Assembly (NCBI RefSeq): GCF_000153205.1
Contig: NZ_CH672427.1
Coordinates: forward strand, 1,706,326 to 1,770,325
Direction: 5' to 3'
Source: Nitrococcus mobilis Nb-231
GTDB taxonomy: Bacteria > Pseudomonadota > Gammaproteobacteria > Nitrococcales > Nitrococcaceae
Length of the DNA stretch: 64,000 nt
Positions within the stretch are counted from its first letter, which is position 1. Each line of letters starts with the position of its first letter. The notes below the pieces were generated by a model that worked only from the letters and a program-made list of their open reading frames with translations, ran no database searches and was not told the DNA's origin. Positions 1-64,000 of the stretch are shown piece after piece. The position numbers were made by a program, and so were the translations under genes.

Positions 1-138
1 ACGGTCATCCAAGAGCTGATGCTACTCGCCGCCGCGGTGAGCCAGCACGCTCGGCAGCGCTTTCTCGTCTTCGGCGCCCACTGCCGAGCGCTCGCCTGTT
101 TTCAGTGTCTGCACCGAATGGCACTTAAAATCTGGTAG
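1..138 (+). pseudogene. C-terminal remnant of an IS1380-like transposase
   Basis: Frame 1 is open from the window edge to a TAG at 136-138 and ends in a basic, Arg/His-rich stretch (QELMLLAAAVSQHARQRF). This resembles the C-terminal tail of IS1380-type DDE transposases, where a VxEL.yLAarvvrhaRr pattern is usual. The N-terminal part lies outside the window, so I cannot say whether the gene is intact. The group II intron that follows on the other strand ends right at this stop codon, so the intron sits immediately behind the transposase gene. Family assignment is by pattern only. Confidence 0.4.
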
Positions 139-169
139 GAGATAGCCCGTAGGCTACCCCCTCCCTACG

Positions 170-200
170 GAACGGCACGTACCGGCCAGGTATACCGCTC
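170..200 (-). ncRNA. Group II intron 1 domain V-like hairpin
   Basis: On the minus strand the segment folds as GAGCGGTA / TACC / loop / GGTA / CG bulge / TGCCGTTC. The two-base bulge and the terminal GAGC...GTTC pairing are the usual marks of the catalytic domain V. It lies just behind the RT stop codon, the expected position. It is about 31 nt against the usual 34, so it is a slightly short or diverged form. A second stem (GTAGG...CCTAC, about 137-169) follows and would be domain VI. Confidence 0.6.
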
Positions 201-221
201 TTCGATCAGCAATCGAGCCCA

Positions 222-1485
222 TCAGGCTCGGGAGAAAGCCGTTGTAAAGTCATGCAGGAAAACTAATCCCTGCTGCCTGAACCAGCCCAGGTCCAGCACA
301 AACCGCACCGGCGGTCGCATTACCGATTGCCATCGGTTCATCTTGATCCAGACACGGTTCGCCTCTTTCGGGTCGAAACCCGCCCTGATCATGACCCGTT
401 GGAACTTTCCGGGCTTCTTCCATTTCTTCAGCTGCGTCGACCTCAACCGGCTTCGAATCCAGGCATCAAGGTTGCGAAACAGATATTTGAACTCCTGAAT
501 CCCGAAATATCCTACCCAGCCTCGCAAGTATTTGTTCAGCTCGTGGATCACTTGGTACATCGGGAGCGGGTTGTTCCGGCGCGTCATCTCCCGCACGCGC
601 GCTTTGAATCGCCCTTGGGCCTGGGTACTGACTCGGATCCTACCCCGGAGGAGTTGAAACCCCAGAAAGATCACATCCTTGATCGGGGCCACCTGGCTCT
701 TGTCCCGGCTCACCTTCACTCCAAGCCCGCCTTCCAGGTAGGCGACCGTTATCTCCATGACCCGCTGCGCGGCTCTATGCGATCGCACGACGATCACGAA
801 ATCGTCCGCCCAGCGGCAGTACCCGAGGTTTCTCGCCTCCAGTGGGTGGTCCAACTCGTTCAAGACAATGTTGGACAGTATCGGCGAGAGCGGTGAGCCT
901 TGCGGACAACCTTTGGTCGTCTTTTCAAACACCCCTTTCACCACAACGCCTGCTTTCAAGAGGCGGGCCAGCAAGGTCACAAATTGCTCATCAGCCACCT
1001 TGCGGCGGATCAGTTGCAGGATGCGCCCATGGGGAATCTCGTCAAAAAAACGATTCGAGATCGACCGCTACCGCCCAGTCTCTCCCCTCTTTCGCCAGCC
1101 TCTGTAGATGCCGTATGGCCTGATGCTGGCTTCTGCCCCGGCGGAAGCCGAAATTGGACTCGGTGAATTCCGAATCGAAAATCTCTTCCAGTACGCTGTG
1201 CATACTGGTGCCCACCACCCGATCCATCACCACCGGAATGCCCAGCTTCCGCTTCTTGAAGATCCCAGGTTTGGGTATCAGTACCCGCCTGGCCGGTTGG
1301 AAGCGGTAGCTCCCTGACTTGAGCTTGTCATGAATCAGCGCCAGGAAGTGTGCTTCCCGTTGCGCAAATTCCTCTACCGTCATCCGGTCGATCCCCGCTG
1401 CTCCGGCATTTACTCTGACCTGTTGCCATGCCGCCTGCAGGCGTCCCGGTTCACAGACCTTCACCAGCACGTCGCTGACTTTCAC
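222..1485 (-). pseudogene. ltrA: Group II intron reverse transcriptase/maturase, frameshifted
   Basis: Two minus-strand frames together make one RT-maturase. The N-terminal part (1485 to about 1042) holds RT0-RT2 features (GAAGIDRMTVEEF, KPGIFKKRKLGIP, SNFGFRRGRSQHQAI, VAVDLESFF). The C-terminal part (about 1040 to 222) holds TTKGCPQGSPLSPILSNI, the catalytic YCRWADDFVIV motif and the maturase region (RGWVGYFG). The frame changes at a run of seven T on the coding strand (plus positions 1044-1050). Six T would give ESFFDEIPHGR, the normal RT sequence. The cause may be a one-base insertion, a sequencing error in the homopolymer, or transcriptional slippage. No endonuclease domain is seen. Confidence 0.85.
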
Positions 1486-2271
1486 CTCGCTTCCTCCGTG
1501 ATCTGCCCTGACACCGAGGATTGCCGGGCGGGCGGGGGCTTTTCGCCGGGACCGGACTGCCTGTTTGACCCCGGTGCGTTCGCACCCGGGTATCGCTGCG
1601 CGATTCGGCCGCCCCTTGTCGTTTTCTGGTCCTGCTCCGTCACAGCTCTAAATCGGCTCCTCAGTGCGATCACCGCTGCCTTTCGTCCACGGCTTCCCCT
1701 ATCCCGATGACGCCCTCGGGATAGCCAGGCGGCGGCATACTGATTGTTACTAGCATGTTCATCCCCCTCTGCCTGGTCTCCAGGGTTTTGCCCTCCACAC
1801 CGTTACCAATGCTTCATCGGCCCTGAGTCTTCGGTACTGCCCGCGGATCTGCCACCCTCTGCCCCTCCTCGCTTCGGGGCCTCCTCGTCGATTCGGTTTT
1901 CTGCCGTCTCTGGCAACATCAACGACAGGACAGGAGGGCTTCCCTGGGTAAGACGCACCACCTCCCCGTATCCCGTCCGGCTTCATGTCGGTTCAGTTCT
2001 CCGGATATCAGGCCTCGCCTAGTCACGTCGGCTCGACCTCATCCCCAACACCATATAGCCGGTTCGCTGTTCGCTACGTACACGGGTTCTGCCTCATGCT
2101 TCCTTCAGACACTCCGTTTCCGGTCATGCCCTTGCCTTGTCGGCGTCGTCCTTCCGTCCGGTAACGGCGGACCCTCTTGTCCCAGGTTGCCCCTGGAACG
2201 CCGGCCTGTGCGTCATGCCAGGCACACGTTAGTCACACCGCCATAGGCGGTGGCTTACGCTGGTCGAGTTA

Positions 2272-2293
2272 GTAACTTCTCATTAACCCCGGG
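2272..2293 (+). repeat. IS66 copy 1 left terminal inverted repeat
   Basis: Begins GTAACTTCTCATTAACCCC, matching the inverse of 4249-4270 with one mismatch at position 20. Confidence 0.85.
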
Positions 2294-2552
2294 CGTGCCG
2301 ACGCTTAGGTACTGAGCTCCACTGCGCACATGATGCACCGGAACTCGCGCCGTAGGGGATAGACCCAGACGGCTTTCTTAGGTATTTAGTCTTGGCATTT
2401 GATGGACGTCGAGCTTGCCCTGATCCTGGGGTCCCACCGACTCGATGCCAGTTCGCGGCTTGCTCGGCGGTGCCGCGCAAGCGCGGCCGCTCGACGAAGG
2501 TCTCTAGGCGCGCGGACCGATAACCGTAACGCGGCTGGGCAAGCGCACGGCT

Positions 2553-4181
2553 TCAGGGGCCGGCCGAGGGATGTGCGTAGTTGATCGCAGCAGGCTCGCT
2601 GTGTGCGCCGAAGATCGCGCTCGGCAGCCACGGGATTGTGCTGGCGCCGGCGAGCCGGTCGAGCAGATAGGCCCAGAACGAGAGGCCATGCTTGCGGCAG
2701 GTCTTTTTGAGACTGGCGAGGGTATCGCGGCAGCGCCGGCCGGCGGCGCTGCGGGTCGAGCCGCTGATCTTACGCCTTTTGACGTACTCGCGGATGTCGC
2801 GCTCGGCGAGATTGTTGTGCAGCGCGAGCTCGGGGCTATCGAGGGCGCGCAGCAACTCGGCACCACTGTTATGCAAGCGCTCGAGCGCGCGGTTAAGACT
2901 CTCGAAGCAGGTCTTGGTGGTGCACAGCGCCTCGAACCGGGCCTCGATCGCACCACGTGCCGCGGCGTTCGACTCGGCCTTATAGGCTTTGAGCGCCTGA
3001 TAGATCGTCCAGGGCTCGCTACGTGCCCAGGCGAGTGCGGCGCGCTGATCGGCGTTGAAGCCGAGCAGTTTCTGGATGCCGCGCTCAACATGGATCCAGC
3101 ACAGCGCGTGAGTCAGGACATTGAACTGTCCGGCGTCGTCGCTGACGATGACCCGCTCGGGGTTGATCCCGGTGGCGATCACCGTGCCGAGCAGCGCGCC
3201 CTCGGTGACGATGCGCACATGGCGTTCGTTGCTGATCCCAAGGCGCTTGAGCGTGGCCTGCCACGCGGCGTAATCCTCGATCGCACTCGGCTCGAGCGCC
3301 GCGAGCCTCGCCAACGGGGCTTGTGGCAGCCCTTGGTCACGCATGTAAGCATGCGCCTTATCGTTGATAAGGTAACGTTCGTCGCCGGCACGCAGCAGCT
3401 CGAGGAAGTTGATACGGCTCTTGGAGGCCGTGCTCGCGAAGAAGGCGAACAGCTCATTGCCGATGTGGGTGCAGAAGCTGTTGCGACCCTGGTGACGGGC
3501 GCCGGTGTCGTCGACATGGACGAACTTGCTGCATTGCAGGGCGACGCGCAGCAGCGCCTCCTTCTCGGTGTGAAAGGCCGCGTGCGGCTCGGTGATGAGC
3601 CAATTGAGCTAGCCGGCGGAAATCTCGATGCCCCATTCGCCGAGCTGCTCGCGCAGCAGCGGCTGGGTGACGTGGGCGTGGTGGTACTGATAGAGGATGA
3701 ACGCGCGCAGCCGCGGCCCGAAGTGTCCGCCACCGAGCTGCACCGGCAGCGGCCCACGCAGCATCTCGCCCTGTGGCGTCACCCAACGTTCGAGCCGATA
3801 GCGGGTGTTGTGTGCGCCGATGTGCAGATCCTGGACGGTGAACTCATCGTAGCCCTTGAACCGGCTGCCCGCAGGCGGTGCCGGCACGGGCGCGACCACG
3901 ATCTCATCGTGGATCTCGAGGCGCTGGGTCTTGCTGCGTTTGTGCTTACCTCGGCGTTTGTCCTTGTGCCTCTCGGCATCTTGTTCCGCGCTCTCCAGCT
4001 TCGAGGGCTTAATCGGCGGCTTCGGGTTGCCGCCTTTCAAGCGCGCGATCTCATCGCGCAGCGCCTGGTTCTCCTCATGCAGCTGATAGCAGATCTCCAG
4101 TAGCAGCAGGACCGCCGGGGTGACCTCCTGCGGCGGAAAGTCGCTGATCTGAGGAAGCTTGCGAGAACCGCTCGTGCTCAT
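2553..4181 (-). CDS. IS66-family transposase interrupted by one in-frame amber codon (copy 1)
   Basis: The frame from ATG 4181 to the stop at 2553 is 543 codons. It is broken only by a TAG at 3611-3609, directly after ...GEWGIEISAG; the same frame then resumes (LNWLITEPHAAF...) without any shift. The N-terminal 190 residues hold a leucine-rich coiled-coil (EENQALRDEIARLK) and a basic zinc-finger-like region. The part after the amber carries the DDE_Tnp_IS66 core (HVDDTGARHQG, CWIHVERGIQKLLGF, HNNLAERDIREYVKRRK). Copy 2 has the same amber at the same codon. Compared with copy 2 there are two one-codon indels (LLLLE against LLLE; RRKISG against RRNSG) and about 15 amino-acid differences. No accessory TnpA/TnpB genes are present, as in single-gene IS66 relatives. 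Read-through would give a full-length protein; otherwise both copies are defective. Confidence 0.85.
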
Positions 4182-4248
4182 GCTTCGCAGTCACGCACGA
4201 TCGGCGAAGTATGTCCAGCCCCCGGAACCCCTTTTTGACACTTCTGTG

Positions 4249-4270
4249 CCAGGGGTTAATGAGAAGTTAC
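4249..4270 (-). repeat. IS66 copy 1 right terminal inverted repeat
   Basis: Read on the minus strand it begins GTAACTTCTCATTAACCCC. It lies upstream of the transposase start (4181). Confidence 0.85.
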
Positions 4271-5592
4271 CTTAGTTAAGCACAAGCAATTGAACTATTT
4301 ATAAAAAAGACCGGTCCAGTGGTAGATGGCAAATCGCCAGGCTCACCCCTACCACCGGTAGCCGATCTTCATGCAGGCTACCCCTACTACCGCCCCTTGG
4401 CAACGCAACCGCATCAACGCCCATCGTGCCAACTGCGGCAGCTATAGCTTCTTCAAGCTACTCACCAGCGAGGCGCTGCTCGATAGGGTTGAACAGGGGT
4501 TGCCACGGGGACACCGAAAGCGTCTGTATCCGCCGACAAGAGCACTCTCGCTGTTTCTTGCGCAAGCCCTAACCGCGGATCGCTCCTGCCAGAATATTGT
4601 CAATCAAGCCGCCGTCGAGCGCCTGGCGGGAGGGCTTGCTACCGGCAGCACCCACACCGGAGGCTACTGCCTGGCCAGGCAGCGTGGCCAATCACCCGGA
4701 TTGGGCTTTCCGATCGGCCGGCTGGTGGGAATCACCTACCTGGCCAGCGGTGCGCTGCTCAATGCTGCGATCGGGCGTTTTCAGGGCAAAGGCGGTAATG
4801 AGCAGACCTTGTTGCGATCGATGCAGGAGAGTTTCGCTCCCGGCGATATCCTCATAGGGGATGCCTTCTTTGCCACCTATTTCTTCATTGCGGCGATGCA
4901 GGCCAAGGGCGTTGATATTCTCATGGAGCAGCACGGTTCGAGAAAACGCTCCACCGACTTCCGCCATGGACAGCACCTGGGGCCGCGCGACCATGTGATC
5001 GTCATCCACAAACCAAAAAAGCGCCCGCAGTGGATGAGCGAAACCGAGTATGCCGCCGCGCCGGCCACCTTGACACTGCGTGAACTCAAGGCGGGTGGTA
5101 AGCTCCTGGTCACCACCTTGCGGTGTCCAAACACGGCTCCGAAAGGGGCGTTGAAAGCCCTTTACCAGAGCCGCTGGCACGTGGAGCTGGACATTCGCCA
5201 CATCAAGGAAACCCTGGGTATGGATGTCCTGAGCTGCAAAACGCCCGATATGACCAGGAAGGAAATCTGGGTGTATCTGCTCGCCTACAACCTGATCCGC
5301 CTGATGATGGTGCAATCGGCCCGGTTGGCGGACATTGCACCACGAACCATCAGCTTCAAACACTGCCTCCAGCTGTGGCTGATATCAGCCCAGCAGCTCG
5401 ACACAGCGGACGATGGGCAACTGCGTACGCTATTGTCATTGCTGGCTCAGCAGCGCGTGGGAAACCGCCCCGGGCGCATCGAGCCGCGTGCGGTAAAACG
5501 AAGGCCGAAACCTTTTCCCCTGCTGACTAAACCACGACATGCCGCAAGGGAAGAAATCAGAGAAAAAGGCATCCAAAAAAAGCTTAACTAAG
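4271..5592 (+). mobile_element. IS4-family insertion sequence
   Basis: The 1322-bp element is bounded by the 11-bp inverted repeats CTTAGTTAAGC (4271-4281) and GCTTAACTAAG (5582-5592). One intact transposase gene fills almost all of it, and its stop codon lies inside the right repeat. The left end abuts the IS66 right end exactly, and a group II intron starts 8 bases after the right end. No matching target duplication is visible. Confidence 0.85.
4371..5591 (+). CDS. IS4-family transposase
   Basis: The 406-residue DDE transposase of IS4 type appears intact. A first catalytic Asp is seen in ILIGDAFFATYFF (about residue 165). The YREK signature is at YQSRWHVELDIRHIKETLG, with Y, R, E and K correctly spaced (about residues 265-280). 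The N-terminal region (SYSFFKLLTSEALLDRVEQ) and basic C-terminus fit the family. The ATG at 4371 lies 90 bases inside the left inverted repeat and the TAA falls within the right one. This is the only transposase in block 1 with no frame damage. Confidence 0.85.
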   Translation: MQATPTTAPWQRNRINAHRANCGSYSFFKLLTSEALLDRVEQGLPRGHRKRLYPPTRALSLFLAQALTADRSCQNIVNQAAVERLAGGLATGSTHTGGYCLARQRGQSPGLGFPIGRLVGITYLASGALLNAAIGRFQGKGGNEQTLLRSMQESFAPGDILIGDAFFATYFFIAAMQAKGVDILMEQHGSRKRSTDFRHGQHLGPRDHVIVIHKPKKRPQWMSETEYAAAPATLTLRELKAGGKLLVTTLRCPNTAPKGALKALYQSRWHVELDIRHIKETLGMDVLSCKTPDMTRKEIWVYLLAYNLIRLMMVQSARLADIAPRTISFKHCLQLWLISAQQLDTADDGQLRTLLSLLAQQRVGNRPGRIEPRAVKRRPKPFPLLTKPRHAAREEIREKGIQKKLN

Positions 5593-6960
5593 TGCTATTC
5601 GTGCGACACGAAGTCGCACGCGTATTTATCAAGGAGTATGAGATCCGGTGTTCTGCCACCGGTACCCTACCGGGCCATGCGTCGGGAGTAATCCCGGGGT
5701 GCGAAGCGTCCGGGACACTGTGGCCTCCGCCTGATACGCGGGCAACTGAACCGCGAGGGGACGTTGTGACTGCCAGCCTCAGGGCGGTCGGGAGCTGGGG
5801 TTGAAGGGTATGGCCAACACAGGTGAACCACTGTTGAGGCGTCGTTACTTACAACATGCCAAAAGAGGCTGTCAGGCATGGACCAAAAGGTAGGCAGCCA
5901 AGCCGGGGTGTCGGATGGTCACCCCGCGCAGATGCCGCGCTGCCGGCGCACAGGTGGAGCCTAACCCCTTCAGGATGGTACGCGTGTGGAACGTGATAAG
6001 CCCAATCGCTCCCACAAGGATGGTGGAAAGTCACCCGCAAGGGTGCACCGATGGGCGAGGGGGTAGAGGATGTCGGAACAAGCGAAGGCCGGTCTGTAAC
6101 GGATCGGATAAGGGTTCCAGCTTTGCCCTACCTCGAAAGGGGGCTGACTTCCGACGGGTCTTGGATCACGAAAAAAGGTACGGAAAGGCTCAACCCGTGA
6201 GGTTACTTGGACGATGAACGCCCTGGGCGTCATTGAAGGCCCGCAGGATGCGGCGGCACTCTGGTCAACCATCGATTGGACCAGAATAAATCGTCATGTC
6301 AGCCGATTACAAGCCCGGATCGTGAAGGCGATCAAGGCAGGTCAGTGGCACCGCGTGCGGTCGCTGCAACGCCTGCTGGTCAACTCGTTCGCCGCCAAGC
6401 TATTGGCGGTCAAGCGGGTGTGCTCCAACCGGGGCAAACGGACCGCGGGGGTCGATGGCGTTGTGCTCGACACCCCCGAGGCCCGATGGCGACAAGCCCA
6501 ACGGTTGAATGCGAAGGACTATGTGCCACAACCGCTCAGACGGAGCTATGTTCCCAAGAAGAATGGCAAACGCAGGCCGTTAGGCATCCCCACCCAAGCG
6601 GACCGGGCCGAACAAGCCCTGGAACTGCTGGCATTGGATCCGGTGGCGGAACACTTGGCCGATACCTGCTCTCATGGCTTTCGCAAGGAACGCTCCACAC
6701 AGGATGCCATGGCAGGGTGCTTTCTCTCACTGTGCCGACGGCACAGCGCCGAATGGATTCTGGAAGGGGATATCCGGGGCTGCTTCGACGAGCTTCCCCA
6801 CGACTGGCTCCTCGATCATGTCCCTACTCACAAGGGAAAACTGCGGGCGTGGCTCAAGGTCGGGTTCATGGAACGAGGGGTGTTTCATCCCATCACGGGC
6901 GGAACGCCGCAAGGCGGCATCATCTCTCCGACGGCGGCCAATAGGGCGCTGGATGGACTA

Positions 6961-8184
6961 GTGTCATGTCACTCATTAAAGGTCGGATAAAGGCGCTTCA
7001 GTTTGATGCGTGCGTCTTGCGCGGTGAACTGCCAGTTCACCTTCGCCTGGAGTTGATCGCGATGCGCCTGCCAGGCTGAGATCTGCTCGCGCAACTGCGC
7101 AATGGTGTCGATTCGTCGATTCAGGCATTGGCTGATCATCACATTGAGCTCGATTTCGGCGACATTGAGCCAACTGCCGTGCTTCGGTGTGTAGACGAAC
7201 TCAAAACGGTCCCAGAGGGCTTTGGCCTGATCCGGGGGAAAGGCTTCGTATAGCGCTCCCGGTCTGTGGGTATTCAAGTTGTCCATGATCAGCGTGATCC
7301 GCTCGGCATCAGTGTAACGCTCGGCAATGTCCTGAAGGAACTGCGCCCAGTCGATCTTCGTCTTGCGATCCGTCACCTTGGTCATCCGGGTTCCGGCCAA
7401 CGGTTCAGTGGCCATGAACACGTTGCACACACCGCATCGCTCATACTCATAGTCATGGCGTTGCACACGCCCAGGGCCGGGTAGGAGCGGCGAGCGTGTC
7501 TCTCGGATGAGCTGTCGCGGCGTCTCGTCCATGCACACAACCGGATTCGCACCATCGTAAGGGCGTCGATACACGTCCAAAACCCGCTCCATCGCGGCGA
7601 CAAACTCGGCGCTGCCCCCCGGTGGAATCACCCAACCGATCCGCCGCCAGGGTTTGATTTCGTTTTTTTAAAACCCGACGGACCGTCTCGTAGGATAGGC
7701 TGTCGACGTACTCGAGTTCGACAGCACGATCGGCGAGTAACCGAAGCGACCACTGAGAGTAACCCTTCGGCGGCTCACTACAACTCAGCGCGACCAGGCG
7801 CGCTTCCAGATCACCGTCGGCCTTGCGCTCGTACTGCCGCTGGCGCGGCCGACCGCCCAAAGCCGTCTCCAGTCCCTCTTCGACAAATCGTTTTTTGACC
7901 CGATCGAATCTGCGCAGGCTGACCTTCAGCACCTCGGCCACATCCTCGCCCCGCAAGCGCCGCTGATTGAATTCGCCTTCATCGCAGTTCAGCAAGATCA
8001 ATGCGTTGATGACCTTCCGAGATTGATGCGAGCCCTTCTGCGTCATCGCCTCGAGCGACTGCCTCTCCTCCGCCTGTAACGTCACTTTGTATTTCTTGAC
8101 CAAGGGTCTCTCTCCGTCTGTTCAGACGGAAAAACAGCCTATCACACCATAAGCACATACGACGCTTTACGAGTGATGCGACAC
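6961..8184 (-). mobile_element. IS630-family insertion sequence
   Basis: The 1224-bp element is flanked by TA on both sides (6959-6960 and 8185-8186), the target duplication expected of IS630/Tc1-type elements. The termini are inverted repeats (GTGTCATGTCACTCATTAAA against GTGTCGCATCACTCGTAAAG). It sits inside the RT gene of group II intron 2 and is therefore younger than the intron. Confidence 0.9.
6969..8103 (-). pseudogene. IS630-family transposase, two frames joined at an A7 run
   Basis: The N-terminal frame (ATG 8103) has the helix-turn-helix part (RLRGEDVAEVLKVSLRRFDRVKKRF, GGRPRQRQY) and reads to ETVRRVLKK. The C-terminal frame continues NEIKPWRRIGWVIPPGG, then the DDE core: VVCMDETPRQL, ITLIMDNLNTHRPGALYEAF and HGSWLNVAEIELNVM. 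The frames change at TTAAAAAAAC (about 7661-7667 on the plus strand) and need a +1 move or loss of one A. Many IS630 members make the full protein by frameshifting on A runs, usually -1, so this could be a recoding site, transcriptional slippage, a mutation, or a homopolymer sequencing error. Confidence 0.85.
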
Positions 8185-8947
8185 TAGAGCGACTTCTGCT
8201 GGCGCGTTTCAAAAGGCGCCATAAGGTCAATCTGATCCGCTACTGCGATGACTTCGTCGTCACCGGGGCATCTCGTGTGCTCCTGGAAGAAGAAGTCAAA
8301 CCCCTGGTGGTGCAGTTCCTTAAGGAACGAGACCTGGAGTTGTCCGAGGAAAAGACCCGTATCGTCCACATCGACGTGGGGTTCGACTTCCTTGGCTTCA
8401 ACTTCCGAAAATACCACGGAAAACTGCTCATCAAACCGTCCAAGACCAGTATCGCGGCCGTGAAAGGAAAGATCCGGGCGATCATCAAAGCGGGCGGTTC
8501 GCTGCCCCAGGACGCCTTGATCCGCCGGCTCAACCCCATCATCCGGGGCTGGGGCAGCTACTATCGGCATGTCGTGAGCAAGCAAGTCTTCAGCGACATC
8601 GATCACGCGATCTGGCGCATGACATGGAATTGGGCCAAACGGCGGCATCCCCAGAAAGGTCAACGATGGATCAAAGATCGTTACTTCGCCCACAGGGATG
8701 GACGCGACTGGGTGTTTACCGATGGATCGGACACGCTCTTTCAGATGGCGAGCATTCCGATCCGACGCCATGTGAAAATTCGGGGCCAAGCCAATCCCTA
8801 TGATCCGGATTGGGCCGCTTACTTCCGGCGACGCTATGTCCGGCAAGGTAAGCCAACCCCATACCTAGCACATTGGTTGTCAACGTGACCCGCCGTCGCC
8901 ACACTTCAACAAATCGCCGGGTGCTTCGCGGTGCCTTATCGAGGCTT

Positions 8948-8981
8948 GAGCCGAGTGCGGTGAAAGTCGCACGCTCGGTTC
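8948..8981 (+). ncRNA. Group II intron 2 domain V
   Basis: GAGCCGAGTGCGGTGAAAGT followed by CGCACGCTCGGTTC is a textbook 34-nt domain V with the AGC catalytic triad, GAAA tetraloop and two-base bulge. It lies about 60 bases behind the RT stop codon. Confidence 0.9.
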
Positions 8982-9022
8982 TCAGGGGGCGGGGTGACGG
9001 TAACGTCACCTCGCTACCCGAC

Positions 9023-9252
9023 GTGTCTGCACCGGCAATGGGCCGGTGCCCCATAAGTCGGTAACCAATAACGCTCGGAGGGGTTCTGACCGATGCTAAC
9101 CGTTGTCGGCAGGGATTCGCTCGCGCCGCTCCGCCTGCAATGGACGAATTGCGGTTGCTATGAGCGCAGCAAACCGGGGATAGACGTCTCAAACCTGACA
9201 TTATCCCACATCCTGGCTGAATATTGCCGTCGCGCTCGGGTAGTCTGCGGCC
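9023..9252. other. Spacer between intron 2 and a decayed transposase
   Basis: These 230 bases follow the inferred intron 3' end. They contain a short palindrome (GCACCGGCAATGGGCCGGTGC, about 9030-9050) and no convincing gene. The left end of the DUF4338/IS4-type element probably lies here, but I could not place it. Confidence 0.4.
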
Positions 9253-11077
9253 ATGGTCGTGGACAGGTACAGCGTTGGGCGAGTACACGGCGCGCGGTGG
9301 CGCACCCTCGGCGCCGGTCTGGGTGTTGGCGTCGTACCCGGCGAGCCGAGCGTCACGCTGGCCGATCTCGGGCGCATCGAGTGCGTACCGGTAGTGGATT
9401 CCGAGCCGGCGCGGCGCTGGCAGGCGCTGATGACCGCCGAGCGTTTCCTCGGGGCCGGACCGTTGGTGGGCGCACGGCTGTGCTATTTGGTAGAGAGCGA
9501 GCACTTTGGCGAGATTGGTGCGCTGGCCTTCAGTGCCGCGGCCTGGCGACTCGCCGCGCGGGATCGGTTAATCGGCTGGGACGAGCCGGCACGCCGTACG
9601 CAGCTGGGGCGCATTGTGTGCAACAGCCGTTTTCTCATCCGCCCCACGTTGCGCATCCCGCAGCTTGCCTCGCATGTGCTCGGGCGCTGCCTGCGCCGAT
9701 TGCCTGGCGACTGGCAGGCCCGCTACGGCGAGGCACCGGTGCTGGTGGAGACCTTCATCGACCGTTGCCGCCACCGCGGTGGGTGTTATCGGGCGGCGAA
9801 CTGGCAGTATGTCGGTGACACCCGTGGGCGCGGGCGCAATGATACCGAGCATGCTCGTGCGCGCTCGATCAAGGCGATCTATGTCTATCCGCTGTGCCGG
9901 GACTGGCGCCGACGGCTCGGTGTGGCACAGACACCGACGATTGCGCCCGGTGTCGATGACTGGGCGCGCCACGCGTTCGCCCATGCGCTACCCTGGGATC
10001 GGCGCCTGCGCGAGCGGGCGATCACCATGAACCGGGACTTCGCCGGCGCATCCACCGTGCCGCTGCCGCAGGCCTGTGGCAGCCGGGCGAAGGCCAAGGC
10101 GGCCTATCGGTTCTTCGACAACCCGAAGGTCACCATGCAGGCGCTACTGAGCTCCCACCACCAAGCCACCGCCGGGCGTTGCCGGAGGCAGGGCGTGGTG
10201 CTCGCCGTGCAGGACACCACGAGTCTTAACTACACCGCGCATCCGGCCACCGAGGATCTGGGGCCGATTGGCACCACGCGCGTGCAGGCCCAGGGGCTGA
10301 TCGTCCACGATACGATGGCCTTCACCCCGCAGGGCGCGCCGCTGGGGTTGATCGACGTGCAGTGCTGGGCACGCGCGATCCCGAGACCCTCGGCCAGCGC
10401 CATCGGGGCGGCGATACCCGCCGCCTCGATGAGAAGGAAAGCGGCAAGTGGTTGGACAGCCATGCCGCGGCCACCGCGCTCCAGCAGCAGTGCCAGGGTC
10501 CGCGCGTGGTCAGCCTCGCCGACCGCGAGGGTGACCTCTACGAGCTGCTGCTCGCCGCAAAGCGGCTGGGTGCTGCCGATGTGCTGGTGCGTGTCAAGCA
10601 CAACTGCGGCCTCGCCGTCGGCCAGGGGCGGCGGCTGGTGGCCCACCTCGATGCCCAGGGCGGCGCCGGCGTGCGCGAGCTCGCCATCCCGCGCCGTGGC
10701 AAAGTGGCCGCGCGTAGCGCGCCTGGCCGTACGCTATGCCTCGGTAACCCTCAAACCACCGCGCGAGAAGCACACGCGGCCCGATGTGGCGCTCTATGCC
10801 GTGCGCGCCACCGAGATCGACCCACCGTCTGGCGTCAAGCCGCTCGCCTGGACGCTGCTGACCACGGTGGCCACCGAGATCTTCGCCGATGCCTGCGAGC
10901 GGCTTGACTGGTACGCCACGCGCTGGCAGATCGAGGTTTACCACCGCACGCTCAAATCCGGCTGCCGCATCGAAGATACGCCAGCTTGGCAGTGCGCAGC
11001 GCCTGGAGAGCTGTCTTGCGATCGATCTGGTGGTCGCCTGGCGGGTCTTCCATCTGACCAAGCAGGGTTGCGAGTAG
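9253..11077 (+). pseudogene. DUF4338 (DruA-like) domain fused to an IS4/Tn5-type transposase, decayed
   Basis: The first about 230 residues are a DUF4338-type domain (RWQALMTAERFLGAGPLVGA, PVLVETFIDRCRHRGGCYRA, then NWQYVGDTRGRGRND and IKAIYVYPLCRDWRRRL). A Tn5-like DNA-binding region follows (MNRDFAGASTVPLPQACGSR, KAAYRFFDNPKVT), then the DDE core (VLAVQDTTSLNY, ADREGDLYELL in another frame, YATRWQIEVYHRTLKSG with correct Y-R-E-K spacing). There are three frame breaks: extra bases near 10372, a compensating loss near 10710 and an extra base near 10980. The reading then ends at 11077. A matching C-terminal tail lies at 13260-13460, beyond the IS1634-type element. DUF4338 is the DruA-type domain known from Druantia systems, but here it belongs to a transposase. 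Confidence 0.8.
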
Positions 11078-11216
11078 GCCAACGCCTCGGCCAGCGTGTA
11101 CTTCGAGGACGATGAGTGGAAGGCGCTGCTGATCCGCACCGGCGCTAACCCAAGTTTAACGTCCCCAAAAATAACTTCGCGATACTCAGAGAGTTAAGAT
11201 CGGCCGCGGCGGCGAG

Positions 11217-13158
11217 TGGCACTACATTACGTTCATTTTATAAATCAGCGGGCTCACACGATTGTTTTCTGCACGCCGCCCGGGGCGGGATCGGCCCCGA
11301 GGGCCTGATAGATTCGCGCCTGATCGGGCTCGGCGCGGGTGGCCTTGCGCACGTGCAGGGTGCGGCCATCGCCGCGGTTGAACGTGGCGGTGACCCGGCA
11401 CTGGCCGGCGAGGGTATCGCGTAGCGTGCTCCAACGCTCGCAGATGCCGTGGGCGGCGAGGCAGTGGCGGATGAGCTGGACGAACTGATAGGCGAGCACG
11501 GTGATGAACAGGTGCCCCTCGGCGCGCTCTTCCTTGTGATGGAAGATCGGGCGCAGGCCGAGCTCCGATTTCAGGCTTCGGAAGACCGCCTCAAGGTCGG
11601 TGAGCATGATGTAGGTGCGCCACATTGTCTTCTCGTCCCAGCCGGTCTCGTTGCTGCGCAGGCAATAGACGCCCGGCTCGGTGACCAGAGAGCCTTTCAC
11701 GGGCAGGCGCTGCCAGTGGATCGCACGGGCGCGCTCGCCGCTGTCACCGGCGATCACTTCAATGTGGTAGTGCTGGCCGAGGCCGCGGCTTTTCTCCTTG
11801 AGCCGCCCGATGCGCTCCCAGAGCTTGTCGATGCGCTTGGTGGTGCCCCGCCGGCTGAGTCCGGTCGCAAGCTTGTCGAGCCCAGCCTCGAAGCGGTCCA
11901 TCAGGCGCCCGGCGATCGCTTGCTCCTTGCGCACGCGGCCCTCGGAGCGACAATACAGGCGCACCTCCTGGCCATCAGCCGAGGGCACTTTGAGTAGCTC
12001 CACGGCCTGCCCGCCGGCGTTGTCGAGGGTGATGGCCTCTTTAAAATCGACCGCGCGGCGGCGCTCGCGCTGACCACCAGATAGCGGTAGCCCTGCTCGG
12101 CCAGCCAGGCGAGGTTGGCCTCGGTGGCCACCCCGCGGTCCATGACCACAAGCGCGCCGGCGGGCGCCGCGAGGCCGGTGAGCATACCCCTGGAGGGTCT
12201 GCGCCTCGGCCGCATTGCCAGCGAAGACCCGCGAGCGGCGCACAAAGCCGCAGGCATCGAGCACCAGCGCCAGGGTGAGCAGCGGGCAGTCGCTGCGCCG
12301 CTCCTTGGAGTGGCCGTGGCGCGCGGCCGGATTGACCGGTGCCTCGCCCTCGAAGTAAGTGTTGGTCAGATCGTAGAGCGTGATTGTCGGGGCGAGCGCG
12401 AACAGATCGCTCACCCGGGCGAACAGATGCCCTTCGAGGGCCGCGCGGTGGCGCAGCAGGATATCGGAGGTACGGTAGAGCTGCATCGGGCTCATCGCCT
12501 CGAAGTCCACCTCCAGCAGCTCGCCGAGGCCGCTGCGCCGGGCGAGCCACTGATACGTCGCCCGCTCCGAGCCCGGGGCGGCCATGCGGGCAACGATCAG
12601 CCCCAGCGCCGCCGCACGTTGCGGGCCGGTCAGCCCCAGCGCTTGGAGCTGCTCCTCCAAGCCCGCCTGGCGCAGCGCCCACAGGGCGAGCTGCTCGACG
12701 CCCACCGAGCGCGGGCGCACCAGTGAGAGCGAGTCCACGTCCACCGACTGCACGTCACCCCCACCGCCGGGTACACCGCCAGCATCGGCCGGTGCCGGCG
12801 TACCGCCCTGCTCGGCGAGCAGCCGCGCCGCAATACGCTCGGCCTGGCGCTCGACGGCGAGCGGGAGGCCCTTCCCCTCCTCGTCGAACAGCGCCGCCTG
12901 GCCGCTGAGCCGTTGCTCGATGCGCGCACACAACGCCGACCAGTGTGCCTGCGCCACTGGGAAGTGCCGCCCCAGGTTCAACAGGGTGCGCTGGCGGACC
13001 TTACCGGCGCGCCGCTCGGAGCGCACCAGACGATACGTGACATACGACTCGCCGGTGGCCGTGCTGCGGGTCTGGGTGCGGCGGATGAACATGCCCGCGA
13101 GGCTAGCGTGGGCGGGCGCTCCGCACAAGGGATAACAACAAATATTATGGCACTACAT
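11217..13158 (-). mobile_element. IS1634-family insertion sequence with flanking direct repeat
   Basis: An IS1634-type transposase gene is enclosed by two copies of the 11-mer TGGCACTACAT (11217-11227 and 13148-13158) in direct orientation. At least part of this repeat is presumably the target duplication. The element separates the decayed DUF4338/IS4-type transposase from its own C-terminal tail, so it inserted into that older element. The exact element ends within the repeats are uncertain. Confidence 0.7.
11254..13092 (-). pseudogene. IS1634-family transposase with two compensating frameshifts
   Basis: The start is taken at MFIRRTQTRS (13092). The frame is open for about 612 residues and shows IS1634 features (VRQRTLLNLGRHFPV, SPMQLYRTSDILLRHR, LYDLTNTYFEGEAP, LEAVFRSLKSELGLRPIFHH). 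Between about 12190 and 12070 the main frame reads nonsense (GYAHRPRGARRRACG). The expected GMLTGLAAPAGALVVMDRGV, which contains the central catalytic Asp, is in the next frame. One extra G near 12187-12190 and one lost C near 12073 explain this. About 38 residues including the catalytic Asp are replaced, so the protein should be inactive as written unless these are sequencing errors. Confidence 0.8.
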
Positions 13159-13259
13159 CCAGCGCGCCACCCTCGCCACTATACGAATCAATAACTTCTC
13201 TTCGCATACACGCCCAAATCAGCCCGAAATCAGGCAGAGAGCGTTAAAGATGGGCTAAG

Positions 13260-13460
13260 GCCGACCCCCAGCCCGGCGATGAGCCCACCTTGCGCGAGGC
13301 TATGCGCTTGGTTGCTCAGCTCGGCGGCTTTCTCGGGCGTAAGGGCGACGGCGAGCCCGGCACCCAGACCATCTGGCGTAGCCTGCAGCGACTCGATGAC
13401 CTTACGGTGATGTACCGGGAGCTGACTCGGATCCTCACGGCCCGCCAACGTCCGCCCTGA
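13260..13460 (+). pseudogene. C-terminal tail of the DUF4338/IS4-type transposase
   Basis: The frame reads PTLREAMRLVAQLGGFLGRK then GDGEPGTQTIWRSLQRLDDL and ends at TGA 13458-13460. This is the typical C-terminus of the IS4/Tn5-type transposase whose body lies at 9253-11077. The IS1634-type element lies between the two parts. The junction sequence (about 13158-13259) has stop codons in every useful frame, so more than a simple insertion happened. Confidence 0.7.
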
Positions 13461-13623
13461 TGTCAGCGAACTTATGGGTAAGGGTCAGGTCTCAAACCGT
13501 GGCAGACGACCGGTTCCGGTCTAATGGAGGGCGCGGAGTCCAGCGTAGACTGCTTTGTTGCACTGCCGCACGTTCGGCCGTCACGGATTTAGGTATATAG
13601 CCTACTGATTATAAAATGCTTAT

Positions 13624-13812
13624 GACAATCACCGGGAATTGCTGTACAACGAGCACTTGCCGCAACGCGCACTGAAACACCAGACCCCGTTGCAGGCATT
13701 GCACTCTTGGCGTACTGTGCACTCAGAGTTGTTTGTCAGAAAACTAAAGAATCAGACGGGACTTTACACATTAAGCACCAGCGTCGTACACCGCGAACTC
13801 ATGGCACATTGA
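13624..13812 (+). pseudogene. IS481-type transposase C-terminal remnant
   Basis: One frame reads YNEHLPQRALKHQTPLQALH then SWRTVHSELFVRKLKNQTGL, the characteristic end of IS481/IS3-type integrase-core transposases (YNehlPqkALghkTPiqalk). Nothing of the catalytic core remains upstream. The open frame runs on to TGA 13810-13812, overlapping the start of the sigma54-type promoter that serves the next gene. Confidence 0.75.
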
Positions 13813-13817
13813 ATGCT
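13802..13817 (+). promoter_or_regulatory. Sigma54 (-24/-12) promoter of the deacetylase/ATP-grasp operon
   Basis: TGGCACATTGAATGCT fits TGGCAYRNNNNTTGCW at 15 of 16 positions, with GG and GC ten bases apart. Transcription would start near 13829, 26 bases before the ATG at 13855. Similar sites stand at 49667 and 59236 (minus). The activator is probably PrsR encoded at 42505-43872. Confidence 0.7.
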
Positions 13818-13854
13818 GTAGATTGTATGGATGGTTTAAGCATTGCGTCCCAGA

Positions 13855-14844
13855 ATGAGTGACTCCGCCCGCACGGAAGTATTTCTAACAATTGATACCG
13901 AAATCTGGTGTGAGAGCTGGTCGCGACTCGAAGAGTCGTTTCCTGATGCTTTCAGGCGGTATGTATACGGGCCAACCTCCCGAGGTAACTTTTCCATACC
14001 CATGATCCTGGATACGTTTCAGGACCATGGCCTAGCCGCCACCTTTTTCGTCGAACCGCTCTTCTCATTTCGGTTCGGACTGCCGGCTCTGGAAGAAATC
14101 ATTGGCTTGATTCTTGAAAGACATCAGGATATTCAATTACACGCTCATACTGAATGGCTAGACGAAGCAAAGCCAGCTATTTTGCCTAGGGTCCGGGAAA
14201 AAACTGCCCGTATTTGCGACTTCTCCGAGGATGAACAGGCCAAAATATTGCAAATGAGCATTGCGCGACTCCACGAGGCGGGTGCCCCGAGAGCCAAAGC
14301 CTTTCGTGCGGGAAGCTATGCGTTTGACCGTAATACCCTTCGCGCCTTGCAAAAATCGGGAATAACCATCGATACAAGCTACAATGCCGCATCCCTGGCC
14401 GGTACAGCGGACGTTGAGCCGCATCGTCTACTGTCACAACCCACGCGCTGCGACAGCGTCTACCTTTACCCAGTGACCACTTTTCATGACGGAAGTCGCA
14501 GAAACATCCGCCCCCTAGCCCTTACAGCAATTTCCTCAAAGGAAATAGAATACGTTCTGACGTATGCCGCCGATCATCAATGGAAAACGGTTGTCATCGT
14601 GCTACACAATTTCGAGCTGCTTACGCCGGACAAGACCCGTCCAGATCCAATAGTAGTCAACAGATTTCGACGGTTGTGCCGTTTTCTCGAACGCAATAGC
14701 GACCGATTCAACGTCTCCACTTTTGGATCGACATCGCCCAGCGAGAGCGCCTCTCAGCCGCCACTGCCCGTCACTTCACGATTTCAAACGGCGCTAAGAA
14801 CTTTAGAGCAGGTTCAGCGACGCATTCTGTTCAAAGGCGTATAG
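13855..14844 (+). CDS. NodB-like polysaccharide deacetylase family protein
   Basis: A 329-residue protein with deacetylase-fold motifs: an N-terminal FLTIDTEIW with the first metal-binding Asp, ILDTFQDHGLAATFFVEPLF as the second strand-helix, and IQLHAHTEWLD in place of the usual HxxxH metal site. The motif positions are altered compared with classical NodB proteins, as in capsule-locus relatives. It would modify or bind a polysaccharide, probably on the cytoplasmic or periplasmic face; no signal peptide is visible. The ATG at 13855 is preferred to the TTG at 13843. The next gene starts at the following base, so the two are translationally coupled. A sigma54 promoter lies directly upstream. 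The substrate is unknown. Confidence 0.75.
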   Translation: MSDSARTEVFLTIDTEIWCESWSRLEESFPDAFRRYVYGPTSRGNFSIPMILDTFQDHGLAATFFVEPLFSFRFGLPALEEIIGLILERHQDIQLHAHTEWLDEAKPAILPRVREKTARICDFSEDEQAKILQMSIARLHEAGAPRAKAFRAGSYAFDRNTLRALQKSGITIDTSYNAASLAGTADVEPHRLLSQPTRCDSVYLYPVTTFHDGSRRNIRPLALTAISSKEIEYVLTYAADHQWKTVVIVLHNFELLTPDKTRPDPIVVNRFRRLCRFLERNSDRFNVSTFGSTSPSESASQPPLPVTSRFQTALRTLEQVQRRILFKGV

Positions 14845-16122
14845 GTGAGTCGTCGACTCATGAAGTCCGCAGACTCATCACACTCATGCGAGTTACGCAC
14901 CCTCGTGCTAGGCATTGACACACAAATTGGGCTGACCGTCATTCGCGAACTTTGTAAGCATGGAGTCACCGTGCACGGTATCGCTTCCGATGCTACCGGA
15001 GTCGGCCTTTATTCACGGTATTTGGCTACTGGACACATCCGCAGCGAAACAGAAGATGGCATCATTCAGCAAATCAACACGCTGGCTCGACAGACTGGCA
15101 CAACTTGGCTGCTGGCCGTGGGAGAGTCGGACATCCTTCTGATCAATCGACGACGGGACGAGCTTATCGGCATCACTCCACTGATTCCGGAAGCCGATGA
15201 ATTCGCCAAAGTTCTGGACAAGCAAACAACCCTTGCGGCCGCCCGATCCGTCGGAATCATCACACCACAATCTTGGGCCTTAGATAATCTAAACGATTTC
15301 GAGAAAATCAAGCCGCAGCTGCGGTTTCCAGTGGTAATCAAGTGGCGCAACCCGCATCGAGTCGTGCGTCGTTTGGGTAAATCGGGCAAGACGCTGCAGA
15401 AATACCGGTACGCTTACGATCCGGACGAGTTAATCGAATATCTTGGTAAATTCGAGATAATCGGCGAACTTCCTTTGATCCAGGAATATTGCCCCGGATA
15501 CGGGGTGGGGCAGATGCTTTTCCTGCACGAAGGGAAGACGGTGCTGCGCTTCCAGCATCGTCGGATCGCGGAATGGCCGCCGGAAGGTGGCGCATCCGCC
15601 GTATGCGAGAGTCTGCCGATAGAAGCGCACAATGAGATGATGGCGAAGTCGGAGGCGTTACTCAGGCTGCTTGGCTGGAGCGGACCGGCCATGGTCGAGT
15701 ACCGCTATGACCCGGAGACGCAAAAAGCAATGCTCATGGAAGTCAACGGGCGCTTCTGGGGAAGCCTGCCCTTGGCACACCATGCCGGCGCCCATTTCGT
15801 CTGGCTCACGCTCGCGATAGCCGCATTCGGGCAGGTACCGGAGATGCGCCCGTATACCCCTGCGGTTCGCTGTCGATCAATAGTCCCCGAACTTAAGCGA
15901 CTTCTTCGGGTTACCTTCCATCCTGAAATGATTCAAGACAAAATGCTGCGGCCGAGTTGGCCGCACGAGTGGCTGCTATTTCTGGTCCGCTACCTCGTTC
16001 CGAGGACGTATTATTATGTTTTCTCCTTTGATGATCCGCGCCCGTTCATTATGGACAGCTGGCTCTCAGTTCGAAGGGTAGTCACCCGCCGGTTCGCTGG
16101 GGGAGCGCGTTACTTCGGCTGA
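14845..16122 (+). CDS. ATP-grasp domain carboxylate-amine ligase-like protein
   Basis: About 425 residues from GTG 14845, or 420 from the ATG at 14860 (MKSADSSHS). The N-terminal part is a Rossmann-like preATP-grasp domain (LRTLVLGIDTQIGLTVIREL). The ATP-grasp fold follows, with FPVVIKWRNPHRVVRRLGKS (ATP-binding Lys), PLIQEYCPGYGVGQM and a metal/ATP-binding MLMEVNGRFWGSLPLAHHAG (about 285-305). Relatives ligate an amino group to a carboxylate and often sit in surface polysaccharide loci. It directly follows the deacetylase and should share its sigma54 promoter. The last 57 bases overlap the end of the convergent phosphatase gene. The substrate cannot be told. Confidence 0.8.
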   Translation: MSRRLMKSADSSHSCELRTLVLGIDTQIGLTVIRELCKHGVTVHGIASDATGVGLYSRYLATGHIRSETEDGIIQQINTLARQTGTTWLLAVGESDILLINRRRDELIGITPLIPEADEFAKVLDKQTTLAAARSVGIITPQSWALDNLNDFEKIKPQLRFPVVIKWRNPHRVVRRLGKSGKTLQKYRYAYDPDELIEYLGKFEIIGELPLIQEYCPGYGVGQMLFLHEGKTVLRFQHRRIAEWPPEGGASAVCESLPIEAHNEMMAKSEALLRLLGWSGPAMVEYRYDPETQKAMLMEVNGRFWGSLPLAHHAGAHFVWLTLAIAAFGQVPEMRPYTPAVRCRSIVPELKRLLRVTFHPEMIQDKMLRPSWPHEWLLFLVRYLVPRTYYYVFSFDDPRPFIMDSWLSVRRVVTRRFAGGARYFG

Positions 16123-16713
16123 ATCACCTGCTCTCGCCGCCCACGAGGGCCGTGCCCGTTGCCACGCCGCGACCAGATTATCAACGGCAGACTCTACAAC
16201 GCGAAAGCAGGTATTAAAATATTCCAGCGACAGTCCCGCAGGATCGTGAATGTGAGGCCGCCGCGGTGTCGCCCATAGGCCCAGAAGAACAACCTGAGCA
16301 CCCGCCGCGCGCGCCACGGGTTCGATGCGCCGAGCTTGACGGACTTCCATCACAAGCAGAAGGTCTCCCTCCTCGATATTGAAATCGCTCTGATCCGTGG
16401 AGCGATGCTCGCCAAGATCATATCCCCGCGTGTGCGCGGTGGAGATCGCATCCACATTCGCACACATGCCTGTCGATGCCGAGAGACCAAACGAAAGCCC
16501 CTGAACGCCCTTTCGCCGCACAACGGCCTCTGCATAGGCACTGCGGCAGACGTTACCAAGGCAGACAAAAACGAGCCTCTTCACGCATGCAAGATCCGTG
16601 TTACTAAAACGCTCCAACCGACCCACCGCCAGTTCGAACCATGCCAGGCAGAGGCGAATAAAGCCTCTGTGAGTTCCGAAAGGAGTTCGAACCCAACGCT
16701 TCCATAGCTCCAT
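16066..16713 (-). CDS. Low-molecular-weight protein tyrosine phosphatase
   Basis: It carries the P-loop VFVCLGNVCRSAYAEA (C-x5-R-S) and the general-acid loop HIHDPAG, so it is a cysteine-based LMW-PTP. The partner is probably the locus tyrosine autokinase at 36169-37068: in Wzz/Wzc-type systems the kinase and phosphatase cycle controls polymer length. The phosphatase core starts at about residue 43 (VKRLVFVCLGN, GTG 16584). The upstream extension to ATG 16713 contains a hydrophobic stretch and may be real or an artefact of start choice. The gene ends inside the 3' end of the convergent ATP-grasp gene. No RBS decides between the starts. Confidence 0.85.
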   Translation of the reverse strand: MELWKRWVRTPFGTHRGFIRLCLAWFELAVGRLERFSNTDLACVKRLVFVCLGNVCRSAYAEAVVRRKGVQGLSFGLSASTGMCANVDAISTAHTRGYDLGEHRSTDQSDFNIEEGDLLLVMEVRQARRIEPVARAAGAQVVLLGLWATPRRPHIHDPAGLSLEYFNTCFRVVESAVDNLVAAWQRARPSWAARAGDSAEVTRSPSEPAGDYPSN

Positions 16714-17117
16714 AATGCCTTACTTCCTAAACGTTTAAATTGAATCGACGGATTTGCATCACTCGCATGGTGAACGGGTCAGCTAGCAACCGTCCGATCA
16801 CCGCTTGTGCCAATTATAGCGTCAAGCATTTACGGTGGCGCGGCTCCTGGCAACACTCGCAGACAAAATTAGCTTAGCAGTGCGAAAAAACCACCGGAGC
16901 AACGCGCAACGGCCTGTTTCGCAGGCGATGATTCGGTTAGAGTATTCAACTGATACCTCGTTTGCGACTCAGGCAAACAGAAGCACTTCACCGACGTATG
17001 TGCCCAAAGGCTGGAGTCAGGAACAATTGCTTAAGGGATCGCGCAGCGAAATCGCTCATAGAACCTTCGGGGTGTTCCAAGGAAGCCCTCTGTTTTGGCA
17101 AGAGCTGGAGCGCCGAT
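16714..17117. other. 404-bp intergenic region without a recognised gene
   Basis: It holds the promoters of the divergent phosphatase and kelch genes. It is richer in A+T than its neighbours near 16720-16760. The open frame that extends the kelch gene upstream (from 16962) has no signal peptide and no family-like sequence. I see no clear sigma54 site or hairpin. Confidence 0.4.
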
Positions 17118-19550
17118 ATGCAATTCTTTAGGGCTGCCTTGATGACTGTTTTTTTCCTGGCCATGGCTAGCGAGGCCAGCGCGAGTATTCAGACAAAAGG
17201 ACCTTTCCAAGATCCCGCACGTTATGGTGCGGGCTGGACAAGCGCTCATTACGATGACGTGGACGGCTGCATCGTTTATCTGCAAGGCCACGTCTCCTCC
17301 GGAAACCCTGACAACTCCGTGCGGTGTTTTTACCCAAAGACGGAGAAGTTTGTCTTTTTTCAAGAAGACACGGAAAGCGGAGCGAATGAAATTGATGGGG
17401 ACGGAATTAACAGCAGGGACAATCAGCTATCCCTGGGAATACCTGGCCACGGCATTTTCATCACTGGTGGAGCGTACTTAAAAGATAAGCCCTACAATTG
17501 GGGTTTTTTCGATTACAGCAAAAAAAAGTGGACCCATCGCGGTCCAAGCTCGAACATTGGCGAAGGCATTATAGGGTGGGGTAATTATCAGACCTTTAAC
17601 GCCGCGTCTGCCTGGAGCAAGAAACGAAATATCGGATTAATATTCAACGGTGAATCGAGCGGGAACACTAAACGGCAAATGGTTGAAGTGCGTCCCAATG
17701 GCAATGGAACCTTCCGCACGAAGGAACTGAGAGACGTTGCGGGCACACCAAACTGCTTGCGTGCTCGCAACTCAGCGATTGCCCTCGGAGACTGGGTCTA
17801 TTTCTATGGTGGGATCTGCAAGGCAAGCGGGAAAATGGTCGATACGAACTCATTCTATCGGTTCAACCTGATTTCCCATTCATGGCACAGACTGCCCGAT
17901 GCCCCTTACGCCCGGCGTATGCCGCAGATTACTTATGATCAGTCCACCCATGACATCGTTGTATACGGCGGAGGCAAGAACAAATTTACGCCCTCAAATA
18001 CGGTAATGACATGGAACGTGGACTCACAGGGTCCGTGGCGAGATCGCACGGACGAGGCGAAGATGCCGGCCGTCAAGATGCCCAATGGCGCGTACGATCC
18101 GAAAACAGGGTTTCATTGCTACCGAGGCGGTCTGTATCGCGATGGGACGAGCGGCCACGTATGGTGCATGCGCTTTGCGCAAGGGCCAGGCAGCGTAGCG
18201 AAGAAGGCACCACCGCCCCCCGTCCCACCGTTAGCGAATACCACCGCTTACTCACTGCCTCGGTACGGCAGTGATCCAGGTATTTCTACCGATAACGTGA
18301 GCACCCCGCCCCCGGCCAAAACCGACAGGGTTTCGCTACCGCCGCCGGGCGCTATTGCGAATTTTTCTGCCCGCCGCGAGAGTGCGCCGCGCGCCCCTGA
18401 AACTGACACCGTATCATTGCCGCCACCCAGCGTAATCTCGACCTCGCCGACCGGTGAGCGAATACCAACGCCCCCAAAAAAATCGACGGCCAAGCCCAAT
18501 AGCAGCAATTCTATCAGCAGCACAGCCGCTACGGCGATGGGTACAACACAGCCGAAAGTTATTGTTCGAGACATCCCTCCAGTAAGCAATCGGGTATCGC
18601 CGGTCAACGTGGCAAAGCACATGCGTTTTACGGAGGCGACGACCGGCGATAGACGGCTGTATGTTGTGAGTGGCGACTGGGGATTTGCCGATCATTGGCC
18701 ACAAAGCGGTCGCCAGGATACATTTGCCTACGACATTTTCTCTGATAAATGGGAGCGCGTTGTTCCCTACTGCACTCCGAATGAACAGCAACCGAGACAT
18801 ACCGATGAGGTAGTACAGGCTTGGGACACCAAGCGCAATGTGTTATGGATCGGACCCGGTGTCTATTACGGCCCGAAGGATGCCTGTTCCGGTTTGGCCC
18901 CCATGATGAGGTTAGACCCAAAGACTAAGAGGTGGTCACGCCCAGAGCAGCCAAAGCTACCTACATTGCTGCGCTCCTATCGTACTGCGACCCAGGGGCT
19001 TTACGATCCGTCCACCGACGCGGTAATCCTCATCCACGACCGACACACGGTTGAGTGGTCGGTATCAGGTCGGGCCTGGAGGGTGCTTAATCATTCCCCA
19101 GGCGGCATGTTCTCTGAGAGCCCGACGGTGCGCATTGGCCGATGGATCTACGTGATTAACGAGCGAAACTACACTCTATTTCGGTGGAATATCGACACGC
19201 ATATCTTTGAAGGGTTAGGGGGGTTGCCGAACGCGCTGAGGGACGGCGATCACGACGATCATGGTCGCGTGTATATCAGTTCGCTGGGTCCGTATATAGC
19301 CATGTATCAGGAAGTAGACAAGGATATGAAAATTCAGTCCGACATGTACGTCCTGGACACTCGCGATATGGCTTACACGCGCGTTAAGCTCCCAGACGGC
19401 GTGCGTGGCAATGTTTTCACATGGCACAGCAGCGGCTGGGGGTTTTTGTTCGGTGGAACCATCGGCTTTGACTGCTGCAAAAATCCCATGAGGCACTTTT
19501 ACCTGATCGACCTGCGCCAATTCGGCGGCACGGGAGAGTCGTTGAAATAA
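17118..19550 (+). CDS. Secreted kelch/galactose-oxidase-like double beta-propeller protein
   Basis: The chosen ATG at 17118 gives about 810 residues beginning with a signal peptide (MQFFRAALMTVFFLAMASEA, cleavage after ASA). Residues about 30-360 hold kelch-like repeats (YYxxxxW and GG blades, for example RMPQITYDQSTHDIVVYGGG). A proline-rich linker of about 150 residues follows, with repeated VSLPPP and VSTPPP units. A second propeller fills about 540-810 (LYVVSGDWGFADHW, NVLWIGPGVYYG, LFGGTIGFDCC). No PEP-CTERM anchor is present. The role is probably extracellular or periplasmic carbohydrate binding or oxidation, but no catalytic residues of galactose oxidase are recognisable. It ends 70 bases from the convergent sulfotransferase gene. 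Confidence 0.65.
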   Translation: MQFFRAALMTVFFLAMASEASASIQTKGPFQDPARYGAGWTSAHYDDVDGCIVYLQGHVSSGNPDNSVRCFYPKTEKFVFFQEDTESGANEIDGDGINSRDNQLSLGIPGHGIFITGGAYLKDKPYNWGFFDYSKKKWTHRGPSSNIGEGIIGWGNYQTFNAASAWSKKRNIGLIFNGESSGNTKRQMVEVRPNGNGTFRTKELRDVAGTPNCLRARNSAIALGDWVYFYGGICKASGKMVDTNSFYRFNLISHSWHRLPDAPYARRMPQITYDQSTHDIVVYGGGKNKFTPSNTVMTWNVDSQGPWRDRTDEAKMPAVKMPNGAYDPKTGFHCYRGGLYRDGTSGHVWCMRFAQGPGSVAKKAPPPPVPPLANTTAYSLPRYGSDPGISTDNVSTPPPAKTDRVSLPPPGAIANFSARRESAPRAPETDTVSLPPPSVISTSPTGERIPTPPKKSTAKPNSSNSISSTAATAMGTTQPKVIVRDIPPVSNRVSPVNVAKHMRFTEATTGDRRLYVVSGDWGFADHWPQSGRQDTFAYDIFSDKWERVVPYCTPNEQQPRHTDEVVQAWDTKRNVLWIGPGVYYGPKDACSGLAPMMRLDPKTKRWSRPEQPKLPTLLRSYRTATQGLYDPSTDAVILIHDRHTVEWSVSGRAWRVLNHSPGGMFSESPTVRIGRWIYVINERNYTLFRWNIDTHIFEGLGGLPNALRDGDHDDHGRVYISSLGPYIAMYQEVDKDMKIQSDMYVLDTRDMAYTRVKLPDGVRGNVFTWHSSGWGFLFGGTIGFDCCKNPMRHFYLIDLRQFGGTGESLK

Positions 19551-19620
19551 GCCCTCAAGATACGAAAAGGCCAAACGCCGCCGCGTCGCGCAGGTCAAAC
19601 TCGATTATCAAGACGTACTG

Positions 19621-20511
19621 TCAGCTTTCCTTACTGCCGCATAGCCGGCGCCACTCGGGAAAGTCACGGCCTAGCATCTGCGAAAGCCGGGAAACCTCGC
19701 CAGCAAGGATTGGCCGGAGATAGGCTTCGACTTGTTCCACCGGCTGTACCGGTCGGTCTTCCCGCCTTAGGGCGAGCCGCGTTGCTGCCTGCCGAATCAT
19801 CGGCGGTACGCTCGGTGCGACCTGCTCCCAAAGACGGGAGTAACGAAATCGATTGAGCAGGCCGCCACCTCTTGCCCTCTGGAGTTTCTGGGGGGTCACG
19901 TTCATTTGCACCGACAGATCCAGCGACTCCACCGCCGGGTCAACCCCGAGCCAAACGAGCAAATCCCGCATGGCGTCGCGCGGTTCTCGATGCAGCGCTT
20001 CGAGCGTCATAATGTAGATCCGCTCTCTGCCGAAACGGCTCAGATAGGGCTCGAGCTGTACCGCGTAGCGGCTAAAATCCACGTAGTTCGGATTCTCTCG
20101 CACGGCCGTCATCATGTCGCGGCGCTCGCCATAACCGGTGACGGCATACCAGTAGTGGCTGACAATACGGTCGATCGGATCCCGGAGCAAATAGACGATC
20201 CGCGCCTCGGGCGCGAACCGTTCGAGCTTCTCCACCACCCCAGTATACTTCGGCTGCATCGTGTACGTCGTGCTGGATTCGCCGACGAACCGCTCCGAAT
20301 CCGCCCCCGCGAAGAGACCCAGGTACCAATCCTCTCCCTTGGACCAACGGAGCTCTTCATTGAAGTAGCAGGGCTCCTTATAAGCGGACATGAATATCTG
20401 CGGGTGCTCAGCTAGGTAGGCGTGCAATGACGTGGTACCCGCCTTCATTGCACCGATGACGAATAGGTTCGGCCGCCGCCGGTTCAGTGCCATAGCTACA
20501 GTGTCCAGCAA
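19621..20511 (-). CDS. Sulfotransferase family protein
   Basis: About 290 residues. The N-terminal FVIGAMKAGTTSLHAYLAEH is the 5'-phosphosulfate loop that binds PAPS. KEPCYFNEE and IVYLLRDPIDRIVSHYWYAV (3'-phosphate binding region with conserved Arg and Ser) follow, as in heparan-type sulfotransferases. It would transfer sulfate from PAPS to the polysaccharide or a glycolipid. It is the last gene of the minus-strand series, 24 bases after the deacetylase stop. Possible starts are ATG 20511 and ATG 20493 (MALNRRRPN); the second fits the family better. A sulfated exopolysaccharide is an inference from its position. Confidence 0.85.
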   Translation of the reverse strand: MLDTVAMALNRRRPNLFVIGAMKAGTTSLHAYLAEHPQIFMSAYKEPCYFNEELRWSKGEDWYLGLFAGADSERFVGESSTTYTMQPKYTGVVEKLERFAPEARIVYLLRDPIDRIVSHYWYAVTGYGERRDMMTAVRENPNYVDFSRYAVQLEPYLSRFGRERIYIMTLEALHREPRDAMRDLLVWLGVDPAVESLDLSVQMNVTPQKLQRARGGGLLNRFRYSRLWEQVAPSVPPMIRQAATRLALRREDRPVQPVEQVEAYLRPILAGEVSRLSQMLGRDFPEWRRLCGSKES

Positions 20512-20535
20512 GAGTCTGCGGAAGCGTAATTCTCA

Positions 20536-21495
20536 CTAAGCATGTTCGTTGCGGTCGGTCGTATCGAAGGCCGCTCGCAACGTCGATATTGGTGGGGGAC
20601 GCAGCCGCATCAACGATAACCGTACCAGATACCGCGGCAGTGACCGGTCCCAGGGTGTGAACCGTGGCAGCTGATACCGATCGCTCGCAATACTGGCGCT
20701 GCCCCATTTCGTACTCACCGCGGCGTCGAAACCAAGCTCCCGCACTATCGCCACGTGATCTTCGACATAATCGAGCCCTGGCTTGCCGTTGGGATAGGCA
20801 AATAGGCGCACTCCGCGCCCTGTTATCGACTCCAGCGTTTTCCGGCTTTCCACGATCTCGCTTCTTGCCTCGGCCACAGACAACTGACTAAGAATGGGAT
20901 GGTTGACGGTATGGGCGCCAAGGCCCATCCCCGCCTGCGTGAGTGCCCGGACATCGGCCTCGCGCATCATAAGACCGGTCGCCCTGCTCGCCGCCTGCCC
21001 TTCGATAAGCGACACGCCGGCCTCGCGCTGCGCGAAGGGCAGATATTTTATCGCGCGCAGTATGGCCTGCAGGACCGAACTTCGGGCGTGAAGCTCAGCA
21101 GGGAGCTCGAACCGCTTGCCGGTAAATTCCCTCAGATCGAGGCCAACACCGTTCAGCCTCCGGACGGCCTCAATGACGCGGTCGTTCCACATGCAGGTGC
21201 CGTTGAGAAATCCTGTGGCGATAAAGAAAGTGGCATGAACGCCGAGTCTACGGAGAATCGGCAGCGCGATATCGACGTTGTCGCGATAGCCATCATCAAA
21301 GCTGACAGAAACTGCACGGCGCGGCAAAGTGCCGTCGCGCAGCCTATTTACCGCCTCGAGGAGCGGCAGCACGCGAAAAAACCGGGAGACTCCCCACATC
21401 TGCCGTTCGAAGATAACGCGGTCCACGATACCGGGCTGCAGTGGGTCGGGGGCCTCGAGCACACGATGGTAAATCAGGATCGATAGCTTCTGCAT
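20536..21495 (-). CDS. NodB-type polysaccharide deacetylase
   Basis: A 319-residue protein with NodB motif 1 at SVSFDDGYRDN (catalytic and metal Asp pair), VHATFFIATGFLNG, and motif 2 at GAHTVNHPILS (metal His pair). ITGRGVRLFAYPNGKPGLDY is motif 3. Such enzymes remove acetyl groups from N-acetylhexosamines of a polymer. It lies 7 bases downstream of the CapK-like gene and 25 bases before the sulfotransferase gene, so the three look co-transcribed. No signal peptide is visible, so it may act on a lipid-linked precursor in the cytoplasm. Confidence 0.85.
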   Translation of the reverse strand: MQKLSILIYHRVLEAPDPLQPGIVDRVIFERQMWGVSRFFRVLPLLEAVNRLRDGTLPRRAVSVSFDDGYRDNVDIALPILRRLGVHATFFIATGFLNGTCMWNDRVIEAVRRLNGVGLDLREFTGKRFELPAELHARSSVLQAILRAIKYLPFAQREAGVSLIEGQAASRATGLMMREADVRALTQAGMGLGAHTVNHPILSQLSVAEARSEIVESRKTLESITGRGVRLFAYPNGKPGLDYVEDHVAIVRELGFDAAVSTKWGSASIASDRYQLPRFTPWDRSLPRYLVRLSLMRLRPPPISTLRAAFDTTDRNEHA

Positions 21496-21502
21496 TCCTT
21501 GC

Positions 21503-22888
21503 CTACCCGACCACGCTCGTAGCGATACGACTCACCACATAGCGGAATTTACCGGATCGCTCCGGCGGAATCGACTCAACCGGCTCCACTCTGACATCCA
21601 CCTGCGATCCAAGCCGAGCCCGGAAACCGGCACGAATTTTTTCCGCGATACCCTGGGTCAAATCACCGCTCGGAATTACCAACACCCGCACCAGATCCCG
21701 GCTCTCCTGCACGATCTTGAACGTGCGAATTCCCGGCAAGGCACGGACGGTATAAATAAGTGCGAGCCCGTGCATGAGCGTCCCGTCGGCGGCAACCACA
21801 AAGTCCGTCGTCCGTCCGTGGATTTCGCGCAGCACGGGGAGACTCCGGCCACAAGGGCAATCGGCCGCGCCGAGAAGCCCAACATCGCCGGTTCGATAAC
21901 GGATGAACGGAAACTCGCCGGTGGCCATGTGCGTGACCACGATCTCCCCAGGATGGCCGGCCGCCACCGGATCACCCCGAGCATCTATGGTTTCCACCAC
22001 GATATCCTCAGCGCTCAGGTGCATACTGCCCCCTGGACACTCGTGAGCGATGAATCCCGCATCCCTCCCTCCGTAGCCGTTGGCAACACGGCAGCCGAAA
22101 ACACCGGCAATGCACTCTTTTTGCTCAGGATAAAGCCGTTCACCGGTTACAAAAGCAACTCGAATACCAAGATCGTCCATGCTCATATCCCGGCGTTCGG
22201 CGCTGCTGGCCAGCAGCGCCAACGCGGAAGGATAGCCAAATAGCATGCGTGGTCGAATGCGGCGGATATCTTGGAGAAACCGGGTCATATTAGTATCGGA
22301 CATGGCAAACGCCGGCAGAAGTCTAGTGCGTAGCAGCCGATCACGAATTGCCTTGAGGCCATCCTGGGCACCCAACTCGATCGGCGAGCCCCAGAGCACG
22401 ACCTCCGGATCACCGATATCCACCCCCCACCAGCGTGTCGCACGCCACTTGGCCGCGACATCGTGAGAGACGCGCTCGCGCGATAAAAAAAAGGTCAGCG
22501 GCTCACCGGACGAGCCACCGGTATTGAACGCGGCCAGCCCCTTGGCCCCTTCGGCCTTCAATGCATCCAAATTCGCCCTTATCGTCGGCTTGTCGAGCAG
22601 CGGCACTTTGCACAGATCGCCAACGTCGCAAAGTTCCTCCGCTTGGAACCCGATTTCCCTAAAAAGCGCTCGATAATACGGCACGGTACGCTGCGCATGT
22701 GCCAGAAACTCTCTGAGCCGACCCAGCCTATGCGCTTCCAGCGTCTCCGGTGACCACCATTGGCTGCGTTCCAAATCGTGTCGCCATGCCACAGAGCGGT
22801 GGCCCTTCAAGCGCTCGTGCAGCGGGAATATTGCGCGCGAAACCGTCGCGCGCCAAAAATCCCGCAGCCCTTCCCGCGCAGCTGTCAT
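21503..22888 (-). CDS. PaaK/CapK-like AMP-forming ligase
   Basis: About 461 residues from ATG 22888 (MTAAREGLRDF); this start makes an ATGA overlap with the preceding glycosyltransferase gene and is preferred. It is an adenylate-forming enzyme of the phenylacetate-CoA ligase/CapK type: FNTGGSSGEPLTFF is the phosphate-binding loop, and GGRDAGFIAHECPGG and FIRYRTGDVGLL are the A5- and A7-type motifs. CapK-like proteins in capsule and exosortase loci probably activate an acyl group for transfer to the polymer or a peptide; the substrate is unknown. A C-terminal domain with VDVRVEPVESIPPERSGKFR fits the family. Confidence 0.8.
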   Translation of the reverse strand: MTAAREGLRDFWRATVSRAIFPLHERLKGHRSVAWRHDLERSQWWSPETLEAHRLGRLREFLAHAQRTVPYYRALFREIGFQAEELCDVGDLCKVPLLDKPTIRANLDALKAEGAKGLAAFNTGGSSGEPLTFFLSRERVSHDVAAKWRATRWWGVDIGDPEVVLWGSPIELGAQDGLKAIRDRLLRTRLLPAFAMSDTNMTRFLQDIRRIRPRMLFGYPSALALLASSAERRDMSMDDLGIRVAFVTGERLYPEQKECIAGVFGCRVANGYGGRDAGFIAHECPGGSMHLSAEDIVVETIDARGDPVAAGHPGEIVVTHMATGEFPFIRYRTGDVGLLGAADCPCGRSLPVLREIHGRTTDFVVAADGTLMHGLALIYTVRALPGIRTFKIVQESRDLVRVLVIPSGDLTQGIAEKIRAGFRARLGSQVDVRVEPVESIPPERSGKFRYVVSRIATSVVG

Positions 22889-24054
22889 ACCTCCCACCCC
22901 AAAACTCGTCGGTACAAAGACAACCACTGCTGACGCACGGCCTGCCAGGTATACTGGGCAACAGCCTGCCGCCCTCTCTGGGCCAACCCGGCGGCAAGAG
23001 CGCGATCGTTCAATATCCGAAGTACGGCGGCGGCCGCCGCTTCGGTATCACCGGGCTCGATAAGCAGAGCCGTCTCTTTATCGCGGACCATATGGGGAAT
23101 TCCGCCGACCTTGGTACTGACGACCGGCACGCCGCTGGCAAGCGCTTCGAGTATGGAGTTCGGCATATTGTCTACACGACTGGTGTTCAGCATGATATCC
23201 GCGCTGTGGTATAGCTCCGCCATCCCCTTCACACTTAGGGAACCCGGAAAGGTAACCGCATCGCCGAGCCCCGATTCGGCGACCATCTGCTCCAGTGCCG
23301 AAAGCTCGGGACCGGCCCCAGCAATGGTGAGTGTGGCACCGGGCACCTGCCGGTGCACGAGCTGAAACGCGCGCACTGCGGTCGCCACATCGTAGATGAG
23401 TTCCAGATGACGAGTAACTACGATGCGGGGATTCAAAGGCCGAATAGTGGGCGGCTCCCGCCAGTGAAAGCGCTCCGTATCGATAATGTTGGGAACGATC
23501 CGCACCGGTATGCCATGCGGGGAAAAAATCTCCCGGAGAAAAGTCGAAGGCACGACGATCGCATCAGCGCATCTCATGAAAGGCTTCACCGCCCAGCCGA
23601 AACGATCCAAAAACTCCCCCGCACAACCACCCCGATAGTTAACGACACAAGCCACCCTTCTCAGACGACCCAAGACGAGCGGCGGAACGACGAACAAAAA
23701 CCATGACCAGCCCGAGTTGGCCATTATGTGGACCACGTCCACTCGATCGAGAGCTCGCCAAACCATCGGGATATAGAACAGCAGCCGAAACACCGCCCGA
23801 ACACCACGCACTCGGCCGATCCAAGCGGCCCGGTACGGAGGATTGACCGGAACCAAATCGACACCTAGACCCTCCGCGCGCCACAATTCGACGAGCTGCC
23901 GAGTCTGGTTCGCCATGCCACCGGCGGGCGGGGCGATCGGCCCGATTACGACAAGCCTCGGCGCCCGCAGGTCTCCCGAAACCTTCTTACCGCTATCAGC
24001 TATAGCCCCCGCTTCCCCTTGCCGCTCATAGACCGCCTTGCCGGCACTAGGCAT
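22885..24054 (-). CDS. GT4-type glycosyltransferase
   Basis: A 389-residue GT-B enzyme. The N-terminal domain opens with RLVVIGPIAPPAGGMANQTR (acceptor side). The C-terminal domain has the Glycos_transf_1 nucleotide-sugar site, DNMPNSILEALASGVPVVST, with the E-x7-E-like element. It would add one sugar of the repeat unit from a nucleotide sugar at the inner membrane. It overlaps the upstream glycosyltransferase gene by 8 bases and the downstream ligase by 4, indicating one transcript. The sugar cannot be predicted. Confidence 0.85.
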   Translation of the reverse strand: MPSAGKAVYERQGEAGAIADSGKKVSGDLRAPRLVVIGPIAPPAGGMANQTRQLVELWRAEGLGVDLVPVNPPYRAAWIGRVRGVRAVFRLLFYIPMVWRALDRVDVVHIMANSGWSWFLFVVPPLVLGRLRRVACVVNYRGGCAGEFLDRFGWAVKPFMRCADAIVVPSTFLREIFSPHGIPVRIVPNIIDTERFHWREPPTIRPLNPRIVVTRHLELIYDVATAVRAFQLVHRQVPGATLTIAGAGPELSALEQMVAESGLGDAVTFPGSLSVKGMAELYHSADIMLNTSRVDNMPNSILEALASGVPVVSTKVGGIPHMVRDKETALLIEPGDTEAAAAAVLRILNDRALAAGLAQRGRQAVAQYTWQAVRQQWLSLYRRVLGWEV

Positions 24055-25285
24055 GATCCATCAGCCCCGCCGGTCTCTGCAGCAACGGCCGATACACGCC
24101 AGCGTAACGCCCGACGCTGACTGTCCAGTTTCGTTCCGTCTCGACAAAATGCCGGGCGGCCGCACGGATTTCGGGCCAACGCTCGACCGCAGAGAGACAA
24201 TGGGCCAGGCCCTCGACTACGCCATCGACCGAGCCCGCCGGGAAAAGAAATCCATTCTCACCGTCCCGAATGAGCTCACGATGCCCACCGACATCCGAGG
24301 CTACAACCAATCGCCCCTGTGCCATCGCCTCCAACGGCTTCAGCGGCGTAACCAGTTCGGTGAGGCGCATCGGCAACCGGGGATAGAGAAACACATCCAC
24401 CAGACTGTAGTAACGGGCCACCCGATCATGGGCAATGCGGCCGGCAAACAGGACCGCGTCTGCAAGACCCAACTCGTGCACCAGTCTGCGTAGAGATTCC
24501 TCCTGAGGACCGCCGCCGACCAATAGCAAACGCACCCGCGGATACCGTCGACGAATGGCACCAAGCGCGCGTACCGCAAGCTCCAAGCCCTCGTAGCCGT
24601 AGTACGAGCCGATGAACCCCAGCACTGTGGCGTCGCCGCCTAGTCCAAGTTGAGTGGCCAGCGCCCCATCGCGCGGTAGATCGAAGCGGAAACGAGCCGG
24701 ATCCACCGCATTGGGGATAACCGTAATGCGCTTAGCAGGAATACCCCGGGCGACGATATTCCCGCGTAATCCCTCGCAAATACAGGTAACTGCATCGACG
24801 CGCCGTAAGACATATGTCTCCAGAGCGCTGGTAAGCCGGTAGCGCACGCTGCCCGGCCGGGTCGTACCATGATCGACAGCGGCATCCTCCCAAAGCGCGC
24901 GCACTTCGTAGACCACAGGCAGCCGCCAGCGGCGTGCAGCGCGCAAGGCGGCCAAGCCGTTGAGGGCCGGAGAGTGCGCATGGATGAGATCCGGCTGTAC
25001 CTTGGCGATCACCTGCTTCAACCGTCGTTCCAGACAATGCACCACCGCCAGCTGATTGAGCACCGGCGCCCTTGCTTGCCAACCCGGCAACGGCATGCAG
25101 CGGTAGAAATGCAGGCCGTCGACCTCCTCCTCACTGGCCTTGGTGCCATAATGTTTAGGACCGGTGATATGCCACGTGAGCCAACCCAGAGCCCGTTGCT
25201 GCTCGAGAATGGCGCGAGTACGAAAGCTATAGCCGCTGTGCAACGGTATGGAATGATCCAAAACATGCAGCACGCTCAATGTCAT
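24047..25285 (-). CDS. Exosortase A-associated glycosyltransferase (Daro_2409-like, GT4)
   Basis: From ATG 25285 (MTLSVLHVLDHSIPLHSGYS), which overlaps the amidotransferase stop as ATGA, the protein has 412 residues. The opening VLHVLDHSIPLHSGYSFRTR with HITGPKHYG resembles the exosortase A-associated family I know as TIGR04063. The C-terminal donor site is LKPLEAMAQGRLVVASDVGG. It presumably adds a sugar to the lipid-linked repeat unit. It is tightly packed between the amidotransferase and the next glycosyltransferase. Confidence 0.85.
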   Translation of the reverse strand: MTLSVLHVLDHSIPLHSGYSFRTRAILEQQRALGWLTWHITGPKHYGTKASEEEVDGLHFYRCMPLPGWQARAPVLNQLAVVHCLERRLKQVIAKVQPDLIHAHSPALNGLAALRAARRWRLPVVYEVRALWEDAAVDHGTTRPGSVRYRLTSALETYVLRRVDAVTCICEGLRGNIVARGIPAKRITVIPNAVDPARFRFDLPRDGALATQLGLGGDATVLGFIGSYYGYEGLELAVRALGAIRRRYPRVRLLLVGGGPQEESLRRLVHELGLADAVLFAGRIAHDRVARYYSLVDVFLYPRLPMRLTELVTPLKPLEAMAQGRLVVASDVGGHRELIRDGENGFLFPAGSVDGVVEGLAHCLSAVERWPEIRAAARHFVETERNWTVSVGRYAGVYRPLLQRPAGLMDHA

Positions 25286-27222
25286 CCATCCCCTCCGACG
25301 GCCACCCGAGCATTGTCCACCGCAGAGTTCGTGGGTTGCTCGACGTTGCGGTAGGTTTGTTCGAGCATTAACAGTGTCCACATGAGCGCGCTGTGGTCCC
25401 GCCGCCCAGCCGTATGCTCGGCGACGATGCGCTCCAGGTAACGACGGTTGAACCAGCCCGTATCCGCGAGTCGCTCGCCGAGTAACGCCTCACGCGCCCG
25501 CTCACGCAAAGGTCCACGGAACCAGGCGGCCAAGGGCACCGCAAAACCCATCTTGCGACGGTAGAGAATGTCGTTCGAGAGCAGCGGTTGAAGGGCTTGC
25601 TTGAACAGATACTTACCCTCGCCATTCTGGAGCTTGAGCGACGGAGGCAATCCAGCCGCCCACTCCACGAATTCGTGGTCGAGGATCGGCACACGCACCT
25701 CCAGCGCGTGTGCCATGCTGGCACGGTCCACTTTGGTCAAAATATCGCCGGGCAAATAAGTCTTGAAATCGAGGTATTGAACTCGGGATAAAGGGTGAGC
25801 CGGCGCCTGCCGAGCATGCCGGCGCAAAACCTCGATGGCCCGATAACCGCCCAAGGCCCGGCGAAATTCATGGCTGAAAAGCGCGTATGACTGAGCCGCA
25901 TTGACTATAGAAACGCTATGAAAGTACCCCTCTACCGGATCCTGCGCCAGAGCCTGTAAAGTAGCCTTGGCGCGCAGTACGCGCGGGGCCCAATCGAGTT
26001 TGGGATACAGGCGACTCAATACCCCGAACAAGGACCGGCGTAGACTCAAAGGCAGTAACCCGCGTACCCGTTCCTCCCGCAGATACCAGAGATAGCGCCG
26101 GTAACCGGCAAAGGTCTCATCACCACCGTCCCCGGAGAGGACGACCTTAACCCCCTGGCGAGCGAGCTGACAGACCCGGTAAGTAGGCATAGCGGAACTG
26201 TCCGCAAAGGGCTCGTCATAAAGCCCGGCCAAGCATTCGACCAAGCTGAAATCATCCGGATCCACCTGCCGGACCCGGTGATCGGTGCCGTAGCGCCGGG
26301 CGACCTCGGCGGCATAGCGAGACTCGTCGAACTCCGCCTCGCCGAACGAGATCGATGCGGTGTGTATCGGGCGCCGACTCTCTCCCGCCATCATTGCCAC
26401 AACCGCGCTGGAATCGACCCCGCCGGAGAGGAAGGCACCGACCGGAACATCGGACACCAGGTGGCTGCCAACCGCCTCTCGCAGGCGCTCGCGCAGCTCG
26501 CCATCGGCCACGCTCTGCCCAGCGCTGCGGCGCTCGCTAAAATCGAGGTCCCAATACCGGCGCGGCTCGCCTACCGGGCAATCGGCCTTGATCGCAAGGG
26601 TATGGCCTGGGGGAAGCTTGAATGCGTGGCGATAGAGGGTTCGCGGCTCCGGTATATAGCCGTAGGCAAAATATTCCTCCACGGCCTCAGGGATGATCGT
26701 TCGCGGTAAATCCGGGTGGACGAGCAGCGCCTTGAGCTCAGAACCGAATAGTAGACGCCCTTCCGGCAATATGGCGTAATAGAGCGGTTTGATACCGATG
26801 CGATCGCGAGCAAGAAAAAGCGTGCGGCGGTTGCTATCCCAGACCGCGAAACCGAACATGCCGCGAAAACGTTCTACGCAGGCTTCACCCCACTCCTCCC
26901 AGCCATGTACGATCACCTCGGTATCGGTGCGGGTGCGAAAACGATGGCCGCGCGCGGCCAGTTCGGGAGCCAGCTCCTGGTAGTTGTAAATCTCGCCGTT
27001 GAAAACCACAGCGACCGAACCGTCTTCGTTGAACAATGGCTGATGGCCACCAGAAAGGTCGATTATCGATAATCGCCGATGGCCGAGACCCACCCGCGGT
27101 TCGACGTAAAGCCCACCGTCGTCCGGGCCCCGATGGAAAAGAGACTCATTCATCCGATGCAGGAGATCCCGATCAACCGAGCCCGCGTTTGCATAATGGA
27201 AAATCCCGACGATGCCGCACAC
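25282..27222 (-). CDS. XrtA-associated amidotransferase 1 (asparagine synthase-like)
   Basis: A 646-residue protein beginning MCGIVGIF, so Cys2 is the glutaminase nucleophile of a class II GATase domain (FNGEIYNYQEL about residue 74, GHRRLSIIDLSGGHQP). The synthetase domain has the PP-loop GAFLSGGVDSSAVVAMM (about 265) and VVLSGDGGDETFAGYRRY. It is typical in length and order for the exosortase A system-associated amidotransferase (TIGR03108 by memory). It probably amidates a sugar acid or aminoacyl group of the polymer rather than making free asparagine. It follows the stp2-type glycosyltransferase by 44 bases and overlaps the next gene by 4. Confidence 0.9.
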   Translation of the reverse strand: MCGIVGIFHYANAGSVDRDLLHRMNESLFHRGPDDGGLYVEPRVGLGHRRLSIIDLSGGHQPLFNEDGSVAVVFNGEIYNYQELAPELAARGHRFRTRTDTEVIVHGWEEWGEACVERFRGMFGFAVWDSNRRTLFLARDRIGIKPLYYAILPEGRLLFGSELKALLVHPDLPRTIIPEAVEEYFAYGYIPEPRTLYRHAFKLPPGHTLAIKADCPVGEPRRYWDLDFSERRSAGQSVADGELRERLREAVGSHLVSDVPVGAFLSGGVDSSAVVAMMAGESRRPIHTASISFGEAEFDESRYAAEVARRYGTDHRVRQVDPDDFSLVECLAGLYDEPFADSSAMPTYRVCQLARQGVKVVLSGDGGDETFAGYRRYLWYLREERVRGLLPLSLRRSLFGVLSRLYPKLDWAPRVLRAKATLQALAQDPVEGYFHSVSIVNAAQSYALFSHEFRRALGGYRAIEVLRRHARQAPAHPLSRVQYLDFKTYLPGDILTKVDRASMAHALEVRVPILDHEFVEWAAGLPPSLKLQNGEGKYLFKQALQPLLSNDILYRRKMGFAVPLAAWFRGPLRERAREALLGERLADTGWFNRRYLERIVAEHTAGRRDHSALMWTLLMLEQTYRNVEQPTNSAVDNARVAVGGDG

Positions 27223-27266
27223 TACACTGCTCTCACTCTTTCGATGAACGTTGTCGGCTCAGAAAA

Positions 27267-28481
27267 TCATCTCAACCTTGGTGGAATCGCTGCGGCCGGC
27301 CGGGTCTGCGTGCAATTAATTCCACGGCCCTCCAGAAGCGTTGCGTAAAGTTCCGCATAAGCGCCGACCATGGCATCAAGGCTGAAACGCTCTTCGGCAC
27401 GGCGGCGTCCGGCCAGCCCGTGGGTTCTAGCCAAGCCTGGATTCTCGAGATAGCCACGCATCGCATCCGCCAAAGCAAGCGGGCTCGCAGGCGGCACCAG
27501 GCGGCCCGTCACTCCGCCTTCTACCAGCTCCGGATTGCCGCCGACGGCCGTCGCCACAACCGGCAGACCGGTTGCCATGGCTTCCAGAATGGTGTTGGAA
27601 ATGCCCTCCGCTAACGACGGCAATACGAAGAGATCGAATCCGCGCAGCAACGCCGGTATATCAGCTCGGTTGCCGGCCAACCAGCACAGATGCCGAATAC
27701 CGCCTGCTTGCAGGACGCTTTCCAGTGCCTCCTGTAACGGTCCGGCGCCGACCACGACCAGCCGGGCACGCTCGGCCAGCGAAGGCTGGCTGCGCAACAG
27801 CTGCAAAAACGCCCGCGCGAGGTTCAACGGATCCTTGACCGCCTGCAAGCGCTCAACGGTACCGATCACGAAGACGCCGGCGGAGCCGAAGCGCTCGCTT
27901 ACCCAGGCTCGATCGATTTCGGGTCGGAAACGCTTGGTATCCACACCGTTATATATCTGGCTGATACGGGTCTTGGGGACGTTGATCCGCCGCTGCAGAT
28001 ACTCACTGATGTGCTGGGAAACGGCTACGTATCGATGTGTCAGCGGCCGCATTGCCCGGCGCAGCCGCTGGTTCTTGCGGCTGCGGGCAGCCACGTCGTC
28101 GGCCTCCCAACCGTGCTCGCCGTGTATCCTCACGGGTACCCCGGCAAGCAGCGCCGGTAATTGCGCCTCCAGCGTCGCCAGATTGCGGGTGTGCACAATG
28201 GCCGGCTGCAAAGTCCTGAAGGTGCGCCACAGCTTCAGATAGAGCGCCGGGTCTTTGCCCGGCTTTTTGTGCAACGCAATGCAATCGACATCCGGCCGTT
28301 CGATGCGCTGCCGGAATTCCGTAACATCGGTCAAAGATAGCACGCAGTGGTCAAAGGTTTCTGGTGGTAACCGATTGGTCAGATTAACGACACCGTTTTC
28401 CAAACCGCCGATGTCCAAGCGATACACGACATGCGCGATCAACGGGCGTCGACTCCGACTGCGCAGCGATGGCTCGTCCAA
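27267..28481 (-). CDS. XrtA-associated glycosyltransferase, stp2 type
   Basis: A 404-residue GT4 protein. The start region IAHVVYRLDIGGLENGVVNL matches the exosortase-associated family TIGR03088 as I recall it. IHGEHGWEADD is a family-like middle motif, and LPSLAEGISNTILEAMATGL followed by PVVATAVGGNPEL is the donor-sugar site. It begins one base after the exosortase gene stop, so translational coupling is likely. It acts in assembly of the lipid-linked oligosaccharide. Confidence 0.85.
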   Translation of the reverse strand: MDEPSLRSRSRRPLIAHVVYRLDIGGLENGVVNLTNRLPPETFDHCVLSLTDVTEFRQRIERPDVDCIALHKKPGKDPALYLKLWRTFRTLQPAIVHTRNLATLEAQLPALLAGVPVRIHGEHGWEADDVAARSRKNQRLRRAMRPLTHRYVAVSQHISEYLQRRINVPKTRISQIYNGVDTKRFRPEIDRAWVSERFGSAGVFVIGTVERLQAVKDPLNLARAFLQLLRSQPSLAERARLVVVGAGPLQEALESVLQAGGIRHLCWLAGNRADIPALLRGFDLFVLPSLAEGISNTILEAMATGLPVVATAVGGNPELVEGGVTGRLVPPASPLALADAMRGYLENPGLARTHGLAGRRRAEERFSLDAMVGAYAELYATLLEGRGINCTQTRPAAAIPPRLR

Positions 28482-28482
28482 C

Positions 28483-30105
28483 TCATCCCCCCACAGCCGC
28501 AGTCAGATTTTGTTCAATCGCTGGCAATGCCTCCTGAATGAAGGCAAGCACCTTTTGTTGGGGGTCAGGCTCGCTCTGGTCCACAGGGACATATACTGTG
28601 ACCAACGCCGCCGCATCGAAACGGGCCATGAGACGAGCCCCGAGCGTCAATGCCTTGGCTACAAGCTTGCTCGCGGTAAACTGTCCAGCAACCCAATACC
28701 AATGCCACACATCCAGATAACGCTCGTCGTTAGTGATCCGGGTCACGGGCACGGTCAGTGCCTGGCCATTCGTTAGCCTAATTGAACGTTGCCACTCGGC
28801 AACCCTATACCACTTGCCACGTGAAGTGTGTTTATTGAAAACGATTTCGTTCTCCCAGGCGATGAGCTCCGCTCCTTCCTCCTGATCACGGTAAAGCCCT
28901 ACATACAAGCCGATCGGGCCCGCCGAGCTCACATAGCTCTGAGCCCGCGCCTCGGTGAGGCCCGTGTAATGCGGAGCCCACTCGACGAAGGGCTTTGCTT
29001 GCGTCCGCCACCCCCGCAACTCTGCGGGAAGCGCCAACCCGGCACCTGTGGCCCTAGCCTGACTGGATTTCACATGAGTGACATAGAATGGCACGGCTGC
29101 CAGCAGGATGGCGACCAGTCCGATCAGCATCGCCATTCGGACCATAGCCGACCACTTCCCGCCGAGCGTGGCGGAATCCAACGGGTATTCGCGAAATCCA
29201 CCGACTCGATCGGGATACTCTTTGGTATCCGCAGTATCCTCCCGCCAAAAACCACCGATCCAAAATAAAATCAGCATCACCATCCCGAAAAAAACCCAGC
29301 CATAAATAATATGATCGATGCCGGTGGCAAGCCGCATGCTGCTGAGATGCCCAATCATCACAATGAGATAGGCACGCAGCCCATTGGCAATAATCGGGAC
29401 CACGATCGAGGCAAGAACAAAGAGCGCACGGCGCCCCCAACTACGATAGATTAAATAGGCGTAGAGGCAACCGAGCGTGAAAGAGGCGATCAGATAGCGC
29501 AGACCACTACACGCTTCGATGACCGACCAGGTCCCCGTCGGCAAGGTAAAGGTGAGCCCTTCGCGGTAAACGGGAACGCCGCTCAGTCGCACCAAAGTAA
29601 TCGCCCAGTCAGCGGTGAACTGCATGAGCGATGGCACCAAGAAATAGCCGAACGGCACAGCGAGCAGCAGAAAGAACAGCGGGAAACCGCAGGCCCGCAC
29701 CAACCGGGGTCCGGCAACCAACCAAACGCTCGTAATCAACATGGCCACGACCGCGTATTGCTGGACCAACTCCACGGTCGCGAGCTCACCCAGTATCCAT
29801 ACAAACCCTAGCGCAACCATGATAGGCACGGCCCATGCGTCCGGCCGAGGTACGATCTTGAGCAGCGCCTCGCGGCGGCGCCAGATCAGCCAGGCGCTAA
29901 TGGGGACGATGAAAAAACCGTGAGCATAGGTCTCAGCGTTTGCCCATTTATCAACAATGGACCAGAGGGTCTGATGAAACAGCCCCAGGATGAACAGCAC
30001 CAAGAGGGTAAGCCCCACTAAGTGGGGCAACCAGACATGGCGGACAGTAGCTAAAAGCAACTCATTGCGTCCGAGGCCAGGCGAGCGCTCCAGCTGAACG
30101 CTCAT
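28483..30105 (-). CDS. xrtA: Exosortase A fused to an EpsI domain
   Basis: About 540 residues from ATG 30105 (MSVQLERSPG). Residues 1-290 are the integral membrane exosortase with about eight hydrophobic segments. The catalytic Cys is in VIEACSGLRYLIASF (about C199), the conserved Arg in IANGLRAYLIV (about R244) and the His in GIDHIIYGWVF (about H265), all present. Residues about 310-540 form the EpsI-like extracytoplasmic domain (WAPHYTGLTEARAQSYVSS, GLYVGLYRDQEEGAELIAWE). XrtA is thought to cut PEP-CTERM proteins at the PEP motif and pass them to the surface polymer. One substrate gene is at 58178-59191. The stop of the upstream stp1-type gene overlaps its start. Confidence 0.95.
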   Translation of the reverse strand: MSVQLERSPGLGRNELLLATVRHVWLPHLVGLTLLVLFILGLFHQTLWSIVDKWANAETYAHGFFIVPISAWLIWRRREALLKIVPRPDAWAVPIMVALGFVWILGELATVELVQQYAVVAMLITSVWLVAGPRLVRACGFPLFFLLLAVPFGYFLVPSLMQFTADWAITLVRLSGVPVYREGLTFTLPTGTWSVIEACSGLRYLIASFTLGCLYAYLIYRSWGRRALFVLASIVVPIIANGLRAYLIVMIGHLSSMRLATGIDHIIYGWVFFGMVMLILFWIGGFWREDTADTKEYPDRVGGFREYPLDSATLGGKWSAMVRMAMLIGLVAILLAAVPFYVTHVKSSQARATGAGLALPAELRGWRTQAKPFVEWAPHYTGLTEARAQSYVSSAGPIGLYVGLYRDQEEGAELIAWENEIVFNKHTSRGKWYRVAEWQRSIRLTNGQALTVPVTRITNDERYLDVWHWYWVAGQFTASKLVAKALTLGARLMARFDAAALVTVYVPVDQSEPDPQQKVLAFIQEALPAIEQNLTAAVGG

Positions 30106-31436
30106 GAAATCAATCCTCCGCGAAGAGCAACCGGGCACGGCGTCCTTTCAGGACGATCATGGGCAACATTCGAGTGCCCGGGTGAACGCAACAACTCGAG
30201 CAGCCGCAACCCGGAAGACGCCCAGGTGTAATCCGTTTCGATCCGAGCCCGTCCCGCTTCGCCCATTTCTTTTGCGATCACCGGCGAGGTCATCAGATCG
30301 ATCACCCAGTTGGCAAAATCCGCTTCCCCATCCGCCATGGCGATCTCACGGCCGACCACAGCATCGAGCCCCGCCAGTGCAGCACTGGTACAGACCACCG
30401 GACGTCGCATCGCCATGGCTTCCAAGACCTTGTTCTGTATGCCACGAGCCATTCGCAATGGCGCCACCGCAAGCGTTGCATGGGCGAGATAGGGTCGCAC
30501 ATCGGCCACTCGTCCGGTTACGGCGACTCCGGGAAGACGCGCAAGCGCCTGCACCTTAGGCGCTGGCCGCCCGCCGACGATACAAAAACGCGCTCCACTT
30601 ACCACCGCTTGCACGCGCGGCAGAATCCCGCGGGCGAACCATACGACGGCTTCGACATTGGGGCGATAATCCATAACGCCGGTGAACACCATCACTGGGC
30701 CACCAGCGGAATAAGGGTCGGCATACTTCGCCTCGGGAGCAAAATAGTCGGTATCCACCCCATTACCCAGCCAGGCCGTCTTCTCCGCTTGCTCCGGCGC
30801 CATCCGCAGAAAGCACTCGGTCTCCGGTTTCGATACAAACAATACCGTGTCGAAATTCTCGGCCGCCGCACGTTCAAAGCGCGCCAGACGGCGCGCTTCC
30901 AAACGATAGAGCCAAGCCATGGGACCGCCCGCTTTGCCATATTGACGCCATTTCTCGGAATCCACATCGACATAGTCCGCCAGCGCAACCGAGGGGGGGC
31001 GGGGCGGATCGACCACCAGAGCCGAGCTAGACGGTTCCGGCCGCGCAGTTGCTCCCCCATGAGAAACGCGCGGGACGTATTGCGCCATCGCCGAGGAGTA
31101 GACGAGCATGTGCTGAATGCCGGAGGCGAGCTTGGCCTGCACCCAGCGCTGCAGCTCCGGACTGTAATAGTAGGCAAGGCTCAAGGAGTTTGAGCCCATC
31201 AGCGCCGCCAGCGCGCGTATTCTGGAGCGATTTGGGCGCAACTGCAGCAACTTGATCTCTGTGCATAAGTTCTCCAGAACCTGGAGACCATCGAAATCGG
31301 CCGGATCATCGACAAATGCACCCAAATGGATACGCCAATGCTGCGATAAAGTGCGCAACCAATGATACGCCCGGATTTTCTCCCCTTTGTTCGGGGGATA
31401 TGGAATGCGGTGGCTGAGAAAAAGCAAATCCTCCAT
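30102..31436 (-). CDS. XrtA-associated glycosyltransferase, stp1 type
   Basis: From ATG 31436 (MEDLLFLSHRIPYPPNKGEK) about 444 residues. The opening LFLSHRIPYPPNKGEKIRAY is the hallmark of the PEP-CTERM/EpsH1-associated sugar transferase family (TIGR03087 by memory). The C-terminal domain shows ARGIQNKVLEAMAMRRPVVC. The start is chosen because the FemAB gene ends at 31441, leaving 4 bases. It overlaps the exosortase start by 4 bases. Its role is repeat-unit assembly. Confidence 0.9.
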   Translation of the reverse strand: MEDLLFLSHRIPYPPNKGEKIRAYHWLRTLSQHWRIHLGAFVDDPADFDGLQVLENLCTEIKLLQLRPNRSRIRALAALMGSNSLSLAYYYSPELQRWVQAKLASGIQHMLVYSSAMAQYVPRVSHGGATARPEPSSSALVVDPPRPPSVALADYVDVDSEKWRQYGKAGGPMAWLYRLEARRLARFERAAAENFDTVLFVSKPETECFLRMAPEQAEKTAWLGNGVDTDYFAPEAKYADPYSAGGPVMVFTGVMDYRPNVEAVVWFARGILPRVQAVVSGARFCIVGGRPAPKVQALARLPGVAVTGRVADVRPYLAHATLAVAPLRMARGIQNKVLEAMAMRRPVVCTSAALAGLDAVVGREIAMADGEADFANWVIDLMTSPVIAKEMGEAGRARIETDYTWASSGLRLLELLRSPGHSNVAHDRPERTPCPVALRGGLIS

Positions 31437-31440
31437 AAGC

Positions 31441-32508
31441 CTACCCCAGGTTACGGACAATGTACGGCCCCAGCGCATTCACGACGGGTAGAGGCAAGCG
31501 TCGCCAGAGCGCTATGAACAGCCGGTATTTCGGGTTCATCGGGCTATTGTCCGGTAAAGCCGTAGCGCGTATCAGCCGGCACTCGTAATGCAACGGCTGG
31601 GGCTCGAATCCCCAGTGCTTCTTGAAATGATAGGAGCCAGCACCGCGTTTACTGCGACCAAAATCAAAAAAACGGTAGCCGCGCTCCCGAGCGCTTTCCA
31701 TCAGTTGCCAGTACATAAAATCGTTGCCCGCGAACTCCCGTGCTAGAGCGGTCCCTCCACCATAGAAAGGCAACACCTCATCACGAAAATAGAACGACAA
31801 CACACTGGCCACCAGCCGCTCGCCGTGACTCACGGTCAGCACATCGCAGCTGCGCCCAAAGGTCTCGCGTAGCAAATCGAAATAGCGGCGGGCAAATACC
31901 GGCGTTCCCAACTGGTGCACACTGTAGGAATAGGCCTGGAAGAAACGTTCGTTGTCGTCGTCGAATCGGCTCTGTAGCCCCGCACGCATGCCCTTGCGAA
32001 CCATCGCCCGTTGTTTGCGGGGGATGGCAGCCATATTTGCTTGCGAATCAGGTGCGATCCGACCGCGGAAAGTGACATAGAGATCCTTGGTGGGCCAATC
32101 CGGATGCATGGGTTTGCAATGCCGATATTCCAAATGCCCGACCCCGAGCCGTTCGGCCAGCACCTGCGCCGCCTTGTCCAAGGCATCAGCCGCCTGCTCG
32201 GTACTCGCGGCTATGCCCCCGTAAACCGCGAACGGCAACGAAATGAGCGCATCACCGAACAGACGACTGCGCAGCCGAGCCAGCGGCAGGACGCCCTCGA
32301 TCGAATCACCGTTTTCGGCCATCAGAAAATAAGTTGAATGCCCAAAAGCCCGCTCGATGATCTCTTTCCAACCCGCCCGGTGAAAGAAGGTGGCGCCTGG
32401 ACAGGCGTCGACGAAGGCGTCCCAACGCGTAATGTCCTGCGGGGTCAGTTCCATAATCCGCACGGTGGTCGACTCCGTACGCTCCACCGCTACAGCACGC
32501 ATATTCAA
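31441..32508 (-). CDS. FemAB-like XrtA/PEP-CTERM-associated protein
   Basis: A 355-residue GNAT-fold protein of the FemAB type: WDAFVDACPGATFFHRAGWK at the N-terminus, and LPFYGGGTALAREFAGNDFM followed by GYRFFDFGRSKRGAGSYHFK in the C-terminal GNAT half. FemAB enzymes transfer amino acids from aminoacyl-tRNA. In exosortase loci (TIGR03019-like) the target is unknown, perhaps an amino sugar of the polymer. It overlaps the deacetylase gene start-stop by 4 bases. Alternative start: ATG 32502 (MRAVAVERTES). Confidence 0.85.
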   Translation of the reverse strand: MNMRAVAVERTESTTVRIMELTPQDITRWDAFVDACPGATFFHRAGWKEIIERAFGHSTYFLMAENGDSIEGVLPLARLRSRLFGDALISLPFAVYGGIAASTEQAADALDKAAQVLAERLGVGHLEYRHCKPMHPDWPTKDLYVTFRGRIAPDSQANMAAIPRKQRAMVRKGMRAGLQSRFDDDNERFFQAYSYSVHQLGTPVFARRYFDLLRETFGRSCDVLTVSHGERLVASVLSFYFRDEVLPFYGGGTALAREFAGNDFMYWQLMESARERGYRFFDFGRSKRGAGSYHFKKHWGFEPQPLHYECRLIRATALPDNSPMNPKYRLFIALWRRLPLPVVNALGPYIVRNLG

Positions 32509-33395
32509 CCCCCTAGAAAGATCCGATCAATGCGATCCCAATGGAAGTCCCGCAGCAAACGCTGGAGACGGGATTGCATCCGGTGCAAGTTCACATAATG
32601 ACGAAAGCGCGTCTTCAGGCTTATCTTTGATGGGCGCGGCTGCTGTGGGTCGATCTCCCAGGGATGCAGGTAAAAAATAAACGGCCGCCCGTCGCAACGA
32701 TTGATCCGGCGCAGCGACCAATGACTGAGCGTATACGGCAACAGGCGAAAATAGCCACCACCGGCCGCCGGCCAATTCCGCCCCGCCAAGCGCAAAGTGG
32801 CCATCGGCAGCTCCAGAAACCCGCTGCCCGGGCGCGGCTTAAACGGCCAGCGCGGTGCCTGCGGCGAACCGTAGTGATCATGCGCGATCGGATAGAGGCT
32901 GGAGCTATACCGGTGGCCCGTTTCGAGCAGGCAATCCATAGCCCAAGGCGTGCGCTCGTCGATGGAAAAGCTGGGGGCACGGTAGCCGATGACGCGCACA
33001 CCGGCGCAGTCCTCCAAAATACCTTTAGCGCGAGCAAGATCCTGACGAAAGGCTTCAGCATCGAACTCGCTCACCCGTTGGTGATCGTAGCCGTGGCTAG
33101 CCAACTCGTGCCCCCCTGCAACCATGCGCCGCACCAGTTGCGGGTAGCGCTCGGCAATCCAACCCAGCGTGAAAAAAGTGACCTGGACCCCATGCTCGGC
33201 AAAAAGCTCGAGCAGAATACTCATATTGCGTTCGATCCGCGCCGGCCAATCATCCCAGTTTGTTCGTGACACGGTACCGGCAAAGGCCGAGACCTGAAAA
33301 TAATCCTCGACATCCACGCTCATGGCATTGCGCAGCCGAGAGCGAGCCGCTGACTCCCCTGCGCCGTACGCTTCGGAACGGACTAGGCTATCCAT
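32505..33395 (-). CDS. XrtA-associated polysaccharide deacetylase
   Basis: From ATG 33395 (MDSLVRSEAYG) about 296 residues. AMSVDVEDYFQVSAFAGTV carries the Asp pair of motif 1, and GGHELASHGYDHQRVSEF carries the HxxxH-type metal site. GVRVIGYRAPSFSIDERTPW is motif 3. This matches the exosortase-linked family TIGR03006 as I know it. It would remove N-acetyl groups during polymer maturation. The start is one base after the epimerase stop; earlier in-frame ATGs would overlap the epimerase by 70 bases. Confidence 0.9.
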   Translation of the reverse strand: MDSLVRSEAYGAGESAARSRLRNAMSVDVEDYFQVSAFAGTVSRTNWDDWPARIERNMSILLELFAEHGVQVTFFTLGWIAERYPQLVRRMVAGGHELASHGYDHQRVSEFDAEAFRQDLARAKGILEDCAGVRVIGYRAPSFSIDERTPWAMDCLLETGHRYSSSLYPIAHDHYGSPQAPRWPFKPRPGSGFLELPMATLRLAGRNWPAAGGGYFRLLPYTLSHWSLRRINRCDGRPFIFYLHPWEIDPQQPRPSKISLKTRFRHYVNLHRMQSRLQRLLRDFHWDRIDRIFLGG

Positions 33396-33396
33396 A

Positions 33397-34569
33397 TCAT
33401 GCGGTCCTTCGCTGTCGTTTTTTGAGCCAAAGTGCCACTTCTTTGGCAATACGTTCCGCGGCATGACCATCCCACCGCTCGGGAACCCGTCCCGACTTAC
33501 CGCCGGAGGCCAGGATTTGCTCTACATTTGCCAAAATGCGTGCCGAATCCGTGCCGACCACGGTATTCGTACCCTGCTCTACGGTGATCGGACGCTCGGT
33601 ATTCTCGCGCAACGTCAGGCAGGGGATACCCAGGGCGGTGGTTTCCTCCTGGAGGCCGCCGGAATCGGTTAACACGCACCTTGCCTCGCGCAACAGCCCC
33701 AGCATGGCCAGATAATCAAGCGGTGGCAGGGCGTGCACCCCCGGCTGGGCAAACCAGCCCTGCTGACCGATGGCCTCGACCCGTGCTCGCGTGCGCGGGT
33801 GGACGGGGAACACCACGGGTAGCCGCTCCGCGAGCTCGGCAAGGGTTTGCAGCAACCGGCAAAGGATTTCGGGGTCGTCCACATTGGACGGGCGATGCAG
33901 CGTCACGAGCGCATAACCCGACAGACACTGGCCACTCAAGGTCTGATCCGCCGGGATTGCTCGCGGGATGTGGCGCAACACCGAATCGATCATAACGTTG
34001 CCGGCGAAATGCACACGCTCCATGGAAATACCCTCGCGCGCAAGGTTCTCGGCGGCGGCCGCCTCCGTTGTGAATAGCAACTCGGCGAGTTGATCGGTCA
34101 GGACCCGGTTGATCTCCTCGGGCATCGTTCGATCGAAGCTACGCAAACCGGCCTCCACGTGAAACACCGGCACTCCTTTTTTGGCCGCCACCAGAGCGCA
34201 TGCCACAGTGGAGTTGACATCCCCGACGACTAATACGGCACCCGGGGCAAACTCATCCACTACCGGTTCGAACCGGCGCATAATTTCAGCCGTCTGCACG
34301 GCGTGCGAGCCCGAACCGACACCTAATGCGATTTCCGGCATCGGCAAGTCCAGGGCCTGGAAATGCTGATCGTTCATGGCCATATCGTAATGCTGGCCGG
34401 TGTGCACTAACCGGGTCGGTACACGAGGCTGCGCTCGTGCGAAAGCCTCCAGCAAAGGCGCCATCTTCATATAGTTGGGTCGGGCGCCGATAACACAGAG
34501 CACCTCCGGTAAGCTAGCACTGCCGACGGTCCACTGCTTAATACTCTGTGATTTATCGATGCCCTTCAT
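33397..34569 (-). CDS. wecB: UDP-N-acetylglucosamine 2-epimerase (non-hydrolysing)
   Basis: About 390 residues from ATG 34569 (MKGIDKSQS). Family motifs: CVIGARPNYMKMAPLLEAF, RLVHTGQHYD, VVGDVNSTVACALVAAKKG, HVEAGLRSFDRTMPEEINR, LTDSGGLQEETTALGIPCLT and VEQGTNTVVG. The enzyme interconverts UDP-GlcNAc and UDP-ManNAc, so the polymer likely contains ManNAc or a derivative. The more upstream start (34635) would run into the beta-barrel gene and is rejected. It lies 10 bases downstream of the beta-barrel gene. Confidence 0.92.
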   Translation of the reverse strand: MKGIDKSQSIKQWTVGSASLPEVLCVIGARPNYMKMAPLLEAFARAQPRVPTRLVHTGQHYDMAMNDQHFQALDLPMPEIALGVGSGSHAVQTAEIMRRFEPVVDEFAPGAVLVVGDVNSTVACALVAAKKGVPVFHVEAGLRSFDRTMPEEINRVLTDQLAELLFTTEAAAAENLAREGISMERVHFAGNVMIDSVLRHIPRAIPADQTLSGQCLSGYALVTLHRPSNVDDPEILCRLLQTLAELAERLPVVFPVHPRTRARVEAIGQQGWFAQPGVHALPPLDYLAMLGLLREARCVLTDSGGLQEETTALGIPCLTLRENTERPITVEQGTNTVVGTDSARILANVEQILASGGKSGRVPERWDGHAAERIAKEVALWLKKRQRRTA

Positions 34570-34579
34570 TTTAGCTCGT

Positions 34580-36157
34580 TCAATAAGGCCCCATTCCAAT
34601 TCCAGTTGAAGGTCCAACTCCGGTTGAGGACCCATTTTCCCTCGAAAAACGTATTGTGATAGCCGCTATGAGGGCATTCTCATTGTATTCAATGAGCCCC
34701 GCCGTACCGTTCCGACTCTGGTGACGGTAACTAAGGCTAGCACTGGTGAGCTGGCCAAGGTCGCGAGTTAAGCCCAGTTGCATATACCAGAGATTGCCCT
34801 CCCCGTCTTGACGTAACGGCTGCATTTGCATCCAGCCTCCTGACGTTATGAATTGAGCATTTTCCCTAAGTCGCCAGGTCCAGCGCAAATTCACGCCTTG
34901 TTGGCGGGACTCCGCACCATCGCGCTCAACCGTTCGCCGTATAAAAGAATAAGCGAGGGTGGCCGAATGCTTCACTCCGGATAGCGTCACGGACGCGCGA
35001 GCGCGTGCCAACACAAAAATATCCTGAACGGCTTCCGGCCTCAATACCGCGATCTCGTCAATCGGTAGGCAGCTTGGATCCGACGGTGGACAATTCAATG
35101 AGAATATGGGCACCGTGCCAGCATCTGTTAAAATAACGTCTCGCAGAGTGGAAATGCTCTGATTGAAGCTTGCTTGCCATAATGTGGCTCGCCTTCGATA
35201 GCGCAAATTCAAACTACCCGTCTTACCGAAAAAACGTTCACCATAGCGGGCTGAAAGGCTAGCGCGTCGGTTCGGGACCCAGTCGAAACCGACATCCCAA
35301 AAAGGGCCATCAATCGTATTGCGGGTCGACTGGAAATCATTGTCTTGATAGCCGCCGGTTGCGGATACAGAAAAGTGTCGATTGAGCCGATAGCCAATAC
35401 TAGCGGAAGCCTCAGCGAAAGTGCCGGACTGAAACTGGCCGGTACCGCTACCAGTACCAGAGCCAGAACCAGAACGCTGTGTTTGGGTACGATTGGCATT
35501 TAAAGACCAGAAAACCGGACCGAAGGCATCACCGCTTTGTAGAATTCCGCTGAACTGGTTAATTTGGGTATTGGCTATGCTGCTATTATCGATGAAGATA
35601 CGATCATAACTGTAACGTAAAGTAGCATCGGCATACGATCCGAAATGATTAGTAAAATAAGGACTGACCGAGAGGCCGGTAACTGCGCTGAGATTATTAA
35701 AACCCGCCGTATTGTCGATGCCAATCGGTCCCGCCAGATTGGTTGCGAATTGCCGCCTGCGCGCTCGAGCATCGACGAATAAATGCTGCTTTAAAAGCTC
35801 TGCTCTGCCATCTGCAATAAGCAGATGAAAAAGCCGATCTTGGTAGCGCCCCGAACCGCCCGTGCTCGAATTGCTCGAGCCGCGCAAAGCAATTATCCCA
35901 TCCAAAGTATAAGAGAGATTCCCTTGAACGCGCGGCCCTTGACCGACGATATTCACCCCAGGACGGAACCGGGTTACCAAGGCTCCCACTTCGTCATCCC
36001 GGGTTAGGTTTACATTATCGGTAAGGATTTCACTAAGCGCGAAGCGGGGTGTTATCTCCCAATTCATCGCCGCACACACTGACCACGGCCCGCTGATTAC
36101 GGCTGCAAGCAGACCCAGCGCGGAAACCGCAAGGTGCCTCGAATCCCTTCCTGGCAT
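34580..36157 (-). CDS. XrtA-associated outer-membrane beta-barrel protein
   Basis: About 525 residues from ATG 36157 (MPGRDSRHLAVSALGLLAAV) with a signal peptide ending near VCAAM. The mature part consists of alternating strands typical of a large barrel (LSYTLDGIIALRG, ADATLRYSYDRIFIDN, RASLSARYGERFFGKTG, ASLSYRHQSRNGTAGL) and ends in a hydrophobic strand. It fits the PEP-CTERM system-associated outer membrane family TIGR03016. Near the middle is a Ser/Gly/Thr repeat (SGSGSGTGSGTG), probably a surface loop. It may form the outer-membrane pore for the polymer or for sorted proteins. It begins 12 bases after the tyrosine kinase stop. Confidence 0.85.
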   Translation of the reverse strand: MPGRDSRHLAVSALGLLAAVISGPWSVCAAMNWEITPRFALSEILTDNVNLTRDDEVGALVTRFRPGVNIVGQGPRVQGNLSYTLDGIIALRGSSNSSTGGSGRYQDRLFHLLIADGRAELLKQHLFVDARARRRQFATNLAGPIGIDNTAGFNNLSAVTGLSVSPYFTNHFGSYADATLRYSYDRIFIDNSSIANTQINQFSGILQSGDAFGPVFWSLNANRTQTQRSGSGSGTGSGTGQFQSGTFAEASASIGYRLNRHFSVSATGGYQDNDFQSTRNTIDGPFWDVGFDWVPNRRASLSARYGERFFGKTGSLNLRYRRRATLWQASFNQSISTLRDVILTDAGTVPIFSLNCPPSDPSCLPIDEIAVLRPEAVQDIFVLARARASVTLSGVKHSATLAYSFIRRTVERDGAESRQQGVNLRWTWRLRENAQFITSGGWMQMQPLRQDGEGNLWYMQLGLTRDLGQLTSASLSYRHQSRNGTAGLIEYNENALIAAITIRFSRENGSSTGVGPSTGIGMGPY

Positions 36158-36168
36158 AACGACGATTC

Positions 36169-37068
36169 TCAGCTCTTGTGGTAGTGACCATAGCCGTAGC
36201 CGTAGCCGTACCCGTAATCGATCCCCGGTACACGGCATGCCTTGTTTAGGAGGGTCATGACAACATCACAACGCTTGAGTTGCTCGAGCGCACCGCGTAC
36301 CGCCTCCTCGGGGACACGCTCCGCTTCGACCACCAGCACGACCTGCCCCATATGCGCGGCGAGCACGCTCGCCTCAGAGGTCGCCAGCAACGGCGGCGAG
36401 TCGAATAGCACGATTCGATCCGGATAACGCTCCGCCATCTCCGCAGTGAGCTGGGTCATTGCCTCGCTTGCGAGAAGCTCGGTGGAGCGCTTGTGATTGG
36501 CACCGGCCATCACGATGCTTAGATTCGGGATGCTGGTTCTGACAATGGCGTCAGCGAGATCGATATCCTCACCACCCAGAACATCGAGCAAACCGACTTC
36601 TGCACGAATGCCGAGATACCTGGGGATCGCGGGACGCGCGACGTCAGCATCGACCAGCAAAACGGTGCGGTCTACCTCTTGGGCGATGCTAAGTGCTAAG
36701 TTAATGGTACAAAAACTCTTTCCTTCCCGAGGCAAGGCGCTGGTGATCATCACGAGGTTGCCCGAACGAACACAATCCGCTCGGGTACCGAAGGCATTAT
36801 TGATGATCGGGCGCTTTACCATCCGGAACTCCTCGGCCAAGGGGCTGCGGCTGTCCTCGGGAGTAAGCAAACCCTGACTCTTCATATGCCCGACATCCAG
36901 CACATGGAAAGCAGATCCTTCGGGCAACTCCGGCAGCGTAAGCGGCGCTATCGACTGCGCCGATTCAGCGCGTTGCTCATCTTCTGCATTACCGCGGTCA
37001 GGGAGCTGTGCTCGCGCGCTTTGCCGAGAGCGCCCGGATTTCTTCAATGCCTTCTCAATGGTATTCAT
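36169..37068 (-). CDS. Exopolysaccharide tyrosine autokinase, PEP-CTERM locus type
   Basis: A 299-residue BY-kinase: Walker A at ITSALPREGKSFCTINLALS, Walker A' at VLLVDADVARPAIPRY and Walker B at RIVLFDSPPLLATSE. The C-terminus is a Tyr-Gly run (DYGYGYGYGYGHYHKS) that would serve as the autophosphorylation cluster. It has no membrane segment and works with the chain-length protein encoded next to it (37090-38646). The DNA for the tail consists of repeats of a 6-base unit (GCTACG/GGTACG type), so tyrosine number could change by slippage. The phosphatase is probably the LMW-PTP at 16066. Matches TIGR03018-type proteins by memory. Confidence 0.92.
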   Translation of the reverse strand: MNTIEKALKKSGRSRQSARAQLPDRGNAEDEQRAESAQSIAPLTLPELPEGSAFHVLDVGHMKSQGLLTPEDSRSPLAEEFRMVKRPIINNAFGTRADCVRSGNLVMITSALPREGKSFCTINLALSIAQEVDRTVLLVDADVARPAIPRYLGIRAEVGLLDVLGGEDIDLADAIVRTSIPNLSIVMAGANHKRSTELLASEAMTQLTAEMAERYPDRIVLFDSPPLLATSEASVLAAHMGQVVLVVEAERVPEEAVRGALEQLKRCDVVMTLLNKACRVPGIDYGYGYGYGYGHYHKS

Positions 37069-37089
37069 GTCGCCCTCTCGAGGAATCCC

Positions 37090-38646
37090 TTACCCGATCA
37101 GATAAAACGTAGTCAACGAACCGAATGCAACCAGCAGCGTTCCTGAAGCCAGGGCATAGGCGGTAAGACCTACTCGGCGCGCACGCAGCATCTGCGGCGT
37201 TTCGCTAAGTGAGATTGCACCGAGAAATGGCCGATCGCTTACGCGCTCCAGCGTTTGCCGCGACATGATCATCGGGCGCAATTGTCCGAATAGGAAAGCA
37301 GCTCCCACGCCGACGCCAAGCGCCGCTAGGAACACGCCGGAGGACAACAACGCCCTATTGGGACCGGCGGGAGTCGATGGAACATGCGGTGGATCCACCA
37401 CACGAAAATCGACCGTTTTAGTGTTGCTTTCGATGTCGCCGGACAGCGTCGCTTTTTGACGGCTCTCAAGGAGTTTTTGATAATTCCCCTGTACCACGTT
37501 GTAGTCACGTGTCAAAGCCTTGTATTGAACCTGCACCGCCGGGATCGTGTCGACAGCAGCCTTAAGCTTTTCATAACGCTGCTGATATTCATTTACCCGA
37601 GCTTGGAGCGAAGCGACTTCGCTCTCGGCTTCAGCCAACGCGAATTGCAGTTGCTGGAGATAACTGTCCTCATTGCCTACACTGCCACCATTCACACTGC
37701 CGCTCGGTGCATTCCGTCTTCTTGGTTCGCGCCGGCGTTGCGCTTTCAGCTCGGCCAACACTCGCTCGGTTGCAACAACATCGGGATGCTGCGCGGTGTA
37801 GCGCAGCCGTAGCTGATCCAGGTTTTGCACCAGTGTTGCAATGCGCGAGTCCAGCTCGGTCGGCGAGGAGCCACCCATGCCCGTATCGGGAATGGGGGTA
37901 CCCAGCAGCACAGGCTCCGTTCCTTGTAGTCGGCCTTCGTAGCTATCGCGGCGACGCACGGCCTCCTCGAGCTCGAGTTTGGCTTGCTGGAGTTGCTCAT
38001 GAGCCTGTTGGAGCTGCCCATAATAATCGCTCTCATTCTGGCCGGGGATCATCCCAGAGTGCTCGCGCTTGAACTTTGCGATTCGATCTTCCATCTCATG
38101 GAGTTTCTGTCGATAGACGCTGACCTGCTGATCGATGAACTGACGCGAGGTGCTGAGATCTTTGCGCGTCGACCCCAGACTGCTCTCCACGAACATATTC
38201 AGCGCGGCTTGGACGACCTTTTGGGCAAGCTGCGGTTTTGGACTTTGATAAGACAACGAATAAAGATTGGAACGCCCTGCGCTGGTTAATTTGATATCGG
38301 CAGATAGGCCATTGATTACTTTTTCTAAGGCCGCCGGTGTCTTTGCCGAAAGGTCGAGATCGGCGCGTCGCGCCACCTCTTCCAGATTCGGCCGGCTGAA
38401 TAGCGTACGGGTCATCATGTCCAGCTGCTGAGCAACTTGCGGACGGACGGCAAGGTCTTTGAGCAGCGGAGCGAGCAATGACTGGGTATCGACATAAACG
38501 CGCGCCGAGGCCTCAAATTGATCGGGCAGCTCATAGACCCAGGCCCAACCAAGCACGGCAACAATCCACGCAGCCGCCAGGCTGTACCAGCGATAGCGCC
38601 AAGTCGCCCGTATGTATTCCATTATCTGGGCAAAGATCTGATCCAT
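37090..38646 (-). CDS. XrtA-system polysaccharide chain-length determinant (Wzz-like)
   Basis: A 518-residue inner-membrane protein. TM1 is at about residues 18-36 (WYSLAAAWIVAVLGWAWVY) and two C-terminal hydrophobic segments are present (ALLSSGVFLAALGVGVGAAF; TAYALASGTLLVAFGSLTTF). The periplasmic middle is a long coiled coil (YRQKLHEMEDRIAKFKREHS; QLQQAKLELEEAVRRRDSYE). Length and layout fit TIGR03007. It sets polymer length together with the autokinase that follows 21 bases later. The GNVR-like TKTVDFRVVDPPHVPSTPAG precedes the C-terminal TM. Confidence 0.9.
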   Translation of the reverse strand: MDQIFAQIMEYIRATWRYRWYSLAAAWIVAVLGWAWVYELPDQFEASARVYVDTQSLLAPLLKDLAVRPQVAQQLDMMTRTLFSRPNLEEVARRADLDLSAKTPAALEKVINGLSADIKLTSAGRSNLYSLSYQSPKPQLAQKVVQAALNMFVESSLGSTRKDLSTSRQFIDQQVSVYRQKLHEMEDRIAKFKREHSGMIPGQNESDYYGQLQQAHEQLQQAKLELEEAVRRRDSYEGRLQGTEPVLLGTPIPDTGMGGSSPTELDSRIATLVQNLDQLRLRYTAQHPDVVATERVLAELKAQRRREPRRRNAPSGSVNGGSVGNEDSYLQQLQFALAEAESEVASLQARVNEYQQRYEKLKAAVDTIPAVQVQYKALTRDYNVVQGNYQKLLESRQKATLSGDIESNTKTVDFRVVDPPHVPSTPAGPNRALLSSGVFLAALGVGVGAAFLFGQLRPMIMSRQTLERVSDRPFLGAISLSETPQMLRARRVGLTAYALASGTLLVAFGSLTTFYLIG

Positions 38647-38718
38647 AACCTCTTACGCTTTAAGATGCACGCTGTGGATACAATGTGGATTGCTTAGAGC
38701 TTGCTATATAACACGTCA

Positions 38719-39342
38719 CTATAGAAGCGATTCCGGTATGATGAGCACATCACCGGGCAGCACCTCGACATTGGCTGAAATATCCCCCCCCCTAAGCAGG
38801 TCGTTCAGACGAACCGCGTATTGTTTGCGCTGGCCATTAACAGAACGAATGATGCTCGCATCATTGCCGTTGGCGAATTCGGTCAGACCGCCAACGGCAA
38901 TCATGACGTCCATGACCGTCATACCTTTACTAAACTGCAAAGCTTGCGGCTCGGCCGCCTCACCCACCACCCGGATTTGACGACTGTAGGGGCCGACGAA
39001 CCCTGACAAGATCACGGTAACCACCGGCTGTTTGATATAGCGAGAGAGCGCCTTCTCAAGATCACGGGCGAGTTCGACCGAGGTCTTACCGGTGGCAGGC
39101 ACGTCTTCCACAAGCGGTGTATTGATGCGCCCATCTGGTGGAACCACGATCGAGGCGGACACCTCGGGGTTACCCCAGACGACGATCTCCATCGAGTCAC
39201 CTGGACCGATGATGTAGTGATCCGGCGCTCTCTCGGTGAGGGTCGTCGGCGCCGGCGGATAGCTCAAACCGCAGCCCGACGAGATCATCACCGTTAGAAC
39301 AACTGCCAGGCAAGCCATGGCAGCCCAACTTATCCTTAGCAT
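38719..39342 (-). CDS. XrtA-system polysaccharide export lipoprotein (Wza-like)
   Basis: From ATG 39342 (MLRISWAAMACLAVVLTVMI) 207 residues with a lipoprotein signal ending ISSGC, so Cys would be lipidated. The Poly_export domain reads YIIGPGDSMEIVVWGNPEVS, and a SLBB-type repeat follows (IRVVGEAAEPQALQFSKGMT). It is short compared with Wza, as usual for the exosortase-associated family TIGR03027. It is the first gene of the core transport group; the about 296 bases upstream up to PrsT likely hold its promoter. The longer frame from 39396 adds a hydrophilic stretch before the signal peptide and is not preferred. Confidence 0.9.
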   Translation of the reverse strand: MLRISWAAMACLAVVLTVMISSGCGLSYPPAPTTLTERAPDHYIIGPGDSMEIVVWGNPEVSASIVVPPDGRINTPLVEDVPATGKTSVELARDLEKALSRYIKQPVVTVILSGFVGPYSRQIRVVGEAAEPQALQFSKGMTVMDVMIAVGGLTEFANGNDASIIRSVNGQRKQYAVRLNDLLRGGDISANVEVLPGDVLIIPESLL

Positions 39343-39638
39343 GGCGAATCCCCCGTTCCATTTTCGCCCGGCTGATAACACCCGGTTACCTGTCATGCCT
39401 GAAAGTACGAATCACCGCTCTTTTATGATAGAGAGACGGGCCAATACGCCCGATTGCGTCGAACTGAGCGCTCCAGGGTAAAAAAACGACTGTCGCGATT
39501 ACTATATTATCGAATACTACAGTACAAGCTTGAGCGCAGCCCCATATACAAACCCGCCACGCATGCGCCGCCGCATCCTATGCGGTGGCAGATCCGCAAC
39601 GCAGTATGTAAGTAAGTAATAGCTTTGACATCATTGGC
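39343..39638. other. Intergenic region before the export operon
   Basis: Between the prsT stop and the export gene start. An A+T-rich stretch (about 39480-39530, with TATTATCGAATACTACAGTAC) could hold a promoter for the downstream minus-strand operon. A GC-rich inverted repeat near 39560-39600 (CGCCGCATCC TATGCGG) may be the prsT terminator region. I found no sigma54 consensus here. Confidence 0.35.
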
Positions 39639-42446
39639 TTACAACTTTTCCAGCAGAGCTTGGGCCGCATTTTTCTCCGGAAAACTCTTGTCCTTAGCCA
39701 ACAAATCCTTTAACTCCTCTCGAGCCGCCGATTGCCGGCCGGCGCGCGCCAGTGCGGCAGCATAATGGTACTGGACCGTAAGCGAATCCCCTAGCCGCTC
39801 TTTCGCTGACTCCAATAACGGCAAGCCTTGCTCGACCTGCCCGTCCTCGACCAACATCCAGCCCAAGGTATCTTGTAGAGCGGGGTTCTTCGGTTGCAGA
39901 CGATTCGCCTCCCGGGCGAGCTTCATCGCCTGCTCGGGATCGTCCAGCCAGCGTGCCAAGGCGAGGTTATTCAGAACTAGAGCATCACGCGGATGATCCT
40001 GAATGACTTTCTCGTATATTTCGCCCGCTGCCTTATTACGGCCCATCGCCAGGTAGCGATCACCGAGCGCGCGCGCCATCTGCAGATCGCCGGGGTGCGT
40101 TTTCAGCCACGCGGCAAGTATCGTCACGCTCGCCTCCCGCTTACCTGTCGCCCACTGCAGGCTTGCCAACATGCGCATCACTGCCCGAGATTCGGGATGC
40201 GCCTTTGCGGCTGAGAGCAGAGTGTCGATAGCCTGAGGAAGCTTGTCCTGCAGTACACGAACCTGCGCCTCCAACAACTGACCCACCGGACTCTTCGGGT
40301 GTTGTTGCTCGATCTCGTGTACAAGTTTCAGTGCGCGGCTAAAGTTTTTTGCCTGAGCCTCCAGCAGCAGCAAGGTGACTTTTGCACCCACATGATGTGG
40401 GCTGAGCTCGAGCGCCTCGGTTAATGCCTCGCGCGCCCCATCTATATCGTTTAACTGCCTTCGTGCGCGCGCAAGCTGAAGACGGGCTAGCATAAACTTA
40501 GGGTGGGCGGCAATCAGTTCCTGATACGTATCAGCCGCCGCCCGATGCTCTCCTTCGGCCAGCAGCGACGCGCCACGCATATAGAGCAGTCCTACATGCT
40601 CCGGATTGGTCTCCAGCGCTTTTTGGATAGCTTGCAGCGCTTTTCGCGTTTTTCCTTGAGCAAGCAGTTCCCTAGCGTACAGCCCTGCCGCGATCGCGGA
40701 CTCAGGGTTGTCCTCCGCGGCTCTCTCGAGCCAGCTCAAAGCGCCAGCACGGTCGTCGGATCGCCTCGCCAAGCCGGAAAGCGCCAGTTCGGTTCGCAGA
40801 TTACCGGGGTGGGCATCCAAAATGGCCTGGTAATGTTTTTTAGCGGCAGCGAAATCCCGCTTCTGAATAGCCAGCACGGCCAACCCGTGATGTCCGCCGA
40901 TACTGTCGGGATCCTTCTTGACCGCAGCGGTGAAAGCCTGGAGGGCTGTGTCACTCTTCTTTTGCAGTAGAAACACCAAGCCGCGCAGCACTTCGGGGAT
41001 GGCGCTCTCCGGAAGTTTCTCCTGTAGACGATCGATCGCCGGCAGCGCCTGGTCCAATTGACGCTTGGCAATGAGTGTGCGGATGAGCGCGACGTCGGCG
41101 CGACTGTCTTTTTTGTCGAGCTGCGAGGCCACATCCAGCTCTTCGATCGCTTGCCGCGCATCCCCACTCTCCAGCAGCACACTGGCCAGCGCCATGCGAA
41201 ACGCCGCTTTGTCAGGTGCCCGCGCCACCGCTTGCTCGAAATAATGCCGACCGGTGGCGCTGTCGCCTGCCGACAGGGCAGCCTGCCCGATAGCCGCCAG
41301 CACTTTCGGATCTTCAATGTCCACGCCCTGCAGCTCTCGCAGGGTCTGGACGGCCGCGTCATCACCACCCGCCTGGGCCTGGCTAAGCGCTAATAACACC
41401 TTTACACGGACAGAGTCGGGATACTTCTGCAGAAACCGGGAAAAGCGTTGAATCGCCTGCTCATAGTTGTGCTGCGCATAGTTGGTCAAGCCAAGCCACA
41501 GAATGGCTGGATCGAAGTCGGGGTTCGCCCTCAGCGCATCTTGATAGGCGAGGGCCGCGTCGTTGAAACGCCCCTGGCGGAATCGCAAGAAGCCAAGTAG
41601 ATGATTCGCCTGTACAGAAGTAGGTGCCAGCTTGCGCAACGCCTCGATATCCGCCTCGGCGGCATCGAGCTGATTCTCGATCAACTCGATTTGGGCTCGC
41701 CCCAACAAAGCGCCCGGTTGGTTGGGCGAGAGCTCCAAAGCTTTATCGAAGGCATCGAGCGCGGCCTTATTCTGCTGCGCAGCCGCTTCGATCCGACCGA
41801 GCATGATCCAGCTCTGGGCATGCTTCGGGTGTTGCTGCAAGAGGCGTTTGACGCGCGCCCTCGCCTGGTCGATCCGGTCTTGCAACACATCGCAGCGGAC
41901 CAGCCCCAGGTCGGCCGATAAATTATCCGCATCCAACTTGGATGCCTGCTGGTAGTCGGCGCACGCAAGCTCAATTTTACCTAGCGCCTGCCCGGCATCC
42001 CCTTTGACAATCAAAGCCTCAGCGTGGCGGGCGGGATCCGATTGCCGAGACGGTTGGAGCGCATCGAGCACATCCTGGTAACGCCCTTGTATGAGCATTG
42101 CTTTAGCAAGTTCCAGAGCGATCTCCCCCTCGTCCACACCGAGTGAAATCGCCCGGCGCAGCTCTTTTTCCGCCGCCCGTCCCTGCCCGCTCTCCACATA
42201 GACTTTGCCCAGTAAGAGCCTTGCCTTGGCATTATCAGGGCTTTGTTGAAGCGCATTCTTCAGCTCGATGACGGCCGCATTGAGCTTGTCCTGATCACGG
42301 TACTCAATCGCGTTCTGAATGTGCTCTTCGGGCGACTGTGAGCCAAGCTGGTCACAAGCCGTCAGCGGCAGAATCAACCCTAGAACCAAGATCACGGCAA
42401 CCCCGATAGATGGGTGAGTGCCTTTCGCCTTCCGGATTCGAAGCAT
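39639..42446 (-). CDS. prsT: PrsT: XrtA/PEP-CTERM system TPR-repeat lipoprotein
   Basis: A 935-residue protein with an N-terminal lipoprotein signal (VILVLGLILPLTAC). It consists almost wholly of about 20-25 TPR units (for example AKARLLLGKVYVESGQGRAA, ALLGRAQIELIENQLDAAEA, NPALQDTLGWMLVEDGQVEQ). Length and repeat content match the PEP-CTERM TPR family TIGR02917 (prsT). It probably acts as a periplasmic scaffold for the export and sorting machinery. The gene begins 58 bases after prsR. A repeated LxxLP-type pattern is normal for the family. Confidence 0.9.
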   Translation of the reverse strand: MLRIRKAKGTHPSIGVAVILVLGLILPLTACDQLGSQSPEEHIQNAIEYRDQDKLNAAVIELKNALQQSPDNAKARLLLGKVYVESGQGRAAEKELRRAISLGVDEGEIALELAKAMLIQGRYQDVLDALQPSRQSDPARHAEALIVKGDAGQALGKIELACADYQQASKLDADNLSADLGLVRCDVLQDRIDQARARVKRLLQQHPKHAQSWIMLGRIEAAAQQNKAALDAFDKALELSPNQPGALLGRAQIELIENQLDAAEADIEALRKLAPTSVQANHLLGFLRFRQGRFNDAALAYQDALRANPDFDPAILWLGLTNYAQHNYEQAIQRFSRFLQKYPDSVRVKVLLALSQAQAGGDDAAVQTLRELQGVDIEDPKVLAAIGQAALSAGDSATGRHYFEQAVARAPDKAAFRMALASVLLESGDARQAIEELDVASQLDKKDSRADVALIRTLIAKRQLDQALPAIDRLQEKLPESAIPEVLRGLVFLLQKKSDTALQAFTAAVKKDPDSIGGHHGLAVLAIQKRDFAAAKKHYQAILDAHPGNLRTELALSGLARRSDDRAGALSWLERAAEDNPESAIAAGLYARELLAQGKTRKALQAIQKALETNPEHVGLLYMRGASLLAEGEHRAAADTYQELIAAHPKFMLARLQLARARRQLNDIDGAREALTEALELSPHHVGAKVTLLLLEAQAKNFSRALKLVHEIEQQHPKSPVGQLLEAQVRVLQDKLPQAIDTLLSAAKAHPESRAVMRMLASLQWATGKREASVTILAAWLKTHPGDLQMARALGDRYLAMGRNKAAGEIYEKVIQDHPRDALVLNNLALARWLDDPEQAMKLAREANRLQPKNPALQDTLGWMLVEDGQVEQGLPLLESAKERLGDSLTVQYHYAAALARAGRQSAAREELKDLLAKDKSFPEKNAAQALLEKL

Positions 42447-42504
42447 TCCATTCTCCCCCGCCCGGTGTGACCCGGCTTTGGTGCCCTATCCCTTGCATTC
42501 CTCT

Positions 42505-43872
42505 TTAATCCACCGCCACGGTGCCTTTAAGGCCGTATTTGCTGAGCAATGAGTACAGCGTGGGTCGGCTGATACCAAGCAATTCGGCGGCTCGCGCGAG
42601 GTTGCCGTTGGCTTGACCGAGCGCTCGTGACACCGTACGCTGTTCGACTTGTTCCCGCGCTTCGCGCAGCCTCAACGAAGAGATTTCAGTTTCGCTGCAA
42701 GGCAAAGCCAGGTCGGCGGCCATTATACTGTTATACTCGGCCATGATAACGGCGCGGCGCAAAATATTCTCAAGCTCACGTACGTTTCCGGGCCATTCGT
42801 ACGCCTCAATCGCCGCCAGTGCATCGGGTGAGAAGCCTCTAAGACTCCGCCGATCCCGCTCGGCATACTTACGCAAAAAAGCATGCGCCAGCAGCGTCGC
42901 ATCCCCATCGCGCTCCCGTAAAGGCGGAATGGCGACAGTGATCTCGCTGAGTCGATAATAGAGATCCTCGCGAAACTCACCTTCCTCCAACATGGTCTTG
43001 AGATCACGGTTGGTGGCGCACACGACGCGGACATCAACCGGTATCTCACCTCGCCCTCCCAGCCGTTCGATCACCCGTTCCTGCAGAAAGCGCAACAACT
43101 TGGCCTGTAGCGCGAGGGGCAAATCACCGATTTCATCCAGGAATAGAGTGCCGCGATTGGCGTATTCGATCTTACCTTCGGTTTGGCGATTGGCCCCGGT
43201 AAATGCACCGCGCTCGTAGCCGAACAGCTCACTTTCCAGCAGCGTATCGGGAATGGAGGCGCAGTTGATGGCAACGAAGCGCTCGGCCTGCCGAGGGCTG
43301 AGCCGATGTAGAGCGCGAGCCAGAACCTCCTTACCGGTCCCGCTCTCTCCCATGAGCAGCACCGTGGCATTGACCGGTGCAACTCGCTCGATCATACGAC
43401 AGACCTGCAGCATCTGTGGCGAAGTAGCCACGATGCCCTCGAGCGGGCTCCGCGGTGCCTCAATCAGACGACGGTGTTCCTGCTGCAGCTCATAGAGGTT
43501 CTTGGCCCGATCGACGATTAGACGCAGCACATCCGCATCCACCGGTTTTTGATAGAAATCGTAGGCCCCTGCCGCCACCGCCCGCAGCGCCGTCTCGCGT
43601 TCGTCGTGACCAGTGACGACGATAACCTTCGTATGCCGCGAGCGAACCAGGATTTCCTCCAATGCCCGCAAGCCTTCCGAGGCATTCGCGGCATCCGGCG
43701 GCAAACCGAGATCGAGCAACACGACCGGGGGCTCGTGGAGGTCAACGATTCGCAGGGCTTCCTGTCGAGTCGAGGCCATCAATACATGATACTCACGAAA
43801 GCACCATTTGAGCTGGCGTTGCAGACCGGGGTCATCCTCGACGATCAATAGCTTCGGATGCGACTTAGCCAC
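42505..43872 (-). CDS. prsR: PrsR: sigma54-dependent response regulator of the PEP-CTERM system
   Basis: From GTG 43872 (VAKSHPKLLIVEDDPG) about 455 residues. The receiver domain (1-120) has the acceptor Asp at about 54 (VVLLDLGLPP) and Lys at about 109 (FYQKPVD). The AAA+ domain shows Walker A MGESGTGKE (about 174-182), the sigma54-contacting loop ERGAFTGA (about 220-227) and GTLFLDEIGDLPLALQAKLL. A Fis-type HTH ends the protein (GNLARAAELLGISRPTLYSL). The start overlaps the prsK stop by 8 bases. The intact GAFTGA loop says it activates sigma54 promoters; three candidates are present in this window (13802, 49667, 59236). Confidence 0.95.
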   Translation of the reverse strand: MAKSHPKLLIVEDDPGLQRQLKWCFREYHVLMASTRQEALRIVDLHEPPVVLLDLGLPPDAANASEGLRALEEILVRSRHTKVIVVTGHDERETALRAVAAGAYDFYQKPVDADVLRLIVDRAKNLYELQQEHRRLIEAPRSPLEGIVATSPQMLQVCRMIERVAPVNATVLLMGESGTGKEVLARALHRLSPRQAERFVAINCASIPDTLLESELFGYERGAFTGANRQTEGKIEYANRGTLFLDEIGDLPLALQAKLLRFLQERVIERLGGRGEIPVDVRVVCATNRDLKTMLEEGEFREDLYYRLSEITVAIPPLRERDGDATLLAHAFLRKYAERDRRSLRGFSPDALAAIEAYEWPGNVRELENILRRAVIMAEYNSIMAADLALPCSETEISSLRLREAREQVEQRTVSRALGQANGNLARAAELLGISRPTLYSLLSKYGLKGTVAVD

Positions 43873-45973
43873 GCAAGACCTCCCGATTTCCGCCCCCCCC
43901 CGACGTGGTGGGATCCGACTCGTGCACCGGCAACCGTAACACAAAGCAACTGCCTTCGTTGGGTGCACTCGTCACATCCATCAATCCCCCAAGCGCCTCG
44001 ACGAAATGGAGGGCTTCGTAGACCCCTATCCCCATTCCGGCATTACCCTTGGTGGTTTCGAAAGGACGGAACAAGCGCTCGCGGATGAACTCTTCGGCCA
44101 TTCCCGCCCCACTGTCCCGCACCTCCAAACGACACCACGAGTCTTCACGTGCAACACACAATTCAATCTCCCCTTCGGGCGGAGTCGCTTGCTGCGCATT
44201 GCACACCAAATGCTCCAAAATAATTGCCAGGCGCCCACGCGGACAATCCACGATTAACCCTGGCGTGTCGATCCGCACCCGGGGAACGGGTCGGTTGTTC
44301 GTCAAACCGCTGGCGACCTCTTCCAACAACTCGCCAATATCCACCGGCTCTGTAATTGCCAGCGGTGCATCCAGCTTGCGTAGATTCACCAAGACACGGT
44401 TCATCCGCTGCGTGGCGCTCTCGATCGTCCGAAAAGCATCCTCGACGAACTCCGGGTCGTCGCGGTATTGCACGGCATTAGCGGTTATCAATGACAGCTG
44501 GCCCGAGACATTCTTCAGATCATGCACGACGAACGCCGACAATCGATTGAATGCATCGAATTGCCTCGCATCGATAAGGGCATCGGTCGCGTCCAGATGC
44601 GCCACATAACTTGCGATCTGGCGGCCGGCCGTCTTGAGCAAATCGCGATCCTCCCAATTAATCTCCCGCCGCACCTTAGGGCGGCTGAGCACGATAAAGC
44701 CCTGAAGCCGATCCTGCAGCAGCAGAGGCAAAATCAACCATGGCTGGCGGAGTCTATCGAACCAATCCGGTAACGAGAGTTCGCCGTAGCGCTCGGGGTG
44801 CTCGCGGTATTCATCCAAATCAATGATCCACTCGCGTGATCGGAGGGTACGCACCAGCGAAGTATCGGCCGGCACCGTCACCATACCCGGAAACGAAATG
44901 TTCCAAGTAGCCGCCAAGATAAGGTTGCCGTGCTCGTTGGTGCTCCATAGCGCGCCGCTGGAGCTGTCCACGAGCTGTGCGATGGCACGCACGGCCCGTA
45001 TCCGCAACGCCTCTCCATGAATGGTTGCGGAGAGCGTACCGATAAAACGTAGCCACTCCTCGCGGTAGTCGTATTTATAAGAAAAAAAGTGCTTGGAGAC
45101 GAACACGCGTATCCAGGCGCGCAGGCTACCGGAGAAAAGCGCGACCAAAAACACGATCAACGCGCCAACCAGAAACATGATTTGCAGGGCACCACCCCAA
45201 CTACCACCGATATAGCGGATGGAATAGCCGGCAATGGCCATGATCAAAAGGTAGATACCCGCCCCGGTTATGACGACCGAGTCCACGACAATGCGTCGGG
45301 AAACCCCGATAGCCAACGACCATTTCGGGTTGCGGGCGGCAGAGACGGCAATGAGCGGCACGGCTACGGCATTGACGAGCCCTCGCGCCGCAAGCACCTG
45401 ATCGTTCAGCTCACCAAACAGCAATCCATCAGCATAGAGATAGAAGTCGAAGGTAAATACGACTCCAAGACCAAAGCATAAGTGCTTGATTCCCCAACGG
45501 TAATCTGGTTCGACTCGGCGGTAGAGTTGTTCGGTCAGCACCATTCCGAGCAGGTTTGCCAGCAACAGCCCGGCAAACCCAAGCATTGGCGGCAAGTGCA
45601 ACAACCCAGCGGTGATGACCCCTAGCGAGCCGCCGGTAAGCAATATAGCGAGCCCGGCCAGCAGCAGCCAGGGATCCGAGCTCAGTGGCCGCCGGATCGA
45701 TTGAGGCCACGACAACCGCAGCAGCACCGCCAGAAAACACAGCCAACCGGCGCACCTCAGAAACTCGAGCAACGGGACAAGCCAACGGAAAGCAGCGAAT
45801 GACCACAAACTGCTTAAGCTGTAAACTGCCCCCCAGCAAGCGCACAACAATACGGCCAGCAGCAGGATGACGCCCCGGGAAAGCCCGCGAAAGCCTGCAA
45901 GAAGTAACCCGAACAATAGCGTATAGGCAACTGCCGCAACTCCATAACTAACGGCAGCAACCGATATCGCCAC
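43865..45973 (-). CDS. prsK: PrsK: PEP-CTERM system sensor histidine kinase
   Basis: A 702-residue membrane kinase. The first about 290 residues carry eight to ten hydrophobic segments (VSYGVAAVAYTLLFGLLLAG onward). A GAF-like domain follows (ALRIRAVRAIAQLVDSSSGA). The dimerisation/phosphoacceptor helix is AFVVHDLKNVSGQLSLI (His about 487), and the ATPase domain has LVCNAQQATPPEGEIEL (N box) and DSGAGMAEEFIRERLF then GMGIGVYEALHFVEAL (G boxes). Layout matches TIGR02916. It should phosphorylate PrsR. The signal is unknown, but a polytopic sensor implies a membrane or envelope cue. About 366 bases separate it from the ATPase gene, so it may have its own promoter. Confidence 0.93.
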   Translation of the reverse strand: MAISVAAVSYGVAAVAYTLLFGLLLAGFRGLSRGVILLLAVLLCACWGAVYSLSSLWSFAAFRWLVPLLEFLRCAGWLCFLAVLLRLSWPQSIRRPLSSDPWLLLAGLAILLTGGSLGVITAGLLHLPPMLGFAGLLLANLLGMVLTEQLYRRVEPDYRWGIKHLCFGLGVVFTFDFYLYADGLLFGELNDQVLAARGLVNAVAVPLIAVSAARNPKWSLAIGVSRRIVVDSVVITGAGIYLLIMAIAGYSIRYIGGSWGGALQIMFLVGALIVFLVALFSGSLRAWIRVFVSKHFFSYKYDYREEWLRFIGTLSATIHGEALRIRAVRAIAQLVDSSSGALWSTNEHGNLILAATWNISFPGMVTVPADTSLVRTLRSREWIIDLDEYREHPERYGELSLPDWFDRLRQPWLILPLLLQDRLQGFIVLSRPKVRREINWEDRDLLKTAGRQIASYVAHLDATDALIDARQFDAFNRLSAFVVHDLKNVSGQLSLITANAVQYRDDPEFVEDAFRTIESATQRMNRVLVNLRKLDAPLAITEPVDIGELLEEVASGLTNNRPVPRVRIDTPGLIVDCPRGRLAIILEHLVCNAQQATPPEGEIELCVAREDSWCRLEVRDSGAGMAEEFIRERLFRPFETTKGNAGMGIGVYEALHFVEALGGLMDVTSAPNEGSCFVLRLPVHESDPTTSGGGGNREVLRG

Positions 45974-46340
45974 GCCTACTGTTACCCCGCCAAGACCACT
46001 TAATAGAATGTTTAACTAAACAACAAGCCGCTTCCCAAGCAAAGGCTCATACACAGCAGATATTAACGTGCGACTTAGCGGCTACCATGCCTCTAAATCA
46101 CCTTAGGAAATCTTATTCGTCAGCCCGAGGCAGCCCATCCGGGAGCCGCTGTAGCACAAAAGTCATTAATTTTACTAGAGGTACGCACACGCCCATTGGC
46201 ATACGCTCTTGTTAGCCAGTTAAAGCTGCTCACAAGACAAGGGGGAGGGACACGTCGACCCTACTCACACGCGCTGCTCGGTAACGTGAGAGTTCCGGGA
46301 TGCAGCAGATTAGTCTCTGTCAAGAACAGTCTACCGTGCC
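45974..46340. other. 367-bp intergenic region upstream of prsK
   Basis: No gene is recognised. It contains an A+T-rich piece near 46005-46025 with an imperfect palindrome (GTTTAACTAAAC), possibly a regulatory site for prsK-prsR. TGGCATACGC at about 46197 resembles a -24 element but lacks a GC-containing -12. Confidence 0.35.
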
Positions 46341-47813
46341 TCAATTTACCGCAGGATCAGGGCCAACGACCGAGCGACCGTTTGCGCTCTTATCCCGCAT
46401 AGCCGCCCTATTAACGACGAAATCGCGTTTGCTCTGCACCTGCTCACCAAAGCCCAATACAGAGGCGCTCATCTCAGCACCGCCACCCTCTGGAAAAGAA
46501 AGATGCAACTGGCTGCCTGCAAAAACGAGGATCGTCGCCAACAGCAAAAAGCCGACCACTCCGAACAACAGCAGCCCCTTGCGTCGGGGGAAACGGCCCA
46601 GATCAATAGCCCCAGCCTTACGATTACGCTCGTCCGGAATGATTCGCTGATCCGGATCGGACCTGAGTTCGTGCACAAAAACCCGCTGCGAAGCCGTTAC
46701 CCGAATGTCCGGTTCCAGTTCTGGTTCCGGGCCACCCGGCTCAAACCCTTGCGGTTGCCATGCACCGCGGGAGTCATGCAGCGCCGTTGAGCGCGAAACA
46801 GGCGTCCAATCGGAATCCACTGCTGGATCGGGTAGCGCACCAATTACCGGTTCACGCCGAGTGGACCGGTCCTCTTCTGGCGTATCTCCCCGCACGAAAA
46901 GCTCATCATCAGATGGCTCATCCCATCCGCTCCGGCGCTCCTCGGGAGCCTCGGGCAACTCTTCAAGCAGCTTGTCCACATCTTTGATGTCCGCCGAGAG
47001 CAGCATCTCGTCGCGTAAATCTTCAATGACTGCCCGCATATCGGCAAGCTGGAAATTACGCTTCTCTTCGACAAAACCGTACATGAGCAAACGGCTCAGC
47101 ACCTGATTGATGCGCCGAGGAATGCCGCCGCTCAGACGGTAAATCATCGCAAGCAGCGCTGACTCGAAGCTCGGATCACCTTGCCAGCCGACCCGTTCCA
47201 GCCGATGACAAATGTAAGCCTCGGTCTCTTGCCCGTTCAGAGGTGCGAGATGGCAGGCCGCAATCATACGCTGATGGAGTTGCTCCATAACCGGTTGGCG
47301 AACCATCTCTCGCAGCGGCTCCTGGCCGACCAGAAAAACCTGAAGCAGCGACTGCCCCTCCTTTTCCAGATTGGTCAGGAAACGCAACTCCTCCAACGCC
47401 GACTCCGATAACCCCTGGGCTTCATCCACCACGAGAATCGCCCGGCGCTTCGAACGGTAATCCTGATCCAGGCTGCGAATGATCTGGCGCAGCAGCGACG
47501 CCTTGTCAAGATTATCGCCCTGCAGCGAGAGCTTGAAGGCGATCATGCGGATGAGCTCACTGCCTTCCAGCTGGGTGCTGTTAAGCTGAATCACCCTGAG
47601 CCGGTGTTTACGCAAATCGGCTAACAGATCATAGATCAGCGTCGTCTTGCCGGTACCGGGCCGGCCGGTAACCATGACGAAGCCTTCCGCCCGCTGCACG
47701 CCGTACTCCATGTAGGCTTTGGCTTTGCGGAAGCTGCGGTGGCGAAAACAGAACCGATAGTCGGGTGTCAGTCGAAACGGATCACCGGTAAAGCCAAAAA
47801 AGCTCTCGTACAT
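46341..47813 (-). CDS. XrtA-associated ATPase (ExeA/GspA-like)
   Basis: From ATG 47813 (MYESFFGFTGDPFRLTPDYR) about 490 residues. The AAA domain has Walker A MVTGRPGTGKTTLIYDL (about 45-60) and Walker B AILVVDEAQGLSESALEELR. The start motif YExFFGfxxxPFrltPdp is shared by ExeA-like ATPases and the PEP-CTERM ATPase family TIGR03015. After an acidic linker (about 290-400) there is one TM segment (LLLFGVVGFLLLATILVFAG, about 430) and a short periplasmic tail. It may power or regulate export. It lies about 100 bases downstream of the priming transferase. Confidence 0.9.
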   Translation of the reverse strand: MYESFFGFTGDPFRLTPDYRFCFRHRSFRKAKAYMEYGVQRAEGFVMVTGRPGTGKTTLIYDLLADLRKHRLRVIQLNSTQLEGSELIRMIAFKLSLQGDNLDKASLLRQIIRSLDQDYRSKRRAILVVDEAQGLSESALEELRFLTNLEKEGQSLLQVFLVGQEPLREMVRQPVMEQLHQRMIAACHLAPLNGQETEAYICHRLERVGWQGDPSFESALLAMIYRLSGGIPRRINQVLSRLLMYGFVEEKRNFQLADMRAVIEDLRDEMLLSADIKDVDKLLEELPEAPEERRSGWDEPSDDELFVRGDTPEEDRSTRREPVIGALPDPAVDSDWTPVSRSTALHDSRGAWQPQGFEPGGPEPELEPDIRVTASQRVFVHELRSDPDQRIIPDERNRKAGAIDLGRFPRRKGLLLFGVVGFLLLATILVFAGSQLHLSFPEGGGAEMSASVLGFGEQVQSKRDFVVNRAAMRDKSANGRSVVGPDPAVN

Positions 47814-47911
47814 AAGCCGTGTCGCCACTCCCTTGCCAAAATGCTATTACGAGGCTATCGGCATAGTCGGTAGCCTTTCTCGCCGTCACCCTGCGTTAGC
47901 AAGGGATCAGG

Positions 47912-49322
47912 CTATCGGGCACCTTTACCCCACAGAACCACCTCCACAGTTTGGAATAGAATATTAAGATCGAACAGCAGATTGTGGTTTTTGGCGTAAT
48001 AGAGATCGTACTGCAACTTCTCGAAAGCATCACGCTCTGAAGCACCATAAGGGTAGCGCACCTGCGCCCAACCGGTTAACCCAGGCTTCACCCGATGTCG
48101 CTCGGCATAGTACGGAAATCGAGCCGACAATGTGGACACAAACTGCGGCCGCTCCGGGCGCGGTCCGACGAAGCTCATTCTACCGGAGAACACATTAAAA
48201 ATCTGCGGCAGCTCATCAATCCGGTATTTGCGGATAAGAAGTTTCCTGACCCACCCGAGTGATCCGCGAATCACATTTGGATGCCCAGCGGGGTTTGCCG
48301 TCGCTCTCGGCATCAACCTGCATACTGCGGAACTTCAGAAGCTCAAAGGGGATCCCCTCTTCGCCGATGCGCATCTGCCGGTACAGCACCGGCCCACGCC
48401 CGCCGCTCTCCAGCCAGATAGCCAACGCGGCAACAACCATGACGGGTGCCGTGGCAATCAGCAACATGAGGCTGGCGGCGATATCGAACAGCCGCTTACC
48501 CCACCGCCGCAGCAGCCGCCGATTGAAACCCGGAGAGAATATCAGCCAGCCGGCATCCAGAGCATCCAGCTTGAGCAACCCCAACTCCTGCTCGATAAAC
48601 GTGGCGAGCTCTACGACATCGACCCCCCCGGTACGGCATTCCAGAAGCTGTTCCATAGGCAGGCCCACGCGCCTATCGTCTACGGCAATGACCACCTGAT
48701 CCACATGGTGGCGCGCGGCATACCGCGGAAGCGGCTGATCCAGGGAAACACAACGCCTGTCTGGCACGACCACCGCCTCTCCCGGCATCTGAACGAAACC
48801 GACGAAGCTTACACCGATGAAATCCGTGGAGCGGCGGAATGACAAGATGTGGCTCGCTCGGTTGCCGGCGCCCAACACCAAGACACGGCGGCGATTATTG
48901 CCTTGGCGCAGAAGACGCAAGTAGCCCGCGCGCAAGGTTCCAAGTGCAACCAACGCAACGAGCAGCGAGAGGCCAAATACGCCCCGCCCCAAATAAAGAG
49001 AGGGAAACGTATAGAACAACAACATCATGAGGATGCCTGCCAAGCTCAGCGCGATTACGAGACGCACCAGCACACCGGGGAAGTTATCCCGGAGTCTTTG
49101 ATTATATAATCCAACCGCAACCAGACAGGCCACGCCGATCAGTGCGAAGCTCAACGCCCTCGGCCAAATAGGTGTCAACTCGTCCACGGACGCCACGCTC
49201 AGATCGCCGAACCGGATCAGCGTGCCAACATACAGCGATGCCCCCAACAACAACGGTTCAATGATAACTAGGATGGGTAGCAGGCGCCGATGGTAATTTC
49301 CCACTATCCTTTCCAGAATCAT
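47912..49322 (-). pseudogene. Priming polyprenyl glycosylphosphotransferase (EpsB_2 type), frameshifted
   Basis: The N-terminal frame (ATG 49322, MILERIVGNYHRRLLPILVI) has four TM segments, a CoA-binding-like domain (RRVLVLGAGNRASHILSF), a fifth TM (FDIAASLMLLIATAPVMVV) and the start of the catalytic sugar-transferase domain (GPVLYRQMRIGEEGIPFELL, KFRSMQVDAESDG). It runs out after CDSRITRVG. The catalytic end is in another frame: KYRIDELPQIFNVFSGRMSF, VGPRPERPQFV, VKPGLTGWAQVRYPYGASER. The break is near 48240-48250. Together they equal one TIGR03013-type protein of about 465 residues. This enzyme should start repeat-unit assembly on undecaprenyl phosphate, so the break would silence the pathway unless recoded, replaced elsewhere, or a sequencing error. 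Confidence 0.85.
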
Positions 49323-49511
49323 GCCTTCACTGTCTCCACTGTCTCCACCTCGCCACAAAGCCCCCAACCCAGAGCCACCCTCAGCCAACGGATTCAAACA
49401 CCCAGGCCGCGCGCGTTAGTCCAATGATCAGTATCCTCACGCGCTTTGTGTCGCGACGTCACAGTTGTATCAATGAGCATAGCTCATTTTACTGCCGTTG
49501 CTGAACACAAA

Positions 49512-49531
49512 ATGTCGCTGTTTGATGACAT
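49512..49531. promoter_or_regulatory. Candidate enhancer site 1 upstream of the sigma54 promoter
   Basis: ATGTC-N10-GACAT with the inner text CTGTTTGAT. It shares the string GTTTRATGAC with site 2 at 49596. It lies about 136 bases upstream of the -24 box at 49667, a normal distance for a sigma54 activator such as PrsR. Assignment to PrsR is inference. Confidence 0.4.
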
Positions 49532-49595
49532 CCACTCAACAAACAGGGCCCCACCGCATTTGCATGCGCTAGCCCACCTCCAAACGTTGCATGCC

Positions 49596-49611
49596 GTCGT
49601 TTAATGACGAC
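49596..49611. promoter_or_regulatory. Candidate enhancer site 2 upstream of the sigma54 promoter
   Basis: GTCGT-TTAATG-ACGAC, an inverted repeat with 5-bp arms, about 55 bases upstream of the -24 box. It shares GTTTRATGAC with site 1. Confidence 0.4.
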
Positions 49612-49666
49612 AGATTTTCCTAGTTTAATTTTATAAGCTTCTGAAAAATAATGTGGATATTTTTAT

Positions 49667-49682
49667 TGGCATAGTCTCTGCT
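49667..49682 (+). promoter_or_regulatory. Sigma54 (-24/-12) promoter of acyltransferase gene 1
   Basis: TGGCATAGTCTCTGCT fits TGGCAYRNNNNTTGCW at 15 of 16 positions. The predicted transcript starts near 49694, about 14 bases before the GTG start at 49708. It is the same type as 59236-59251 (TGGCATAAAATCTGCT). Confidence 0.75.
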
Positions 49683-49707
49683 AATACGGAACGAGTCTCG
49701 GCGCTCA

Positions 49708-50499
49708 GTGAATACCGATTTTGACAATAAATTTTCCACACGGAAAGTGAATCAATCCACATTTTATTATGAAAGAAATGAATCAATGCTAAAGAAACAC
49801 TACGCAGTATATATTGCTGATACGGGCCTAGCGCGCACTATCCACCACCACCTTCGCTACCGCGTCTATTGTGAGCGCAAGCAGTACGAAAATCCCATCG
49901 ACGCCACAATTCCAGAGGAACACGACAGCCATGATGCTTTCGCCACTCACTTCATTGTACGCAATGGCGGAAACTGGCAAGGAACCGCACGGCTGATCAT
50001 GAGTACACGCACACAACTCCCCGTGCAGAAGATGGGCGCACTCTACCCACAGGCAGAGCAGCAGCTCCTCAGATTACCGGTTGCCGAAGTATCCCGCCTA
50101 GCCGCGCTGCGCAGCGCCTGCCGATGGTCACCGAGCAACCGGCATTTATTACAAGCGACCATAACCGGGCTGCTCGACTACAGCCACCGGCGTAGCATTG
50201 AGCATCTGATTTTCCTGATTTCGCCCGGGCTGGCGCGTATTCTTGCGCGCATAGGCGTGCCGATGGAGGAATGCGGACCGAGCGTAGAACACAGAGGACA
50301 GCGCCAAGCGTTCAGCGCCTCAGTTGCACAGGCCATTGAAAATATCCCCTGGGTTCGCCGAAACCTAAAGGCCGGGCGCTGCTGCCACTACTTCTCGGAG
50401 TCTACGTTTGCTCATGCAGATAATGAGTCTTGGGTCACTGGCGCTGCGCTCGAGGGAACAGCCGGCTTGGCTCATCAGCAGGCCGCACCGGCAATGTGA
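49708..50499 (+). CDS. PEP-CTERM/exosortase-associated acyltransferase 1 (N-acyl amino acid synthase-like)
   Basis: A 263-residue LuxI/GNAT-like protein: HLRYRVYCERKQYENPI (the RYxVYC motif of the family), HDSHDAFATHFIVRNGGNW, GTARLIM, and VAEVSRLAALRSACRWSPSN (ExSRxA motif). It matches family TIGR03694 by memory. Members of this group have been linked to long-chain N-acyl amino acid synthesis. GTG 49708 follows the sigma54 start site; ATG 49786 (MLKKHYAVYIADT) is an alternative closer to the family start. It is divergent from the polysaccharide operon. The acyl donor (acyl-ACP or acyl-CoA) and acceptor are unknown. Confidence 0.85.
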   Translation: MNTDFDNKFSTRKVNQSTFYYERNESMLKKHYAVYIADTGLARTIHHHLRYRVYCERKQYENPIDATIPEEHDSHDAFATHFIVRNGGNWQGTARLIMSTRTQLPVQKMGALYPQAEQQLLRLPVAEVSRLAALRSACRWSPSNRHLLQATITGLLDYSHRRSIEHLIFLISPGLARILARIGVPMEECGPSVEHRGQRQAFSASVAQAIENIPWVRRNLKAGRCCHYFSESTFAHADNESWVTGAALEGTAGLAHQQAAPAM

Positions 50500-51027
50500 T
50501 TATCTTGAGTCGCCGAGATGAGCCGGCACCGAAGCGGCAACACGGTCACGTTTCCGGGGTCCGAACCCGAATGGCACAGTCAAACAGTCCACTCTGGAGC
50601 GACGCACGGGACAGCGGCTCACGAACAGGAAACGTAACGGATACGGGACACTAAACGCTCACTAGCGCGCCGGCTGCTCAGGAAAACACCTCGTCCCCAG
50701 CAATTCCCGGCGATTGTCATAAGCATTTTAGAATCAAAATACTTATATTATTTGAAGTTTCTTGCAACATAAGCTATTTCAGTGGGGTGTCTCGCATGGT
50801 CGCGCCTCTGCCAAGAATACGCCAGGATCTGCCCATACCGGAGTTGCTGCATACGGTGTGCAAGCGCTTTGAGGCAATCGATGATCGGCAAAGCCGTCCC
50901 AACGGCATCCGTTACCCCCTCTGGGGGTTCATACCTCCCCTGGAAACCGATGTAGGATACAGCTTCTAGAGTTTCTCCGATCAACACAGGCTTTGCCGCC
51001 GCTATCGAACTTAAGGGGTGGTATCCG
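50500..51027. other. 528-bp region between acyltransferase 1 and the desaturase gene
   Basis: It holds a likely transposase scrap (50796-50969) and an A+T-rich stretch (about 50725-50765) that could be a promoter for the desaturase gene. No sigma54 consensus or clear terminator is seen. Confidence 0.4.
50796..50969 (+). pseudogene. Possible N-terminal scrap of a transposase
   Basis: A short frame MVAPLPRIRQDLPIPELLHT then VCKRFEAIDDRQSRPNGIRY. It resembles the start of a group of DDE transposases that begin with a LPqIRqdLPipeLL pattern, followed here by EFLRSTQALPP in another frame. Only about 58 codons are left. The assignment rests on recollection of the N-terminal pattern and may be wrong. 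Confidence 0.3.
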
Positions 51028-52014
51028 ATGCACTTGGCAAAACTGCTCCCGGTGGCAGTCAAGGAAGATAAGTCCAGGCTCCCGCCGCAATTGCTAGAGA
51101 AGCTGAAGCCACTCAAGACACGCCGACCGGGGCGTTTCCTGCTGGAACTCGTTGGTGCCTGGCTGGTGATATTCTCCGTTATCGCTCTCGCCGTGCATCT
51201 CGATCACTGGCTTATGACCGTGACAGCCATACTGCTCGTAGCCACTCGGCAGAATATCCTCGGCCTACTAGTACATGATCAGGCCCACTGCACCGGTTTT
51301 AAGCCCTACCCGGGCGACATTATTGCAAACCTGTTCGCGGCCTATCCCTTGATGGTTCTCACGGTAGAAGGCTACTCCAGGATTCACCTGACTCACCACG
51401 CAAAATATTTTACTGAGCAGGATCCCGACCATATTCGCAAGTCCGGGGAAGAATGGAACTACCCGATGCGGACAGCTCAGTTCCTGAAAATACTGGGGGG
51501 AGACTTACTTGGTCTGAATGCCATCAAACTGATCAAGGGCAAACAGGCAGCACCCAAGGGCAGGGTCTTTGTCAGGCAGAATCGAGTGCCCCGATGGTTG
51601 CGCCCAGCCTATTACTTGCTGCTCGCCACTATTCTGACCGCGACAGGAACATGGGGCATTTTCCTGCTTTATTGGGTGCTACCGCTGGTCACAGTCTTCC
51701 AGCTCATCGTGCGCTGGGGGGCGGTATGCGAACACCAGTACAATAGACTGGGCGCTAGAGTCCAGGAAAACACACCGCTGATCACCATGCGCTGGTGGGA
51801 GCGGCTGTTATTGCCAAACCTTAATTTCAGCTACCACATCTACCACCATTATTTTCCCGGCATCAGTTTCAGCCAGTTGCCCAAAGTGCATGATGTTTTT
51901 GTCAGGCATGGGCTGGTCGATGACGAGGCAGTATTCCATGGCTATTGGAGTTACCTGAGGTTCATATTATCGCCCGGAACGGACAGTGATCGCGGCGAAA
52001 GTACACGACAATAA
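51028..52014 (+). CDS. Membrane fatty-acid desaturase-like protein
   Basis: A 328-residue integral membrane protein with the three histidine boxes of the di-iron desaturase/hydroxylase family: LVHDQAHCTGF (about residue 88), RIHLTHHAKYF (about 116) and YHIYHHYFPGISF (about 270). Hydrophobic pairs separate them (GAWLVIFSVIALAVHLDHWL; ILTATGTWGIFLLYWVLPLV). It would desaturate or hydroxylate an acyl chain or other lipid substrate. It lies between two acyltransferase genes, which suggests the acyl group they use is modified by it. The ATG at 51028 follows GGGGTGG at a suitable distance. It converges on acyltransferase 2, 36 bases away. Confidence 0.85.
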   Translation: MHLAKLLPVAVKEDKSRLPPQLLEKLKPLKTRRPGRFLLELVGAWLVIFSVIALAVHLDHWLMTVTAILLVATRQNILGLLVHDQAHCTGFKPYPGDIIANLFAAYPLMVLTVEGYSRIHLTHHAKYFTEQDPDHIRKSGEEWNYPMRTAQFLKILGGDLLGLNAIKLIKGKQAAPKGRVFVRQNRVPRWLRPAYYLLLATILTATGTWGIFLLYWVLPLVTVFQLIVRWGAVCEHQYNRLGARVQENTPLITMRWWERLLLPNLNFSYHIYHHYFPGISFSQLPKVHDVFVRHGLVDDEAVFHGYWSYLRFILSPGTDSDRGESTRQ

Positions 52015-52050
52015 GAGACAGACCCAGCCGGGTCGAACGCTCCGGATCCC

Positions 52051-52851
52051 TCATTTCACCGGCTGAGCGGTAGCCCGGGGCACAAACCGGCCTCGATCGG
52101 TGACGATTTCCCATATATCGGGGCGCTTGCACAGGATGCCGCCGACGACCGTGGTCGCTGCGGCCAAAGTCGGCCGGCGCAAGCCATGATGCTCGACCAA
52201 CGGAGCAATGGGCGGAAAATGGATACCAAAACGCTGCAGCAGCCGCAGCAGCGTGGGCTCCATGACCGCGAACCAATGGGTAATGTCTTGGTCGACGGAC
52301 ATACGAACGATCGCGGCAAATAACCCCAAGGTTATGTGCGGGAACCCGCGTCTTCGACTATCCGGCCCCTGCGCATCTGAGTAAACGGCTTGCGCGCTGA
52401 CACCGGAGACCGTTTCGGCTTCCCCGAGGCGGCGCCGGAACGCTTTGGACACGGCGAGCCGGGAGATCTCGGCCACCTTGTGCCGGTCGAGATCGGCGAT
52501 CCAGGGTTTGGCCTCCTCATAGAGGCTGTTCGTGCAGGCCTGCTCGAGCGGAAATGCCGTTTCGGGGTGGCGACGGTCCGGCAAAACCAGCCGGACGGCG
52601 GCCGCACAATCGCCAGTGCGCTTGTGGCGAACCAGCGTGTGGACGGCTCGGGCGTCGTACTCATCCCACTCCCTGCCATCGAGATGCTCCTGTGGGTTTT
52701 CAAAGGGATGCTCGACACAATAGACTTGATAACGCAATGCGAATACTTCATCAAGCAGCGCGCTCGTATCCGCTGGAATGATCTCGAAGTAATTATGGAA
52801 TGCGCGATAAACTTCGCTCGGTGGATTCGTGGCAGAGCCTTCTAGCTGCAT
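52051..52851 (-). CDS. PEP-CTERM/exosortase-associated acyltransferase 2
   Basis: From ATG 52851 (MQLEGSATNPPSEVYRAFHN) 266 residues. Family motifs: ALLDEVFALRYQVYCVEHPF, DARAVHTLVRHKRTGDCAAA, VRLVLPDRRHPETAFPLEQA, KVAEISRLAVSKAFRRR (ExSRxAxs) and GLFAAIVRMS. It is of the same TIGR03694-like family as 49708-50499 but clearly diverged, so the pair may use different acyl donors or acceptors rather than being a recent duplication. This copy has the fuller typical sequence. It is convergent with the desaturase gene; no sigma54 site was seen upstream. Confidence 0.87.
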   Translation of the reverse strand: MQLEGSATNPPSEVYRAFHNYFEIIPADTSALLDEVFALRYQVYCVEHPFENPQEHLDGREWDEYDARAVHTLVRHKRTGDCAAAVRLVLPDRRHPETAFPLEQACTNSLYEEAKPWIADLDRHKVAEISRLAVSKAFRRRLGEAETVSGVSAQAVYSDAQGPDSRRRGFPHITLGLFAAIVRMSVDQDITHWFAVMEPTLLRLLQRFGIHFPPIAPLVEHHGLRRPTLAAATTVVGGILCKRPDIWEIVTDRGRFVPRATAQPVK

Positions 52852-53026
52852 AAACGGCTTCCTACTACCAAGGTTGGCTAAAAGCGGGGCAGACACCACG
52901 CCCATTATGTCATGTGCATCCGGTCAGCTACCGAGAGCTTCCCATGTCACAAACAATAACGACCGCAAAGCAGTGCGTTTGAGACCCACCTCTAAGAATG
53001 AAAGAAAACAGGTTCTATTGTCTTAG

Positions 53027-53034
53027 AAGCTGTC
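53027..53034 (+). repeat. IS66 copy 2 left target duplication
   Basis: AAGCTGTC, identical to 55028-55035. An 8-bp duplication is the usual size for IS66-family elements. Confidence 0.9.
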
Positions 53035-55027
53035 GTAACTTCTCATTAACCCCTGGTACAGAAGTGTCAAAAAGGGGTTCCGGGGGCTGGACATACTTCG
53101 CCGATCGTGCGTGACTGCGAAGCATGAGCACGAGCGGTCCTCGCAAGCTTCCTCAGATCAGCGACTTTCCGCCGCAGGAGGTCACCCCGGCGGTCCTGCT
53201 GCTGGAGATCTGCTATCAGCTGCATGAGGAGAACCAGGCGCTGCGCGATGAGATCGCGCGCTTGAAAGGCGGCAACCCGAAGCCGCCGATCAAAGCCTCG
53301 AAGCTGGAGAGCGCGGAACAAGATGCCGAGAGGCACAAGGACAAACGCCGAGGTAAGCACAAACGCAGCAAGACCCAGCGCCTCGAGATCCACGATGAGA
53401 TCGTGGTCGCGCCCGTGCCGGCACCGCCTGCGGGCAGCCGGTTCAAGGGCTACGATGAGTTCACCGTCCAGGATCTGCACATCGGCGCACACAACACCCG
53501 CTATCGGCTCGAACGTTGGGTGACGCCACAGGGCGAGATGCTGCGTGGGCCGCTGCCGGTGCAGCTCGGTGGCGGACACTTCGGGCCGCGGCTGCGCGCG
53601 TTCATCCTCTATCAGTACCACCATGCCCACGTCACCCAGCCGCTGCTGCGCGAGCAGCTCGGCGAATGGGGCATCGAGATTTCCGCCGGCTAGCTCAATT
53701 GGCTCATCACCGAGCCGCACGCGGCCTTTCACACCGAGAAGGAGGCGCTGCTGCGCGTCGCCCTGCAATGCAGCAAGTTCGTCCATGTCGACGACACCGG
53801 CGCCCGTCACCAGGGTCGCAACGGCTTCTGCACCCACATCGGCAATGAGCTGTTCGCCTTCTTCGCGAGCACGGCCTCCAAGAGCCGCATCAACTTCCTC
53901 GAGCTGCTGCACGCTGGCGACGAACGTTACCTTATCAACGATAAGGCGCATGCTTACATGCTCGCCCAAGGGCTGCCACAGGCGCCGTTGGCGAAGCTCG
54001 CAGCGCTCGAGCCGAGTGCGATCGAGGATTACGCCGCGTGGCAGACTACGCTCAAGCGCCTTGGGATCAGCAACGAACGCCATGTGCGCATCGTCACCGA
54101 GGGCGCCCTGCTCGGTGCGGTGATCGCCACCGGGATCAACCCCGAGCGGGTCATCGTCAGCGACGACGCCGGACAGTTCAATGTCCTGACTCACGCGCTG
54201 TGCTGGATCCATGTTGAGCGCGGCATCCAGAAACTGCTCGGCTTCAACGCCGATCAGCGCGCCGCACTCGCCTGGGCGCGTAGCGAGCTCTGGGCGATCT
54301 ATCAGGCGCTCAAAGCCCATAAGGCCGAGCCGAACGCCACGGCACGTGGTGCGATCGAGGCCCGGTTCGAGGCGCTGTGCACCACCAAGACCTGCTTCGA
54401 GAGTCTTAACCGCGCGCTCGAGCGCTTGCATAACAGTGGTGCCGAGTTGCTGCGCGCCCTCGATCGCCCCGAGATCGCGCTGCACAACAATCTCGCCGAA
54501 CGCGACATCCGCGAGTACGTCAAAAGGCGTAACAGCGGCTCGACCCGCAGCGCCGCCGGCCGGCGCTGCCGCGATACCTTCGCCAGTCTCGAAAAGACCT
54601 GCCGCAAGCATGGCCTCTCGTTCTGGGCCTATCTGCTCGACCGGCTCGCCGGCGCCAGCACAATCCCGTGGCTGCCGAGCGCGATCTTCGGCGCACACAG
54701 CGAGCCTGCTGCGATCAACTACGCACATCCCTCGGCCGGCCCCTGAAGCCGTGCGCTTGCCCAGCCGCGTTACGGTTATCGGTCCGCGCGCCTAGAGACC
54801 TTCGTCGAGCGGCCGCGCTTGCGCGGCGCCGCCGACCAAGCCGCGAACTGGCATCGAGTCGGTGAGATCCCAGGGTCGGGGCAAGCTCGACGTCCATCAA
54901 ATGCCGAGACTAAACACCTAAGAAAGCCGTCTGGGTCTATCCCTTACGGCGCGAGTTCCGGTGCATCATGTGCGCAGTGGAGCTCAGTACCTAAGCGTCG
55001 GCACGCCCGGGGTTAATAAGAAGTTAC
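53035..55027 (+). mobile_element. IS66-type element, copy 2
   Basis: The 1993-bp element is bounded by GTAACTTCTCATTAACCCC (left) and the inverse of GTAACTTCTTATTAACCCC (right), with perfect 8-bp target duplications AAGCTGTC. It is almost identical to copy 1 (2272-4270) but inverted. The clean duplication shows a simple transposition event here. The target was the tip of a 64-bp sequence that also occurs at 61505-61568. Confidence 0.92.
53124..54746 (+). CDS. IS66-family transposase interrupted by one in-frame amber codon (copy 2)
   Basis: 541 codons from ATG 53124 to TGA 54746 with only one internal stop, TAG at 53691-53693, at the same place as in copy 1. Reading on in the same frame gives LNWLITEPHAAFHTEKEALL, then HVDDTGARHQGRNGFC, the conserved metal-binding part of the DDE_Tnp_IS66 domain. 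As separate products the 190-residue N-terminal part would bind DNA ends but lack the catalytic core. If the C-terminal part starts at ATG 53958 (MLAQGLPQAPLAKL), it lacks the first catalytic Asp. Full activity therefore needs amber read-through or suppression. Codon use on both sides of the TAG is alike. Confidence 0.85.
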
Positions 55028-55091
55028 AAGCTGTCTTGTTAAAACGCTGTTATTTATCATATGAATATATTTAAATCTCACACAAGGGATC
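55028..55091 (+). repeat. 64-bp inverted repeat, left copy
   Basis: It starts AAGCTGTCTTGTTAAAACGC and ends CTCACACAAGGGATCC. It matches the reverse complement of 61505-61568 with two mismatches. It looks like the end of an IS5-type element; the flank before it (CTTAG, before the IS66 target) is a YTAR-like target. The two copies enclose 6.5 kb with the ThiF-nitroreductase and PEP-CTERM genes. Confidence 0.8.
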
Positions 55092-55573
55092 CGCAACGCC
55101 CCGGCTTTCCCCTGCGTTTTGCCGAGGAAGAGCACCCCTTCCTCACCCTGGAACACCGTGAGGTAGCGCTGAGCGAGAGCGTCTTTGCGCTTGCCCTTCT
55201 TGAAGGGCACGACGTCGATGCCCCCTTGCCTGGCAAATCGATCTATGGCCGCCACGAAGGCTCGGCTCATCGGCGCCATCAACGACGAGGAGGCGAACGG
55301 GTACCCTCGGTGCTGGCGAAAGAAGTAGGCGATCCCGCCTTCGGTTTGCAGCATCGGCTGGTAGACGTTGAGATACATCCGATCAATGCAAGTCACTTCC
55401 AGCGTGGTGTGTTCACCGAGAACCTCAGCAACGCTTCGTGCTACGCTCATCTCGGGCTCCGGCTGCATGGCCTCCCTCAGGCCCAATGAGGCCACCATCG
55501 CCTGTAGCGATCGATCACACAGTGCCCACACCGTGGCAGCGAGGCACCGGCCGGAGCCCACGCAACACCACAC
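55092..55573 (-). pseudogene. N-terminal fragment of a transposon-associated conserved protein
   Basis: The minus-strand frame reads TLEVTCIDRMYLNVYQPMLQ, GGIAYFFRQHRGYPFASSSL, MAPMSRAFVAAIDRFARQGG and DALAQRYLTVFQGEEGVLFL. This resembles the start of a large conserved protein of unknown function seen in many genomes near insertion sequences. Only about 155 residues remain. At 55091 the sequence passes into the 64-bp repeat, and the frame runs on into IS66 DNA. I know of no established function. Confidence 0.6.
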
Positions 55574-55676
55574 CTATCCGAGGGGCTACAACTCGTCGGC
55601 CTGAGGCGAAGCCTCGTTAGTGATAGCACAAGCGACACCAATGCCCCTAAGGACATATGGAATGGAGGCTTATATC

Positions 55677-57680
55677 ATGGATGAGAGGTTCGACTATCAG
55701 CTCGCCTTCTCCCGCACCGTTGGCTGGGTTACGCGGGAAGAGCAAGCAATTCTGCGCTCGAAACGGGTAGCCATCGCTGGATTGGGCGGCGTGGGCGGCA
55801 GCCACTTACTCACGTTGACTCGGCTCGGCATCGGCGCGTTCACGCTGGCAGAAATGGATCACTTCGAGCTAGAGAATTTCAACCGCCAGGCAGGGGCGTT
55901 TCTATCCACCGTGGGCCGGCCGAAGCTCGACGTCCTGAGCGGGATGGCTCAGGGCATCAACCCAGAGCTAAATATCCGCACTTTCCCCGAGGGCATCAGC
56001 GGAGAAAATCTTGACGATTTTCTGGCGAATGTTGACCTCTACGTCGACAGCCTTGATTTCTTCGAACTCGATATCCGGCGCAAAGTCTTCGCCGCCTGCG
56101 CCGAGCACGGCATCCCCGCCATCACGACGGCGCCGCTCGGCATGGGCACGGCGGTATTGGCGTTCCTGCCTGGGGGCATGACTTTCGAGCAGTATTTCCG
56201 ACTCGAGGGTCACCCCCCCGAGGAACAGTATTTGCGCTTTCTTCTCGGCCTCTCTCCAGCCAGGCTCCAGATGGGCTACCTGGTGGAGCCATCCGCGGTG
56301 GATCTCGCTGCGCACCGTGGTCCCTCGACACCTATGGCCTGTGCACTCTGCGCGGGAATCGCCGGCACCGAAGCGCTCAAAATATTGCTTAGACGCGGCC
56401 GTGTCATCATGGCGCCACACGGTTATCATTTCGATGCCTACCGCCAACGGCTGGCGCGTACTTGGCGCCCCCTCGGCAATCGCAACCCGATCCAGCAGAC
56501 GGCGCTCGCGGTCGGACGAAAACGATTCGGCCAAGCCTTGCGGGCGGAACGCCCGGTGACGACCCCGTTCTCCGAGTCCCCCACGCCGACAGCACTGCGG
56601 ATACTCGATCTCGCCCGCTGGGCGCCGAGCGGTGACAACACCCAGCCCTGGCGCTTCGAAATCATCGACGGTGATCATATCGTAGTGCATGGCCACGATA
56701 CGCATGAAGACACCGTCTACGACCTACAAGGTCATGCGAGCCAGCTTTCGCTCGGCATGCTGCTGGAGACCCTATCAATCGCAGCCACGCAATTCGGTCG
56801 CCGAGCCGAAATCATGCGCCGACAGCATCTGCCCGACAGAACACCCACCTTCGACGTCCATCTACACATGGAACCACCCCAAGCCGCCGACGTGCTTGCG
56901 CCATTCATTTGCGCCCGTACCGTTCAGCGCCGCCCCATGCGCATGCGCCCCCTGCGGCCAGATGAGCGCAAGGCGCTGGAAACAAGTCTACCTAAACCTT
57001 ACAAGGTGGTGTGGCTGGAAAGGCTCAGCAGCCGTCTGCGGGTAGCCTCGCTGCTGTCACAGAACAGCAAACTCAGGCTGACGATTCCGGAGGCCTACGA
57101 CGTTCACCAGCGAATCATCCGCTGGAACATCCGCTTCAGCGAAGACGGCATCCCGGACGCAGCCCTGGGAGTGGATATACTCACCCGGCGCCTCATGCGC
57201 GTACTGATGAAGAGCTGGAAGCGGGTCGATTTCGCCAACCGCTATCTCGCCGGCACATGGATGCCACGGCTTCAGCTCGACTGGATTCCTGGGATCGCGT
57301 GCGCGGCCCATTGCCTGATCGTTGCCGACCGTAGGCCGGCGGGAATCGACGACTTCGTCCGTGCTGGCCGCGCTATCCAACGGTTCTGGCTCACCGCGAC
57401 CCAGCTTGACCTCCGCCACCAACCCGAACTCACGCCGCTGGTGTTCTCCGAGTATGTGCGGGACGGGATAGCGTTCTCTGAGACGACGGGCTCGATGTCG
57501 TTGGCAAAGGCGGTCACGGAGCGACTGCGTCGGCTCGTCGGCGGGGAAAATGCCGAACGGGCGATCTGGATGGGACGACTCGGGGCGGGTAAGATGCCGA
57601 CGAGCCGGTCGATCCGGCGGCCGCTACAAGATTTGATGATATCATCGACAGGAACCATAGATCGGGTTAGCAAAACATAA
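55677..57680 (+). CDS. ThiF/E1-like adenylyltransferase fused to a nitroreductase domain
   Basis: From ATG 55677 (MDERFDYQLAFSRTVGWVTR), which has GGAGG nine bases upstream, 667 residues. Residues about 1-280 are a ThiF/MoeB/E1 fold: ATP-binding VAIAGLGGVGGSHLLTLTRL (about 32), then DHFELENFNRQAGAF with the conserved Asp and Arg, VDSLDFFELDIRRKVF, TTAPLGMGTAVLAF, and one CxxC (ACALCAG). Residues about 320-600 are nitroreductase-like: ILDLARWAPSGDNTQPWRFE (FMN-binding start) and LSLGMLLETLSIAATQFGRR. The architecture resembles Rv1355c-type proteins. An adenylating enzyme joined to a flavin oxidoreductase suggests activation of a carboxylate followed by redox chemistry. The substrate is unknown. 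It lies between IS-derived repeats and beside the PEP-CTERM gene. Confidence 0.8.
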   Translation: MDERFDYQLAFSRTVGWVTREEQAILRSKRVAIAGLGGVGGSHLLTLTRLGIGAFTLAEMDHFELENFNRQAGAFLSTVGRPKLDVLSGMAQGINPELNIRTFPEGISGENLDDFLANVDLYVDSLDFFELDIRRKVFAACAEHGIPAITTAPLGMGTAVLAFLPGGMTFEQYFRLEGHPPEEQYLRFLLGLSPARLQMGYLVEPSAVDLAAHRGPSTPMACALCAGIAGTEALKILLRRGRVIMAPHGYHFDAYRQRLARTWRPLGNRNPIQQTALAVGRKRFGQALRAERPVTTPFSESPTPTALRILDLARWAPSGDNTQPWRFEIIDGDHIVVHGHDTHEDTVYDLQGHASQLSLGMLLETLSIAATQFGRRAEIMRRQHLPDRTPTFDVHLHMEPPQAADVLAPFICARTVQRRPMRMRPLRPDERKALETSLPKPYKVVWLERLSSRLRVASLLSQNSKLRLTIPEAYDVHQRIIRWNIRFSEDGIPDAALGVDILTRRLMRVLMKSWKRVDFANRYLAGTWMPRLQLDWIPGIACAAHCLIVADRRPAGIDDFVRAGRAIQRFWLTATQLDLRHQPELTPLVFSEYVRDGIAFSETTGSMSLAKAVTERLRRLVGGENAERAIWMGRLGAGKMPTSRSIRRPLQDLMISSTGTIDRVSKT

Positions 57681-57789
57681 GCCAGCGCCTTTCTACTACC
57701 CTATCAACGCCTTTTCCGGTTCAGCCTTTTCCAAAGACGCATGAGCCTGAAAAAGGGGCGCGATTCCAGGAGAGGTGAGCCTGAAGAGC

Positions 57790-58050
57790 CGGGTTCTGGG
57801 ATCATCCGGAGGATGATCGTGAACCTCGGTGCCCCCGCCGCATTTGCACTCACGGCTTCCGGGTAGTATCGGGTTTCAGCTCTTTTGGCGCCCCTCACCC
57901 AGGCGTGCCTTCCTCGTATGCAGTTCCTGCTCGTCGGGCCGGGAAGTTTGCCTACAGCTGCCTTCAGATCCCGCCTCGCGGCAGACACCCTTGCCGTTCG
58001 GCTAACGCTTCCCGCTACCAGGGGTTCGCAGGAAACTTCCACCTCAAGTC
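57790..58050 (-). other. Group II intron domain I-like fragment
   Basis: Read on the minus strand: GGTAGCGGGAAGCGTTAGCC, AACGGCAAGGGTGTCTGCCG, then GGATCTGAAGGCAGC and CGACGAGCAGGAACTGCATA. This order is typical of the 5' domain I of group II introns; intron 1 in this window shows a diverged version of the same order (AAGGCAAGGGC, TCTGAAGGAAGC). No GTGYG start, RT gene or domain V is found nearby, so it is a leftover. The open frame across it (57704-58042) is taken as spurious. Confidence 0.5.
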
Positions 58051-58083
58051 ATCCCCGCCGCCGCCACCACAGTGACCGGAACA

Positions 58084-58118
58084 GCGCCAGTCATGGCGCG
58101 TAGCGCCTTGACTGGCGC
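58084..58118. repeat. 35-bp hairpin
   Basis: GCGCCAGTCA ... TGACTGGCGC with an inner GGCGC-GTA-GCGCC stem. It is a near-perfect palindrome just behind the PEP-CTERM terminator, and could be a second terminator stem or a REP-like unit. Confidence 0.6.
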
Positions 58119-58122
58119 ATAC

Positions 58123-58156
58123 AAAAAAGAAAGGGAAGCGGATGCCCCCCTTTCTT
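58123..58156 (-). terminator. Rho-independent terminator of the PEP-CTERM gene
   Basis: On the minus strand AAGAAAGGG, a short loop, CCCTTTCTT, then TTTT. It stands 22 bases beyond the stop codon at 58178. Confidence 0.8.
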
Positions 58157-58177
58157 GCTAAGAGTACCCGAATGGTT

Positions 58178-59191
58178 TCAGCTAGCTTTGTAGCGTCGGA
58201 TGAACCCCAACCCTAATATTCCAACTCCTAACAGGGCCAAGACGCTTGGCTCGGGCACCGCCTTCGCAGCATCAGCCTCACTGGAAGACCGGATGGCAAG
58301 CTGATAGTCGGTACCAGCAGTCAAAGCAACCGTCGTTGCGCTGAAAGCACCCGCATTGGCAGTGCCCAAAGCAAGGCCCCTGAAGCTAGCCCCGTTAAAC
58401 GGCGCGTTCCGGGAAACACTGTCATTCAGGCTGAAAGGATCTGTCTCCGCAGTGAGACCAAATGCAGACGGACCGCCAACATCAGCTCCTCCATTCGGTG
58501 CCCATGTGACCACATTTGCTCCGGTATCGAGGTTATCAATAGTAAAGATTAGGCTGTAGGCTGCAGAAGCGTTGGTCGGAAAGATTGCGTCCGCGTTGGT
58601 AAAGGCTTCCAGATAGGCCTCAGCGTCATAATCGATAATTAACGGACCACCCGAGCCCAGTGCAAAATTGAAACTAACATTTAATCCATTATTAGCTTCG
58701 GCAGAACCAGTGTCGACCTCAGTGAGAGAAACATAGGCGCCGTGGCTCGCCTCAGCGCCCGCAACAGCTGGCCCTATGCCGGTTATGGGCGCGCCATCCT
58801 GAAGCTGATCCGATGCGGCAAAGTGAGCTGAGGGATCTCCTAATGCACTGCTCTTAATAGGGAAGCTGTTATTGGGGGCTATACCTGGGCACCCGCTACC
58901 TTGACACGCGATGGGCAGGTCGATCCCGACGGCCGGGTTCACGCCAACGTTAGCTGAACTTCCCGCCGCACCGGCAACAGAGGCCAACGAGGCTGTGGTA
59001 TCTGCGGTACTATTACCACTGAGGGCAGTAAAATCGGAGATATCTAACACTCCACCCGCGTCGGAGATCGTCAAGTCAGTGAGTCTTAATACTGACGTGC
59101 CAAGAGCGCCGGCCTGGGCGGACCCAGCGAACCCCACAGCGGTCAGCCCACCGACCGCTGCCGCGAGAACTGACTGTTTGAATTTGTTCAT
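58178..59191 (-). CDS. PEP-CTERM sorting-domain protein (exosortase substrate)
   Basis: From ATG 59191 (MNKFKQSVLAAAVGGLTAVG; GGAG eight bases upstream; an ATG two codons earlier is an alternative) 337 residues. The signal peptide ends near GSAQAG. The mature part is rich in Ala, Ser, Asp and Asn and low in charge (ASLASVAGAAGSSANVGVNP). The C-terminus is a full PEP-CTERM: KAVPEP, then the TM stretch SVLALLGVGILGLGFI, then RRYKAS. XrtA (28483-30105) should cleave after the PEP region and attach or release it at the surface. A sigma54 promoter (59236-59251) and a terminator (58123-58156) make it a single-gene unit. The mature domain family is not recognised. Confidence 0.93.
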   Translation of the reverse strand: MNKFKQSVLAAAVGGLTAVGFAGSAQAGALGTSVLRLTDLTISDAGGVLDISDFTALSGNSTADTTASLASVAGAAGSSANVGVNPAVGIDLPIACQGSGCPGIAPNNSFPIKSSALGDPSAHFAASDQLQDGAPITGIGPAVAGAEASHGAYVSLTEVDTGSAEANNGLNVSFNFALGSGGPLIIDYDAEAYLEAFTNADAIFPTNASAAYSLIFTIDNLDTGANVVTWAPNGGADVGGPSAFGLTAETDPFSLNDSVSRNAPFNGASFRGLALGTANAGAFSATTVALTAGTDYQLAIRSSSEADAAKAVPEPSVLALLGVGILGLGFIRRYKAS

Positions 59192-59235
59192 TGTCATCTC
59201 TCCACCATTGAATTAGTACTGATCGATAATTTATA

Positions 59236-59251
59236 AGCAGATTTTATGCCA
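59236..59251 (-). promoter_or_regulatory. Sigma54 (-24/-12) promoter of the PEP-CTERM gene
   Basis: On the minus strand TGGCATAAAATCTGCT, 15 of 16 against TGGCAYRNNNNTTGCW and identical at the fixed positions to the acyltransferase 1 promoter. The transcript should start near 59225, about 34 bases before the ATG at 59191. Upstream DNA to 59320 is very A+T-rich. Confidence 0.78.
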
Positions 59252-59339
59252 TAAAAAATAAATCAATATAAATCAATGTATTATACAAAAAAGGTAGCAA
59301 TTACATTACCCTTCCCACAGAATATGTAAACTATTTTGA

Positions 59340-59683
59340 CAAATCTCCCAGGTGGACCAAATTTGCCTTCGCCGTTGCACAGGACGTCGAACTGAATCTA
59401 ACGATGATCTCATCGCCCGCCTCTGCTGGCATAGTCCACGCTGCTCGCCGAGCCCGGTCACATTACATCTATCGCCAGCTTGCAAGGTAGACTTGCATCG
59501 ATCAAGCATTATGGAAGTTGATATTAAGCGAGCGACATGTAAAGTTTTTCAACACGTTCCTGCATCGGGGGAACAGTAGGGGGCGCGAGCCGCCTCGGAC
59601 CCTCCCTGTCAGGATCAGGGCTGTTCAATGCTGAGAGAATGATGCAGATTGTCTTGTAACCTGCAGGATTAATAGTGGTACCC
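59340..59683. other. 344-bp region with no recognised gene
   Basis: It includes the upstream control region of the PEP-CTERM gene and the likely left end of an ISAs1-type element (around CAGGGCTGTTCAATGCT, 59615-59631). A plus-strand sigma54-like string TGGCATAGTCCACGCT (59427) has GG and GC ten bases apart but no gene follows it. Confidence 0.4.
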
Positions 59684-59806
59684 ATGCAGCTCAAGGCTTA
59701 TCTATCAGCGATTCCCGATCATCGCCGGGCTCAGGGCCGGATGTATGACCTAACTCACCTTCTGCTGTTCAGCATCCTGGCCGTGGTCTCGGGCGCGACC
59801 TCTTAG
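59684..59806 (+). pseudogene. ISAs1-family transposase N-terminal fragment
   Basis: MQLKAYLSAIPDHRRAQGRM then YDLTHLLLFSILAVVSGATS, the standard start of ISAs1 (H-repeat associated) transposases with the IPDxRRaQGrrY pattern. It is cut after 40 codons at the TTAG target where an IS701-type element begins. Confidence 0.8.
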
Positions 59807-61255
59807 TACTACAGTTGCAAATAATAATCGACGGACATCTCGACGATGATCCCCGCGATTCGCTGCCGTCTCACCCAGTGGTAGAACTGAGCGAGGCGTT
59901 GGTGTAGCCAACGCCAGCGGCACCACTGTAACGCCTGTTCAGGCCCTCCGCGTCGCCAGGCGATGGGAGTGAGACACAGCCACCGTCGCAGCTCGGCCAC
60001 AGAGAGGGCCACGGGCATTGGCCGCCCAGGCTGAGCAGCAGGTTTTTTTTCAACTGGTGCCGCCGCAGCGTGACCAGCAGAGCATAAGCCGCCATCACCA
60101 AAGTGATATGCCGGTGCCAGCCCGTCCAGGTGCGCACCTCGTACTGATCCAGTCCCAGCTGTGACTTGCTCTCCTGAAAACAGCGCTCGATGTTCCACCG
60201 TGCTCCGGCCGCCAAGGCCAAATCCGCCAGCTCCGTTCCGTTCGGAGCAAAAATGAAAAACGCCTGCATCTCCTGCTCGGAGTCCAAGCTGCGGCGGACC
60301 AGTACCGCCCGCTGCCAGCCTTCGAACGGCGGCGGGTTGACCGCTAAGCAGGTCCAGTCGTACTCCCGGGGACCCTGACTACCGGCCCCGGCACTGAGCC
60401 GTGACCAGCGCGCCTGCGCATCGCCCCTCAAGGCCTCCAACAGCTCCCCCACTTTGCGTTGTTTACAGCCCTGCCAAACATAGGCTTTGCGGCTGACGGC
60501 CAGCACATACCCTTGGCCGCGCTCCTCCAGCATCCAGCGCAGTCGAAAATCATCGCCGTAGAGCGCATCGGCTGTGACCCAACGGGCGCTTACCCCGCTG
60601 TCCAAGGCACGCACCAACATCTGCCGGGCCAATTCCGTCTTGGGCTGATGAACCACCTCGTCCGGTATACCCGCCCGGCGGCAACGCGCACGATCCTCCG
60701 ACCACTCCCGCGGCACAAACAGCGCACGATCCAGTAGCCCCTGGCCCCAACAACTGGCATAACCGAGAAATACACCGATCTGAGCGTTCTCGATCCGACC
60801 CGCCGTACCGCTGTACTGGCGTTTCACTCCCGCCGAGTGTATGCCCTTTTTTATAAACCCCGTCTCATCCACCACCAGCACCCCGGCGGCATCCTTCAGG
60901 ACCTCGTAGACACGCTGCCGCACGGCATCGCGCACGCCTTGCTCGTCCCAGCGGGCACGGTTGAGCAAGTGCTGAAATCCATACGGATGGGCTTCACCCT
61001 GGTATTCGGATAACTGCCAGCTATTACGACGCTCAACCTCGCCCAGCAGCCCCCGCAGGTAGGCCCCCACCCGCTCACGGGCTTCGGCACGCTTGACATG
61101 GCCACCCAGTTGCCCTACCCAGCTACCCAGCTCCGCTTCCCAAGCGCCCGCCTGCTCACGCAAACCCTCCAGCGTCAGGAAATGGTTCATCTCTACCGCC
61201 ACTTCGTTCAACTATCTGATAACGAAGTATAGCGTATTTATTTACAACTGTAGTA
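59807..61255 (-). mobile_element. IS701-family insertion sequence
   Basis: The 1449-bp element has inverted ends TACTACAGTTG (59807) and CAACTGTAGTA (ending 61255), flanked by TTAG at 59803-59806 and 61256-61259. IS701-type elements are known for a 4-bp YTAG target, which fits. It carries one transposase gene on the minus strand. Confidence 0.9.
59871..61211 (-). CDS. IS701-family transposase with an A8 frameshift site near its C-terminus
   Basis: The zero frame gives 446 residues: QLSEYQGEAHPYGFQHLLNR, GVLVVDETGFIKKGIHSAGV (catalytic Asp), WVTADALYGDDFRLRWMLEE (second Asp) and RWNIERCFQESKSQLGLDQY (Glu). After RRHQLKKN the zero-frame tail (LLLSLGGQCPWPSL...) is not family-like. A -1 shift in the run of eight A (plus strand 60043-60050) gives PAAQPGRPMPVALSVAELRR then ALQWCRWRWLHQRLAQFYHW, a normal IS701 end that stops near 59809 at the element end. 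The site could be programmed -1 frameshifting, slippage, mutation or sequence error. Confidence 0.88.
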   Translation of the reverse strand: MNEVAVEMNHFLTLEGLREQAGAWEAELGSWVGQLGGHVKRAEARERVGAYLRGLLGEVERRNSWQLSEYQGEAHPYGFQHLLNRARWDEQGVRDAVRQRVYEVLKDAAGVLVVDETGFIKKGIHSAGVKRQYSGTAGRIENAQIGVFLGYASCWGQGLLDRALFVPREWSEDRARCRRAGIPDEVVHQPKTELARQMLVRALDSGVSARWVTADALYGDDFRLRWMLEERGQGYVLAVSRKAYVWQGCKQRKVGELLEALRGDAQARWSRLSAGAGSQGPREYDWTCLAVNPPPFEGWQRAVLVRRSLDSEQEMQAFFIFAPNGTELADLALAAGARWNIERCFQESKSQLGLDQYEVRTWTGWHRHITLVMAAYALLVTLRRHQLKKNLLLSLGGQCPWPSLWPSCDGGCVSLPSPGDAEGLNRRYSGAAGVGYTNASLSSTTG

Positions 61256-61399
61256 TTAGAGCCTGTTCACAATCTCCGGAGCAACAGTGCCAAGAACGCC
61301 AGATGGAAGAACTGCGAGCGTAAGCTCAATACCAGTCTGCAGTTCGTCCATCTGGCGTTCCTCGTTCTGCTCATTAGAAGATTGTGAACAGGCGCTTAG
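61256..61399. repeat. MITE-like palindromic element with TTAG duplications
   Basis: The core 61260-61395 (136 bp) starts AGCCTGTTCACAATCT and ends AGATTGTGAACAGGCGC. The inner halves are also inverted copies (AACGCCAGATGG ... CCATCTGGCGTT). TTAG flanks it on both sides (61256-61259, 61396-61399). It has no coding capacity. The ends look like those of IS5-group elements, so it is probably a deletion derivative mobilised in trans. Confidence 0.75.
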
Positions 61400-61499
61400 T
61401 GCGCTTGGAATGGATCGGAACAGCGCCGCGGTTGTCTTTGGGTTCAAAGTGGTGCGCGATGAGCTGCCATTGTTCGTCGGAGAGGTCACTGTCGTACAC
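61400..61499 (-). pseudogene. IS5-family transposase N-terminal fragment
   Basis: The minus-strand frame from GTG 61499 reads VYDSDLSDEQWQLIAHHFEP then KDNRGAVPIHSKR, the typical DUF4096 start of IS5-group transposases. It is cut at the TTAG where the MITE begins. Its upstream side is the 64-bp sequence 61505-61568, which would be this element's left end. Confidence 0.75.
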
Positions 61500-61504
61500 G
61501 AGCT

Positions 61505-61568
61505 GATCTCTTGTGTGAGATTTAAATATATTTATATGATAAATAACAGCGTTTTAACAAGACAGCTT
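61505..61568 (-). repeat. 64-bp inverted repeat, right copy
   Basis: Reverse complement of 55028-55091 with two mismatches. Here it directly precedes an IS5-type transposase start, which identifies it as an IS5-type left end. The flank beyond it (TTCTAAG on the minus strand) is again YTAR-like. Confidence 0.8.
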
Positions 61569-61691
61569 CTTAGAACATCATGCTGCGCGTGCGAATCTAC
61601 CGCTGAATTCTGCAGGCGACAGACACTCCTGGCAGCGGTAGGCCGTTGGCAGCAAACGGTGTCCATTGCTGAACAAGACGTGCAGACATAC

Positions 61692-61714
61692 AATTGTTGA
61701 ATATTTCAACAATT
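61692..61714. promoter_or_regulatory. Operator palindrome of the vapBC operon
   Basis: AATTGTTGAA-TAT-TTCAACAATT, a perfect inverted repeat with 10-bp arms, ends 13 bases before the antitoxin ATG. The RBS AAGGAG follows at once. This is the expected site for autorepression by VapB with VapC. Confidence 0.8.
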
Positions 61715-61727
61715 CAAGGAGTGCGCC

Positions 61728-61961
61728 ATGGCCACTGTGAACTTCAGTGTGCCTGAATCGGTCAAGCAGGCATTCAACGAAGCCTTCGCGGGTGAGAACA
61801 AGAGCGCCATTCTCACTCGTCTAATGGAGCAGGCGATCGAAGAGCGACGCCGGCAACAGCGTCGGGCAAGCGTGGTAGCGCAACTGCTCGAGGCGCGCCG
61901 CGAGCAGGCCCCGCTATCCGATGAGGCCATCGCCAAGGCCCGCCGGCAGGGTCGTCCATGA
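61728..61961 (+). CDS. vapB: VapB-like antitoxin
   Basis: A 77-residue protein. The N-terminal MATVNFSVPESVKQAFNEAF looks like a ribbon-helix-helix DNA-binding part, followed by a charged helix (EERRRQQRRASVVAQLLEAR) and a disordered basic end that would wrap VapC. The stop overlaps the toxin ATG by 4 bases (ATGA), the classical antitoxin-toxin order. AAGGAG six bases before the ATG is a strong RBS. It should repress from the palindrome at 61692. It begins just outside the IS5 debris. Confidence 0.85.
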   Translation: MATVNFSVPESVKQAFNEAFAGENKSAILTRLMEQAIEERRRQQRRASVVAQLLEARREQAPLSDEAIAKARRQGRP

Positions 61962-62374
61962 AGCTGGTGATCGACGCCAGCGTAACGGTGAAGTGGCTCT
62001 TTCCGGATCCGGCTGTCGAGCCGCAAGCGGATCAGGCTGTTGCGATCCTGGAGGGCATCCGCCGGGGCACGCTGGCGCCGCTGCAACCACCCCATTGGCT
62101 CATCGAGGTCGCCGCCGTCATCAGCCGGCTGCGCCCGGCAATGGCCGAGCGGGCGATCGAGCTCTTGGATGCGATGGAGCTGCCCATAATAAACGACCCC
62201 GGAATTATTAGGCGCGCCAGCCGACTCGCAGTCCAGTTACAACATCACCTCTTCGACACGGCCTATCATGCGCTCGCCCTGGAATGGGGAGCGACGCTGG
62301 TCACTGCCGATCGGCGCTATTATCGAAAGGCCCGCGCGCTCGGAGGCGTACGCGATCTGACAGATTGGCACTGA
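61958..62374 (+). CDS. vapC: VapC-like PIN-domain ribonuclease toxin
   Basis: A 138-residue PIN domain. Acidic residues of the Mg site: Asp6 in MKLVIDASVTVKWLF, Glu about 48 in HWLIEVAAVISRL, Asp about 97 in LFDTAYHALALEWG and Asp about 115 in TLVTADRRYYRKA. All four are present, so the toxin should be active as an endoribonuclease, typically against tRNA or rRNA. It is translationally coupled to vapB. It may stabilise this IS-rich junction, though it is probably just a chromosomal TA locus. Confidence 0.9.
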   Translation: MKLVIDASVTVKWLFPDPAVEPQADQAVAILEGIRRGTLAPLQPPHWLIEVAAVISRLRPAMAERAIELLDAMELPIINDPGIIRRASRLAVQLQHHLFDTAYHALALEWGATLVTADRRYYRKARALGGVRDLTDWH

Positions 62375-62455
62375 GCGCTTACCGGACGGAGACCTGAACG
62401 CGGACTGAGGGTCGGCCCTATCATCGGCCCAATGCACTTAACAGGAGCAAAGGAC

Positions 62456-63079
62456 ATGCTGCAACGCTGTGCCTGGTGCACTAACGATTCGCTTTACCTC
62501 GACTACCACGACCAGGAATGGGGCGTTCCGCTGCACGACGAGCGACGCTTGTTCGAGCTTCTCATACTGGAGGGAATGCAGGCAGGGTTGAGCTGGCTGA
62601 CCGTGTTGCGAAAGCGCGAGAACTATCGCCATGCGCTCGAGCACTTCGAGCCGGCGCGGGTGGCCGGATTCAGCGACGCGCAGATACAGGCCTTGCTCAA
62701 CAACCCGGGGCTCATCCGCAACAAGCGCAAGATCGAGGCGCTGCGTCCCAACGCCCGCGCGTTCCTGAGCATCCAGGAGACCTTCGGCCGCTTCGCTGAC
62801 TATTTATGGCGTTTCGTCGACGGCGCGCCGATCATCAACCATTGGCGCTACCAGATCGAGGTGCCGATCAGCACGGCACGCTCGGATACGCTCTCCAAGG
62901 ATTTGAAGGCGCGCGGCTTTCAGTTTGTCGGCAGCACCATTTGCTATGCGTACCTGCAGGCGGCCGGGCTGGTCATGGATCATACCACCGACTGCTTTCG
63001 CCATGCGCAGCTCGCTCAGACGGACGGCGGTCACGCCACTGCGCGCCTTACCCAGCCGCAGCCCAGGCCGGCCGAGTAA
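62456..63079 (+). CDS. tag: DNA-3-methyladenine glycosylase I
   Basis: From ATG 62456 (MLQRCAWC; AGGAG eight bases upstream) about 207 residues. Family features: the RCAWC start and LDYHDQEWGVPLHDERRLFE with metal-binding Cys and His, LLILEGMQAGLSWLTVLRKR with the substrate-pocket Glu and Trp, the helix-hairpin-helix type LNNPGLIRNKRKIEAL, and VMDHTTDCFRH (H-x3-C) for the C-terminal zinc ligands. It removes 3-methyladenine from alkylated DNA. It is a housekeeping gene unrelated to the exopolysaccharide locus. The upstream in-frame ATG at 62432 is not preferred. Confidence 0.92.
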   Translation: MLQRCAWCTNDSLYLDYHDQEWGVPLHDERRLFELLILEGMQAGLSWLTVLRKRENYRHALEHFEPARVAGFSDAQIQALLNNPGLIRNKRKIEALRPNARAFLSIQETFGRFADYLWRFVDGAPIINHWRYQIEVPISTARSDTLSKDLKARGFQFVGSTICYAYLQAAGLVMDHTTDCFRHAQLAQTDGGHATARLTQPQPRPAE

Positions 63080-63141
63080 TTCAACGTTAGGCGAAGTGCG
63101 CGAGCGGCGCTGCTCATCTCTCCGCGACGCAGCTGCGTGCA

Positions 63142-64000
63142 TCAGCGCACCGGCTGTCCGTCAAAGGCCATGAACGGCCGCCTGGTCTGCTCAGCGGCAA
63201 GCCACTGGGTAACCCGCGCGGTCTGGGCCTCGTTAAAGCGCAGCCCCAGCTTGCTACGCCGCCAAAGCACATCCGCTGCGGTAACGGCCCACTCGGCATC
63301 GACCAGATAACGCAGCTCTGCCTCATACAGCCCGGCGCCGAAGTGCTCGCCCAGCCCGTCGAGTCCACGTGCACCGTTTAGAATCTGATGGAGGCGGGTA
63401 CCGTAGCTGTGCGCCAGCCGCCGAGCCAACGTCTGCGGCAACCAGCGATAGCGCGCCACCACCCCCCGATAAAACCCCTCGAAGTCGGCATGCGGGATAT
63501 CGCCGCCGGGCAGCGGCGCCCGGCGTGTCCAATCACCCGTATCGCAACCGAACACCGAGCTCAGTTTCCGCATGGCCTCCCATGCCAGCATTCGATAGGT
63601 CGTGATTTTCCCGCCAAACACCGACAGCAGGGGCGCCGGATCAGTGCGCCACTCCAAAAGATAATCGCGGCTGGCCGCCGAGGCCTCGACCCCCTCGCGC
63701 TCATCATACAAAGGCCGCACTCCAGAGTAGGCCCAAACGACATCCGCTGGCCTTATCGGCTCCCGAAAATAGCGATTGACGGCCCTGCAGAGGTAGCCGA
63801 CCTCGATCTCAGTAGTTCGAGCTGCGGCCGGATCACCGTGATAGAGCGTTTCGGTGGTGCCGATTAACGTAAAGTCCTGCTCATAAGGGATAGCAAAGAC
63901 GATCCGACCGTCATTGTTTTGAAGAATATAGGCATGATCGTGCTCGAAACACTTGGGTACGACGATGTGGCTGCCTTGAACCAGGCGTACCGTATGCTCC
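63142..64000 (-). CDS. glpD: Aerobic glycerol-3-phosphate dehydrogenase, 3' part
   Basis: The frame is open from the window edge to the stop at 63142. It shows GlpD features: GSHIVVPKCFEHDHAYILQN, VFAIPYEQDFTLIGTTETLY (FAD/substrate domain), VVWAYSGVRPLYDEREG, LLSVFGGKITTYRMLAWEAM and the C-terminal DAO_C helical domain (GAGLYEAELRYLVDAEWAVT, ADVLWRRSKLGLRF). The enzyme oxidises glycerol-3-phosphate to dihydroxyacetone phosphate and feeds electrons to quinone at the inner membrane. The N-terminal third lies beyond the window. It converges on tag. Confidence 0.95.
   Translation of the reverse strand, partial: EHTVRLVQGSHIVVPKCFEHDHAYILQNNDGRIVFAIPYEQDFTLIGTTETLYHGDPAAARTTEIEVGYLCRAVNRYFREPIRPADVVWAYSGVRPLYDEREGVEASAASRDYLLEWRTDPAPLLSVFGGKITTYRMLAWEAMRKLSSVFGCDTGDWTRRAPLPGGDIPHADFEGFYRGVVARYRWLPQTLARRLAHSYGTRLHQILNGARGLDGLGEHFGAGLYEAELRYLVDAEWAVTAADVLWRRSKLGLRFNEAQTARVTQWLAAEQTRRPFMAFDGQPVR

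Follow-up and report, generated by a model that had tools for sequence, protein, structure and literature searches.

A subfamily of ThiF proteins in Pseudomonadota is tied to exosortase loci. This link is real, conserved and beyond chance, and its conserved core consists of an acyltransferase, the ThiF protein and an exosortase. In the window analysed here, a stretch of 64,000 nucleotides from Nitrococcus mobilis Nb-231, the ThiF domain is fused to a flavin-dependent oxidase, and the fusion protein is very probably a bifunctional enzyme of the OxzB/TrzS type, acting in a three-step pathway to a small lipid within an exosortase/exopolysaccharide (EPS) locus. The enzyme type is already known; what is new is the measure of how consistently the ThiF subfamily occupies exosortase loci. 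The reason for the presence of N-acyl amino acid synthases in such loci has been a standing question since 2011. Should a ThiF cyclase be part of that unit, one could predict what the pathway finally makes in many exosortase bacteria, namely an N-acyl oxazolone or an N-acyl dehydro-amino acid.

Fusion protein and its gene neighbourhood

An earlier interpretation of this DNA, made from its letters alone (the sequence-only reading), had recognised a ThiF/E1 fold and a nitroreductase domain joined in one protein of 667 residues. The open frame and matches to Pfam and NCBIfam families bear this out: Pfam detects ThiF with E=1.4e-38 (residues 17-262) and Nitroreductase with E=8.7e-8 (residues 307-335). 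Both motifs that had been cited are present, and core residues are invariant among relatives. A single protein thus carries an N-terminal ThiF/E1 domain and a C-terminal flavin oxidase of the nitroreductase superfamily, which is the architecture of OxzB and TrzS. Its N-terminal part (residues 2-287) belongs to the PRK08223 type of ThiF proteins (NF006077; 428 bits, cutoff 266, E=1.8e-128). Three further families are matched below their cutoffs: PRK14851 ThiF-nitroreductase fusions (NF011424; 385 bits, cutoff 1170, E=4e-115), the Rv1355c family (NF005901; 163 bits, cutoff 476, E=8e-48) and Acg-family FMN oxidoreductases (113 bits, cutoff 199, E=1.8e-32). The protein is accordingly filed as a member of neither of the first two, and the score against the second makes it a distant relative of the Rv1355c family. 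A longer frame could start from GTG at 55620; relatives align from the ATG at 55677 (MDERFDYQ). Because two genomes of the same genus contain full-length fusions, 53-55% identical, in the same locus, the fusion is not an assembly artefact. A search of plasmids for it returned distant matches in Nitratidesulfovibrio and Bdellovibrio only.

In the ThiF domain, the glycines G35, G37, G38 and G40 of the loop, together with D61, N67, N69, R70, Q71, K83 and D124, are invariant among 43 homologues. The residues expected for adenylation (glycine-rich loop, R70, K83, D124) are therefore intact; D124 aligns with the conserved aspartate of Escherichia coli ThiF (1zfn), and it is only by way of this protein that it corresponds to D217 of TrzS. 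In the flavin domain, P317, S318, D320, N321, Q323, R414, R418, R467, W514, R569 and W571 are invariant among 26 homologues. R467 lies near the site at which offsets between family profiles would place the arginine of the TrzS pair R540 and Q651; the three TrzS positions studied by mutation (D217, R540 and Q651) were all compared indirectly. An AlphaFold2 model built from an 11-sequence alignment consists of two domains (mean pLDDT 82, pTM 0.56). Foldseek matched it to ThiF (1zfn, 1zud) and to the Acg homologue 2ymv, with AclA (9egb) as the top match. From the retained adenylation residues, flavin motif and predicted fold, we infer that the fusion protein catalyses the same reactions as OxzB, TrzS and the TyzB/TyzC pair.

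Table 1. Features of the window discussed in the text (positions in the 64,000-nucleotide stretch)
Feature	Positions	Strand	Basis or remark
Exosortase A (XrtA) with EpsI-type C-terminal domain	28483..30138	-	above TIGR03109 cutoff
Remaining XrtA/exopolysaccharide locus: PrsT, PrsR, PrsK, chain-length determinant, EpsB, others	34580..49397	-	
NAS1, second FeeM/TIGR03694-like acyltransferase	49708..50499	+	101 vs cutoff 112 bits, slightly under
Fatty-acid desaturase-type membrane oxidoreductase, between NAS1 and NAS2	51028..52014	+	
NAS2, TIGR03694 N-acyl amino acid synthase-like acyltransferase	52051..52905	-	267 vs cutoff 112 bits
IS66-family insertion between NAS2 and fusion gene	53034..55026	+	97.5% identical to copy at 2272-4270
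Further foreign DNA, about 600 bp	55027..55618	.	comparison with relatives' upstream region
OxzB/TrzS-like ThiF cyclase - flavin-dependent oxidase fusion, 667 aa	55677..57680	+	ORF, Pfam/NCBIfam matches, homologous fusions
ThiF/E1 domain, residues 17-262, GLGGVGG loop	55725..56462	+	Pfam ThiF
Acg-type FMN nitroreductase / flavin-dependent oxidase domain, residues ~304-655	56586..57641	+	profile matches, fold match to Acg homologue 2ymv
EDSAP-1 family PEP-CTERM protein (exosortase substrate), convergent with fusion gene	58178..59197	-	E=2.3e-73, above cutoff

The neighbours named by the sequence-only reading, a PEP-CTERM gene adjoining the fusion and two acyltransferases nearby, were likewise recovered (Table 1): the former matches the EDSAP-1 family above cutoff, NAS2 passes the TIGR03694 cutoff and NAS1 falls just under it. 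Position 59191, at which that reading had ended the region, is the second methionine of the PEP-CTERM open reading frame (58178-59197). Both N-acyl amino acid synthase genes stand beside the fusion gene, though the IS66 element intervenes in this genome, and xrtA lies 26 kb away. In the two same-genus genomes the order is EpsB, NAS1, (desaturase), NAS2, fusion and PEP-CTERM, with no insertion; NAS2 is there the divergent neighbour of the fusion gene, and a different PEP-CTERM gene occupies the corresponding position. The desaturase-type gene is present at one relative locus (L030) and absent from another (L029). A tailoring role of the enzyme is possible.

Exosortase linkage and the flavin oxidase

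The link was measured in 398 other Pseudomonadota genomes with the PRK08223-type ThiF as marker, which identified 15 carriers. An exosortase above the TIGR02602 cutoff is present in 13 of the 15 carriers and in 53 of the 383 non-carriers (p=2e-9); for XrtA the counts are 8/15 and 26/383 (p=5e-6). Nine of the 15 carriers come from one family, and as the carrier genomes are kin, both p-values overstate independence. The nearest exosortase lies 3-45 kb from the ThiF gene in nine of the 13 exosortase-bearing carriers, on another contig in three and at 372 kb in one. XrtA alone (8/15) understates the link: some loci without a match to the XrtA model, for example L061 and L062, have another exosortase about 3 kb off. 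Exosortase-bearing carriers are spread over five families in the phylum sample, to which families f1 and f5 are added among relatives. Of 59 relatives, 11 have a strong ThiF match and ten of these a strong XrtA match, while two more genomes have a strong XrtA without a strong ThiF.

The neighbourhood is kept as well. A TIGR03694/FeeM-like acyltransferase is encoded within about 5 kb of the ThiF gene in 13 of the 15 phylum-sample loci and close to it in most other loci, and a PEP-CTERM gene is found near ThiF in many of them, its family varying between genomes. The exosortase link claimed by the sequence-only reading is thereby upheld; that reading had named as its refutation a wide occurrence of the fusion without exosortase genes and with unconserved neighbours, and the opposite was found. 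We also asked whether PRK14851 would mark out an exosortase-free OxzB-type set; it matched the same 16 phylum-sample genomes as PRK08223 and hence cannot separate such a type.

A model of the flavin domain found a match in three of 16 ThiF-positive genomes and none at E<=1e-6 in the other 13, which is no frequency for all carriers, since the genomes were picked mostly for absence of an oxidase near ThiF, and a divergent oxidase could escape the model. Given these genomes, not every member of the ThiF subfamily is accompanied by the oxidation step, and the cyclase, not oxidation, emerges as the constant part. In a tree of 42 ThiF domains, two of which sit on very long branches and are unsurely placed, the fused form requires five changes, at least two of them forced by well-supported branches. 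Judged by this tree, the fused state arose, was split or disappeared on more than one occasion.

Putative pathway and alternative explanations

In the scheme that we consider very probable, one or both TIGR03694-type acyltransferases would N-acylate an amino acid, probably tyrosine or phenylalanine, with a fatty acyl chain taken from acyl-ACP or acyl-CoA. By analogy with OxzB, TyzB and TrzS, the ThiF domain would then use ATP to adenylate the carboxylate of the N-acyl amino acid, whereupon attack by the amide oxygen would give an oxazolone (azlactone) and AMP. The FMN domain, with O2, would finally introduce the alpha,beta double bond to yield an acyl-tyrazolone or acyl-phenazolone. Hydrolysis of either might then release an N-acyl dehydro-amino acid, for instance a thalassotalic acid or a stieleriacine. 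As the genes belong to an exosortase/EPS locus, a function of the product in matrix or biofilm biology is probable, where it would be either a signal or a surface-active lipid.

The sequence-only reading had offered three substrates: the sorted protein, its C-terminal product and a small acyl-amino acid. The last fits the published N-acyl oxazolone enzymes, and since OxzB, TrzS and the Tyz proteins act on N-acyl amino acids and acyltransferases are encoded next door, a small acyl-amino-acid product is favoured over modification of a protein or of a RiPP-like peptide. That the enzyme modifies a ribosomal peptide or the cleaved C-terminal peptide of a PEP-CTERM protein, in the manner of azoline/azole RiPPs, MccB or PaaA, is very improbable. 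The E1 fold is indeed shared with MccB and PaaA, both among the matches to the fusion protein, and the PEP-CTERM gene adjoins it; yet inspection of the region's open reading frames revealed neither a precursor peptide gene nor a YcaO cyclodehydratase, and the constant neighbours are N-acyl amino acid synthases, not peptides. For these two reasons, the missing precursor and the constant acyltransferases, the RiPP-type explanation was set aside. The variation of the adjacent PEP-CTERM families between genomes speaks against it too. No evidence points to the sorted protein or its C-terminal product as substrate, and the azoline analogy is unnecessary. Oxazolones are reactive acyl donors. ThiF might thus activate an N-acyl amino acid for attachment to a PEP-CTERM protein, a polysaccharide or a lipid carrier of the exosortase/EPS pathway, with the oxazolone as intermediate and the flavin step optional. 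The stable core of acyltransferase, ThiF and exosortase/PEP-CTERM, from which the flavin oxidase is missing in 13 of the 16 checked carriers, agrees with attachment, as does the reactivity of oxazolones. On the other side, neither a transferase nor an acceptor was identified, the products of characterised homologues are set free as small molecules (PMC12856293) and Mycobacterium has exosortase-independent homologues, so that we regard attachment as quite unlikely. Slightly less credible still is its broadest form, in which the ThiF of exosortase loci mainly feeds an undescribed, sorting-tied lipidation of an exported partner (PEP-CTERM protein or EPS) in place of a free oxazolone, the oxidase being a lineage-specific add-on, here included.

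Whether the small-lipid pathway operates in this particular genome is a separate matter. Upstream of the fusion, homology to the relatives begins again only 58 bp ahead of its ATG, near 55619, so that the original promoter region between the divergent genes is broken up, and the IS66 element and other DNA in its place make expression of the fusion in this strain uncertain. As EpsB is frameshifted in addition, this genome may run the pathway weakly or not at all. It could even be dead, the fusion gene being a relic in a locus broken by IS elements, a state compatible with the family-level explanation. The inserted DNA, the frameshift and an ISCR-linked truncated copy elsewhere point in this direction; against them, the 667-residue frame is intact with every invariant residue retained, and we consider a relic unlikely, if the least so of the alternatives.

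Comparison with known systems

The sequence-only reading had held that a system of this kind would be new. This does not stand: the architecture is that of the published OxzAB and TrzAS oxazolone synthases (PMC12856293, PMC10404671), and the link between N-acyl amino acid synthases and exosortases dates from 2011 (Craig, Cherry and Brady, as cited in PMC7293339). For a link between the ThiF/oxazolone enzyme and exosortases, our incomplete search of the literature found no paper; one has both terms, in unrelated contexts.

According to the descriptions in PMC12856293 and PMC10404671 of the work of de Rond et al., OxzA of Pseudoalteromonas rubra N-acylates tyrosine or phenylalanine; N-acyl oxazolones then arise through ring closure and desaturation by OxzB, in which ThiF is fused to a nitroreductase. 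The same chemistry was obtained in vitro with the split TyzA/TyzB/TyzC and the fused TrzA/TrzS of Mycobacterium tuberculosis (PMC10404671, PMC12856293), and in oxzAB, trzAS and tyzACB alike the acyltransferase lies beside the ThiF gene (PMC12856293, PMC10404671, PMC12479983). OxzB/OxzA, as described there, resembles the present pair in the fusion of ThiF to a nitroreductase-type flavin oxidase, in the adjoining N-acyltransferase gene and in its origin from Pseudomonadota; the genes here differ by lying in an XrtA/PEP-CTERM locus, and their product is predicted. TrzS/TrzA (Rv1355c/Rv1356c) and TyzB/TyzC/TyzA likewise combine the two domains, fused or split, with an N-acyltransferase; for them ATP-dependent cyclisation and O2-dependent desaturation were demonstrated biochemically. 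TrzS is specific for tryptophan, and mycobacteria are not known to have an exosortase locus.

The clusters for stieleriacines, thalassotalic acid and kyonggic acid also contain an N-acyl amino acid synthase, ThiF and a nitroreductase (PMC12479983, PMC7293339), but with ThiF and nitroreductase as separate genes and, in Stieleria, with methyltransferases, which were not seen here. The cluster of S. maiorica includes a PEP-CTERM gene and has EPS genes upstream (PMC7293339). The C-terminal domain of the fusion shares fold and family with the FMN oxidoreductases of the Acg/Rv3131 family (2ymv), which are stand-alone proteins. The exosortase-associated N-acyl amino acid synthases (TIGR03694) share with the present genes both the acyltransferase family and the type of locus; as cited, the link of 2011 concerns the acyltransferase, and it is the present analysis that measures how the genes for ThiF and the flavin oxidase take part in it.

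PrsT-like neighbours and near-identical ThiF domains

A gene for a PrsT-like TPR protein is often found no more than a few kb from the ThiF gene, including outside the main exopolysaccharide locus (loci L060-L066, L068, L070, L071, L089 and L090). L085 and L086 come from two bins of a single study (OFTM), one assigned to Porticoccus and the other to Nitrosomonas, yet branches of only about 0.01 separate their ThiF domains, which are nearly the same; this reflects either recent transfer or bin contamination. Those of L074 and L075, labelled Gallionellaceae and Methylophilaceae, likewise look identical.

A second copy in the source genome

An additional copy of the fusion gene and the EDSAP-1 PEP-CTERM gene is present at L027:9705-12208 (G000:C1, about 1982.7-1985.2 kb). 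The fusion gene copy is truncated, covering residues ~205-582 at 99% DNA identity, the PEP-CTERM copy is 94% identical, and the DNA separating them is deleted. ISCR clade Ia transposase genes lie next to this remnant.

Mobile elements and EpsB in the window

Insertion sequences are abundant in the locus, with two IS66 copies and an IS701 transposase. Transposase ORFs apparently interrupt the second maturase-like ORF. Compared with its 473-aa relative in the same-genus locus L030, the EpsB reading frame is broken in two, by either a true mutation or a sequencing error.

Insertion sequences, intron-like ORFs and EpsB in the window
Feature	Position	Strand	Remark
IS66 copies	2272-4270 and 53034-55026		near-identical pair
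IS701 transposase	59871-61211		
Reverse-transcriptase/group II intron maturase-like ORF, first	222-998	-	called by eye
Reverse-transcriptase/group II intron maturase-like ORF, second	6214-8888	+	called by eye
EpsB, priming glycosyltransferase of XrtA locus	47915-49397	-	frameshift near 48240
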